DNA of 41,058 nt from positions 1 through 41,058 of IMG/VR virus record IMGVR_UViG_3300044489_000050; one strand, given 5' to 3'. Positions 1 through 41,058 of the stretch are shown one piece after another; position 1 is the first letter of the stretch; each line of letters opens with the position of its first letter. This stretch comes from a virus. Below the pieces are notes generated by a model. It had not been told where the DNA came from, searched no databases, and saw nothing but the letters and a program-made list of their open reading frames with translations. Made by a program: the position numbers and the translations under genes.

Positions 1-127
1 GTGACTACCCGTTTGCTGAAAAATGGATTTTAATAAACAACGTTCAAGATGAAGACAAGGTGGCCAGCCTTTTTAAGGGGGGCTTGGATGAAAGAGCTAT
101 CAAGTCCTCCGAGTATTACCAGCAGGC
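1..127. repeat. Terminal direct repeat, left copy (circular closure)
   Basis: Bases 1-127 are identical to 40932-41058. Joining them keeps a glycosyltransferase reading frame open across the ends, so the molecule is circular or circularly permuted. A length of exactly 127 fits an assembler k-mer overlap better than a biological terminal repeat (inference). Confidence 0.95.
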
Positions 128-560
128 CTTAGACTTCTTCGGTTTAACAATAGCCGACTTTAAGGGTGGTTATTATTACTCGATCTGTGAACTTATCGAA
201 CTTTACCTTGCTAAGGATTTTGACTACATCGTCCATTTTGCGGGCGACTGCGAACTTGATGCGGACGGTAACTGGATAAACCCCGCGATCGAGTCTCTTG
301 ATGGAAAAATTGTAACAGCTAGCCCCCATTGTCAGGGAGCAAGAATGGTTGATTTAGATCAGTTCTTTTCCGACCAATGTTATTTAATACCTGTTAAGAA
401 GTTTAGAAGAAAAATTTATAATCTAAAAGAACCCGTTTTACCACAGTATCCCCCTAAGGGTGGGGACGACTTTGAACATCTGGTCGCTCGTTACCTTCAC
501 AAATTTGGTAAGTATCGTAAGGTTTTAGGAGACTTTACCTATGTCCACCACAATGGATAG
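1..560 (+). CDS. Glycosyltransferase-like protein, 3' part of a gene that starts at 40838
   Basis: This is the C-terminal part of a 217-aa protein whose start (ATG 40838) lies at the other end of the window. The frame is open from base 3 with no start needed here; the GTG at 60 is internal. Residues such as FDYIVHFAGDCELD look like the acidic metal/nucleotide-sugar site of a GT-A fold, so it probably transfers a sugar, but similarity to a named family is weak. Its stop overlaps the next gene by 20 bases, which marks it as part of the overlapped sugar-modification operon. It could also be a conserved phage protein with only a GT-like fold. Confidence 0.7.
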   Translation, partial: DYPFAEKWILINNVQDEDKVASLFKGGLDERAIKSSEYYQQALDFFGLTIADFKGGYYYSICELIELYLAKDFDYIVHFAGDCELDADGNWINPAIESLDGKIVTASPHCQGARMVDLDQFFSDQCYLIPVKKFRRKIYNLKEPVLPQYPPKGGDDFEHLVARYLHKFGKYRKVLGDFTYVHHNG

Positions 561-1179
561 CGAACAATTTAAAACAATCGATATGTCCCTGTTTTGTGAC
601 CACAATGGGGGAATGGACACCTTTAAGGATCAGGTGCGGCAAGTCGCCGAGGAGGCACCAGAGGAACACTTTTTTGTGGAGTTTGGTAGCTATAGAGGCG
701 GGTCGGCGTTGACCTTGCTTGATGTTATTCGACAAACTAAGCCAGAGAGGTGGCTTTTGACAGTTGACCCATACGGAGCCAAACCATTTTTAGTTGGAAA
801 GGAATTGCGCCCTGAGTTCGTTTACAGCGAGGATATTTATCGGGATATGACCTACAACCTTTCTGGCTTTTCTTCTGCTTATAACCTAAACCACGCCCAC
901 TACCGAGTGACGAGTAATGACTTTATGACCATTTTCGATTCAATGAAATTTTGGTACAAGGGTAGCGTTATGGAACCGAAAATCGCCTGTATTTATATTG
1001 ATGGAGAACACACGGGAGAACAGGTGGATAAGGAGATAACTTGGGCTAAAAAGCATATGGAGAAGGGCGGACTAATTATTCTTGACGATGTAACCTTGAT
1101 TCTGGGGGAGTACCCGGAAGTATTGGACACGGTTAGACACGGGTTCCAAGACAACTTTCGTTGTTTCAGAAAAATATGA
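541..1179 (+). CDS. Class I SAM-dependent methyltransferase (Methyltransf_24-like)
   Basis: 212 aa. The N-terminal third carries FVEFGSYRGGSALTLL, the glycine-rich SAM-binding motif I of class I methyltransferases. It is followed by LLTVDPYG and then IYIDGEHTGEQVDKEI and GGLIILDDV, the pattern of the Methyltransf_24 / cephalosporin-hydroxylase-like group, which methylate sugars and other small substrates. ATG 541 has AGGAG at 527-531 as a ribosome site; ATG 553 is an alternative. It overlaps both neighbours, so it is translated with the surrounding glycosyltransferases. A likely role is O- or N-methylation of a sugar added by the cassette (inference). A second member of this family is at 39074. 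Confidence 0.8.
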   Translation: MSTTMDSEQFKTIDMSLFCDHNGGMDTFKDQVRQVAEEAPEEHFFVEFGSYRGGSALTLLDVIRQTKPERWLLTVDPYGAKPFLVGKELRPEFVYSEDIYRDMTYNLSGFSSAYNLNHAHYRVTSNDFMTIFDSMKFWYKGSVMEPKIACIYIDGEHTGEQVDKEITWAKKHMEKGGLIILDDVTLILGEYPEVLDTVRHGFQDNFRCFRKI

Positions 1180-1799
1180 TAAGTATCATCATTCCGGTCT
1201 ACATTGCCAATATGAAGCTCCTAGATGTGGTGGATAGGTGTCTTAGAAGTCTCGAGGCTACTACTACGGGAGAGTACGAAGTTATAACTGTGAACGATGC
1301 GTCGTCAGTTCCCTACGAGGCGACGATTACCCACGAGACAAACACAGGTTACACGAAGGCGGTAAACGACGGGATAAAAAGAGCGGCTGGGGAAGTTCTT
1401 GTAGTTGCCAACGACGATATTGAGTTAATCGAGGGGTGGCAAGATGCCCTCATACCTATGCTTATAGACACTAAGATAGGGGTGGCCTCCCTTCCAACCA
1501 ACGACGAGGAAACACCGATAAATGGCGGCATTATTGACGAGGCTAAATTTGGTAGCATTTGGGCTACGCGTAGAGACGTTTTTGATTCCGTGGGTTTATT
1601 GGACGAGTCCATGCCACACTATTTTTCTGATTTAGATTTTTACACACGGGTTAAGGAATCTGGCTTAAGGAGAGTTAAAAACACCAGTCTCATTCTCCCC
1701 CACGTTGGTAACGGGACATACAAAATAGTCGACCCCAGAGGGGACAGGTACTACGAGGATATGGAGGTTTATCGTAAAAAGTGGGGGAGGGTTGACTAA
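1176..1799 (+). CDS. Family 2 glycosyltransferase
   Basis: 207 aa. It opens with ISIIIPVYIANMKLLDVVDRCLRSL, the N-terminal nucleotide-sugar-binding strand of GT2 enzymes. TGYTKAVNDGIKRAAGEVLVVANDDIEL follows, in which NDD is the DxD-type metal site. HYFSDLDFYTRVKESG near residue 155 is the usual acceptor-side ED/DLDF motif, and GNGTYK follows. The family transfers a sugar from a nucleotide donor. ATG 1176 is chosen because it forms an ATGA overlap with the previous stop; an in-frame TTG at 1161 would add five residues. The closest look is to rhamnosyl-type GT2 proteins, but the donor cannot be read from sequence. Confidence 0.85.
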   Translation: MISIIIPVYIANMKLLDVVDRCLRSLEATTTGEYEVITVNDASSVPYEATITHETNTGYTKAVNDGIKRAAGEVLVVANDDIELIEGWQDALIPMLIDTKIGVASLPTNDEETPINGGIIDEAKFGSIWATRRDVFDSVGLLDESMPHYFSDLDFYTRVKESGLRRVKNTSLILPHVGNGTYKIVDPRGDRYYEDMEVYRKKWGRVD

Positions 1800-2677
1800 T
1801 GAAAATTAAAGTTTTTACAAACTGGGTAGGTGATGGGTGGAGTCCCTGGGGGTGGCTGAGGGGCACGGAATGTTTTATTAGGGAGTTTGCTGTTATAGCT
1901 GCTTCTAAAGGGCACGACGTGACCGTTTTCCACAACGGAGAGCTGCACGGGGATTACAAGGGGGCAAAGTTTGTTGACCACAAAGAGTTTAATTATAAGT
2001 GTGACCTCTTACTAATTATTAAGGAACCAAGTCTAGTAGACTCCCCAAACATCGAGGACGCTAAAAAGGTGTTATTTTACACAAATAACGTTGACGAAAG
2101 GGAGAACCTATATCCACGAAGGGTAAAAAAGATGGATAGAATTTTTGCTCTTTCCAATTGGCATAAGGACAACCTACTTTACGATATTCCTAAAGTTGAG
2201 GTTTTATTCCACGGAGTATATCCCGAAAAATATAAGGGCGGAGAGAAAAAGAAAGACCTTTGTGTCTACACATCAAGTCCTGACCGAGGATTGCAACACT
2301 TAAGAGAATTCTGGCCAGAAATAAAAAGACAAGTCCCCGACGCGCAACTGATAACAGCTTACGACGGTAAAAGTGACGCGGAAATGTGTGACCTTTACCG
2401 GATGGCCGACTTCTGGTTATATCCTTGCGGGGGAGGTGAGTTATACTCCATAGCTGGGCAGGAAGCTCAGGCCGCGGGCTGTATGCCTATTGTGATTCCA
2501 ACAATGGCCTTGGACGAAACGATTAGGTTTGGTGTTAAGACGAATTTACAAGATTTCGTTAAAGACGCCGTGGCAACAATGAAAAATAGGGGGTTAGTGG
2601 AGGCTGAGAGGGATAAAATGTTGGCTTACAAGTATCCGACCCACGAAGATGTATTTGAGCAAATAATAGCAAGGTGA
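1799..2677 (+). CDS. GT4-like (GT-B fold) glycosyltransferase
   Basis: 292 aa, short for GT4. The N-terminal half has a GGT/ECFI-type loop after MKIKVFTNWVGDGWSP and DRIFALSNWHKDNL, typical of the acceptor domain. The C-terminal half has SSPDRGLQHLREFWPEIKRQVPDAQL and YPCGGGELYSIAGQEAQAAGCMPIV, the E-x7-E nucleotide-sugar region of GT4. ATG 1799 shares its A with the preceding TAA, and GGGGGAGGG lies just upstream. It is the last gene of the sugar cassette. A strong promoter overlaps its stop codon, so the next operon starts here. Confidence 0.85.
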   Translation: MKIKVFTNWVGDGWSPWGWLRGTECFIREFAVIAASKGHDVTVFHNGELHGDYKGAKFVDHKEFNYKCDLLLIIKEPSLVDSPNIEDAKKVLFYTNNVDERENLYPRRVKKMDRIFALSNWHKDNLLYDIPKVEVLFHGVYPEKYKGGEKKKDLCVYTSSPDRGLQHLREFWPEIKRQVPDAQLITAYDGKSDAEMCDLYRMADFWLYPCGGGELYSIAGQEAQAAGCMPIVIPTMALDETIRFGVKTNLQDFVKDAVATMKNRGLVEAERDKMLAYKYPTHEDVFEQIIAR

Positions 2678-2683
2678 TATAAT
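2655..2683 (+). promoter_or_regulatory. Promoter A, extended -10, overlapping the stop codon of the GT4 gene
   Basis: TTGAGC (2655-2660), 17-nt spacer, TATAAT (2678-2683) preceded by TGA, giving an extended -10. The TGA is also the stop codon of the upstream gene. The expected start is near 2690, which gives a leader of about 60 nt that runs straight into a terminator. Confidence 0.8.
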
Positions 2684-2696
2684 AACAAAGATAGGT

Positions 2697-2753
2697 TTGT
2701 AAAGAAAAAGTCTTACAACCCGCTAGTATTTTTAATTACGGCGGGCTTTTTTT
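2697..2753 (+). terminator. Leader A: hairpin plus intrinsic terminator before the adaptor gene
   Basis: Hairpin 1 is TTGTAA (2697-2702) with TTACAA (2713-2718) around an A-rich loop. It abuts a terminator CCCGC (2719-2723)/GCGGG (2741-2745) followed by C and seven Ts. The adaptor ATG begins at 2754, directly after the T-run, with no Shine-Dalgarno between. It ends the sugar operon and also attenuates promoter A. Confidence 0.75.
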
Positions 2754-3404
2754 ATGGCAATGAAAACAGTTTCAGGTCTGATGCAAGATATAGCTCACCA
2801 CGTTAATGGTGTAACTACGGCCCCTACTGCTGGGACGGACGAATATAACCAATTCTTGAATGCCTTAAACCAGTCACAAGACGATGTTGCTGCTGTTGAT
2901 TATGACTGGGAGGGATTGCGGTATGTTCACCGTACGACGTTGGGAGTTTCTGGGACTTCGGTATCACTACCAACAAACTTTGTTAAGCCGATGGGCTTTC
3001 TTAAAGTAGAAGATAAGGAGTACCCCCAGATCGGGGCGGAGGAAACGGGCAAATTCCTAAGTGATGATGATTATGTTGTTTACAACTACGCCGAAAAATA
3101 TTGCACGATCAACCCAGCTGCTGCTTCTGTTTCGAGGGTAGATATCCCCTATCTGGCCCACCCCTCTACTCTGGCGACTTTAACACAGACCTCGTTTGTA
3201 CCTTCCGACCAATTTTTGACTAAGAGATCCGCGTACTACATCCTCTTAACTCGAGAAAACCCACGCTATGAGGAGTACAAAAGGGAGTCTGATCTTCTTC
3301 TTGCCCAGATGATCGGGAAGGAGGTTCACGACTTTGTCCAACGGGATTCGTCTATTAAGAATGACCTGCGGGATGTACAGAAGTTTGAGTTGGGTGTGGA
3401 TTAG
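2754..3404 (+). CDS. Head-tail adaptor (podovirus tail tubular A-like)
   Basis: 216 aa. The helical N-terminus (TVSGLMQDIAHHVNGV, NQFLNALNQSQDDVAA) followed by WEGLRYVHRTT and LPTNFVKPMGF, and the position before a nozzle-type protein, match the gp11-like adaptor of podoviruses, which forms a ring beneath the portal. The late helix (YEEYKRESDLLLAQMIGKE) also fits. Start choice: ATG 2754 immediately follows the terminator T-run, and ATG 2760 is an equally SD-less alternative. It is the first gene of operon A. Confidence 0.65.
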   Translation: MAMKTVSGLMQDIAHHVNGVTTAPTAGTDEYNQFLNALNQSQDDVAAVDYDWEGLRYVHRTTLGVSGTSVSLPTNFVKPMGFLKVEDKEYPQIGAEETGKFLSDDDYVVYNYAEKYCTINPAAASVSRVDIPYLAHPSTLATLTQTSFVPSDQFLTKRSAYYILLTRENPRYEEYKRESDLLLAQMIGKEVHDFVQRDSSIKNDLRDVQKFELGVD

Positions 3405-3410
3405 TTATGT

Positions 3411-5354
3411 ATGGCAATAACGCAAATAGACAGAAGAAATGTAAAATTGGGCCGGCCGACAGAGGTTCTTTGGGACTCATTTAGGCGGGGGCTAAATCTA
3501 CTACTTCAGGATATTGAACTTAATAAAGAAGAGGTTAGAAAGACAGAAGAACTTGTTTTAAAAGGAGCTGGTATTCTAACACCCCGTCCGGGCACAGCCA
3601 ATTATTACCAAGCCGGTTCGGGAAAGGTTCGGGGTATGCGGCCGTACTATTCTAAGGCAGGATCTTCTGAACTTCTGACTATTACCGATTCCGGTTATCT
3701 CACCAAAAAACTTAATGCTTCCCACTCAATAATTCCTGGGGCATCTTTTCCCTCCGGCACGGAAGTCTCAATGGCGCAAATTTATAACTCGATCTACATT
3801 GCCTCGCCGACGGTGGCTTTGAGAAAGTACGACGGCACGTCCCTTTATACCTATACCGGTATTTCAACGCCTACAAGTCTTGCGGCTACAAAGTCCTCGG
3901 GAGCGACAGGATCATTCACGTGGAGTTGGCGGGTCGGAGCTGAGTCAGATCTTGCGGAGACACTTGCGTCTGTGGCTGTTTCTCTGTCCAACCTTCCCGA
4001 GGATCTAACAACTACCCAGTACGTAACGCTCAGCTGGCCGTCGGTGACGAACGCTCGTGGTTACGTGATTTACGGGCGGGATGCTGGCAACGAGACATAT
4101 CTAACGAGAATTCCGCCGACATCTACAAGTTGGGTGGACGATGGGAGCAGTATTTCCTCCACATTCACCTTCCCACCTGAGTCAGACTTCACGGCAGGCC
4201 CGAAAGGTAAGGTTATTATTACTTTCAAGGAAAAGTTGGTAGTGGCTAATCTTGAAAACAACCCCTCTAGGGTTATGTGCTCTGGGGGTGGGCCGAATGT
4301 TGATAAATTTCACTGGAGCAAGGGGGGCTTCTATATTGACATAAATAAGGATGATGGGGAAGAGGTTGAGGGCGCTCTGGAGTACGAGAACAAAATAATT
4401 GTTTGGAAAACAAGGAGCGTCTATCAAATAACAATCAGTTACAACTCCAGTCTCGGAATCGTTGAGCCCACGGTGCAGAAAATATCGGGGGCTGTTGGCT
4501 CGGTGGCTTACCGCACAATCCAGTCCGTGGAGAACGATGTCTTCTTTGTTGGCCGTCGGGCCGGTGGTGGGGTTTCGCTTAATTCTCTTGGTTACGAACC
4601 CAACTTTTCTCAAGTCTTAAGGACAAGTGAAATTTCGCCGAGGGTGCGACCGGAACTTTCCAAAATTAATATGGCACGAATCAGCGAAATGTGGGCCGTC
4701 TACTGGAAGTCCATTTACTGGTTGTTCTATCCAGTAGGAGCATCCTCAATGAAATGTTTGGGTTATGATCGGGAAAGGTTGGCTTGGCTCGGCCCATTTA
4801 GTTTCCCGAATAGTCCGGCGGTGGGAACAGTTTATTACGACTCTACAGACGCAGAGCACTTTGTTTATGGTGATGGCGATGATGGTTTTGTAACGGAAGT
4901 ATCCGACGGTTACGCAAACGATAAGGGAACTAATTTTACTTGGATGTTTCTGTCGAAAAAGGAATTTCTTGGCGAACCGTTTAGGCTTAAAAACTTATCG
5001 GCGATATTTACCCATTTGAGAAATGTAACGGGGACAGTGGCTGTTTCCTTGATTGTAGAGGACACAGCTGGTGTAACTAGCACAGCGGCGAGTTTCACGG
5101 TTACTGGACAGTCCACTTTGGCTGGTTTTGGCTCGTTTGCTTTCGGTACCGAGAGGTTTGGCTACCAGCCTTCCTCGGGAACGAGTAATTTATCCGAGAT
5201 CATAAAGTATATTCAACTTAACAAGTCAAGAATTCGCTCCTATCAGGTACAAATTTCTGGTACGGGGGCATTGGCTGAGATCGTAGCCATAAAAGGCCTT
5301 TTGACAACACTTTCTCCGTTGACGATTGGCAGTTCTTGGCGAGTTTCGAGTTGA
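3411..5354 (+). CDS. Tail nozzle / tail tubular B-like structural protein
   Basis: 647 aa, mostly beta-strand. After an N-terminal arm it reads GKVRGMRPYYSKAGSSELLTITDSGYLTKKL and later FKEKLVVANLENNPSRVMCSGGG, YENKIIVWKTRSVYQIT and WAVYWKSIYWLFYPVG. These are repeated blade-like strands of the kind found in beta-propeller nozzle proteins of short-tailed phages. A fibronectin-like insert lies around residues 150-250 (PTSLAATKSSGATGSFTWSWRV to GYVIYGRD). It lies 6 bases after the adaptor gene. Assignment rests on position and strand pattern; a tail fibre is the alternative. Confidence 0.6.
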   Translation: MAITQIDRRNVKLGRPTEVLWDSFRRGLNLLLQDIELNKEEVRKTEELVLKGAGILTPRPGTANYYQAGSGKVRGMRPYYSKAGSSELLTITDSGYLTKKLNASHSIIPGASFPSGTEVSMAQIYNSIYIASPTVALRKYDGTSLYTYTGISTPTSLAATKSSGATGSFTWSWRVGAESDLAETLASVAVSLSNLPEDLTTTQYVTLSWPSVTNARGYVIYGRDAGNETYLTRIPPTSTSWVDDGSSISSTFTFPPESDFTAGPKGKVIITFKEKLVVANLENNPSRVMCSGGGPNVDKFHWSKGGFYIDINKDDGEEVEGALEYENKIIVWKTRSVYQITISYNSSLGIVEPTVQKISGAVGSVAYRTIQSVENDVFFVGRRAGGGVSLNSLGYEPNFSQVLRTSEISPRVRPELSKINMARISEMWAVYWKSIYWLFYPVGASSMKCLGYDRERLAWLGPFSFPNSPAVGTVYYDSTDAEHFVYGDGDDGFVTEVSDGYANDKGTNFTWMFLSKKEFLGEPFRLKNLSAIFTHLRNVTGTVAVSLIVEDTAGVTSTAASFTVTGQSTLAGFGSFAFGTERFGYQPSSGTSNLSEIIKYIQLNKSRIRSYQVQISGTGALAEIVAIKGLLTTLSPLTIGSSWRVSS

Positions 5355-5378
5355 CGTTCGTTTTAGGAGTGATATAAT
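5351..5378 (+). promoter_or_regulatory. Promoter B, extended -10
   Basis: TTGACG (5351-5356) overlaps the stop codon of the nozzle gene. A 16-nt spacer leads to TATAAT (5373-5378) with TGA just before it. The expected start is near 5385. The transcript meets a terminator within 60 nt and otherwise runs antisense to the SCP gene before reaching 5990. Confidence 0.8.
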
Positions 5379-5398
5379 GTTAGAAATTAGGTCTTTGA

Positions 5399-5444
5399 GG
5401 GAAGAACTCCCACGACCCAGCACACAAAAAGGGCTGGGTTTTTT
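5399..5444 (+). terminator. Leader B: hairpin plus intrinsic terminator
   Basis: Hairpin 1 is GGGA (5399-5402)/TCCC (5408-5411). Three bases later comes ACCCAGC (5415-5421)/GCTGGGT (5433-5439), followed by a run of Ts. Same layout as the other leaders, but here the next gene is on the opposite strand. Confidence 0.8.
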
Positions 5445-5457
5445 AGTTCTTTGAAAA

Positions 5458-5961
5458 CTACGGTTGGAAATTAGAGAATATCTGGACGGCAAAGTTTCCT
5501 TTAGTGGCGACGCAGGAGTAGACCCAGTCGCTTCTGAGAGCTTTAGCGTGAGGTGGGGACTTTAACCACCCTTCTGGGCCATCGAGCATACTCTCTTCGG
5601 AGGTATCTAGGCCCTCGTTTTCGGACAATACATAGGGGTAATCGCGGTAACGGGTAAGAAAACCCCTGTGATAGTCAAGACCATCCTTTAGGCGATCCGT
5701 AGCGATGTCACAAAGTCTTGGATCTTTAGTGAATGGTTTTAGACCCTCAGATGCTCGCCAGTCATTGATAATAGTCCAAAGTTTATCAGCGTTTAATTCT
5801 ATGACTTTAGGTTCTGGAGTCTTAAAATTAGTCTCTGACAGGTAATTAGTCGCAGTTACAGGCTTTGGCTCGGAGGTATGTAGGTACAACAAAGAAGAGC
5901 CGGCAAAGACGCTGGTAAACAAAAACAGGGCTAAAATATAGAGTCTAGAGTGTTTAAGCAT
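5458..5961 (-). CDS. SCP/CAP-domain secreted protein (moron)
   Basis: 167 aa. A short basic start (MLKHSR) leads into a hydrophobic stretch (LYILALFLFTSVFAGSSLLYL), a signal peptide or membrane anchor. After a linker comes LWTIINDWRASEGLKPFTKDPRLCDIATDRLKDG and then GPEGWLKSPPHAKAL, the helix and SPPH-type motif of the CAP/SCP (cysteine-rich secretory protein) fold found in bacterial secreted proteins. Function on the phage side is unknown; cell-surface or host-interaction roles are possible. It is the only minus-strand gene inside the late region and has its own promoter whose start coincides with this ATG. An upstream in-frame ATG (6009) is less likely because it overlaps the promoter and the divergent gene. 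Confidence 0.75.
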   Translation of the reverse strand: MLKHSRLYILALFLFTSVFAGSSLLYLHTSEPKPVTATNYLSETNFKTPEPKVIELNADKLWTIINDWRASEGLKPFTKDPRLCDIATDRLKDGLDYHRGFLTRYRDYPYVLSENEGLDTSEESMLDGPEGWLKSPPHAKALRSDWVYSCVATKGNFAVQIFSNFQP

Positions 5962-5967
5962 AACCAG

Positions 5968-5996
5968 CTTATAGCATAACAATAAAAATATGGCAA
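5968..5996 (-). promoter_or_regulatory. Moron promoter for the SCP gene, leaderless
   Basis: Reading the minus strand: TTGCCA (5996-5991), 17-nt spacer, TATAAG (5973-5968). A start 7 nt on would fall at the ATG at 5961, so the mRNA would be leaderless. The -35 lies inside the first codons of the divergent gene at 5990. Confidence 0.6.
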
Positions 5997-7162
5997 GTTT
6001 ATTAGACACAGCGAAAATGACACTAAGCCAGCTTGGCTACCAAGCGGGGCTTCCAGGTTTAGGCATTTCCCAACCTATTGGGGCTAAGTCACAGAGCCCC
6101 GTCGGAGTATACGCCCAAAATTTGTACGGCGGAACACCGAATGTTCCGATAGTTAAGACACCTGTAGTTAAGACGCCAGCTCCAACAGGACTTAATACCA
6201 AAACAAACACAACTACGGGCGGTTCGATCTTAGGACAGCTCACATCACAACCCGAGATCAGTCCAGTAGACGTTCTGAAGGAAAGGGAAATGTCAGCGAT
6301 AAACGACGAATTTTCTCAAGAAATGTCTCGCTTGGGGGGCTTGGAACCAACGACCCGTCAAGGTTACGCCGACACGGGGGCTCTTTTGTCGAAGCACGCG
6401 GGGGAACAAGAAGCCCAAATACGTGCGGAACAGGCGGCCAGAATGGGCGAGTTGGCCAATACCGAAACGGCTCGAAAACAAGAGGCAAATACAGCCCTTG
6501 CTAAAGCCCGAAACCTTCTAGGCGAGCTAAACCGTAGACAACAGGCATATATGAGCGCCACGGGTAATTTTAGTTCTAGCGTCCCCGAAGCGCTTAGTGA
6601 GTCCTTCGGTAAACAGGCCTTCGCCTCCCTTTCCGAAATACAGCAACAAAGAGACACAGCTCTAAGAGATATTGAGAACAAAAGACAACAGGTTGGTACT
6701 TTCTATTCCGGAAAACTTCTGGAAGCTAAGCAGAATTACGAAAACAACCTAGCCAACCTTAACCGACAGCTTATGGCCTCTTTAGACGCAATTAATAGCG
6801 CCAAGGGTGAGGCTGAGTCCGCTAAGAGGTCTGCTTCGCTAGACGTTTGGAAACAGTATACCTCTAACAAACTTCAAATCGACCAAATGACTAAAACGCG
6901 GCAGGATTCCTTAGTTAAATGGCTGGCAACTATGCAGGCGCAACTCGACCAGGCCAAGGCTTATCAAACAGGAGACGTTTCCGGTCTTAATGTGGGTGAT
7001 GTTTTGTCAAACCTACAAAGTGGTCTCGGTTCCTTAGGAATGAATTTAGGGAATATGCCCTCGGTCGTCTCGAAAACCTTGGGTAGAACTAATAAAGATA
7101 ACGACGCGGCCACACTTCTCGGTCTGGACACACCTTACGTTACTGGAACACAGGGAATATAA
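5990..7162 (+). CDS. Putative internal virion / tail-associated protein, coiled coil
   Basis: 390 aa, no recognisable enzyme domain. The first 90 residues are rich in P, G, T and V (low complexity). Residues about 95-320 are long charged helices (EREMSAINDEFSQEMSRLG, ARMGELANTETARKQEANTALAKARNLLGELNRRQQAY, LEAKQNYENNLANLNRQL) that should form coiled coils. Position between the nozzle and a giant polyvalent protein suggests an internal virion protein ejected with the DNA, as in T7 gp14/15-type positions (inference). The start is SD-less with an A/T-rich context. Confidence 0.5.
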   Translation: MASLLDTAKMTLSQLGYQAGLPGLGISQPIGAKSQSPVGVYAQNLYGGTPNVPIVKTPVVKTPAPTGLNTKTNTTTGGSILGQLTSQPEISPVDVLKEREMSAINDEFSQEMSRLGGLEPTTRQGYADTGALLSKHAGEQEAQIRAEQAARMGELANTETARKQEANTALAKARNLLGELNRRQQAYMSATGNFSSSVPEALSESFGKQAFASLSEIQQQRDTALRDIENKRQQVGTFYSGKLLEAKQNYENNLANLNRQLMASLDAINSAKGEAESAKRSASLDVWKQYTSNKLQIDQMTKTRQDSLVKWLATMQAQLDQAKAYQTGDVSGLNVGDVLSNLQSGLGSLGMNLGNMPSVVSKTLGRTNKDNDAATLLGLDTPYVTGTQGI

Positions 7163-7173
7163 AAGTATGAGAT

Positions 7174-10100
7174 ATGGCCAAAAGCATTTTAGACAAAGTT
7201 CGGGATATTCTCGGCGGAGCTAACCAGCAACCACAGGCGGTTCCTTCTTTTGCGCCAAAGCAGATAAACACCCAGACCCCGCGACTACCAAGTTTTAGAG
7301 AGGTTACTAATTACTTTAACCCCCAAAGCAACGCCGGGAGAAACTTTTGGAGTACCCCTGTAGCTAGAGGATTAGGTTCCGTCCAGCAAAACGTGATCCA
7401 ACCCGTAATTAATAGGTCTATTCTCAACCCGCAGGCACCAAGTAACCAGCTAGGTAGTCGTCTTGTCGGAGCAAACCCCCTTTTACAAGCTCTTCCTGGT
7501 TTCACTCAAGGGGCTCTACCATTTTTACCTAAGCAAACTTATCAAAACATTCCCCAGCCGATAGGTGCTGTTGGAAATGTTTCCCGCACCGTCGGACAAA
7601 TTGCTGGGTCCCTAGCCCCGTTTAGCTTGCTTTCAAGAATACCGGCAGCGGTTAGTGCCGGAACACAGGCTGCCAAACTCGCCCCAGCCGTTTCTAAAGT
7701 CTTTCCAGGACTAACCAAGATAACCCCGAAAGCGCTTGAGGAGGCTGGTAAGTTTGGCGTTGCGGGGACGCTCTACTCTAATTTGGCTAAGTTGCCGGAG
7801 AAAAGCCCGGCAACCATTGCCAAAGAGACACCAGAAGAGCTAGGACTTCAAGCGGGTTTAGGTCTAGCGTTTCCTCTAGTGGGCGGGGTTGTTGGTAAGG
7901 TGGGTGGAAAGGTAATTAGCAAGGCGAAGGGGGGTATGGACGACCTTTTGAGGGAAGCTAAGAAGTATAAGAGTGCAGAGGAGTTTGTGAGGGCAAGAGT
8001 AAATATGATACACGGGACGAACGCCGACTTTCGGGAGTTTAAAGAAGTAAGTCCTAGTAAGGGACAGGCTATTTATTTAAGCCGACCGGATCAGTTAAAA
8101 GCGAAATCCGTTGCTAGTGATAAAGGAAGGTTGATGGAAGTTGCAGTTGACGAAAGCAAAGTAAAAACATTTGACACACAAAATCCGAATGCTGAGCAAG
8201 AATCTATAATTCAGAGAGTTATAGATAAAATTTATGGCAAGGGTAAGTATATATTTGACTATAGAGCGCCAATAGAGACGAGAAATATTATAAATAGGGT
8301 GGACGATGCTCTACAATCGGAAGTAATTAAACAAGGTAGCAAGCTCGGATATAACGACTTCCGATTTTATGAGCCGTCTACGAATGAGTATTCAAGAGCG
8401 ATAACAGATAACTCTTTAGTCAAAACTAGACCGCAGCTCACCGATATCTGGAATCGGGCTACAAAAGCCCAAGCACTGGGTCAAGATGATCGGGGACTTG
8501 GCTCTAAACTAACCCCGGACTTAAGAGAGGCTAGGAAGTATAAAAGTGCGGAGGATTTTGTGAGGACGTGGGGTCAGAAGGTTTACCGCGGTATAAACGA
8601 ATCTAGCGGTGCAAAAAAGAAATGGTCATTACAGTATTTTACTTATTCTCCAGAAAGGGCAATGGATTACGGGACGGAGTATATTGAAAAGACGGTATTT
8701 CCTAAGAAGACCGCGGATTTTACGAATCCAACCGAGGAACTAAAACAGATTCTCCTCAAGAATGAATATGGGTTCGGCACCACAAAAATAGACAAACTTC
8801 TTTCACATAGGGGACTAAATATCGGAGATAACTTTTTTGATCTCATGGAAGATAGGAATATACAGGCGGCTCTTCAAAAAGCTGGGTATGATTCCGTGAA
8901 GTACCCTGATGTGTCAAACCAATTCGTTCCTCACGATACATTCGCAACGCTTCCGAATTATAAAGAATCTGTTACTAAATCCCAACTCACTGACATCTGG
9001 AATCGGGCTAATCAACAGGCACAGATAGGAAAAGTCCCAACAGGTAAAGTAGTCCAACGCCCAGATACCACAGAGCCAACGCGCCAAGAAGCTTTTTCAA
9101 TAGATCCCAGCCGTTTGAAAACTCAATTGGTTCCAGAAAGTCGGGGTCGCCAAACATCGGGAGGCAGTATACCACAAGTAGACGCTGCGTACTTAGCAGA
9201 GGCCACCCCAGAAACCCTAGCCAAGGCACAGACTAAGCAGGAGAAGTTTAATGCCTCCCAGTCCGAGAGAGACCTAAAAGAATGGCAAGAAATGGTCTTT
9301 AAGCGGGCGGGGGCTATATTTAAGACCCGTGGTGAGGCACTTTCCCAAAAGATAAGCAAAGGTATGGGGGAAGCAACAGATGCTCGACTTAAGCGCGAAT
9401 TTGTGACTACTCAAGGTGGGAACATCATCACGTCTAAGGGAGGGAAAATGCTGGAAAAGAACATTATGGACAGGGCGACTACATGGAAAGATAAACCCAG
9501 ACTATTATACGGTAGGGAAACAATGGAGAGGAACTTTGAGGACATTATGGGCAAGGATGCCCCAGAAATGAAAGCCCGTTACATTGACCCTGTAAAAGCT
9601 TCCGAGGCCCAAAGACAAAGGTTTTTAACTAAGGAGCGGGGCGAAATAAAAGAGTTAGGAATTGCTGCCAGGAGCGAGCAGTCTAAACTTGTCCAGCAAC
9701 TTGGCGAGGGGCTAATTAGCAAAGAAGAGATACTAAAGAGACCGGATGGCGAGAAGATAGTCAAAGCCGAACAGGTGTTACGAGAAAAGTACAAGAAGTA
9801 TCTAACGGATATTAATGCCGTACTCACAAGGAACGGTTATGACCCAATACCCGAAAGAAAGGACTATTTTAGACACTTTACCGAAACACAGGGGCTTTTA
9901 GAACAGGTAGGTATTCCATTGAGAGACAGCTCTCTACCAACTGACGTTAATGGAATATCAATGGACTTCAAACCAGGTAAGAACTTTTTTGCTAACGCCT
10001 TACAAAGAAAAACAAACATTACCGACTATGATGCTATTCAAGGTATAGACGGGTATTTAGAGGGGGCGAGTAAGCAGCTCTTCCACACGGACAACATACA

Positions 10101-11865
10101 AAACCTTAGACTCTTTGAAAAGGGGATCAGAGAAACCTTTGCGGGAACGAAGCACCTAACAAACTTCGCAGCGGACTTATCCGAGTACATAAACAACCTA
10201 GCCGGTAAAAAGAGTATGGCTGATCGAGCTGTGGAAAACATTATTGGTAGAGGTGCGTATGCCTTTTCCAATACCCTAAGAAAACAGGTTGGGGCTAATA
10301 TGATCGGGGCGAACGTGGCCTCCAACCTAACGAACTTTATCCCACTAACTCAAGCCCTCGCCACAACCGACAAACCATCGTTCGCTAGGGGAATGATGTC
10401 AACAATAACCGCACTACTGAAAGATGATGGGTTTAGAAACCGCTCTGACTTCCTGACCAGGCGGGTCGGTTCCGACCCTCTTTCTATAAACCTTTGGAAT
10501 AAGATTGGTAGAGGTGGGGCGTGGCTTATGAAAGCTGTGGATAATTTTACTTCTGGTACGATCGTTCGTGGTAAATACTATGAGGGTATCAAACAGGGAC
10601 TTTCTCCGGTCCAGGCAATGAAGAGGGCTGACGACTGGGCGGAGCGAATTATTAGCGGGAGGTCGCTAGGTTCAATGCCGACCCTATTTAATTCGCAGAT
10701 GTTAGGCTTTATTACGCAATTCCAATTGGAAGTCAACAACCAACTTTCCTTCATGTTTAAGGATATTCCGAGAAACTACAACATTCCTGCGGCAGCTTCT
10801 GCGCTCGGACAGGTGTTTCTTTACTCCTATTTATTTAACAACCTTTACGAAAGGGCTTTTGGTAGGCGGCCAGCCTTTGACCCGATAGCCGTTGCCCAAA
10901 GAGGCTATGAGGACTACACAAACCCAGACCTAAAGGAAGGGCAAGCGACTAAGAATTTAGTCAGGAACGTGGGTGAGCAATTACCATTCACATCTACTTT
11001 AACAGGTGGGCGTATTCCTCTAGGGGCCGCTGTTCCCGACCTGCCGGCTTTAATTAAGGGAGAGTCCACTATGAAGAGGGAGTTTTCTAAACCACTATTT
11101 CATTTGTTACCGCCTACAGGTGGTGGACAGCTAAAGAAAACGCTAGAGGGTATTAGTGCCTTTGATAAGGGGGCGTCAACTAGTGAGAGTGGTAGGGTTC
11201 GTTATGTTATTCCCCAAACGGCCGAGAATAGAATAAGGACGGTCATAGCCGGACAGTATAGCACACCAGAAGCACGTACCTATTTCAGGGAGGGCACTGC
11301 ACCACTTGGTGAATTGCAGTCAAAAGTTCTATTGGCGTCTCCAGACAAGCAAGCTGTCTACAACGAAGTTACGGCTGGAAGGGCGAGGGGCGCCGCCGAC
11401 AACAAGTCCAAAGAAGAACTAAAGGCTTCGGGACAGAAGTCATTGGAAAAAGACAATAAAGTCTATATTCAGGACGGAGAAAACATAAAGACGATAGATT
11501 TGGACTTTCAACCCACCCCACCAAAACTAACGGGCAACACCGAATTGGACAAAAAATCTATTTCTGAATTTAATGGTGAGATAACCAAAAAGGCTAACGA
11601 TATCTACGCGCTTTACCAGGCGGATAAAATGACTGCCGAAGAGGCCAATAAAGCTCTTGAAGAGTTAACTAAGTTGAAAAATAAGTACAAAAAGAAAAAG
11701 TTTAAGAAGCTAACTTTGGGGAAGGTTGCCCTGCCTAAAACAACATTAAAACTTAAGTTTGGTAAGACTGCGCTGGGCTCTAAAAGAGCGACTAAAAAGA
11801 AAAAGATAACTTTGCGAGACTTGTTTTCTAAGGACTTGAAGAATACCCGTAAAGTGGTATACTGA
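7174..11865 (+). CDS. Large polyvalent virion protein with two ADP-ribosyltransferase-like modules
   Basis: 1563 aa. Residues 1-250 are hydrophobic/glycine-rich. Two modules follow (about 257-429 and 449-612). Each opens with LREA-K/R-KYKSAE-E/D-FVR and closes with QLTDIWNRA, so they arose by duplication. Module 1 has MIHGTNADFREF and GQAIYLSRPDQL. Module 2 has KVYRGINESSG, YFTYSPERAMDYG and AGYDSVKYPDV. These resemble the H/R-GT/GI, STS-like and GYD motifs of ADP-ribosyltransferase-type domains in phage polyvalent proteins. The middle (700-1000) is helical and charged; 1000-1250 has amphipathic/hydrophobic segments; the C-terminus is very basic (ATKKKKITLRD). Such proteins are packaged and injected. 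A catalytic glutamate was not pinned down, so activity is inferred. Confidence 0.6.
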   Translation: MAKSILDKVRDILGGANQQPQAVPSFAPKQINTQTPRLPSFREVTNYFNPQSNAGRNFWSTPVARGLGSVQQNVIQPVINRSILNPQAPSNQLGSRLVGANPLLQALPGFTQGALPFLPKQTYQNIPQPIGAVGNVSRTVGQIAGSLAPFSLLSRIPAAVSAGTQAAKLAPAVSKVFPGLTKITPKALEEAGKFGVAGTLYSNLAKLPEKSPATIAKETPEELGLQAGLGLAFPLVGGVVGKVGGKVISKAKGGMDDLLREAKKYKSAEEFVRARVNMIHGTNADFREFKEVSPSKGQAIYLSRPDQLKAKSVASDKGRLMEVAVDESKVKTFDTQNPNAEQESIIQRVIDKIYGKGKYIFDYRAPIETRNIINRVDDALQSEVIKQGSKLGYNDFRFYEPSTNEYSRAITDNSLVKTRPQLTDIWNRATKAQALGQDDRGLGSKLTPDLREARKYKSAEDFVRTWGQKVYRGINESSGAKKKWSLQYFTYSPERAMDYGTEYIEKTVFPKKTADFTNPTEELKQILLKNEYGFGTTKIDKLLSHRGLNIGDNFFDLMEDRNIQAALQKAGYDSVKYPDVSNQFVPHDTFATLPNYKESVTKSQLTDIWNRANQQAQIGKVPTGKVVQRPDTTEPTRQEAFSIDPSRLKTQLVPESRGRQTSGGSIPQVDAAYLAEATPETLAKAQTKQEKFNASQSERDLKEWQEMVFKRAGAIFKTRGEALSQKISKGMGEATDARLKREFVTTQGGNIITSKGGKMLEKNIMDRATTWKDKPRLLYGRETMERNFEDIMGKDAPEMKARYIDPVKASEAQRQRFLTKERGEIKELGIAARSEQSKLVQQLGEGLISKEEILKRPDGEKIVKAEQVLREKYKKYLTDINAVLTRNGYDPIPERKDYFRHFTETQGLLEQVGIPLRDSSLPTDVNGISMDFKPGKNFFANALQRKTNITDYDAIQGIDGYLEGASKQLFHTDNIQNLRLFEKGIRETFAGTKHLTNFAADLSEYINNLAGKKSMADRAVENIIGRGAYAFSNTLRKQVGANMIGANVASNLTNFIPLTQALATTDKPSFARGMMSTITALLKDDGFRNRSDFLTRRVGSDPLSINLWNKIGRGGAWLMKAVDNFTSGTIVRGKYYEGIKQGLSPVQAMKRADDWAERIISGRSLGSMPTLFNSQMLGFITQFQLEVNNQLSFMFKDIPRNYNIPAAASALGQVFLYSYLFNNLYERAFGRRPAFDPIAVAQRGYEDYTNPDLKEGQATKNLVRNVGEQLPFTSTLTGGRIPLGAAVPDLPALIKGESTMKREFSKPLFHLLPPTGGGQLKKTLEGISAFDKGASTSESGRVRYVIPQTAENRIRTVIAGQYSTPEARTYFREGTAPLGELQSKVLLASPDKQAVYNEVTAGRARGAADNKSKEELKASGQKSLEKDNKVYIQDGENIKTIDLDFQPTPPKLTGNTELDKKSISEFNGEITKKANDIYALYQADKMTAEEANKALEELTKLKNKYKKKKFKKLTLGKVALPKTTLKLKFGKTALGSKRATKKKKITLRDLFSKDLKNTRKVVY
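11836..11863 (+). promoter_or_regulatory. Promoter C, extended -10, overlapping the stop of the polyvalent gene
   Basis: TTGAAG (11836-11841), 16-nt spacer, TATACT (11858-11863) with TGG before it. The T of the -10 is the first base of the TGA stop codon. It drives the fibre/lysis operon. Confidence 0.7.
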
Positions 11866-11886
11866 TTTTAGTTAAATAGTTATTTA

Positions 11887-11939
11887 GGGGACAAGCCCCG
11901 TTTAACCGCTGAAGACATGTTGTCTAGGGCGGTTTTTTT
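11887..11939 (+). terminator. Leader C: hairpin plus intrinsic terminator
   Basis: GGGG-ACAAG-CCCC (11887-11899), then AACCGC (11904-11909)/GCGGTT (11929-11934) with an inner AGACA/TGTCT stem and a seven-T run. The next ATG is at 11940, immediately after the T-run, without a Shine-Dalgarno. Confidence 0.8.
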
Positions 11940-13199
11940 ATGAGTACAATAAATTCGTGGCTGGCTGCGCCGCCAGATAACTACTCGCAAACGATAACCG
12001 AGACCTCCCTCTCTGCGGTGGCTCTATCATTTACGCCCAACTCTGTTTCTGGTTTACCCCAAGAAGGGGTGGGGGTTTTATTCCAGAAGGATGCGAATGG
12101 GGCCGTTGATGCCACCACCGTGGAATTTGTTCACTGGACGAGTGTTGCGGGCGGTATTGTTAATTTGTCCGATACAGGAGATCGGGGCTTGACTGGATCA
12201 TATAATGGGGCGCAAGCACACACGGGAACGATATATTTTGAAGTTTGGGTAACCGGTCAATACTACTACGGCAAATCCAGGGATGGGTTCGTAGCGGAGC
12301 ACTCCGCGGCGGGAGTACACGATACCACGAAAGTTGTGGACTTAGCTACGGCCCAAAGTCTAACGAATAAAACACTAGGCACGGGGACGAAGATAGTTCT
12401 AGGTTCGGATGCTGTGGGTGATATCTACTACACCGCCGCCTCCAATGTTCTAACAAGACTAGCCGCCTCCACTTCTGGATACGTTTTAACTGCTAACGGG
12501 GCGGGGGTAGCTCCGTCGTGGCAAGTTGCTACGGGTATACCTACAACGGGATGGATAGACGATACTGCTGAGACCTGGACCTACGCCTCCGCATCTACTT
12601 TCACGGTTTCAGGCGACCAAACAGCCAAGTATACAGTCGGTACAAAATTAAAGTTTACCCAAACAACGGTTAAGTACGCCGTGGTACTTTCCAGTTCCTA
12701 CGGGGCGCCCAACACAACGGTGACAATTTTAGTCAATACAAGTTATACAATTGCCAATGCCGCTATTTCGGCTAACAACCACTCCTATGTAACTAACCCG
12801 CAGGGTTGGCCCGGGTGGTTTGCTCTGGCGGCCCCGACTTTTAATGTTTCCGGGGCGGGGGGAATTGACAATGGGTCTGGAGGGCAACCAACCATCTCCG
12901 AAACGAGAATTAACATTGACGGACGGACAGTAAGAATTCACTTGCGTGGGGGCGGCTATAAGGTGACGACGGACTACTACTTCTATACCACCGTTAATGG
13001 CTTCCCAGCCCCAACTAACACAACCGAACAAACTATAATTGGCGTCGGCAATGCCACAGCTGGAACTTCGGAATGGCTGCTAACTATTAAGCATATTTCG
13101 GGTATCGCTAACCTCTACTTCCTAACGGCCACCGGTGCAACAATTGCGAACGATCAGCAATTTCAGAGTTTTTCGGCCAACATAACTTACGAGATCTAA
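11940..13199 (+). CDS. Virion protein, probable tail fibre or appendage
   Basis: 419 aa, threonine/alanine/glycine-rich and beta-strand dominated. It has SLTNKTLGTGTKIVLGSDAVGDIYY and LTANGAGVAPSWQVATG, phrases common in phage fibre and appendage proteins (inference from family style). GTKLKFTQTTVKYAVVLSSSY is another typical beta block. First gene of operon C, ahead of the lysis genes. It may be receptor-binding. No enzymatic motif is visible. Confidence 0.55.
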   Translation: MSTINSWLAAPPDNYSQTITETSLSAVALSFTPNSVSGLPQEGVGVLFQKDANGAVDATTVEFVHWTSVAGGIVNLSDTGDRGLTGSYNGAQAHTGTIYFEVWVTGQYYYGKSRDGFVAEHSAAGVHDTTKVVDLATAQSLTNKTLGTGTKIVLGSDAVGDIYYTAASNVLTRLAASTSGYVLTANGAGVAPSWQVATGIPTTGWIDDTAETWTYASASTFTVSGDQTAKYTVGTKLKFTQTTVKYAVVLSSSYGAPNTTVTILVNTSYTIANAAISANNHSYVTNPQGWPGWFALAAPTFNVSGAGGIDNGSGGQPTISETRINIDGRTVRIHLRGGGYKVTTDYYFYTTVNGFPAPTNTTEQTIIGVGNATAGTSEWLLTIKHISGIANLYFLTATGATIANDQQFQSFSANITYEI

Positions 13200-13205
13200 T
13201 TGACA

Positions 13206-13424
13206 ATGAACTATGAAGAAATTATCAAAAAGTTTGGAGACATTGAAACTCGCATTAATAAAATTAACGAGACAATTGAAAGCGTTGTTAAAGAGAACAA
13301 CGAGCTAAAAAGGGTTATCCGTAGTGTTTACGAGCAAAACGTGAAACTCTTAAAAAGACAATGCCCAAAAAGAGCCGTACCGAAAAGGTGCAAGTTATGG
13401 AAAACTCAAACGCCGCTAAAATAG
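13206..13424 (+). CDS. Small coiled-coil protein
   Basis: 72 aa from ATG 13206. Residues 1-50 form heptad-like helices (IIKKFGDIETRINKINETIESVVKENNELKRVI). The last 20 residues are basic and lie over the start of the next gene, with 64 bases of overlap. A slippery CCCAAAA (13364-13370) sits in this frame, and a -1 slip would enter the next gene's frame. It belongs to the lysis block. The specific role is unknown; an XhlA-type helper or fibre-linked coiled coil is possible. Confidence 0.55.
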   Translation: MNYEEIIKKFGDIETRINKINETIESVVKENNELKRVIRSVYEQNVKLLKRQCPKRAVPKRCKLWKTQTPLK

Positions 13425-13630
13425 CCGAAATAGCCAACGATGTTTCGTGGATCAAAAAGGATATCTCGGAAATTAAGGAAACTCTAAAGGCTGTCATGGA
13501 GGGTTATGTTACCCGTGGCGAGTTTAACCCCGTTAAGACTATTGTCTACACGTTTGCCGGAATTATACTAACCTCTTTTGTGGTCGGGCTTATTGCCTAC
13601 GCCACCGCCGTTTTGAAAATTAGAGTATAA
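13361..13630 (+). CDS. XhlA-like membrane protein (lysis accessory)
   Basis: 89 aa. Residues 20-50 are a charged amphipathic helix (IANDVSWIKKDISEIKETLKAV), followed by one membrane segment (IVYTFAGIILTSFVVGLIAYATAV). This order, coiled helix then C-terminal membrane anchor, is the layout of XhlA/haemolysin-type proteins that work with holins and endolysins. It lies 6 bases before the endolysin gene. ATG 13361 is used; ATG 13397 is a shorter alternative. Confidence 0.65.
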   Translation: MPKKSRTEKVQVMENSNAAKIAEIANDVSWIKKDISEIKETLKAVMEGYVTRGEFNPVKTIVYTFAGIILTSFVVGLIAYATAVLKIRV

Positions 13631-13636
13631 ACACTT

Positions 13637-14482
13637 ATGTCCTTGCAGGACTTTGTAAAAAGGTGGACTAACAAGCCGTGCGACTTCGATGGTAGTTTTG
13701 GCAACCAATGCGTGGACTTATATAGGATGTATGTTAAGGAGGTACTGAATGGCATCCAATCACCACCCGCCGCGGGGGCAAAGGAGGTTTGGAAGAACTA
13801 CAACCAAGATACATTTATACAGTCACAAGAACCTGAGGAGGGAGATGTTGTTGTTTGGGGTGGAGGAACCTACGGCCATATCGCCATTTTCGTTAATGGC
13901 ACTAAAGACTCGTTTAACTCCTTTGATCAGAACTATCCCGTTGGTTCTCTGCCTCATATTCAATACCATACGGGGACTAACGTATTGGGTTTTTTGCGTC
14001 CGAAAGGCGGTGGTTCTATGAACCCATTGAACTACAAACTACAACCAAACGAGTGGGTACAGTTAGGCGTTCAGAATAAACCAATAGACCACACCAAAAC
14101 AGTCGGGGAGCTAATTAAGGACTTAGGGCTTAGATATGACATTATCGCCGATCTTAATAAGTCGGTAGGTGAGTTGACGGCTTCTAACACCGAACTACAA
14201 AACGCCATTGAAACGACACGCAAGGATGCCGAGAAGGTAGTATCTACCGCCCTCCAGGATAAAAATTCGTGTACGCTCATTCTAGCGAACGTAGAGGCCA
14301 CTCTAGCGAGTACCAAAGCGGAGGTAGATAACTTACAGGCTCAGGCAAACAACGATAGGAGGACAATAATTGAGCTTCACGAGACCATCCAGAACCTCAA
14401 TGAAGACGGTTTAAGCCAATATAACGGCTGGAAACTAATTAAACTGGGAATAGCAAAGGTTATAAACTCTATTAGGGGGTGA
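13637..14482 (+). CDS. CHAP-domain endolysin
   Basis: 281 aa. Residues 8-120 form a CHAP amidase/peptidase domain, with the probable nucleophile Cys25 in QCVDLYR and His81 in GDVVVWGGGTYGHIAIF. CHAP enzymes cut peptide bonds in peptidoglycan. After a short middle region the C-terminal 100 residues are helical and charged (NTELQNAIETTRKDAEKV, AEVDNLQAQANNDRRTI), a coiled coil rather than a classical SH3 wall-binding domain. It is followed by the holin with slight separation. The start has no SD. Confidence 0.85.
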   Translation: MSLQDFVKRWTNKPCDFDGSFGNQCVDLYRMYVKEVLNGIQSPPAAGAKEVWKNYNQDTFIQSQEPEEGDVVVWGGGTYGHIAIFVNGTKDSFNSFDQNYPVGSLPHIQYHTGTNVLGFLRPKGGGSMNPLNYKLQPNEWVQLGVQNKPIDHTKTVGELIKDLGLRYDIIADLNKSVGELTASNTELQNAIETTRKDAEKVVSTALQDKNSCTLILANVEATLASTKAEVDNLQAQANNDRRTIIELHETIQNLNEDGLSQYNGWKLIKLGIAKVINSIRG

Positions 14483-14487
14483 TCTAT

Positions 14488-14691
14488 ATGGCCGAAAGCA
14501 AGAGGTTCACGCTTAACAAAGAGGACTTATCAAGTCTTTTCAGAGGACTCGTAATTACAATGCTTGGTGCAGGGCTTACATACTTAACCGAAGCTGTGGC
14601 AAAAGTTGACTTTGGAGTTTACACTCCCTTAGTCGTTCCGGCATTTGCGTTACTTGTTAATTTTGTCAGGAAATTTGTAGCGGGGAAATAA
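14488..14691 (+). CDS. Holin-like small membrane protein
   Basis: 67 aa. Two hydrophobic stretches (LFRGLVITMLGAGLTYLTEAV and YTPLVVPAFALLVNFVRKFV) with a basic C-terminus and a charged N-terminus give the topology of a class II holin. ATG 14488 has a near-perfect GGGGGTGATC ribosome site. It directly follows the endolysin. Function is assigned from size, topology and position. Confidence 0.7.
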   Translation: MAESKRFTLNKEDLSSLFRGLVITMLGAGLTYLTEAVAKVDFGVYTPLVVPAFALLVNFVRKFVAGK

Positions 14692-14694
14692 AAA

Positions 14695-14745
14695 GACGGG
14701 GAGCTATACTACTGCACTGCGAATGCGACAATCTCCCCGTGTACC
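14695..14745 (-). ncRNA. Predicted ~50-nt hairpin RNA
   Basis: A consensus minus-strand promoter would start near 14744. Within 50 nt the minus strand forms ACGGGGAG/CTCCCCGT followed by CTTTTTATT, a good intrinsic terminator. The RNA would be almost entirely one hairpin with a ~30-nt loop. No reading frame fits. It could be a regulatory RNA, or just the terminator shared with leftward transcription. Confidence 0.5.
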
Positions 14746-14750
14746 CTTAC

Positions 14751-14780
14751 ATTATATAGAGGAATTTCTATAAATGTCAA
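14751..14780 (-). promoter_or_regulatory. Consensus minus-strand promoter
   Basis: Reading the minus strand: TTGACA (14780-14775), 18-nt spacer, TATAAT (14756-14751). Both hexamers are perfect. Confidence 0.75.
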
Positions 14781-14788
14781 ATTTGACA
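14775..14788. promoter_or_regulatory. Perfect 14-bp palindrome, candidate operator
   Basis: TGTCAAATTTGACA reads the same on both strands and contains the -35 of the minus promoter. A dimeric repressor bound here would block it. A TTGACA on the plus strand is also formed but has no -10 at the right distance. Confidence 0.55.
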
Positions 14789-14791
14789 ATG

Positions 14792-14820
14792 TTGCACACT
14801 GTTGTAAAGGTTTGTATACT
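14792..14820 (+). promoter_or_regulatory. Possible plus-strand promoter
   Basis: TTGCAC (14792-14797), 17-nt spacer, TATACT (14815-14820). A transcript from here would run through the antisense of the tRNA to the terminator at 14967-14989. Confidence 0.45.
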
Positions 14821-14830
14821 TTTTCTAGTT

Positions 14831-14959
14831 GTGCTCTCAAGGAGGCTAGTGAAGGTGGCGCGCCGTAGGAGATTCGAACTCCTAATCCTTCCCTTAGCAG
14901 GGGAATGCTCAGTCCTATTGAGCTAACGGCGCCCAGTTCATTAGCCCCCTCAAGAGCAC
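14831..14959. repeat. Inverted repeat enclosing the tRNA
   Basis: The left arm GTGCTCTCAAGGAGGCT (14831-14847) and right arm AGCCCCCTCAAGAGCAC (14943-14959) match at 14 of 17 positions when one is reversed. They could form a long stem around the tRNA, possibly part of its precursor, or an element end. Confidence 0.5.
14856..14932 (-). tRNA. tRNA with anticodon GCT (serine codons AGC/AGT), class I shape
   Basis: On the minus strand a 77-nt cloverleaf forms: acceptor GCGCCGT/ACGGCGC, D-arm GCTC/GAGC with GG in the loop, anticodon stem TTCCC/GGGAA with loop CTGCTAA, a 5-nt variable loop GGATT, T-arm AGGAG/CTCCT with TTCGAAT, discriminator G and an encoded CCA (14856-14858). The anticodon is at 14896-14898. 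Bacterial serine tRNAs normally have a long variable arm and this one does not, so its charging identity is uncertain. Near-complementary arms (14831-14847 and 14943-14959) enclose it. Confidence 0.85.
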
Positions 14960-14966
14960 AAAAATA

Positions 14967-14989
14967 CCCCGCACTTAGCGGGGTTTTCT
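14967..14989 (+). terminator. Intrinsic terminator
   Basis: CCCCGC-ACTTA-GCGGGG followed by TTTTCTT. On the minus strand it is followed by TATTTTT, so it may work in both directions. It separates the tRNA unit from the integrase region. Confidence 0.7.
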
Positions 14990-15062
14990 TATGTCTGCAA
15001 AATATTAACTCTTAAACTCGGCTGTTGTGTCTTATTCGGGCAGTAGATTATTAAAGAACAGA

Positions 15063-15136
15063 AAACCGACTTGTAGATTGGCCGTACAGCAAGGCTGTAG
15101 ATGGCCGTCCGTCACGACCAATCTAAAAATCGGTTT
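15063..15136. repeat. Large nested inverted repeat downstream of the integrase gene
   Basis: Three nested stems: AAACCGA (15063-15069)/TCGGTTT (15130-15136), TAGATTGG (15074-15081)/CCAATCTA (15118-15125), and TACAGC-AAG-GCTGTA (15085-15099), the last flanked by GGCC on both sides. On the minus strand it follows the integrase stop and ends in a T-rich tract. It could be the integrase terminator, an attachment-site structure or a structured RNA. Confidence 0.65.
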
Positions 15137-15183
15137 ATATCTACATTCTGCGTTTTATGACGGATAAGTTGTTAACTAATCTT

Positions 15184-16224
15184 CTATCTAGAGGCCACAT
15201 TTGTCAACTTGGTTTTAATGTCCAGATTGATATGACCATCCTCCTCCAAAAACCGGTACTCAAAGCGTTTATCGGCTTGCAGCGCAAAGGATTTAATGGT
15301 ACTGATGAGTGCTTGTAAGATTTCCAGAGGACAGGTTGATCTTCTAATAAGCGGCAGTTTTTTAATGGCCTCCTTCAGGTCTTTAGTAACCAGGTGTTCG
15401 TACTTAGCGGTCATGGAGATGTCGTGTCCAGCGATCTTGGCGATCTTGTGAATGTTGATGTCTTCCTCAAGACAACGGGTGATAAATGAATGGCGTAGGG
15501 AGTAACAAGTAAGGTGGGGGCGTTTGATACCTAACCTCTTTATTCTTTGCTGGAAGTTATAGTGCCAGTCTACGTTATCGAATACTGCTTCCTTGGTGGA
15601 GGACTGAAACAAGTTGTTAGTCTTTAGGGCCGAAACGTAGGCTTTCAGTTTTTCGGCTAGGTTGGGTGGGATAGGAACATACCTTAAAGTGTTTGTTTTG
15701 CAGATTTCGGGCCGGATAACAAAAACCCCCTGCCCAAAGTCTACATCTGAGATAGTTAGGTGAGCCACCTCCCCCGGTCTCATACCTGTAAAAGCAAGGA
15801 TGGAAAAAAAGAGCGTCCACCTTTCGTAGTTCCTAGCACCTAAGCTATAAGTGATAGTGTGGCCCCAACGATCAGGACGGGTAATAGTTACGGGGGGAAG
15901 ATTAAGAAGCGCCTCAATCTCACCATCCGACAGGGTAGATTTGATAGTGGGATGTTCTCTCAAGTACGGCCACGTCTTAAACTCCTCAATGTTTTTGAGC
16001 TGTCCAAAGACACGGATGGTGTCAACGTAGACATTGATATAGGAGTTACGCCGACCAACAAGGATTAAGCTGTCGAGATATTTTTGTATTTCCTCTTTTG
16101 AGAAGTCGGAGTGTTTAAAGAGACATCTTAGTTGGATTAAGTGGCGGTAAACGGTAGACGCGCGGAGACCCCGTTTTATTAGGAAAGCCTTAAAGCTGTC
16201 TTTAACTAATTCAAACTCACTCAC
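15184..16224 (-). CDS. int: Tyrosine recombinase / integrase
   Basis: 346 aa from GTG 16224. The N-terminal 90 residues form a SAM-like core-binding helical domain (VKDSFKAFLIKRGLRASTVYRHLIQLRCLF). The catalytic domain shows the first Arg in TGMRPGEVAHLTISDVDF, a Lys-type strand ICKTNTLRYVPIP, then YSLRHSFITRCLEED (second Arg; Tyr replaces the usual His, a common variant), the GH in KIAGHDISM and the nucleophile Tyr in TAKYEHL. All key residues are present. GGGGGG lies upstream of GTG 16224; GTG 16260 would add 12 residues. It catalyses site-specific integration or dimer resolution. The attachment site may be the tRNA or the inverted repeat nearby (inference). Confidence 0.9.
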   Translation of the reverse strand: MSEFELVKDSFKAFLIKRGLRASTVYRHLIQLRCLFKHSDFSKEEIQKYLDSLILVGRRNSYINVYVDTIRVFGQLKNIEEFKTWPYLREHPTIKSTLSDGEIEALLNLPPVTITRPDRWGHTITYSLGARNYERWTLFFSILAFTGMRPGEVAHLTISDVDFGQGVFVIRPEICKTNTLRYVPIPPNLAEKLKAYVSALKTNNLFQSSTKEAVFDNVDWHYNFQQRIKRLGIKRPHLTCYSLRHSFITRCLEEDINIHKIAKIAGHDISMTAKYEHLVTKDLKEAIKKLPLIRRSTCPLEILQALISTIKSFALQADKRFEYRFLEEDGHINLDIKTKLTNVASR

Positions 16225-16290
16225 ACGCCTACCCCCCACCCAATAACCTCCACCCAACACACCACGTAAATAAGCGTTCCATAAAGACTA

Positions 16291-16320
16291 TTGACATTCG
16301 TCAGCCTTTATGCTTATAAT
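16291..16320 (+). promoter_or_regulatory. Early promoter F
   Basis: TTGACA (16291-16296), 18-nt spacer, TATAAT (16315-16320). Both hexamers are perfect. It reads rightward into a ~150-nt leader and then the early operon. Confidence 0.85.
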
Positions 16321-16373
16321 GTATTCGTACCTTATTTTGTTGATTTACCGCGCTTTCTCAGGTCAATTAAACC

Positions 16374-16471
16374 TTCTAATAATCCCGGCAACGATTATTA
16401 GAAAGTTGATATTAAGTAGGGGTTAAAACTACTTAGATATGCAAAAAGACCTGCGAGAGCAGGCCTTTTTT
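16374..16471 (+). terminator. Leader F: two hairpins plus terminator before the first early gene
   Basis: TTCTAATAAT (16374-16383)/ATTATTAGAA (16394-16403) is a perfect 10-bp stem. TAAGTAG (16413-16419)/CTACTTA (16429-16435) follows. Then AAAAAGACCTGC-GAGA-GCAGG with TTTTTT forms an intrinsic terminator (stem 16450-16454/16459-16463). The first early ATG is at 16474. This is the longest of the leader modules. Confidence 0.75.
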
Positions 16472-16473
16472 GT

Positions 16474-16695
16474 ATGTCTAACAACGTTATAACCCGGAAC
16501 AAACCGAAAGTCAAATACACATACCCTCCACAAGTCGAGTTCCATGCCCGCGTTTACAACTACTCAAAAAGCAATCCTACACTAACCCTTCGAGATGTCG
16601 CCGCTAAATACGGCAGATCGCACGAACGCATCAGACAGATTATCCGACGCATTAACAGGAAGCCCGAAGAATACGAGGGGCTAATAAATTTATGA
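16474..16695 (+). CDS. Small HTH protein (sigma region 4-like)
   Basis: 73 aa. Residues 36-60 (TLTLRDVAAKYGRSHERIRQIIRRIN) form a helix-turn-helix in the style of sigma-70 region 4, whose recognition helix typically reads R-RIRQI. It is the first gene of the early operon, following the terminator T-run by 2 bases with no SD, so a DNA-binding regulatory role is likely. It overlaps the next small gene by ATGA. Confidence 0.65.
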   Translation: MSNNVITRNKPKVKYTYPPQVEFHARVYNYSKSNPTLTLRDVAAKYGRSHERIRQIIRRINRKPEEYEGLINL

Positions 16696-16862
16696 ACTTC
16701 TTTCAGAGGTTTTTAAAAAACAAAAAGATAAGCAGGTCGCTTAGGGAGTATCACAAAGTGCATCGGAACCTAAGAGCTATCCCCGTGAAAAGTATGGGCA
16801 AAGTTGTGGCTTATGCCCATGTACCGAAGCAGAGCGGGTTTAAGCCCGCAGTTCACATATGA
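16692..16862 (+). CDS. Small basic hypothetical protein
   Basis: 56 aa, starting MNFFQRFLKNKKISRSLREYH and ending KPAVHI. It is basic with an amphipathic N-terminus and no known domain. It is supported by ATGA overlaps with both the preceding HTH gene and the following zinc-finger gene, a clear coupling signal. Confidence 0.6.
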   Translation: MNFFQRFLKNKKISRSLREYHKVHRNLRAIPVKSMGKVVAYAHVPKQSGFKPAVHI

Positions 16863-17056
16863 GATACCCGTCAAACTACGTCAGTTGCAAGTATTGCAAT
16901 GGTTGGTATAAACACGCCCCGGCTAAGAAAGGGTGTTCCCGTTGTATCGAGGAGGGAAAAGTACCCGGTATGGCCAGGTGTAGGAAATGCGGAACTAATT
17001 ATCACGATCCGTTATTTGACACGTGTTTTAGTTGTAGTAGGGAGGTGAGTACTTGA
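16859..17056 (+). CDS. Double zinc-ribbon small protein
   Basis: 65 aa. Four cysteine pairs (CKYC, CSRC, CRKC, CFSC) can form two zinc ribbons: CKYC with CSRC and CRKC with CFSC. Such small proteins bind nucleic acid or protein. It overlaps both neighbours. Specific function unknown. Confidence 0.65.
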   Translation: MRYPSNYVSCKYCNGWYKHAPAKKGCSRCIEEGKVPGMARCRKCGTNYHDPLFDTCFSCSREVST

Positions 17057-17250
17057 TGGAATGGACAAGATTTTTAACCTGGGACTTATTGGAAGACAAA
17101 ATAACCTGGGATGAGATTGAATCTGCTGGACTGCGCGGACTCATTACCGCGGATGCTTACGAACAGGCTAGGGCGCGCAAGGCTGAACAGCTCGCAAAGA
17201 AAGTCTGGAGCAGTTTTAACAAGATCGAAGTTTGTCCAATCACGTTCTAA
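17056..17250 (+). CDS. Small hypothetical protein
   Basis: 64 aa (MEWTRFLTWDLLEDKITWDEIE...). It is acidic/helical, with no recognised domain. ATG 17056 follows GGAGGTGA at 17041-17048 at good spacing and shares its A with the preceding TGA stop. The C-terminus AEQLAKKVWSSFNKIEVCPI looks amphipathic. Confidence 0.55.
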   Translation: MEWTRFLTWDLLEDKITWDEIESAGLRGLITADAYEQARARKAEQLAKKVWSSFNKIEVCPITF

Positions 17251-17252
17251 CT

Positions 17253-17735
17253 ATGGTTGAAGCAAAAACAGTTAACATTCACGGCAAAGAATATATGCCT
17301 GTTTCCGAGAGGGTAAGGATGGCGCACGACGAGTTAAAGACGGTTTCGATAATCACGGAAATTGTGTCCATCCCTGAGCTAGTCGTTGTTAAGGCCACAG
17401 TAACAACCCCTAAAGGGACATTTGTGGGACACTCGGCGGCCAACCCCGCGAAGTTAATTGAGAAGCAGAACCCTTACGAGGTGGCTGAAACAAGCGCGGT
17501 TGGTAGGGCTTTGGGGTTTGCTGGTTACGGAATTGTGGAAGGAATAGCTTCGGCCGACGAAGTGGTTAAAGCCGCGGCTACACCAGTTAGGACAGTGGTC
17601 GCACCCGCAAACATAGAAACCAAGACCTGTACACCACACAATAACCCGATGATAAGGGGTAAAAGCGGCAAGTTCTACCACAAAAACGAGGCGGGGGAAT
17701 ACTGCTTTGGGGATGGTAACTGGATTAAGTTTTAA
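17253..17735 (+). CDS. Putative phage recombination / ssDNA-annealing-type protein
   Basis: 160 aa from ATG 17253. The diagnostic stretch is NPYEVAETSAVGRALGFAGYGI (split here as PYEVAETSAVG and RALGFAGYGI) after a beta region VVVKATVTTPKGTFVGHSA. A conserved ETSA-GRALG-like turn of this kind is seen in phage proteins near recombination genes, including Erf-like annealing proteins, but I cannot assign a family securely. The C-terminus (FYHKNEAGEYCFGDGNWIKF) looks like a small separate module. A near-copy of its last codons occurs at 17821-17837. Confidence 0.45.
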   Translation: MVEAKTVNIHGKEYMPVSERVRMAHDELKTVSIITEIVSIPELVVVKATVTTPKGTFVGHSAANPAKLIEKQNPYEVAETSAVGRALGFAGYGIVEGIASADEVVKAAATPVRTVVAPANIETKTCTPHNNPMIRGKSGKFYHKNEAGEYCFGDGNWIKF

Positions 17736-17736
17736 G

Positions 17737-17943
17737 GCTTTCGCGGCTTCTCGTAATGCGAAAGCTGACGAGAGGCCTAACAAACTCTTAAACGAACGCA
17801 AGATTCCAAATTAAATTGCTGGGGATAGTAACTGGATAGAAGCTGTCCCTAGCGATTTGAAGCTCCTTACGCCTCTATCAGTTGGGCAGGCTGGTAGAGG
17901 GATAAGGAGTTTGAGGACTCTGCCTAAAGAGCCCCTAGTCCTT
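17737..17943 (+). ncRNA. Structured non-coding block 1 (pseudoknot and long hairpin)
   Basis: It begins 1 base after the previous stop. GCTTTCGC (17737-17744)/GCGAAAGC (17758-17765) interlocks with TCTCGT (17749-17754)/ACGAGA (17768-17773), an H-type pseudoknot. GCTGGGGA/TCCCTAGC lies near 17818-17853. AAGCTCCTTA (17860-17869)/TAAGGAGTTT (17903-17912) carries an inner CCTCTA/TAGAGG. AGGACT (17914-17919)/AGTCCT (17937-17942) ends at the ATG of the next gene. The role is unknown: cis-regulator, ncRNA or origin. Confidence 0.55.
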
Positions 17944-18249
17944 ATGACAGACACAGAAACACATACAAAAAGAGCGTACGAGGCGCTAAAAGAAGCTGGA
18001 AGTCGCGGTTTAACTTCATACGAATTGGCTAAGGCTATCGGTACTAACTACTCACCACGCCGAATCCTCGACCTAAAAAAGGCGGGTTACTCAATTTCGG
18101 GCGAATGGGAAAAGGCCGCCAACTCTCGTACTAAAAGATACTTTCTAAACTCTCCTATTCCCACCGACAAACAAAAACAAAAAACAGAAATGGTATTTGA
18201 TGAGGCACGTAATGTTTACGTGGAAAAACTCGTTAGCACTTTGATATAG
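17944..18249 (+). CDS. Winged-helix DNA-binding protein
   Basis: 101 aa from ATG 17944. Residues 8-60 (KRAYEALKEAGSRGLTSYELAKAIGTNYSPRRILDLKKAGYSI) form a winged helix, with ELAKAIGTN-RRILDLKKAGYSI as helices 2-3 and wing. It is similar in kind to phage wHTH proteins used in repression or replication initiation. The frame stays open upstream to about 17857, but ATG 17944 sits just after a hairpin. It is flanked on both sides by structured non-coding DNA. The exact role is not known. Confidence 0.65.
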   Translation: MTDTETHTKRAYEALKEAGSRGLTSYELAKAIGTNYSPRRILDLKKAGYSISGEWEKAANSRTKRYFLNSPIPTDKQKQKTEMVFDEARNVYVEKLVSTLI

Positions 18250-18581
18250 CCTTGCGTCCGGTTTGTGGGGTGTGACTCGCAAGGCCACGTCCCACCTCAC
18301 GAATCGGGAATACCCGAAGGATACCTAGCCTAGCTGTAGGCCCACAGTCCTCGGAGCATACAGAAAGCTCTGAAATCTAAATGGTGTGGATAGCAGCCGG
18401 TGAGGGGCGGGCCAAGCCCTTACTTAAACCCCAAGCGCTATGGGTAGAGGTTTAACGGCGGACACGTCCGTTAGATACAGGTAGCGAGCTTAAACGGCAC
18501 GAGAGAAAACGAAAACGCCGTTGATACTAACTCTTACCAGAGAGTTCGCTCCTATTAACGGCTCAGTGGTGAGCCAAACCT
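18250..18581 (+). ncRNA. Structured non-coding block 2, ~330 nt
   Basis: No reading frame is seen. The region is dense with stems: CCTTGCG (18250-18256)/CGCAAGG (18278-18284), TCGGG-AATA-CCCGA (18304-18317), AACGGC (18493-18498)/GCCGTT (18517-18522), AACTCT (18529-18534)/AGAGTT (18541-18546) and GGCTCA-GTGG-TGAGCC (18560-18575). It begins right after the winged-helix gene and ends 6 bases before the next ATG. It does not fit tRNA, tmRNA or RNase P by eye. It may be a large phage RNA or a replication origin. Confidence 0.55.
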
Positions 18582-18950
18582 ATGGATGTAGAAACAAAGA
18601 CCCCGGACTGGGACAAGTCAGTAACTTACCTTGTAAGTACTAATAAGAGATTTATGAAGGCGTTTGGAATTAGCAAGGACGGGCTTCTTGAGATTCTTAG
18701 CCTCGAAATTAAAGGCGGGTGCGGACAATGCGGCGGTGAAATTCCACAGGGTCGGGATAGTGCCTTTTGTTCAACGGGATGTCAGGACACGTATTGGGTG
18801 GAAAGGGGGGTTAAGTCACGGACCTCTTTAGAGGAAAAGATAGAGAGAGCGAAGAATATGGGTAAAAAAACGGCGGCGAAGGTAGAAACAGAAGATACAG
18901 TACGAGCGCCAGGTAAGGAATACACCGCCGTCTTTAACGGGAAATTATGA
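18582..18950 (+). CDS. Zinc-finger hypothetical protein
   Basis: 122 aa. Residues 45-75 carry CGQCGG and CSTGCQDTYW (C-x2-C ... C-x3-C), a zinc site like those of treble-clef/FCS-type fingers. The C-terminal half is charged. It overlaps the next gene by ATGA. Function unknown. Confidence 0.55.
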   Translation: MDVETKTPDWDKSVTYLVSTNKRFMKAFGISKDGLLEILSLEIKGGCGQCGGEIPQGRDSAFCSTGCQDTYWVERGVKSRTSLEEKIERAKNMGKKTAAKVETEDTVRAPGKEYTAVFNGKL

Positions 18951-19498
18951 GATTAAAACTGGCTAAAAACCTGCAAACAGATAGATTCGGAACGCTGAAA
19001 ATAGCCGTTGGTTTAGGTGTGGGAATTTTCCTTATCCTGATGGCTTATTCGGCGGTCATCTATTTTCTGGGCTACGAAGTGGGAAAAAACGAGTGCGTTG
19101 GTGGGGTAAAAGTTTGCAGGGAGTTTATATCTCCTATAGGCAAGTTTATCGATAGGAGAACAGTCGCCCAAAAGATTGAGGACAGGATTGAGCAGTTGTG
19201 GAGAGATGAGGCGGCTGTTGCTAAAGCCGTCTTTAAAGCTGAGTCAGGACTTAGGCCACAAGCCGTTGGGTACAACTGTATATATGGCGGCAAGTCTACC
19301 TGGTGCCGCAGTGGTGATAGAGATAAGGCGTGGAGCGTTGACTGCGGAGTGGCTATGTTGAACCACACGGGACAGATATGTCCAGAAGAATATTTAGACT
19401 GGAACGCAAACCTGACCAAAGCGCATGAAATGTGGACAAGGCGAGGTTGGAGTCCGTGGGTGGCCTACACACAAAAGTACTACATTAAATACTTATGA
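18947..19498 (+). CDS. Membrane-anchored lysozyme-like / transglycosylase-like protein
   Basis: 183 aa. Residues 15-40 (GTLKIAVGLGVGIFLILMAYSAVIYFLG) are a membrane anchor. The outer domain contains AVAKAVFKAESGLRPQAVG, the catalytic Glu and following strand of goose-lysozyme/transglycosylase-like folds. It then has cysteines in NCIYGGKSTWC and VDCGVAML, and ends with AHEMWTRRGWSPWVAYTQKYY, typical of this superfamily. It would cleave peptidoglycan glycan strands. Its early-operon position, away from the endolysin, suggests superinfection exclusion or wall remodelling (inference). Confidence 0.7.
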   Translation: MRLKLAKNLQTDRFGTLKIAVGLGVGIFLILMAYSAVIYFLGYEVGKNECVGGVKVCREFISPIGKFIDRRTVAQKIEDRIEQLWRDEAAVAKAVFKAESGLRPQAVGYNCIYGGKSTWCRSGDRDKAWSVDCGVAMLNHTGQICPEEYLDWNANLTKAHEMWTRRGWSPWVAYTQKYYIKYL

Positions 19499-19752
19499 AA
19501 AACATTAAGGAGGGCTGGGAAAGGCGATTTGACAAGGAATTTCCTAACCTTCGCTACTACACTACAGATGGTTTAGCTCCCTGCGAGGATGAGGTTAAAG
19601 GCTTCATCCGTACTCTCCTCGTCTCAGAAACCAAGCGAGCAAGGGAGAATGAGGCTAATAAGGTTAGTAATTTTCTATGTACCGCTTTAGGACTAACGCA
19701 CGAGATCTTTATGGAACAGTATAAAAAGTCCTTAGAAAAGGAGGGTAAGTAA
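19495..19752 (+). CDS. Small hypothetical protein, paralogue of 23034-23324
   Basis: 85 aa. The middle (ETKRARE) and end (KSLEKEGK) match another small gene at 23034. The DNA is identical over 20 bases at 19628-19647 and 27 bases at 19722-19748, so a recent duplication or shared module is likely. Mostly helical. It overlaps the lysozyme-like gene by ATGA. Function unknown. Confidence 0.6.
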   Translation: MKNIKEGWERRFDKEFPNLRYYTTDGLAPCEDEVKGFIRTLLVSETKRARENEANKVSNFLCTALGLTHEIFMEQYKKSLEKEGK

Positions 19753-19777
19753 TTAAAGACATAGTTGAGTCTTGATT

Positions 19778-19893
19778 GGTCGGTATGGGGAGATGCATTC
19801 ACGAAAAGCAACTATAGTGGTGACACTAGGATTTGACTTTGACTATAGCACTCCCGAACGTACCGACCCATGAGGACTTAACTAGAGAAAATT
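19778..19893 (+). promoter_or_regulatory. Structured leader before the XRE/sigma fusion
   Basis: Nested stems GGTCGGTA (19778-19785)/TACCGACC (19861-19868), GGGAG (19788-19792)/CTCCC (19851-19855) and the paired palindromes CTATAG. GACCCATGAGGACTTAACT (19865-19883) is an exact copy of 23588-23606. It lies between the paralogous small gene and the next start, and could be a cis-regulatory RNA. Confidence 0.5.
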
Positions 19894-20496
19894 ATGAAAG
19901 AGTTTAGTTTGGGAGTAAAACATCAACTGTTCAATAACGAGTTAAGAAAGCGGCGCGAAACCCTTGGGCTGTCACAGAATAAATTAGCCAACGCACTCGG
20001 AATAAGTAAGGAGACAATATGCGGTTTGGAAACATTTAGAACCTATCCTAGGCCAGCAGTTGCCGAGAAACTAGCGGAGTTCTTTGATATATCCGTACAA
20101 GAGATGTTTCCTGGTTGGCTCAAGGAAATGAGGGGCAAAAAGACAACTGTTGTGACAGAACATTTAGTTACGGAGAGAATGCTTGACCATCCAGAAATGA
20201 AGTTATTACCAGAGTCCGCGGGTAGTCAGGAGTCAATGGACGCCGAAATAGAAACAAACCTCTTGCACAAAGGGTTAGCGAAAGCCATGGAAACACTAAA
20301 GCCACGGGAACGCCGAGTTTTGGAGGAAAGGTTCGGGTTTAATGGTACGGGAGGAAGAGGTCTAAAGGAAGTTGGAGAAATGTTTGGAGTTACGAGGGAG
20401 CGAATACGGCAGATAGAAGCTAAGGCTTTGAGAAAGTTAAGACACACAACGGGGTCTAACGAACTGAAAAAGTTTATGGGGGCAACAAGTCTATGA
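19894..20496 (+). CDS. XRE-type HTH fused to sigma-70 region 4
   Basis: 200 aa. Residues 15-70 (LRKRRETLGLSQNKLANALGISKETICGLE) are a classic XRE/HTH_3 domain. Residues about 129-195 (LKPRERRVLEERFGFNGTGGRGLKEVGEMFGVTRERIRQIEAKALRKLRH) match sigma-70 region 4, including the -35-binding helix R-ERIRQIEAKAL and the RxRxVLxxRF lead. There is no region 2, so it cannot melt DNA alone. It may tether to RNA polymerase at selected promoters, or bind core as an anti-sigma or appropriation factor. It overlaps the next gene by ATGA. Confidence 0.8.
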   Translation: MKEFSLGVKHQLFNNELRKRRETLGLSQNKLANALGISKETICGLETFRTYPRPAVAEKLAEFFDISVQEMFPGWLKEMRGKKTTVVTEHLVTERMLDHPEMKLLPESAGSQESMDAEIETNLLHKGLAKAMETLKPRERRVLEERFGFNGTGGRGLKEVGEMFGVTRERIRQIEAKALRKLRHTTGSNELKKFMGATSL

Positions 20497-20678
20497 TCCG
20501 TAGTATTTCGTTAAGGGACATAACTAGAAGTTCAACCTCTTATCTATCGCCGGAGGGTACGATCTACTGCCAGAAGTGTGGGGCGGTAGTACGCGAAAGC
20601 GAGTCTAGGAAGGTACGTAGGGACGAGGAAACCGCACTAAAGGTTTGTCTTAGATGCTATGAGAAAGTGGTCGGCTAA
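20493..20678 (+). CDS. Small zinc-ribbon protein
   Basis: 61 aa with CQKCG (residues ~28-32) and CLRCYE (~53-58), one zinc ribbon. Basic residues between the pairs suggest nucleic acid contact. It overlaps both neighbours. Function unknown. Confidence 0.55.
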   Translation: MIRSISLRDITRSSTSYLSPEGTIYCQKCGAVVRESESRKVRRDEETALKVCLRCYEKVVG

Positions 20679-21015
20679 AAAATATAGAAAAGTTTGCGAC
20701 GATCTTTTTTCTAAAATTATCCGTTCTATTGGCTACTGCGAACATTGTTCCAGAAGAGGCGTGGTTTTGCAGTGTGCTCATGTTTGCTCACGAACACACC
20801 TAGGTTTGAGGTACGACGAACGAAACGCTGTCAGTTTATGTGTTAGATGTCACATTTTCTGGGCCCACAGAGAACCGATGCAGTTTATAGATTGGTTTGA
20901 CGAAAGGTACCCAAAGACGTTGCCGTACCTTCGAGCCAAAGTTGCTCAACAGGAAACTTATTTCGACTGGGAAGAGACATACGAAAGGCTGAAAAAGAGA
21001 GCCGCGAGTTTATGA
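20659..21015 (+). CDS. HNH / NinG-like protein
   Basis: 118 aa. CEHCSRRG, then LQCAHVCSRTHLGLRYDERNAVSLCVRCHIFWAHR form a zinc-bound HNH-type core with NAV-LC-CH. This pattern is typical of NinG/Rap-like phage recombination nucleases and HNH domains. It probably cuts or binds branched DNA (inference). It overlaps the previous gene by 20 bases. Confidence 0.65.
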   Translation: MRKWSAKKYRKVCDDLFSKIIRSIGYCEHCSRRGVVLQCAHVCSRTHLGLRYDERNAVSLCVRCHIFWAHREPMQFIDWFDERYPKTLPYLRAKVAQQETYFDWEETYERLKKRAASL

Positions 21016-21179
21016 AACTACTCTTTGCTGAATTTTTAGGCACAAAAAAAGAATTTGAAAAATATGTTTCGCAATACCCAATGATTTACAAATGGCTCAA
21101 GAAACAAGGAGTCAAATGTGAAAACACCACAAGACTATCTTCGCCGACAAAAGCTTCGGCTAAGAAGAAAGCGGTCTAG
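21012..21179 (+). CDS. Small hypothetical protein
   Basis: 55 aa (MKLLFAEFLGTKKEFEKYV...KKKAV), basic C-terminus, no domain seen. Supported by ATGA overlap with the HNH gene. It overlaps the next small basic peptide gene in another frame. Confidence 0.5.
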   Translation: MKLLFAEFLGTKKEFEKYVSQYPMIYKWLKKQGVKCENTTRLSSPTKASAKKKAV

Positions 21180-21222
21180 GAGAGAAAGGAGAAGAGCGGC
21201 ACACAAAAAAACGAGGGGGTGA
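21118..21222 (+). CDS. Tiny arginine/lysine-rich peptide
   Basis: 34 aa from GTG 21118. Ribosome site AAGGAG lies 7 bases upstream. About half the residues are K or R (YLRRQKLRLRRKRSRRERRR), which suggests nucleic acid binding, for example to RNA. It ends 2 bases before the next ATG. Confidence 0.45.
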   Translation: MKTPQDYLRRQKLRLRRKRSRRERRRAAHKKTRG

Positions 21223-21224
21223 GT

Positions 21225-21506
21225 ATGGAAACAGCTGTCCTATTCTTTTTTGTAGCGGTGGTGGAGTTCGTCATTGCCGTTTTGTCAACGAGGATGATCG
21301 CAAAAGGAAAGCTCTGGACTTCTGTCTTCCTCATCTTCGTTGAAGAGTTGACAGGATTCTGGGTTTTCTATGCGTTCATTGAGTCCGTCAGTCGGGGAGA
21401 GATGGCTATTTTCTATAGCCTAGGAGCTAGTGTTGGTACGGGTATCAGCATTTGGCTAACCCGAAACATGAAGGAGGACAGAAATGAAAAAAGACCCGAA
21501 TCTTGA
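21225..21506 (+). CDS. Small polytopic membrane protein
   Basis: 93 aa. Three hydrophobic segments (VLFFFVAVVEFVIAVL, WTSVFLIFVEELTGFWVFYAFI and AIFYSLGASVGTGISIWL) with charged ends. ATG 21225 follows GAGGGGGTGAG. A DUF-type membrane protein. Function unknown. Confidence 0.6.
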   Translation: METAVLFFFVAVVEFVIAVLSTRMIAKGKLWTSVFLIFVEELTGFWVFYAFIESVSRGEMAIFYSLGASVGTGISIWLTRNMKEDRNEKRPES

Positions 21507-22509
21507 GTTGCTCCTAGAGTTGGAGCGAACCAAGGCGAAGTCTGAACGTCTTGGAGCCAAACGGCGTTACAAGACTGCCCTGGAAAGAATTGTAACTCTT
21601 GAGGAACAGGTCGCCGCCCTCCTGAAGTTGACGGAGACCCCCCAAGAGTATGTCATTAAGCCGCGTTTGTCGGTGGGAAAGTCGGAAGCTACAGCTTTTG
21701 TTCTGGCCTCCGACTGGCACGTTGAGGAACGGGTCAAAGCGGAATGGGTGAACGGACTAAACGAGTTTACCCTAACGGTAGCGGAGCGGAGGATTCAACT
21801 CTATTTCCAGAACGCCCTGCGGCTGATTCAGCTTTACGCCAAGGACACGGAAATTACGACGGTTGTTCTGGCCCTTCTGGGAGATTTCATTTCCGGCAAT
21901 CTCCGAGAGGAGAACTTGGAGACGGCCCGGCTGCAGCCGGTGGCAGCGATTATCTGGGTACAGGAAAGGTTACTGGGTGGAATTAAGTTCCTGCTTGATA
22001 ACACCGAAGCCAAGTTGGTGATACCTTGCCACGTTGGTAACCATAGTCGAATTACGGACAAGGTTCACGCCTCCACCGAGGTCGGAAACTCGCTGGAGTT
22101 TGCACTGTATCAAGCTCTGGAAACGCACTTCCATGGCAATTCGAGGGTGCAATTCATGATTGCCCAAGGGTATCACACCTACCTGCAAGTCTATGACTGG
22201 ACTTTCAGGTTGCACCACGGACATGGATTCAAGTACATGGGCGGTGTCGGCGGTGTGGATATTCCGGCCCGGCGTGCGGCCCTGCAGTGGGACAGGAACC
22301 GCAAAGCCGACTTTGATGTCTTTGGTCACTGGCATCAGCAAGGGCTAGACAAAGCCAACCTGGTGACTAATGGCTCTCTGATTGGTTTTTCGCCATACGG
22401 GATTAGGATTGGGATAGGTTTTGAACCTCCCAAGCAAGGGTTTTTCCTGGTTCACAAGAACTTTGGTAAGACCCAAACGGCGAACATCTGGCTGTCAGAG
22501 AAGAAGTGA
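21484..22509 (+). CDS. Calcineurin-like metallophosphoesterase
   Basis: 341 aa. The first 50 residues are a charged coiled coil. The phosphoesterase motifs follow in order: ASDWHVE (D-x-H), LLGDFISG (GD), VGNHSR (GNH), HHGHG and FGHWHQ (GHxH). All metal ligands are visible. Members cut phosphodiesters or phosphomonoesters, and phage versions often work on nucleic acid. Base composition looks G/C-richer than its neighbours, with CTG/CTC-rich codons, a hint of separate origin (inference). Confidence 0.8.
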   Translation: MKKDPNLELLLELERTKAKSERLGAKRRYKTALERIVTLEEQVAALLKLTETPQEYVIKPRLSVGKSEATAFVLASDWHVEERVKAEWVNGLNEFTLTVAERRIQLYFQNALRLIQLYAKDTEITTVVLALLGDFISGNLREENLETARLQPVAAIIWVQERLLGGIKFLLDNTEAKLVIPCHVGNHSRITDKVHASTEVGNSLEFALYQALETHFHGNSRVQFMIAQGYHTYLQVYDWTFRLHHGHGFKYMGGVGGVDIPARRAALQWDRNRKADFDVFGHWHQQGLDKANLVTNGSLIGFSPYGIRIGIGFEPPKQGFFLVHKNFGKTQTANIWLSEKK

Positions 22510-22512
22510 AAT

Positions 22513-22545
22513 AAAAGAGGCGGGTCAAACCGATTCGCCTCTGTA
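22513..22545 (-). terminator. Terminator between convergent genes
   Basis: AGAGGCG/CGCCTCT hairpin. On the minus strand it is followed by TTTATTTC, giving a good end for the minus-strand gene at 22579; the plus-strand T-run is weaker. Confidence 0.6.
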
Positions 22546-22578
22546 CTTTGAATTTTTAATGGGGACGTGGCGAATAGG

Positions 22579-22773
22579 TTAGAAACGCTTAGGCGGGACG
22601 TTGGCAACGTAATCTTTAAACTCCGAGTGAAACGTGGATTTATCCACTTCTGAAAGGATAGCAATAAGAGCGAGGATACCGCCGATATTATCGTAAGTTG
22701 AGAGTCTTTTGAGAATCTCACTAGCCAGAGGTTTGAACCATAAAACCAGCAAGGTGACAATTGCTATATGCAC
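22579..22773 (-). CDS. Small minus-strand hydrophobic protein
   Basis: 64 aa from GTG 22773. The N-terminal half is hydrophobic (MHIAIVTLLVLWFKPLASEIL) and the rest mixed. The minus strand carries TTGACT-17-TATTGA upstream and a terminator hairpin downstream (22513-22545), which supports a real unit. Function unknown. Confidence 0.45.
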   Translation of the reverse strand: MHIAIVTLLVLWFKPLASEILKRLSTYDNIGGILALIAILSEVDKSTFHSEFKDYVANVPPKRF

Positions 22774-22840
22774 TGACGTCGAGCCTCAATAAGGTATGTG
22801 AATGTGATAGTCAAGTCCTTGCCGTCCCCACTAAGAACTT

Positions 22841-22945
22841 ATGGAACTACTAATTAACTGGCTTTATTACAGCGTACTGACAACAGGTTTAATTTGGTTA
22901 TTTTACAGAGTTTTGATGTGGTTTTTGGAACGCATAAAACAATGA
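22841..22945 (+). CDS. Tiny single-span membrane protein
   Basis: 34 aa (MELLINWLYYSVLTTGLIWL...). One hydrophobic span and a basic C-terminus (ERIKQ). It overlaps the next tiny gene by ATGA. Confidence 0.5.
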   Translation: MELLINWLYYSVLTTGLIWLFYRVLMWFLERIKQ

Positions 22946-23037
22946 ACAAACCTTTTAGAAACGGAATTATTTTAGGTTACCTACTTACGGGAGTGTTTTA
23001 TTTTGTATTAGTGTGGTTTTTAGTGAGTAGATTATGA
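22942..23037 (+). CDS. Tiny single-span membrane protein
   Basis: 31 aa, MNKPFRNG then a hydrophobic span (IILGYLLTGVFYFVLVWFLV) ending SRL. It overlaps both neighbours by ATGA. The two tiny membrane genes and the one at 23034 form one coupled string. Confidence 0.5.
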   Translation: MNKPFRNGIILGYLLTGVFYFVLVWFLVSRL

Positions 23038-23324
23038 AAAACACCAAAGAAAAAATAATTGAAGAGTTGAAAGAAGCATTACGTTGGCCTGAAGATTTGG
23101 ATGTAGTGTCTCCCGATATGGATAGCAGAAGTAGCCTTGAACGGGCGGCGGATTATGTAATTGAGCAAACCAAGCGAGCAAGGGAGGAAGTTTTCCAAAA
23201 AGTTTTGTGGAAGAAGAGATATACCTCCCCACCTATTTGGGGTGTATCGAATAGGCAATTTCCCTATGTTGAAGTAAGTGATATTGAAGATATTAAAAAG
23301 TCCTTAGAAAAGGAGGGTAATTAA
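23034..23324 (+). CDS. Small hypothetical protein, paralogue of 19495-19752
   Basis: 96 aa. It shares QTKRARE and KSLEKEG with the gene at 19495, including 20-base and 27-base identical DNA blocks (23167-23186 and 23294-23320). The middle (VLWKKRYTSPPIWGVSNRQFPYV) is unique. Helical and charged. Function unknown. Confidence 0.6.
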   Translation: MKNTKEKIIEELKEALRWPEDLDVVSPDMDSRSSLERAADYVIEQTKRAREEVFQKVLWKKRYTSPPIWGVSNRQFPYVEVSDIEDIKKSLEKEGN

Positions 23325-23334
23325 TTAAATAATT

Positions 23335-23574
23335 ATGACTAATTTTGAACGGGCCAAGAATAAAATAATGAGAGATAGTGAGGATGAAATTAGACGAATT
23401 ATCTTTGAGTACGGTGTGGGGATGGTAGCGGACGAAGCGGCCCTATTTATGGGTTCACTTTCTCCAGAAGACGCACAGAAAAGCCAAGGTAAAAAAACTG
23501 CCGAAACGATTGATAAGGTGATGTCTTTGTTGGCGGCGGCTCTAGGAAATATTTATGAAACTGAACGAACTTAA
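23335..23574 (+). CDS. Small helical hypothetical protein
   Basis: 79 aa (MTNFERAKNKIMRDSEDEIRRII...). Two charged helices and an alanine-rich end. SD-less start with an A/T-rich context. No domain recognised. Confidence 0.5.
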   Translation: MTNFERAKNKIMRDSEDEIRRIIFEYGVGMVADEAALFMGSLSPEDAQKSQGKKTAETIDKVMSLLAAALGNIYETERT

Positions 23575-23587
23575 ATATATCGGTTCT

Positions 23588-23660
23588 GACCCATGAGGAC
23601 TTAACTGAGTAGGTTTGGGTAGGTAAACTTAAGAATGGGTAGGTATAATAGTTTAAATTT
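23588..23660 (+). promoter_or_regulatory. Promoter region with phased repeats before the ParB-methyltransferase
   Basis: GACCCATGAGGACTTAACT (23588-23606) repeats 19865-19883. GAGTAGGT (23607) and GGGTAGGT (23617 and 23637) are spaced 10 and 20 bases apart, on one face of the helix, and the last runs into TATAAT (23644-23649). No good -35 is present, so an activator may bind the repeats. The start would be about 5 nt before ATG 23661, nearly leaderless. Confidence 0.55.
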
Positions 23661-24899
23661 ATGACCGAGAAGGATTTAACGCTTAAACAAATACGCCCGA
23701 TAACCGAACTTAGAAACTGGACTAAAAACCCCAGAGGTATTAAGGATAAAGACTTCGGGCGGCTTAAAGACCAAATTAAAAAGCTAGGCCAATATAAGCC
23801 ATTACTTATTACACCCGATGGGGAGGTCCTAGGGGGAAATATGAGACTTAGAGCCTATAGGGATTTAGGTATCAGCGATGTGTGGGTATCTGTGGTTGAA
23901 CCTAAAACCGAGGCGGAGAAACTAGAGTACGCGCTTAGTGATAATGATAGGGTTGGTTATTATGAGGATGACAAATTAGCTGAGCTTATAAGCCAATATA
24001 AAGACGAAATAGATTTAGGTAAATATAGCGTAGATTTAGGCAAGACTACTGACTTACAAACACTATTGGATCAATTCTCACCGGTAGTCGAGGACGACGT
24101 GCCGGAGGTAGACGATACCCCGTCGGTATCGAAGTTGGGCGATGTTTATCAACTCGGAAGACATAGGTTGATGTGCGGCGATAGTACAAAAAGAGAGGAC
24201 GTAGAGAAGTTGATGGGCGGTAAAAAAGCGGATATGGTTTTGTGCGACCCCCCATACGGAATAAATTATAAATACGAAGACCACCCAAGCGGAAACTATA
24301 AAGATGGATTCACAGATGAAGAATATAGAAATTTTTATAGGCAACTAGTAAATATGGGAAAAAGATACTCTAAGGAGGACGCTGCGAACTATTGGTGGTT
24401 TGATCAATCAAGGCTTGAAATTATCTGGGAAGCGATCGGAAGGGTTAAGTATAAGGAACTTTTGGTGTGGAGTAAGGACCTTTATCCCTACAAAAAGGGA
24501 AACTCTAAATTCTGTGCCGATTACGAGTTGTGTTATTACTTTTTTAACAAGGAGCCATACTGGACGGGAGATGCCTTCACTCGGGCTGTACTAAACTATG
24601 CTACTGTACACTCCTTTGCAAGGAGAGGAAAAGAGGATACTGGTGGGGTATCTTCTGTACATCCAACACAAAAGCCTACCGAGTTATTTGGAAGGTTGAT
24701 TGAGCTTAGTAGTAAGAATAGCGATACAATTATAGATTTTTGTGGTGGCTCTGGTTCTACTCTTATCGCCTGCGAACAAACCAACCGTATATGTTATATG
24801 ATGGAACTGGACGAGAAGTATTGTGACGTAATAAGGCGTAGATACGCCAAGTTTATAGGTAAGGAGGACGAATGGAAGACAATAACACCGAAGTTATAA
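23661..24899 (+). CDS. ParB-like domain fused to DNA methyltransferase
   Basis: 412 aa. Residues 1-110 are ParB/Srx-like (ELRNWTKNPRGIKDKDFGRLKDQIKKLGQYKPLLI, GGNMRLRAYRDLGI). Residues 150-405 are an N4/N6-type methyltransferase with DPPYGINY (catalytic motif IV) before DFCGGSGSTLIACEQ (SAM motif I), the beta-class order, and VHPTQKP between. Such fusions are common next to phage terminases and probably methylate phage DNA. It leads directly into the terminase genes. Confidence 0.85.
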   Translation: MTEKDLTLKQIRPITELRNWTKNPRGIKDKDFGRLKDQIKKLGQYKPLLITPDGEVLGGNMRLRAYRDLGISDVWVSVVEPKTEAEKLEYALSDNDRVGYYEDDKLAELISQYKDEIDLGKYSVDLGKTTDLQTLLDQFSPVVEDDVPEVDDTPSVSKLGDVYQLGRHRLMCGDSTKREDVEKLMGGKKADMVLCDPPYGINYKYEDHPSGNYKDGFTDEEYRNFYRQLVNMGKRYSKEDAANYWWFDQSRLEIIWEAIGRVKYKELLVWSKDLYPYKKGNSKFCADYELCYYFFNKEPYWTGDAFTRAVLNYATVHSFARRGKEDTGGVSSVHPTQKPTELFGRLIELSSKNSDTIIDFCGGSGSTLIACEQTNRICYMMELDEKYCDVIRRRYAKFIGKEDEWKTITPKL

Positions 24900-25210
24900 A
24901 ACAACCAGATAACAACGAGAAGAAGCTAACGGGGTTTCAACTTCACCCCGAAAATATAAATAGGAATGGTAGGCCACCTAAAGGCCATTCTATCACCGAA
25001 ACCATACAAGCCATGATGGATGAGAAGCCTGAAATTAAACGGGCATTAGGACAGAGGATACTCCAGATGGCCCTAGAGGGTGATCTAGCGGCGATTAGAA
25101 CTATTTGGGGGTATATTGACGGCCTACCAGCTCAGGCAACTGATGTAACTACAGGTGGTGAGAGACTCGAGGGGCTAGTTATCGTTAAAGATGGAAGTGA
25201 AACTAAGTAA
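24872..25210 (+). CDS. Putative terminase small subunit
   Basis: 112 aa. NRNGRPPKGHSI and ALEGDLAAIRTIWGYIDGLPAQ are the style of small phage packaging proteins with a basic N-terminus and C-terminal helices. It has an AAGGAGG ribosome site and overlaps both the methyltransferase and the large terminase, the usual TerS position. The family call is by context. Confidence 0.65.
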   Translation: MEDNNTEVIKQPDNNEKKLTGFQLHPENINRNGRPPKGHSITETIQAMMDEKPEIKRALGQRILQMALEGDLAAIRTIWGYIDGLPAQATDVTTGGERLEGLVIVKDGSETK

Positions 25211-26537
25211 ATGGCAAACACAAGTATTCGAAGATACACACCGATTCAGAGTAGTCTGTGCTGGGCGGCGGTCGGGAAAGTCTGTTCTAGCACAACTAAC
25301 ACTGATTCATTGGGCTAATAGAGAGGTTGGAATTTATTGGCTGGTTTGTCCCAGTTACAAACAAGCTAAGATGATCCATTGGCAGGGGATACAGCACTAC
25401 TTGCCGCAGGGTTTAATTACTAAGAAAAATGAAGTTGAATTATCTATCACACTTAAAAACGGAAGTGTTATTGAACTTAAGGGGGCTGAGAACCCAGATG
25501 CTCTACGTGGTGTTAAACTGCGGGGTCTGGTTATTGACGAGATCGCTTCAATACGCAATTGGGATTGGCTATGGAGCGAAGTCCTTAGGCCGACACTTAC
25601 TGACTATGAAGCTTCGGCCCTTTTTATTTCAACTCCCAAGGGATATAACCATTTCTATGAGCTATTCTCAGAAGGGCAAAAAGAGAATAATAATTACAAG
25701 TCCTGGAGATTTACGAGTTACGACAATCCGTTCATTCTAAAAGGAGAAATAGACAATGCTAAAAGAGAACTTACAGAAGACACCTTTGCCCAAGAATATC
25801 TGGCAGACTTTAGAAAATATACGGGCCTTATTTACAAGGACTTCAAGAGAGAGGTCCACGTCGTCGAGCCTTTTGACATCCCAGACTCTTGGCAAACATA
25901 TCGGGGGGTTGACTTCGGCTCGACTAACCCGACCTGCTGTCTATGGATTAGCGTTGACGGAGACGAAAACTGGTTTGTTTACGATGAGCATTACGCTACA
26001 GGGGAGACCATCGACTATCACGCTGGAGTCATTAACTCTAAGTCAGGTGGAAGGGGTGTACAGGCTACTTATGGAGATCCAAGCGGGGCTCAATGGATCA
26101 ACGAGTTCGCCCAAAGGGGAGTCTACATCACCCCCGCTACCAAGGAAACAGGACAGTCCTTCGAGGGGTGGGTCAGATTCGGTATTGAGAAGGTTGCAGA
26201 AAAGTTGCGAGTTCAACCAGGTCATACGGTGCCAGGAGTGCCGGCACGTCAGCAAAGCCAACATTTGGACAAGGGAATGCCCCGACTGTTCGTCTTTTCA
26301 AATTGTGTTTCTGCGATCAGAGAATTCGAAACCTACCGGTGGAAGGAAAAGAGTGTCAGTCAAGCCCAAGACTTAAATGCACCGGAGCAACCGGAGAAGG
26401 CCAATGACCACGCTATGGACGCTCTTAGGTACTTTGCGGTGAGCTATATCTCCAGCCACGGCGGGCAAGGACCGTTTGCCCAATATGTTGGTAAGTCTTA
26501 TGAAATCAGTGAATCAGACGCCACAATCGGAATATGA
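25191..26537 (+). CDS. terL: Terminase large subunit
   Basis: 448 aa. Walker A GRRSGKS (25-31), Walker B LVIDEI (acidic pair 116-117), and ATPase coupling motif nearby (FISTPKG). The nuclease half begins with RGVDFGSTNPTCC and ends with NDHAMDALRYF, typical metal-binding acidic residues. It packages DNA into the capsid using ATP. The gene overlaps the small subunit by 20 bases. Confidence 0.95.
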   Translation: MEVKLSKWQTQVFEDTHRFRVVCAGRRSGKSVLAQLTLIHWANREVGIYWLVCPSYKQAKMIHWQGIQHYLPQGLITKKNEVELSITLKNGSVIELKGAENPDALRGVKLRGLVIDEIASIRNWDWLWSEVLRPTLTDYEASALFISTPKGYNHFYELFSEGQKENNNYKSWRFTSYDNPFILKGEIDNAKRELTEDTFAQEYLADFRKYTGLIYKDFKREVHVVEPFDIPDSWQTYRGVDFGSTNPTCCLWISVDGDENWFVYDEHYATGETIDYHAGVINSKSGGRGVQATYGDPSGAQWINEFAQRGVYITPATKETGQSFEGWVRFGIEKVAEKLRVQPGHTVPGVPARQQSQHLDKGMPRLFVFSNCVSAIREFETYRWKEKSVSQAQDLNAPEQPEKANDHAMDALRYFAVSYISSHGGQGPFAQYVGKSYEISESDATIGI

Positions 26538-26820
26538 TCAAATAACTAAGGGGAATGAAAGGCAGTTTGAACGGGTTCTAGAAGAGCTCTCGCCCGGCTT
26601 CTTTTATCTTTACACGTGCATAAAAGCAAACGACGTGGACCTAAAATACGCAATTGACGTTTTCCACAAGATGAAGCTTGTCAGGAAGCTTGATGATGGT
26701 TATGGTGCGGTGATTATTGAGGTAAAGAATCACGAGATCGGCAGAATACGGCTTGTAGCGGATTATCTACCAAAAAGAGATAATGTTTTAATGCCTGGGC
26801 AGCAGGCGACGGAATCTTGA
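26500..26820 (+). CDS. Small hypothetical protein after TerL
   Basis: 106 aa from ATG 26500, overlapping TerL. Residues 40-90 (ANDVDLKYAIDVFHKMKLV, YGAVIIEVKNHEIGRIRLV) look alpha/beta. No family recognised. Operon end, followed by promoter D. Confidence 0.5.
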   Translation: MKSVNQTPQSEYDQITKGNERQFERVLEELSPGFFYLYTCIKANDVDLKYAIDVFHKMKLVRKLDDGYGAVIIEVKNHEIGRIRLVADYLPKRDNVLMPGQQATES

Positions 26821-26846
26821 AAAGAAATAGCACGTAGTGATATAAT
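26817..26846 (+). promoter_or_regulatory. Promoter D, extended -10
   Basis: TTGAAA (26817-26822) overlaps the stop codon of the previous gene. An 18-nt spacer leads to TATAAT (26841-26846) with TGA before it. Confidence 0.75.
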
Positions 26847-26868
26847 TAAGAAACTTATATAAGTGGCA

Positions 26869-26917
26869 TAGGAAAAACCTAGCCGCCTAACACAATTAGT
26901 GTTGAGGGCGGCTTTTT
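26869..26917 (+). terminator. Leader D: TAGG-AAAAA-CCTA hairpin plus terminator
   Basis: TAGGAAAAACCTA (26869-26881) abuts GCCGCC (26882-26887)/GGCGGC (26907-26912) with an inner AACAC/GTGTT stem and a T-run. The portal ATG at 26925 follows 7 bases later without an SD. The 13-base hairpin recurs exactly in leader E. Confidence 0.85.
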
Positions 26918-26924
26918 CGTATTT

Positions 26925-28919
26925 ATGGCAAAAGAAAAAAAGAAGGATAAGAACAAGACCACTACGGTTTCGGAGTCAACCCAAGTAATGAAGCATTACG
27001 ACGATGCGGATGCGGAATTGACAGAGCGAATTACACACAAAGAACGGGGGTATGACACTTACCAAAAAATTTACAGAAATTACATTAACCCCAGCCAGTG
27101 GCCTTTCGGGGCGAGGGTTCCCGATGGTAGGGGGGCGACGATAATAGATCGCAAGACCGATCGTTTGCTTGGTAATAGACTTCAAGGCCGTTTCATCCCG
27201 ACAAAGCACGGAACCGAATTAGGGGCAAGAGTGGCCACGGAGCTTATTCTTTACCAATGGAACGAGATAGATCTATGTTCTGGCTCAACAATGCTCTCGC
27301 GCTGGCGGATGATGGACAGTCGGGCGAGAAGGTTCGGAACGTCTTTTGGTCGTTGGTCGTGGCGTAGAGTCTACGGCGATAGTGGGGCTACCATTTTTGA
27401 TGGACCGTGGTTCGAGGCGTGGGATAACAAGAACGTCCTAACTCAGCCGGGTGTTCGCAATTTAGACGAGTCCGACTACATAATTCTGAGGTACTACCCA
27501 ACCATCTCTCAGTTAGAGCAAATAAACGAGATGGCCAAGACCGGTCCCATTTATGATCCAGAGGCTATCAAGTACCTTAAGGAAAAGGATAGTTCGACGA
27601 CTCATTATGAGAGTGTTGATAGGCGAGTTGTCGGACTTAACGAAAATTCAGAGGCCTATGGACGAGTTGAAGTTTGTACGGAGTACAACCAAACTAAGGG
27701 TAAATGGATCACCTATACCCCAATGCAAGGAAAGGTGGGCAAGGAGGCAATTATCCTGAAGTCTATAGAGAACCCATATAATAACCTTGGAACTATCCCT
27801 GTGGTGGCTTTGACGTATTATCCGACCGACGACGACATCATTGGTAAGCCGGAGCTGGAAAGCGTGATGCCCCTCATTAAAACAAACTGGGCGTTTCTTT
27901 CTCAGTATCTTGAGGCGTTGCAGGACGAACTTTTTACCCCGATAATGGTTAACCCCACCCAAGTACAACTCGACACCTTGAAATACAAGGCTGGGGCGCG
28001 ATGGTTAATGAACAAACCAGGCGCAGACGTTGTGCCTCTAACCCGTAGTAGTTCGGTAACTCAAAAGTTTGTGGAGACATTTGGTTTGACTACGTCTTTG
28101 ATTATGGAAGGGGTAGGCGAGACCGCCCAAGACGTCTCGCAGATTGCTCAATCGGTAACTGACAAGACAGCCACTGAAGTTAAGGATTTAGCGATGCTTA
28201 GAACTGCTAGGGATAATGCCAACAAGGCTATTCTTTCCCAGGCGATCGCCAAGCAAGTTTCCGCATGGTTCAGAATGGACCAAAAGATGATGACGGGATC
28301 GAAACTCGTTCGGGTTGTGGGTAAGGATGCCCTCGAGTATTTAGTCAACGAAGGACTGCACAACTGGACTCTCTCTAGTGAGGGAGCTAAGGTTGTTTCC
28401 GACTTCGCAAGCGAGAATCAAGAGACGGTTAATGGGATTGCCAAGGACACCGGGCGGGAGCCCTTTGAGATTGCTTACGAAATGTTAAGGGCGCAGGGGG
28501 CGCTTGACCAACACACTGTGCCGATTTATCCGATGAAAGAAGGAAACGAGACGGTACCCCAATTGCGGTTGGAGAAGGATGGTAAGTCAGGTTTTCTTTC
28601 AGTTGACCCAAAGTCTATCCAAGGTGATTACAACTTCTTGGTGGACATACAAGCAATGAGTGTACCGAACGACGCCAGCGAAGTATCCGCCCGGCAAATG
28701 TTTTTCGACTCGGCTCTAAAGGTCAGGGATAGCCTCGCTGCGGAGGGATACCAGATGAAGTTTAAGGACTTGTTGGAAGATATTGGTAACACCGCTAAAC
28801 TGAACGATCCCGAAAAATATTTCGAAAAGTTACCTCAACAACAGACCACAACGCCCCAACCCCCCACATCCTCAATGCCGATGAATGTAAGTAATGTAGG
28901 TGCGCAAGGAGGTGTGTAA
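26925..28919 (+). CDS. Portal protein
   Basis: 664 aa, large and helical, with an N-terminal basic tail. RGYDTYQKIYRNYINPSQWPFGARVPDGRG and LLGNRLQGRF are typical of portal openings. GVGETAQDVSQIAQSVTDKTATEVKDL is a long helix near residue 410, where the crown/wing helices lie. It follows the terminase and precedes the scaffold/capsid genes. It forms the dodecameric DNA gate. Confidence 0.85.
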   Translation: MAKEKKKDKNKTTTVSESTQVMKHYDDADAELTERITHKERGYDTYQKIYRNYINPSQWPFGARVPDGRGATIIDRKTDRLLGNRLQGRFIPTKHGTELGARVATELILYQWNEIDLCSGSTMLSRWRMMDSRARRFGTSFGRWSWRRVYGDSGATIFDGPWFEAWDNKNVLTQPGVRNLDESDYIILRYYPTISQLEQINEMAKTGPIYDPEAIKYLKEKDSSTTHYESVDRRVVGLNENSEAYGRVEVCTEYNQTKGKWITYTPMQGKVGKEAIILKSIENPYNNLGTIPVVALTYYPTDDDIIGKPELESVMPLIKTNWAFLSQYLEALQDELFTPIMVNPTQVQLDTLKYKAGARWLMNKPGADVVPLTRSSSVTQKFVETFGLTTSLIMEGVGETAQDVSQIAQSVTDKTATEVKDLAMLRTARDNANKAILSQAIAKQVSAWFRMDQKMMTGSKLVRVVGKDALEYLVNEGLHNWTLSSEGAKVVSDFASENQETVNGIAKDTGREPFEIAYEMLRAQGALDQHTVPIYPMKEGNETVPQLRLEKDGKSGFLSVDPKSIQGDYNFLVDIQAMSVPNDASEVSARQMFFDSALKVRDSLAAEGYQMKFKDLLEDIGNTAKLNDPEKYFEKLPQQQTTTPQPPTSSMPMNVSNVGAQGGV

Positions 28920-29206
28920 TGGAACTAACCGATCAAGAGAAATTACGGGTTGATAGAGGTCTTAAAGCCAAAGAGTTTCTGGAGGGTGAGCTATACAACA
29001 AGTACCTCTTGCCGGAAATAGAGAAACTAAGATTAGGCTCTTACCCGAAGCCTAGCAAGGAGGGTTGGGAAGAGGAGTATAGGATGGCCTATGCTAGGGA
29101 TGAAGTCTATACCGAATTCCTACAGACCATATTGTCTTGGAGGAAGGATTCCGACTTCTTACAAGAAAAAGCTTTGGAAGAGGAAAAAGATGTCGTTTTA
29201 GCGTAG
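28919..29206 (+). CDS. Small head-associated helical protein
   Basis: 95 aa, charged helices (LTDQEKLRVDRGLKAKEFLEGELYNKYLLPEIEKL). An AAGGAGGTGT ribosome site precedes the ATG, which shares its A with the portal stop. A conserved small head-region protein in style. Function unknown. Confidence 0.5.
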   Translation: MELTDQEKLRVDRGLKAKEFLEGELYNKYLLPEIEKLRLGSYPKPSKEGWEEEYRMAYARDEVYTEFLQTILSWRKDSDFLQEKALEEEKDVVLA

Positions 29207-29218
29207 GGGGTGTTACGA

Positions 29219-29368
29219 ATGCCGTTTAAGAGTAAAGCCCAAGCCAGAATGATGTTCGCCCAACATCCTAAGATTGCCGAGAGGTGGGCAGGAGTTTATG
29301 GACTTAATATGTCAGAACTCCCCGAGCACGTTTCCCGACGTGGAAAGCGGGGAAAGCGAAAAAAGTGA
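29219..29368 (+). CDS. Small basic phage protein (MPFKSKAQ type)
   Basis: 49 aa, MPFKSKAQARMMFAQHPKIA then a basic tail (RRGKRGKRKK). This MPFKSKAQ-x-R-x-x-F/Y signature is common among tiny phage proteins near portal genes. GGGGGTG lies upstream. It overlaps the next gene in another frame. Confidence 0.7.
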   Translation: MPFKSKAQARMMFAQHPKIAERWAGVYGLNMSELPEHVSRRGKRGKRKK

Positions 29369-29531
29369 GCCTGTAACAACGCAGGATGCGTCTAATTGTA
29401 GACATCGCTTTATCCTTAAAGGTACCCACGATATGCAGTGTCTAGATTGCGGAGTCGGTTACATCCTCAGCGGGATGAGTGATTTCGAAAGAATTTGCTC
29501 TCACTACGCGGAAAAGTATGGCAAAGATTGA
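29298..29531 (+). CDS. Small zinc-binding protein
   Basis: 77 aa from ATG 29298 with CAGGAG just upstream. CRHRFILKGTHDMQCLDCG gives a C-x-H ... C-x2-C zinc site. It overlaps both neighbours. Confidence 0.55.
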   Translation: MDLICQNSPSTFPDVESGESEKSEPVTTQDASNCRHRFILKGTHDMQCLDCGVGYILSGMSDFERICSHYAEKYGKD

Positions 29532-29886
29532 AAACACCACCAGTTTAACAAAACCAGAGGTCGCTAAGGATACCACAAGCTTACAGGGCGATGACAAAAA
29601 CATCTCTCTAGGACTAACGGGCGAGGAGATGGATTTGGTTCCGCTGAAGCAATACTTTGATATCCAGGCCACAGATTGGAGCGAAGATAAATACTTAGCG
29701 GGGATTTTAAATTGGGCCAGGGAGAAGGGAATTAAAGACCGTGGCAACCTCTTTGCTGAAATTAGCAAAATTCAACATAAGTTAGGTTCTCCAAATTTAG
29801 GCGAGAAGACAGCTAGGAGGATTTATAGATATATAGAAATAGATAGGCAGATCAGTAGTTTGTTTAAGGAGCAGGGGGCTTTGTAA
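29518..29886 (+). CDS. Hypothetical head-region protein
   Basis: 122 aa from ATG 29518, helical (YFDIQATDWSEDKYLAGILNWAREKGIKDRGNLFAEISKIQHKLG). No domain is recognised; its small helical form fits a capsid accessory role (inference). Confidence 0.5.
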   Translation: MAKIENTTSLTKPEVAKDTTSLQGDDKNISLGLTGEEMDLVPLKQYFDIQATDWSEDKYLAGILNWAREKGIKDRGNLFAEISKIQHKLGSPNLGEKTARRIYRYIEIDRQISSLFKEQGAL

Positions 29887-30287
29887 TGCCAAATACACAA
29901 CCAAGTATCGACATAAACGAACACAGTGATGGTTTAAACGCCAAGAAGGTAGTCTTGATTGATCCTTCTGATATGACAGTGGGGTTGGGTGATAGTGCAA
30001 ATCCCGTGAAGGTTGACCCTCAACCACTAACCGTAGTCTATGCAGGAACCAAAACAGTTCCTACGGGTACAGCCGAAACAATTGCGTCCTCACAAGTCAC
30101 TCATTCAGTGACTATAAAAGCCCTCTCTACCAACACAGCATCCGTTTTTATTGGTGGAAGTGGGGTTACAACTTCAGGCTTTGAACTTTTAGCGGGGGAG
30201 TCGGTTAGTTTAGACGTGTCGGATATTAATCTTATTTATTGTATATCGGGTAGTGCCAGCCAGGTCATTAGATATATAGCTGTTTAG
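29886..30287 (+). CDS. Capsid decoration / beta-sandwich-type structural protein
   Basis: 133 aa, beta-strand rich. SVTIKALSTNTASVFIGGSGVTTSGFELLAGESVSLDVSDI is a familiar strand pattern of phage beta-sandwich structural proteins. GGGGG precedes the ATG, which shares its A with the previous stop. Probably virion-associated. Confidence 0.55.
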   Translation: MPNTQPSIDINEHSDGLNAKKVVLIDPSDMTVGLGDSANPVKVDPQPLTVVYAGTKTVPTGTAETIASSQVTHSVTIKALSTNTASVFIGGSGVTTSGFELLAGESVSLDVSDINLIYCISGSASQVIRYIAV

Positions 30288-30292
30288 CATAT

Positions 30293-33112
30293 ATGCTGAG
30301 AACGAAATCAACAACTACAAATATTGGGCTGCTCGATGGTAGGTATTTAAAATTAGACCAATCATCAGCTCAAACCGTATCCCTCGGCGCTCCTTATTTT
30401 AGCTCCGGGGTTAGAACTACCAAACTCTATCCCAACGCCGATTCCACTACTGCTATTCAAATAAATAAAGCAGACGGGACTACTAACGTTTTAAATGTAG
30501 ATACGACCAATGTCGGGGTTGGTATTGGCGCCGTTTCTACAACGGAAGAACGACTATACATTGCAAGAACTTCCACCGTTACGAGTGGTAACTCCAACGC
30601 CACAAGAAGCTCCATTACTGCCTCACCGGCAACAAACTCCTCCGCCTCTTATCGTGGACTGTTTACCTATGCCGAGGGTACAGGTTCAGCCGATATTACG
30701 GGCAACATTGCGGGAGTTTTTGGCCAGGCTGTCTATTCTGGGTCTGGCACTATCTCGAACCTTTTAGGTCTTACTTATTCCTGCACCCTAACAAGTGGTG
30801 CAGCCACCCAAATAAACGCCATAGACGTATCAGTATTGCACAATTCTGCAGGAACAACCGCTACGGCCAGAGGGCTCATGATAGCCGGGATTACCAAATC
30901 GGCAGGGACAATAACTACCGCCGTTGGGGTGGACATAGCGTCTATAACTTCTGGCGGGACGAACTTTGCAATTCGCTCTAACGCTGGAACTGTTGATTTT
31001 GGAGATACCACAAGAGTTAGAAATCCAAGTTCTGCTGCCTTGGGTGTTGGGGGAACGCTTGAGCTTTACGGAAACTATACAGGAACAAGCTCAACCATCG
31101 GAAGCAAGTGGAAAACAGCTAAATCGAATGGAACAGGGGGGAACTGGGATTTTGACTTAGTTGGTTTCACAAGACTTAATGGCTCGGGTGATGTTACTGA
31201 GAGAATAAGGATAGGAGCGGCAACTGGCATTGCCATAACTCCCGTTGCCAATGTAGTTCAGTTATCTGTTAAGGCAAACGCTACTCAAACTGCCAACCTT
31301 CAAGAATGGCAGAATTCGTCTGGGACAGCCCTTACTTCGGTTTCAAGCAACGGAATGCTTGGTATAAACATGACCCCGGGAACAACAACGCCTCTTGACG
31401 TTAAAAGCACTGCGTCATTCGCCACCTTAAGCGCAACGCTTCTTACTAACGGAGACTTTGGAACGGGCGATTTTACGGGCTGGTCTGCCGGTGCGGGGTG
31501 GTCGGTAGTTTCTTATGCCGCCGTTTGTGCTAGTGGAAGCGGTACGGCACTTTCCCAAAATGTATCGGTATCTAATGGCTCGTGGTATGTACTTTACTTC
31601 GACTACAATCGAGTCTCTGGATACGGGAATTTAACTATCACATTGGGATCGCAGACTTACTACGTGAACCCTACCAACGCCACTAACAGGTCAATCACGA
31701 TGAGCGCAAATACGACAGGTACAGTAGCTCTTTCGATAACGCCGCCAACCACGATGGGAGATACGACTTTTGACAACATCAGGCTGTATAGGGTTACGGC
31801 TGTCTCAAACCCAAACCAGAGATATTACAACAGCTCTGGATCGCTGACAATGGAGTTTCGCGATGGGGGTAATCAAGGCAATGCTGGATTTGGCCAAAAT
31901 GATTTAAGCTATTTGGTTCCATCAATTGACGGGACTCAGGGAACCGACAACTTAGCTTTTGGAACGAACTCATTGGAAAACACTACTACGGGCGACAGAA
32001 ATATATCGGTTGGGACTCAATGTATGAGGCGTTTGACTCACGGGTCGTCTAATACGGCCATTGGCTATGGAGCGGCAATTTTCGGGTATGGATTTAGTGA
32101 TTGCGTCGTAATTGGTAATCAAGCAATGAGAAATCAGCTTATTGGTGGAGGGAATGTTGCAATAGGATCTGGCGCGATGTTTACCAATCAATACTCTGGA
32201 CTAAATGTGGCGATTGGTTATCAGGCTCTTTACACAATGAATCACACTATTGCTACGGCGAATGGTTACAATACGGCGGTTGGTACATGGTCAATGCAGA
32301 ACGCTACCACAGGGACGGTGAACACGGGTATCGGTGCCTTTGCTCTTCAAGCGGTTGGCACAGGCTCCAGTAATGTCGCTGTCGGTTATGGCGCTGGACA
32401 GACTGTTGCCAAATCAACTTGCGTTCTTCTTGGAAGGGAGGCGGGGTATCAAATAGGAAATAGCAGTATTTGTATCGGTTATCAGGCTGGATACTATGAA
32501 ACAGGAGCAAGCAGACTTTATATCCACAACTCCAGCTCGACTACCCCGCTGATCTATGGATTATTTTCAGGAACAGGTGCGGGTCTTTTAATTAGATCGC
32601 AGGCCACAGATGGAACCCCGCTTGTTGTCAGGGGGATAGCTTCTCAAACTTCTTATATCCTTGAAATTCAAGACTCAACTAATGCGGTTCACAATAAATT
32701 TCACGTAGCCCACGCGTCTAATGTTTATGAGAATGTGCTAAACGAGCTAGGGTCGCCAAATCTTGATTTTAGGGTTGAAAGTGACAACTACGACTCCCTG
32801 TTTGTAGATGCTTCGAATGATTCGATTGCAGTTATGAATAATGCAAGCGGTAAAACGAGTTTTTATGGGGCTACTCCTATTGTCAAGCCGTCTGCCTATA
32901 CTCAAACTTATTCTACCGCAGATAAAACTCACGCCAACTTTACGTCTGCGGATATTGGAGCGTTTACTGGCGGAACTGTTGGTTTTTTAGACGCAGCCGA
33001 AAGGGACAATATAAGAACACAATTTAATGCGTTACGGACAGACGTGGCAGACGTAAAGCAATTAGTTAATAGTCTTATCGATGATTTGCAAAGTTTAGGA
33101 CTAGTAGGATAA
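30293..33112 (+). CDS. Tail fibre with CBM-like domain and YadA-like repeats
   Basis: 939 aa. The N-terminus is beta-rich. Around residues 380-500 a jelly-roll domain (NGDFGTGDFTGW to FDNIRLY) resembles carbohydrate-binding modules of the CBM4/9 type. Residues about 560-720 contain repeats such as NTAIGYGAAIFG, NVAIGYQAL, NTGIGAFAL and NVAVGYGAG, the YadA-head-like trimer repeats. It ends in a coiled coil (ALRTDVADVKQLVNSLIDDLQSL). This suits a trimeric receptor-binding fibre that recognises glycans. Confidence 0.7.
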   Translation: MLRTKSTTTNIGLLDGRYLKLDQSSAQTVSLGAPYFSSGVRTTKLYPNADSTTAIQINKADGTTNVLNVDTTNVGVGIGAVSTTEERLYIARTSTVTSGNSNATRSSITASPATNSSASYRGLFTYAEGTGSADITGNIAGVFGQAVYSGSGTISNLLGLTYSCTLTSGAATQINAIDVSVLHNSAGTTATARGLMIAGITKSAGTITTAVGVDIASITSGGTNFAIRSNAGTVDFGDTTRVRNPSSAALGVGGTLELYGNYTGTSSTIGSKWKTAKSNGTGGNWDFDLVGFTRLNGSGDVTERIRIGAATGIAITPVANVVQLSVKANATQTANLQEWQNSSGTALTSVSSNGMLGINMTPGTTTPLDVKSTASFATLSATLLTNGDFGTGDFTGWSAGAGWSVVSYAAVCASGSGTALSQNVSVSNGSWYVLYFDYNRVSGYGNLTITLGSQTYYVNPTNATNRSITMSANTTGTVALSITPPTTMGDTTFDNIRLYRVTAVSNPNQRYYNSSGSLTMEFRDGGNQGNAGFGQNDLSYLVPSIDGTQGTDNLAFGTNSLENTTTGDRNISVGTQCMRRLTHGSSNTAIGYGAAIFGYGFSDCVVIGNQAMRNQLIGGGNVAIGSGAMFTNQYSGLNVAIGYQALYTMNHTIATANGYNTAVGTWSMQNATTGTVNTGIGAFALQAVGTGSSNVAVGYGAGQTVAKSTCVLLGREAGYQIGNSSICIGYQAGYYETGASRLYIHNSSSTTPLIYGLFSGTGAGLLIRSQATDGTPLVVRGIASQTSYILEIQDSTNAVHNKFHVAHASNVYENVLNELGSPNLDFRVESDNYDSLFVDASNDSIAVMNNASGKTSFYGATPIVKPSAYTQTYSTADKTHANFTSADIGAFTGGTVGFLDAAERDNIRTQFNALRTDVADVKQLVNSLIDDLQSLGLVG

Positions 33113-33121
33113 AATAAATTT

Positions 33122-33463
33122 ATGGCATTGCTAAAATCACTTCCAAACGGAAAAGGAATTGACGCCACCTACTGGAAAATTGTTCAGTTAAACATAAACT
33201 ATCTTTTTAGACAGGCTCATATTGATTTAGCTGGTTTTCCAACCGAAGAACTGCGTAGGTCTGAAAAAGACCCTATTGACCAAAAAGCTTTTGATTTTAA
33301 TGGTGATGAGTTTCCTTTTAATGAAAACGATGTGAGACCCATAAGACAGGTGGCCTACGAAGCAATAAAGGCTGTAAAAACCACGAAACCGGAAAAACAG
33401 GAAGACGGGACGCTGACTGATATTGAAATCCATGGAGACTTTGCAGACGCAACCGATTGTTAA
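33122..33463 (+). CDS. Small hypothetical protein
   Basis: 113 aa, beginning MALLKSLPNGKGIDATYWKI. No domain recognised. SD-less, with the A/T-rich context AAATAAATTTATG. It lies just after the fibre gene, so it may be a fibre accessory or chaperone (inference). Confidence 0.45.
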   Translation: MALLKSLPNGKGIDATYWKIVQLNINYLFRQAHIDLAGFPTEELRRSEKDPIDQKAFDFNGDEFPFNENDVRPIRQVAYEAIKAVKTTKPEKQEDGTLTDIEIHGDFADATDC

Positions 33464-33481
33464 TAATTAGATTAAATAAAT

Positions 33482-33673
33482 ATGGAAACAACGAAAGTTG
33501 AGCCAGAAAAAAAGGAAGTTAAGCATACGACACAAGAGTTTGCGGATGCTTACCAAAAATTGTGTGATGAATATGGGTTTCGGATCGTCGTCTCACCTTC
33601 TTATATAAGTAGGGATGACGGAACGTTCAGTACTATACTGCAATACACAGTTGGTGAGTTACCTAAAAGGTGA
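33482..33673 (+). CDS. Small hypothetical protein
   Basis: 63 aa (METTKVEPEKKEVKHTTQEFADAYQKL...), charged N-terminus and beta-strand C-terminus. Start context AAATAAATATG, no SD. Function unknown. Confidence 0.45.
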   Translation: METTKVEPEKKEVKHTTQEFADAYQKLCDEYGFRIVVSPSYISRDDGTFSTILQYTVGELPKR

Positions 33674-33681
33674 CATAGTAT

Positions 33682-33710
33682 TTGACAGATGTAAACGAAG
33701 GATTTATAAT
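33682..33710 (+). promoter_or_regulatory. Promoter E, perfect consensus
   Basis: TTGACA (33682-33687), 17-nt spacer, TATAAT (33705-33710). It drives the scaffold/capsid operon. Confidence 0.9.
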
Positions 33711-33728
33711 AAATCCACAAGCCACTCG

Positions 33729-33791
33729 TAGGAAAAACCTAGGGCGGCCAACATAAAGTTCATTTAAGTGAATTTGAGTTGGTCGCTCTTT
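33729..33791 (+). terminator. Leader E: TAGG-AAAAA-CCTA hairpin plus terminator
   Basis: TAGGAAAAACCTA (33729-33741), then GCGGCCAAC (33744-33752)/GTTGGTCGC (33778-33786) with an inner TTCA/TGAA stem and a T-run. Unlike the others it leaves 40 bases before the ATG and a GGAG site. Confidence 0.85.
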
Positions 33792-33831
33792 TTAGTTGCC
33801 AAAGTTTGCCCGTACTATAACGGAGATATTT

Positions 33832-34638
33832 ATGGATGAACCAACTAAGGGTGTAAGTGTGGAGGACGCAACCCCCACCGGAGAAACCCCCACTCCACAA
33901 GCGCCAGAGGCGGCGCAAATCCCAGCAGAAGCTGAAACCGAGGCTGAACTTCCGAAGGAACCAGCCAAGCAAAGAGAAGCCTTTATATCCATGCGTAAGT
34001 CCCTTTCTGCTAAGGAGAGGGAGAACGCAACGCTAAAGGCACGCTTGGTGGAGCTCGAAAAAGATAGTGAGGAAGTATCTCAGGAGCAATCGGTTATGGA
34101 TAGGCTAAGGGGGATAAACACCCAGCAGGATCTACAGCCAATAACCCCAGAAACCGATATCGAGACAATAACCTCACGGATGACTCAGGCCGAGAAAGTT
34201 GCTTACAGGTCGCAACAGGAAACTGCCGATCTTAAGAAGCAGCTGGCGGATGAGGCTATGTATCGGATCGCTCCGGAGTTGAACCCCGAGCATCCAGATA
34301 ACAAAAAGCCAGAAGTTAAAGCCTTCGAAAAATACCTAACTTCTCAGATAGTTTTGGAAGGGGCACAGGGCGCCGATATTAACGATCCCAAAACGATCGC
34401 GAAGTTGACCAAGGCGGCTAGGGTTGAGTTTGACGGTTTTTCTCAGTTTAGGAGGGAAGAAATAGCCTCACAAGCAGTTGAAAATTTGCAGAAAGTGGAA
34501 CAAGCATCACTCGAAGCAAGAGGCAGTGCTGAACCAAAGAGTCGAACTATAAATCTTGATGAGCTGAGGGCTAGAGCGAGACGCGGAGACGCGGAAGCTA
34601 TGGCCGAGGTTCTTAAGAACACCGTCCTTGCAGAGTGA
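33832..34638 (+). CDS. Scaffold / capsid assembly protein
   Basis: 268 aa from ATG 33832 with GGAG 8 bases upstream. Acidic N-terminus rich in E, P and A, followed by long coiled-coil helices (KSLSAKERENATLKARLVELEKDSEEV) and a charged helical C-terminus. This is the usual shape and position of a scaffold just before the major capsid gene. A TTG at 33796 would extend it but is unlikely. Confidence 0.75.
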   Translation: MDEPTKGVSVEDATPTGETPTPQAPEAAQIPAEAETEAELPKEPAKQREAFISMRKSLSAKERENATLKARLVELEKDSEEVSQEQSVMDRLRGINTQQDLQPITPETDIETITSRMTQAEKVAYRSQQETADLKKQLADEAMYRIAPELNPEHPDNKKPEVKAFEKYLTSQIVLEGAQGADINDPKTIAKLTKAARVEFDGFSQFRREEIASQAVENLQKVEQASLEARGSAEPKSRTINLDELRARARRGDAEAMAEVLKNTVLAE

Positions 34639-34684
34639 ACTTGTCTAAATAGTTTAACTTTGTTAAGGGGGTGAATAATGATTT

Positions 34685-35593
34685 ATGGGTCAATTATCTG
34701 GTGCATACGCCACATACGACGACGTCTTAAGACGGGAAGATCTACTCGACTATATTGCCGATGTTTCCCCAGACGCTAACTACCTAATGACTACGTTGAA
34801 GTCCGGTAGTGCGTCGCAGACTCTTCACGAATGGGGAGATTACAATACCGCCAGACCGACAAGCAACGGAGCGAAGACCATTGAAGGCAATGATGCCTCT
34901 TTTTCGGATTTAACTAAAGCGACCCGAAAGAATAACATAACCCAGCTATTCCAAGAGACTTTTGCGGTGACCTCCACGGAGATCGCTGTTAATAAAGTCA
35001 ATCCCAAGGATGCCTACGCTCGCGAAATGAACTACGCCATGAGAAGGATCAAGAACAACATGGAGTACGCCGTTTTGAGAGGAACTAAGGCCTCTGGGGC
35101 TTCTGGAGTTGCTCGTGAAATGGAGGGTGTCTTTGTTACTGTTAAAGGTAATGGTTTGGCCACGGTCCGCGCTTCGGGTACGTCCCTTTCCGAAACCGAG
35201 TTTAACGCCATCGAGGTGGCCTCTTGGAACGTTACAGACGAGTTCGTTTTTGATCTCGTTCTGACGACAGGTAAGAGAAAGCAGGACATTTCCAAGTTTA
35301 CCGCTGGAAACACCAAGAACATTCCAGCCGAAGATAAGAGGTTGGTTAATTCGATCTCTGTCTACGAAGGAGACTTTGGCGTCCACGAGATCCGCGCCCA
35401 CAAAGACATGGTCACGGACGCGGTGCTCTGTGTTCGTAAGGAAAACCTTGGTCTTGCCTATCTTATCCGCCCGCATCACATCGAGTTAGGGAAGACTGGG
35501 TCATCCCGCAAGGGTATGATCGAGGCAGAACTAACTGCTGAGACATTCGGGGCAAGAGCAATGTCTTTGCGAGAAAACTACAACTTGACTTAG
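34685..35593 (+). CDS. Major capsid protein (SU10-like / DUF5309-type)
   Basis: 302 aa. YDDVLRREDLLDYIADVSPDANYLMTTL and TLHEWGDYNTARP are the opening of the SU10-like major head protein group; FQETFAVTSTEIAVNKV and EYAVLRGTKASG follow. HK97-type fold expected. Ribosome site AGGGGGTGA lies upstream, although the spacing suits an out-of-frame ATG at 34677. It is followed by a terminator. Confidence 0.8.
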   Translation: MGQLSGAYATYDDVLRREDLLDYIADVSPDANYLMTTLKSGSASQTLHEWGDYNTARPTSNGAKTIEGNDASFSDLTKATRKNNITQLFQETFAVTSTEIAVNKVNPKDAYAREMNYAMRRIKNNMEYAVLRGTKASGASGVAREMEGVFVTVKGNGLATVRASGTSLSETEFNAIEVASWNVTDEFVFDLVLTTGKRKQDISKFTAGNTKNIPAEDKRLVNSISVYEGDFGVHEIRAHKDMVTDAVLCVRKENLGLAYLIRPHHIELGKTGSSRKGMIEAELTAETFGARAMSLRENYNLT

Positions 35594-35618
35594 AGATTCT
35601 CGCTGAAAGTCGAGGATT

Positions 35619-35640
35619 AGAGCGGGTCGGCGCTCTTTTC
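35619..35640 (+). terminator. Terminator after the capsid gene
   Basis: AGAGCG (35619-35624)/CGCTCT (35631-35636) with TTTT. The next ATG is at 35643, just after it, with no promoter visible between. It limits read-through from the capsid into the sugar cassette. Confidence 0.65.
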
Positions 35641-35642
35641 CT

Positions 35643-36092
35643 ATGCGCTTTCCACCCCGACCGGTGGACGGCGCTTATGAAAATATGACGGAGACCTTTG
35701 GCGATACTCTAGTAATTGATCCTGTCTCTAAGTTCATTTCGGGACGTACGAAAGTAAGACCCGTTTGGGCGGTGGGAGCAGTTGATGCGTTGATAGAGAA
35801 GATGAACAAGAGGGGTCTTTGGCCGACGGTCGAACTATTAATAACGATCTGGCTAAAGAGGAACCCAGATAAAGCGAGGGAGTTTATGCGGGCCAAGGAT
35901 GATGTTTCAAGGACAAGAGACACAGACACAGCCTCTAGCCAAAACTTAAGTCATCGCTATCTTTTGGAGGTGCCAGATGAGATCGTCACGGGGATTGACA
36001 TTCTTTGGGGATCGAAAATTAAAGACAAGAAAGAGTTTTGGCGGGACTTTGCCAAGCAGTTTCCTATGTTTCGGGTCGCGGAAAAAGTATGA
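35643..36092 (+). CDS. Hypothetical protein after the capsid gene
   Basis: 149 aa, MRFPPRPVDGAYENMTETFGD with a mixed alpha/beta body. No named family is recognised, but location between capsid and cassette suggests a conserved head-region protein. It overlaps the next gene by ATGA. Confidence 0.5.
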   Translation: MRFPPRPVDGAYENMTETFGDTLVIDPVSKFISGRTKVRPVWAVGAVDALIEKMNKRGLWPTVELLITIWLKRNPDKAREFMRAKDDVSRTRDTDTASSQNLSHRYLLEVPDEIVTGIDILWGSKIKDKKEFWRDFAKQFPMFRVAEKV

Positions 36093-38407
36093 AGAAGATT
36101 GCCCTTAATTTTATAATGAAAGGCACGGAGGAACCAAGTCAGATTGTTAAGATGCTTTCTTCGATTGCTCCCTACGTTGATGCTATCTATTGCACAGCCA
36201 CTTGGGATGTAAATGGACGGGCTGTTAAGATCGCTCGATCATTTGGGGCCGAGGTTTCGTTTTTCGAGTGGATTAAGGACTTCGCCGCCGCTAGAAACTT
36301 TGCCTTGGCGCAGGTTCCGGACAAGTACGAGTACATCTTTTGGTGCGACACGGACGACGTGATTGTGGGCGGGGAGCACATCCGCAGATACATAGAACTA
36401 GATAAAGACCGCTATTTCATAAATTACAACTACACCATTGACGAGAAAACAGGCGAAGCCTTAGTTGTCCATCCCAAGGAAAGAATTTTAAGAAAAAGCT
36501 TATTTGTGTGGAAGGCCGCCCTCCACGAGGTGCCTATTCCCCTTAATAGTCAAATTAGTCAAGAATTTATACGAGAGATTGTGGTCAACCACTATCCGAC
36601 AAAGGAGAACATAGAGGACGGCTTTAAACGTAACTTAGAGATACTGGAAAAGACATACCAAGAAGAAGGCAACGAACACGACCCGAAGACAGTGTACTAT
36701 TTAGCAAGATCTTATTTCGACCTAAATAATTACCAGAAGGCCGAGGAAATGTTTTGGCAGTATCTCGCGGGAAAGAACCCATCGGGTTGGGACGAAGAAA
36801 GGGCGATGGCCTACAACTATTTAGGACTGATGTACACGGCTTTGTCTAAGCTTGATGATGCCAGGTCTTGCTTTCATATGGCGATGGACGAAAAGCCAGA
36901 ATTTCCGACTTGGTACATTAACCTTGGTGTGACCTACGCCAAGATTAAGGACTGGGATAAATGTATCTTTTGGACGTCTAGAGGTCTTAAGATGCCCCAA
37001 CCAAAGACGGCGATGATCCTTTCTCCCCGTGATGATCTCGTGCGCGGCTGGTCAGTTCTTTACGATGCTTGTATGCAAAAGAGGAAGTTAAAGGAGGCGT
37101 TTTCGATCGCGAGCGAGCTTTGTAAGATATTTCCTGATGACAAGTTCTTTGAGCAAAGGCGAGTTTCTGTTTATAACGTGATGCGTTGGACAGAAATGAG
37201 CAAGAACATCAAAGAGATAGCGGAAGAGTGCCGAAGCTTGGACGAAGCTCATAAAATAAGGGCGTTACTCTTAAACCTCCCATCGACTATTGCAGACAAT
37301 GCTTATATTGAGAACCTGAAACAGGCTTACATTGTACCGGAAACGTGGCCGAAGAAGTCTATTGCTTACTACTGTGGCCGTTCTGTTGAGTCTTGGGATG
37401 AGACGAGCCTCGAAAAAGGTATCGGTGGGAGTGAGACGGCAGTAATTGCATTATCTCGCTTCTGGGCCAAGCGAGGTTGGAAAGTGACTGTCTTTGGACT
37501 ACCCTTCGAAGAGCATAGAGACAAATACGGGGTTGACTGGAAGATGTATTGGCGGTTTAATCCTAGGGACAATTTTGACGTTTTTATTGGTTGGCGAGCA
37601 CCATCGCTTTTCAAGGAGAAGATTAAGGCGCGCGTTGCCGCCATTGACTTACACGACGTTATCCAGCCGCAGGATTACAGTCCGACTGTAATTGCAAACA
37701 TTGACAAGATTTTTGTTAAGAGCAAATTTCAGGCTTCGATTGCTCCCCATATTCCCCGAGAAAAACTGGAGGTTATTACCAACGGCTACGTCAAGGATTT
37801 CCTGCCGAACTTAAACAAAGTTAAGCGCGACCCTTATAAAATCATCTACTGTTCTTCTTATGATCGAGGGTTGGAACTCATGCTCAAGTGGGGCTGGCCA
37901 CTTATCAAGGAACAAATACCCCAAGCGGAGCTACACATTTACTATGGTTGGAACACCTTTGACAATTTCTTTGCCCCTTCTGGTATCGCTCCAAACAGAG
38001 AGCGCATGGCCTGGAAGGCTAAGATGATGGAACTAATTAAACAAGACGGAGTTTATGAACATGGGAGGATATCTCAGAAAGAGCTATTACTAAAGAAAGC
38101 TGAGTCGAGTATCCACTATTACGCCACGGATTTCGACGAAATTGACTGTATTAGCGTGAGAGAGAGTGCTGCGGTCGGCTGTATTCCCATAACATCCAAC
38201 TTCGCCGCTTTAAGTGAACGGGGGTATTGCAACAGGGTAGAAGGAAACCCCAGAGATAAAAGGATACAAGAGGCGATCGCTCGAACTGTCGTAGGCGCGC
38301 TTAGAAACGGACCCCAGAAAGATTATCGAGAAGCTATCCAAACCCTAGCTCGTAAAGAAAGTTGGGAAGAGGTAGCTAAAAAATGGTTGGAGGTGTTTGG
38401 GGAATGA
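36089..38407 (+). CDS. GT2-TPR-GT4 trifunctional glycosyltransferase
   Basis: 772 aa from ATG 36089 (ATGA overlap). Residues 1-150 are GT2-like with WCDTDDV as the DxD motif. Residues about 185-340 are TPR-type repeats (DPKTVYYLARSYFDLNNYQKAEEMF; AMAYNYLGLMYTALSKLDDARSCFHMAM). Residues about 430-770 are GT-B/GT4-like (GGSETAVIALSRFWAKRGWKVTVFG, IFVKSKFQASI, SSYDRGLELML, ISVRESAAVGCIPI with the E-x7-E-like site). Such multidomain glycosyltransferases build glycans. Two transferase activities plus protein-protein repeats in one chain is unusual for a phage. Confidence 0.8.
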   Translation: MKKIALNFIMKGTEEPSQIVKMLSSIAPYVDAIYCTATWDVNGRAVKIARSFGAEVSFFEWIKDFAAARNFALAQVPDKYEYIFWCDTDDVIVGGEHIRRYIELDKDRYFINYNYTIDEKTGEALVVHPKERILRKSLFVWKAALHEVPIPLNSQISQEFIREIVVNHYPTKENIEDGFKRNLEILEKTYQEEGNEHDPKTVYYLARSYFDLNNYQKAEEMFWQYLAGKNPSGWDEERAMAYNYLGLMYTALSKLDDARSCFHMAMDEKPEFPTWYINLGVTYAKIKDWDKCIFWTSRGLKMPQPKTAMILSPRDDLVRGWSVLYDACMQKRKLKEAFSIASELCKIFPDDKFFEQRRVSVYNVMRWTEMSKNIKEIAEECRSLDEAHKIRALLLNLPSTIADNAYIENLKQAYIVPETWPKKSIAYYCGRSVESWDETSLEKGIGGSETAVIALSRFWAKRGWKVTVFGLPFEEHRDKYGVDWKMYWRFNPRDNFDVFIGWRAPSLFKEKIKARVAAIDLHDVIQPQDYSPTVIANIDKIFVKSKFQASIAPHIPREKLEVITNGYVKDFLPNLNKVKRDPYKIIYCSSYDRGLELMLKWGWPLIKEQIPQAELHIYYGWNTFDNFFAPSGIAPNRERMAWKAKMMELIKQDGVYEHGRISQKELLLKKAESSIHYYATDFDEIDCISVRESAAVGCIPITSNFAALSERGYCNRVEGNPRDKRIQEAIARTVVGALRNGPQKDYREAIQTLARKESWEEVAKKWLEVFGE

Positions 38408-39093
38408 AGATAGGTATCCTAACTGTAGCCTACAGAGAAGAGTATTTTATAGCATACTGTGTGAATCAGTTTAAGGGGCGAGGCTTCCAGCACCTTGTTT
38501 TGGTTTCGGATACACCGTGGCACGGGGAAAGAGAACCGATGGACGAGACGGTGGAATTAGCCGAGAGGACGGGAGCGGAAGTTATCGTTTCGGACTGGTC
38601 AACCGAGGCCGAGCAAAGGAACTACGGCCTGAAGGAACTGAGAGAGAATGACTGGGTTTTGATCGTCGACGCTGACGAGGAATATGAGAAAGGGAGTGTG
38701 GATAGCCTTCTTACTTTTCTCGAGACAGCGAACCTCCCAGCCTACGGTATCGGTAAGATAGCGACTTACTGGAAGACAAAAGAATATCGGATCGATCCGC
38801 CGGAATCTGGTGGACTAATCGTGGCGGTTAAACCGACTGTCCAATTTTATGACAAGCGGTGCGTCTCTTCCGAATGGGACTTTCTACCGGAGGATATTGT
38901 TATGCACCACTACTCCTATGTACGGGATGACTTGGGAATGAGGCGTAAGATCGCAACCTTTGAACACGCCAATGAAATAGTACCTAACTGGTACGAGGAG
39001 GTGTGGTGTAAATGGACACCGGAGAGTCAGAACCTCCACCCCGTACATCCTGAAAGTTTTGCTAGAGCTATTTATGTTGGTCAAGAATCCTGA
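38404..39093 (+). CDS. Family 2 glycosyltransferase
   Basis: 229 aa from ATG 38404 (ATGA overlap). MKIGILTVAYREEYFI leads to EQRNYGLKELRENDWVLIVDADEEYEKG, where VDADEE is the DxD site. It is a GT2-type nucleotide-sugar transferase; donor and acceptor are unknown. It overlaps the next gene by 20 bases. Confidence 0.8.
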   Translation: MKIGILTVAYREEYFIAYCVNQFKGRGFQHLVLVSDTPWHGEREPMDETVELAERTGAEVIVSDWSTEAEQRNYGLKELRENDWVLIVDADEEYEKGSVDSLLTFLETANLPAYGIGKIATYWKTKEYRIDPPESGGLIVAVKPTVQFYDKRCVSSEWDFLPEDIVMHHYSYVRDDLGMRRKIATFEHANEIVPNWYEEVWCKWTPESQNLHPVHPESFARAIYVGQES

Positions 39094-39745
39094 TTTATAT
39101 AATTTAAACGTCAATTCCACTCCCTTTTTAAGGGATCACCGTGATTTTGTGGAAAAATATGAGTGGGGTTGCGGAGATAGGCCTCTACACTGGATGTGGT
39201 ACCAGATATGTTCGGAGCTTCCTGTAGATGCTAAGCTATTAGAGATAGGCTGTTATATGGGGCAAGTACTATCTCTATGGGCATTAATCGGGAGGAAGCT
39301 AGGACGAAACTTTAGGGTTTATGGTATTACGCCTCTTTCCCCAGAGCCGGATATACATTCTGCCTATAAGGATATAAATTACCGTGAAGCAATTGAGAAA
39401 ATACATTGGAGGTTTGACTTATCTAATCCGGAACTATTCGTAGGACTTTCCCAAGACCAAACCTGTATTGACAAGGCGAGGAACTTAGGCGAACTTGACG
39501 TTTTATACATTGACGGCGGTCACAACTATGAAAATGTTGTGGCTGATATCCAAAACTACGCCCCTTTAGTTAAAAAACATGGTTTTATTGTTACGGACGA
39601 CTCGCTCTACAATATGGACGGGAGCAACACAACAGGGTACTTAGGTTTTGAGAGTGTTACCAATGCTGTAAACGAATATCTAATGAACAAAGGCGTAGCC
39701 GAGATCTCCAGAGTCGCCCACAACCGTGTTTTTAGGAAATTATGA
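39074..39745 (+). CDS. Class I SAM-dependent methyltransferase
   Basis: 223 aa from ATG 39074. AKLLEIGCYMGQVLSLWALIG is SAM motif I. VLYIDGGHNYENVVADIQNYAPLVKKHGFIVTDDS matches the Methyltransf_24 group, as in the gene at 541. It probably methylates a sugar of the cassette (inference). Confidence 0.8.
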   Translation: MLVKNPDLYNLNVNSTPFLRDHRDFVEKYEWGCGDRPLHWMWYQICSELPVDAKLLEIGCYMGQVLSLWALIGRKLGRNFRVYGITPLSPEPDIHSAYKDINYREAIEKIHWRFDLSNPELFVGLSQDQTCIDKARNLGELDVLYIDGGHNYENVVADIQNYAPLVKKHGFIVTDDSLYNMDGSNTTGYLGFESVTNAVNEYLMNKGVAEISRVAHNRVFRKL

Positions 39746-40245
39746 GTTATCAAGAAAGATATTTAGCTCACCAGCTAAAGAAAAAGGAGACTCTAACCAA
39801 GCTTATTAAGTCGCGACACTCAACGCGTGTCTTTTCGGACGAGGTTATTGACGTGAAACTGCTTGAGGAGATTATAGACTCGCTTTCGATGTGTCCGTCC
39901 TCTTGTGATCGACACGGAGTCTACACAAGACTTTATTACAATCGTGACGATAAGGAGCTACTAGCGGGGCTTTTAGTGGGCGGTGTGGGTTGGTTGCACA
40001 GAGCGGGAGTTATTGTCCTTTTATTTGGAGACCCAGAAGCGTACAGGGAAAACCTACATTATATGCCCTATCTCGACGCTGGCGTTATGATCTACCACCT
40101 TTACCTAATGGCTGAGGCCTATGGGCTTAAAGTTTGTTGCGTGAATCCTAATGTACGAGAGGACAATAGGGAGTTTTTTAAAAGTAGGTTTGGTAGTGGT
40201 GTGTTTTGTGGAGCTGTAGCTTTAGGCTACGATGGAAACTTATGA
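39742..40245 (+). CDS. Nitroreductase-like flavoprotein
   Basis: 167 aa, short for the family. SRHSTRVFSDEVIDVKLLEEIIDSLSMCPSSCDRHG is the FMN-binding opening of nitroreductases. YLDAGVMIYHLYLMAEAYGLKVCCVNPN and a GYDGNL end also fit. These enzymes use flavin and NAD(P)H. It is embedded between a methyltransferase and a GT2 gene with ATGA overlaps. A redox step on a sugar or lipid carrier is possible (inference). Confidence 0.75.
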   Translation: MSYQERYLAHQLKKKETLTKLIKSRHSTRVFSDEVIDVKLLEEIIDSLSMCPSSCDRHGVYTRLYYNRDDKELLAGLLVGGVGWLHRAGVIVLLFGDPEAYRENLHYMPYLDAGVMIYHLYLMAEAYGLKVCCVNPNVREDNREFFKSRFGSGVFCGAVALGYDGNL

Positions 40246-40844
40246 TCTCCGTGGCTGTTATTAGCTACAAATACGGTCATTTAATTGCTCAGGCTATTGA
40301 CAGCGTGCTAAGTCAAACCAGAAAACCAGACGCATTGGTGGTTGTAGACGACGGGGCCTATGACTGCCACTTTGTTAAGGAAAAGTATCCGGAAGTCGAG
40401 TTAATTGAGCGTCCTGTAAACTTAGGCATTGTGGGTAACAAAAACGATATTCTCTTTAACGTGATTAAGACGGACAAGATGGTGATGCTGGGGGCGGACA
40501 ACTGGTTGCGTCCCGATGCCCTAGAAAAAATGGAAAAGTCGGGGACGGATATTGTTTCTTCTTGGCTCTACATTACGGGGGAAGAGGCTCATGATACACG
40601 AGGTGCGTGTGTCTACAACGACTGTGGGTACTTTCGCTGGGAGTTGCCCGGCCCCCACGGCTGTAGCCTCCACGATGTGGAAAAGGCACGGGCGGCTGGA
40701 GGATATAAACCCAGTGGTAGAGCAAAGTCTGAAGAGGACAGTGTGATGTTTAGCAAAATGATCGAAAATGGATCGAGTTTTAGTGTCGTAGCGGAGCCGC
40801 TGCTTTACTATAGAAGGCATAGGCATAACTTTCAAAAATGGTAG
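40242..40844 (+). CDS. Family 2 glycosyltransferase
   Basis: 200 aa from ATG 40242 (ATGA overlap). ISVAVISYKYGHLIAQAIDSVLSQTRKPDALVVVDDGA is the GT2 opening, and MVMLGADNWLRPDALEKM carries the acidic metal site (ADN variant). SEEDSVMFSKMIENG is the acceptor-side ED motif. It overlaps the next gene by 7 bases. Confidence 0.85.
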   Translation: MISVAVISYKYGHLIAQAIDSVLSQTRKPDALVVVDDGAYDCHFVKEKYPEVELIERPVNLGIVGNKNDILFNVIKTDKMVMLGADNWLRPDALEKMEKSGTDIVSSWLYITGEEAHDTRGACVYNDCGYFRWELPGPHGCSLHDVEKARAAGGYKPSGRAKSEEDSVMFSKMIENGSSFSVVAEPLLYYRRHRHNFQKW

Positions 40845-41058
40845 AACCCAGAGTCTTGTTTACAACCAAAACATACCATAACGACTTCGGCCCAATGGCC
40901 AACGGGGGCTTTTCAAGAAAGTGGCAGAAGTGTGACTACCCGTTTGCTGAAAAATGGATTTTAATAAACAACGTTCAAGATGAAGACAAGGTGGCCAGCC
41001 TTTTTAAGGGGGGCTTGGATGAAAGAGCTATCAAGTCCTCCGAGTATTACCAGCAGGC
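40838..41058 (+). CDS. Glycosyltransferase-like protein, 5' part (continues at 1-560)
   Basis: ATG 40838 begins MVEPRVLFTTKTYHNDFGP and runs in frame to the window end, then continues through the 127-base repeat to the stop at 558-560. The full protein is 217 aa. See 1-560 for the domain evidence. Confidence 0.75.
   Translation, partial: MVEPRVLFTTKTYHNDFGPMANGGFSRKWQKCDYPFAEKWILINNVQDEDKVASLFKGGLDERAIKSSEYYQQ
40932..41058. repeat. Terminal direct repeat, right copy
   Basis: Identical to 1-127; see that entry. Confidence 0.95.

Follow-up and report, generated by a model that had tools for sequence, protein, structure and literature searches.

A glycosyltransferase cassette linked to the capsid gene of a podovirus, probably of Patescibacteria, and its possible role in virion glycosylation

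The cassette and its boundaries

The window analysed here is the whole of IMG/VR virus record IMGVR_UViG_3300044489_000050, a stretch of 41,058 nucleotides. Since its two ends share a 127-bp repeat (40932-41058 = 1-127) and an ORF of 217 aa is continuous across the join, it represents a circle of 40,931 bp. A preliminary description had placed a nine-gene sugar and tailoring cassette of about 7.5 kb, or about 18% of the genome, next to the capsid genes. By measurement, the cassette runs from 36089 through the join to 2677, which amounts to 7,520 bp or 18.4% of the circle, and its nine genes lie between the major capsid protein (MCP) and small head gene on one side and the tail adaptor (2754) on the other. 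All adjoining cassette genes overlap, as had been claimed, by 1-20 nt and mostly in the ATGA manner; visual inspection moved the start of GT5 to the ATG at position 40242, which gives a 4-nt overlap. A megablast search of the 7-kb region against phages returned 0 matches. All of the features described in this section are on the plus strand.

The MCP gene (34685..35593; phrog_1328, E 7.5e-42) belongs to a LUZ24/P22-like podovirus module, and its product is 64% identical to the MCP on a Moraniibacteriota MAG contig. Directly 3' of it is a terminator-like hairpin (35619..35636; AGAGCGGGTCGGCGCTCT+TTTCC) that may act as a throttle on cassette expression; hairpins after the MCP gene were also seen by eye in several relatives (L010, L050 and L128 among them). 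A single gene separates the MCP from the cassette. It encodes a small head-module protein of 149 aa (35643..36092), whose "hyp" profile is conserved beside the MCP in 30+ loci and trails it even in relatives that have no cassette at that place, and it is a boundary gene rather than a cassette enzyme. At the far end of the cassette, a terminator-like element (2719..2753; CCCGC...GCGGG-CTTTTTTT) was read from the sequence; it is absent from the list of the automatic terminator scan, probably because of its long loop. The tail adaptor (2754..3404) that forms the downstream boundary is conserved in relatives and occupies this position in L010, L019, L050 and L128, alone or with a stabilization protein.

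The first cassette gene (36089..38407) encodes GT1, a double glycosyltransferase of 772 aa identified by homology and by a fold model. It consists of a GT2 family (GT-A) domain, a TPR region and a GT4-like (GT-B) domain, and the predicted model of this GT-A/TPR/GT-B arrangement has a pLDDT of 89.5. GT1 is homologous to GmaR (5e-8), and D87/D89/D90, GGSE and E684 are invariant. The Glyco_transf_4 Pfam match has an E value of 4e-4, which is below the Pfam cut-off, and no GT41 family was found in the Pfam scan of GT1. The best solved-structure matches of the model are polypeptide glycosyltransferases, namely SunS/ThuS, SPY and OGT. Against 7msp, which is of the SunS/ThuS type, TMt is 0.66-0.68 with an rmsd of 3.3-3.4 over about 300 columns, and GT1 has the GT-A and helical domains of that type in the same fold; whole-length TM-scores to OGT and SPY are low (about 0.3). 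These fold matches owe part of their strength to the common GT and TPR folds.

The next four genes encode GT2, a GT2-family glycosyltransferase of 229 aa (38404..39093; PF00535, 1.2e-6) with a homolog in the L128 cassette (L128:8157-8867, 27%, 5e-29); an O-methyltransferase-like Methyltransf_24 protein (39074..39745; PF13578, 5.5e-12) that is also above the cut-off for the RMNT_CmcI rhamnosyl O-methyltransferase family (PF04989, 2.1e-5); a nitroreductase-like flavoprotein (39742..40245; PF00881, 9.5e-11), perhaps serving a sugar redox step; and the GT2-family enzyme GT5 (40242..40844; PF00535, 5e-12). Beyond GT6, which spans the join, are a further O-methyltransferase-like Methyltransf_24 protein (541..1179; PF13578, 2.3e-14) and two more glycosyltransferases. 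GT8 (1176..1799; PF00535, 1.1e-11) is of the GT2 family, matches a GtrB-like PHROG marginally (0.0024) and is the accessory gene richest in homologs across other cassettes (L010, L019, L020, L022 and L050). GT9 (1799..2677; phrog_2170, 1.4e-9) is GT4-like (GT-B) and shows homology to the C-terminal half of the GT1 of relatives.

The two methyltransferases and the nitroreductase-like gene of the preliminary description are thus borne out by Pfam, and five of its six glycosyltransferases (GT1, GT2, GT5, GT8 and GT9) are backed by homology. The sixth, GT6 (217 aa; 5' part 40838..41058, 3' part 1..560), is a candidate only, since it lacks a Pfam or PHROG match, aligns marginally by hhalign to a GT2-family profile (p 0.008, probability 5%) and gave a useless single-sequence model (pLDDT 36). 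A scan for relatives of GT6 recovered the same virus only; from its sequence, it is possibly a GT-A enzyme. Because GT1 has two GT domains, the cassette still holds six of them.

Conservation and turnover among relatives

The order MCP-hyp-GT1-variable genes-adaptor-stabilization is found in the window, in Manatee Spring phage MW202718 and in many IMG/VR contigs, as well as in one Moraniibacteriota contig and one Patescibacteria prophage. In 28 loci, all within one half of the capsid tree, GT1 comes after the capsid gene. When the label "GT1 after MCP" (27/58 rows) is mapped onto the MCP tree, 3 changes are counted versus 19.5 in shuffles (0/500), and all 13 rows of the window's own clade are positive. 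The locus sample is biased towards known members, and GT1 itself served as the bait for L089-L101. Single-sequence pattern searches that started from GT1 and from the MCP recovered mainly the same virus. The GT1C-MCP pair co-diverges with a rho of 0.60 (0/500 permutations), similar to the MCP-portal pair (0.56), while MCP-terL gives 0.17. On iteration, the GT1N profile drifted towards generic GT2 proteins, and it was left out of this analysis. GT1 can also sit elsewhere than behind the MCP, between terL and portal, which is still in the virion module. In L018, L032 and L033, which have a capsid protein among the positives, GT1 was not seen; these contigs are fragments.

The genes downstream of GT1 behave differently, with a mean of 7.8% of accessory genes held in common. 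Cassettes of relatives add nucleotide-sugar enzymes, further glycosyltransferases and methyltransferases, and the recognised accessory families are mostly sugar-related. GT1 is the conserved anchor of the cassette. A conserved core glycosyltransferase with variable outer glycosyltransferases and methyl-capping genes is present, as a pattern of genes.

A conserved position of this kind could also mark an insertion hot spot with cargo for another purpose.

Host and lifestyle

The host is probably an ultra-small member of the Patescibacteria. Of the Patescibacteria genomes sampled, exactly the two with the MCP contain a full-length GT1 (2/380, and 2/362 in a second scan), and one of these (G113) carries it in an integrated prophage. 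In genome G430, the MCP is present and the contig stops about 450 bases later. A control set of 299 Pseudomonadota genomes held 0 full-length GT1 and one GT-B-only match. The preliminary description had drawn its parallel with actinobacteriophages; this framing does not fit, as the cassette-bearing capsid kin sit in Patescibacteria genomes, and no sign of an actinobacterial host was found.

The phage is probably temperate, given its integrase gene (15184-16260) and the relative integrated in G113. Integrase homologs occur in 4/362 Patescibacteria genomes. The best of these (G219) was considered as a prophage and rejected, with no phage structural genes in the surrounding region. The tRNA-Ser region, used as an attachment-site probe, had no match in one Moraniibacteriota genome.

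Comparison with known systems

Virion glycosylation is described for the mycobacteriophages Che8, Corndog and Myrna (Freeman 2023, as cited in PMC12363180 and PMC12619734). Like these phages, the window encodes its own glycosyltransferases, and a capsid or tail protein is the target there and the proposed target here. For the mycobacteriophages, single GT genes are named and glycans have been shown by experiment, whereas the window has a nine-gene set with a double glycosyltransferase locked to the capsid gene, belongs to another host phylum and is described from its genes.

Chlorovirus PBCV-1 glycosylates its own major capsid protein autonomously (PMC7019647). It resembles the present system in its soluble viral glycosyltransferases, including multidomain ones, its methyltransferase capping and its nucleotide-sugar enzymes, and also in a conserved core with virus-specific outer sugars, a feature read here from gene conservation. 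However, PBCV-1 belongs to a giant-virus lineage with another capsid fold, whereas the capsid of the window is of a tailed-phage family.

Among individual enzymes, the SunS/ThuS S-glycosyltransferases and GmaR (GT2 plus helical domain) share with GT1 a GT-A domain with helical repeats and a DxD-type motif. They act on polypeptide acceptors, as GT1 putatively does, but GT1 has an extra GT-B domain. OGT and SPINDLY (GT41) likewise have a TPR region followed by a GT-B domain; the GT-B part of GT1 has a weak match to Glyco_transf_4 and none to a GT41 family, and GT1 also has an N-terminal GT-A domain. The same gene order (MCP-hyp-GT1-cassette-adaptor) occurs in the Manatee Spring phages MW202718, MW202524 and MW202743, whose GT1 is 30% identical over its full length but whose accessory genes are others. 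Their record gives a gene-by-gene annotation and does not mention a capsid-linked system.

Virion glycosylation and its alternatives

The reading favoured here, with a probability of roughly 60%, is that the cassette is a cytoplasmic pathway that glycosylates one or more virion proteins, in which the priming enzyme is conserved and the outer glycan can be exchanged. It draws on the gene content, overlaps and position, the conservation and co-divergence of GT1 with the MCP, the turnover of the other genes, the predicted fold of GT1 and the scarcity of membrane segments, one membrane-like segment having been found among 120 cassette and GT1 proteins. The acceptor is most likely the MCP or a different protein of head or tail that is encoded in this gene block; the MCP is proposed as the acceptor, or as one among several. 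The GT-A/TPR half of GT1 would put the first sugar onto the polypeptide and its GT-B half would add the second. Elongation of the chain would then fall to the variable GT2 and GT4 enzymes, and its capping or tailoring to the Methyltransf_24 proteins, perhaps helped by the flavoprotein. The primer would be inherited along with the capsid gene, and lineages would swap the outer enzymes, so that every phage has a surface glycan of its own, with a benefit in, for example, adsorption or particle shielding. We infer the polypeptide acceptor, the order of the steps, the identities of the sugars and the benefit.

The preliminary description had offered both virion glycosylation and modification of host surface glycans. 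The former stands, from the genes, as the best-supported explanation, considering the locking of GT1 to the MCP, their co-divergence, the protein-GT folds and the location in the virion block. The latter would make the genes auxiliary enzymes that remodel host surface glycans or pili, for superinfection exclusion or epibiont adhesion, and sugar genes of Patescibacteria phages have been read as auxiliary, enriching the rhamnose of host lipopolysaccharide (PMC12911398). The phage is probably temperate, surface glycans are a plausible target, and the GtrB-like match of GT8 points the same way. However, the cassette lies in the virion block, away from the integrase, GT1 tracks the MCP, none of the 120 cassette proteins has at least two membrane segments, and lipid-carrier and flippase families are all but absent from those listed; the Pfam and PHROG scan of the cassette found no GtrA flippase or multi-spanning Gtr transferase family of the gtr type of serotype conversion. 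Host-surface remodelling is thus weakened and seems unlikely. The resemblance of GT1 to enzymes with non-viral targets (SunS, GmaR and OGT) would also suit a protein glycosyltransferase acting on a non-virion protein of host or phage, such as pilin precursors or takeover targets, but as this would leave both the locking of GT1 to the capsid and the quick turnover of the whole outer-glycan gene set unexplained, it is considered improbable.

The strong turnover of accessory genes might also be expected of neutral cargo, if sugar genes with no single function had gathered at a recombination hot spot downstream of the capsid gene. Against this are the conservation of the GT1 catalytic residues at large divergence, the tight gene overlaps and the predominance of sugar-related families among the recognised accessory genes, and such an origin is judged very improbable. 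In a further reading, the glycosyltransferases act on modified DNA bases in evasion of restriction. Phage glycosyltransferases that act on DNA are known (Pyle 2024, as cited in PMC12619734), and an N6/N4 DNA methylase is encoded in the genome; yet no thymidylate synthase-like or hydroxymethylase gene was present among the scanned ORFs, the likely genes outside the scan all being short (at most about 135 aa), and the TPR-containing, SunS/OGT-like architecture of GT1 favours polypeptide acceptors. DNA hypermodification is regarded as very improbable.

Implications

Phage sugar genes are often classed as auxiliary host metabolism. A primer tied to the capsid gene and coevolving with it, together with exchangeable outer enzymes, constitutes a testable alternative, in which the virus coats itself. 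The chances are about even that there is a lineage of Patescibacteria podoviruses with a self-contained, capsid-locked glycan island, in which a single conserved two-headed protein glycosyltransferase serves as primer and swappable enzymes make a partly O-methylated coat that differs from phage to phage. If true, virion glycosylation would be widened from the single glycosyltransferases of mycobacteriophages to pathways of several steps in a bacterial phylum that is uncultured. The cassette would then represent a compact set, made by nature, of soluble enzymes for protein glycosylation, and the capsid glycosylation of chloroviruses would have a counterpart in bacteria. It would also raise the question of what role a glycan coat plays for the phage of an epibiotic host.

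Genome organization

The window is a tailed phage, taken from an IMG/VR viral record. Its two ends have 127 bases in common, and joining them gives a circle of 40,931 bp in which the ORF over the join is open throughout (217 aa). Since an assembler with k = 127 also leaves a repeat of 127 bases on a circular graph, the repeat is read as a sign of circularity and not as a physical terminus. A second contig, IMGVR_UViG_3300044996_000059 (30,563 bp; L002/L004/L158 among the loci compared), encodes proteins 100% identical to those of the window and has the same break point.

The genome encodes TerL (25191), a capsid protein (34685-35593, phrog_1328), a stabilization protein (3411), an endolysin (13637) and, on the minus strand, a tyrosine integrase (15184-16260). 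The portal (26925), scaffold (33796) and adaptor (2754) were named by their position and homology to annotated relatives. Homologs of the capsid protein are carried by podoviruses of the LUZ24 kind.

Near the integrase lies a tRNA-Ser(GCT) (14826-14964, minus strand), flanked by complementary arms, GTGCTCTCAAGGAGGCTAGTGAA and TTCATTAGCCCCCTCAAGAGCAC, with a hairpin and T-run alongside; this may be a phage tRNA that is expressed, or else a piece of the attachment site. An XRE-type HTH is fused to sigma-70 region 4 at 19894-20496, and a second small sigma-70 region 4 protein is found at 16474-16695. A CAP-domain protein with a hydrophobic N-terminus (PF00188, 5e-4; 5458-6009, minus strand) is encoded opposite to the late genes. 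The 1563-aa virion-like protein at 7174-11865 has no Pfam match, although two stretches of it were picked out by eye as putative ADP-ribosyltransferase domains.

The putative glycosylation cassette

The cassette begins at 36089, crosses the join and ends at 2677; it consists of nine genes, which overlap their neighbors by 1-20 nt. At 7,520 bp, it takes up 18.4% of the circle, in agreement with the preliminary description. The latter also counted six glycosyltransferases, two methyltransferases and a nitroreductase-like gene, which holds for all genes but one. Pfam and PHROGs scans identified GT2 domains at 38404-39093, 40242-40844 and 1176-1799, Methyltransf_24 domains at 39074-39745 and 541-1179, and a nitroreductase at 39742-40245, while the gene at 1799-2677 matched a glycosyltransferase PHROG. 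The ORF over the join was not confirmed as a glycosyltransferase by Pfam, PHROGs, profile alignment or structure modeling. The first gene, GT1 (36089-38407, 772 aa), itself supplies two glycosyltransferase domains.

A sigma-70 promoter-like site, TTGACA-17-TATAAT, that matches the consensus at 12 of 12 positions (33682-33710) lies shortly before the scaffold gene and the capsid gene, and a terminator-like hairpin (35619-35636) directly follows the capsid gene. Hairpins were also seen by eye after the capsid genes of three relatives (L010, L050 and L128); weaker promoter and terminator matches were as common, or nearly so, in shuffled sequence. A strong late transcript might thus be thinned at the post-capsid hairpin, ahead of the cassette enzymes.

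GT1 has matches to the transferase domain of GmaR and to TPR families, and a weak one to Glyco_transf_4. D87, D89 and D90 in the GT-A part and GGSE and E684 in the GT-B part are invariant in an alignment of 18 relatives. With AlphaFold2, GT1 was modeled at high confidence (pLDDT 89.5), though the pTM of 0.60 leaves the relative placement of its domains less certain. The secondary structure of the model is consistent with GT-A and GT-B domains with TPR helices between them. In the Protein Data Bank, the model came closest to SPINDLY, O-GlcNAc transferase (OGT) and SunS/ThuS, all of which are enzymes that glycosylate polypeptides. Glycogen synthases, which have a GT-B fold like GT1, come further down the list of matches. 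SunS (7msp) superimposes with a TM-score by target of 0.66-0.68 (3.3-3.4 Å over about 290-300 columns). Full-length OGT and SPINDLY superimpose poorly (TM about 0.3, large rmsd), and thus have domains in common with GT1, but not the overall shape. The top matches to the model are suggestive of a polypeptide acceptor, but do not prove it.

A conserved core and a variable periphery

Loci were collected through capsid-based searches, which do not select for glycosyltransferases, and through GT-based searches, and were classed with profiles built from the collected sequences. GT1 follows the capsid gene in 28 loci, including the window, while in 37 the adaptor or stabilization protein is reached without an intervening GT1. 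In five (L006, L034, L037, L040 and L065), GT1 is upstream of the capsid gene; in L006, L037, L040 and L065 it is found between terL and portal. When 58 capsid proteins are placed on a tree, the GT1 label requires 3 changes, compared to 19.5 with shuffled labels (0/500). The supported clade of the window (13 rows) is GT1-positive throughout, and the 28-row clade that holds the Pseudomonadota genomes is GT1-negative throughout. L018, L032 and L033, which break the pattern on the positive side, are contig fragments of 12-16 kb, so that absence of GT1 is not established for them.

In the GT1-free half of the tree, L048 has a GT2-like gene two ORFs after the capsid gene, a possible independent gain. 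In L006 (MW202497), GT1 is split in two, with an ORF annotated as “groEL” (5640-7208) in between. ORFs of a similar kind, 520-575 aa long, occupy the same place in L037, L040 and L065, which makes the annotation doubtful; the ORF may be part of the sugar genes.

Divergence of the C-terminal half of GT1 correlates with that of the capsid protein (Spearman 0.60; 0/500 permutations), to a degree similar to the portal (0.56) and higher than TerL (0.17). For GT1 and the capsid protein, this shows co-inheritance rather than interaction. The accessory genes, meanwhile, are on average only 7.8% common between cassettes (325 pairs). Even L128, the closest relative of the window (64% capsid identity), has 13% of them in common and adds a PIG-L deacetylase-like protein, a methyltransferase and a cytidylyltransferase. 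Cassettes with both boundaries range from 3.4 to 10.2 kb. Among the 25 of 58 Pfam families listed for 102 cassette proteins are GT2 (15), epimerase/dehydratase (9), DegT aminotransferase (3) and cytidylyltransferase (3), along with several methyltransferase families, GT1/GT4 families and others. A simple hydropathy test assigned a membrane-like segment to one of 120 cassette proteins and two segments to none.

Host

When genomes were searched at one per species, the closest capsid was that of a 10.6-kb contig assigned by binning to a Candidatus Moraniibacteriota MAG, although binning alone is weak evidence for a host. A genome of the same phylum, G113, carries the capsid gene, GT1 and four more cassette genes on one 67.8-kb contig that continues past an integrase into cellular genes, named by eye from sequence (e.g., glutamyl-tRNA synthetase, peptide deformylase and methionyl-tRNA formyltransferase). 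Full-length GT1 occurs only in these two capsid-bearing genomes out of 362 sampled, and thus behaves as a phage gene in Patescibacteria. Among 299 Pseudomonadota genomes there was no full-length GT1 and one GT-B-only match. The host is therefore probably a Patescibacterium; these comparisons give no support for an actinobacterial one. In another Patescibacteria genome, an integrase 44% identical to that of the window adjoins a LexA-like gene (G219:C1:787239-788372), with no phage structural genes visible in the surrounding 35 kb.

Proposed target of glycosylation

The cassette was kept out of the OGT/GT41, gtr serotype conversion and DNA-glycosylating classes because defining features of these were looked for and not found. 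The preliminary description left the choice between the virion and the host surface. Comparable sugar genes of Patescibacteria phages have been interpreted as having an auxiliary role in host surface rhamnose (PMC12911398). No description of a capsid-locked cassette of the present kind was met in the mainly open-access literature searched, which does not prove novelty.

The capsid protein of chloroviruses carries glycans assembled by soluble viral glycosyltransferases, with a core that is conserved and an O-methylated periphery that is specific to each virus (PMC7019647). There are also mycobacteriophages that reportedly glycosylate their capsid and tail tube (PMC12363180, PMC12619734). By analogy, and as judged from its genes, the cassette may work in a similar way to both. 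The gene pattern favors the virion as the target of the cassette, without amounting to proof.
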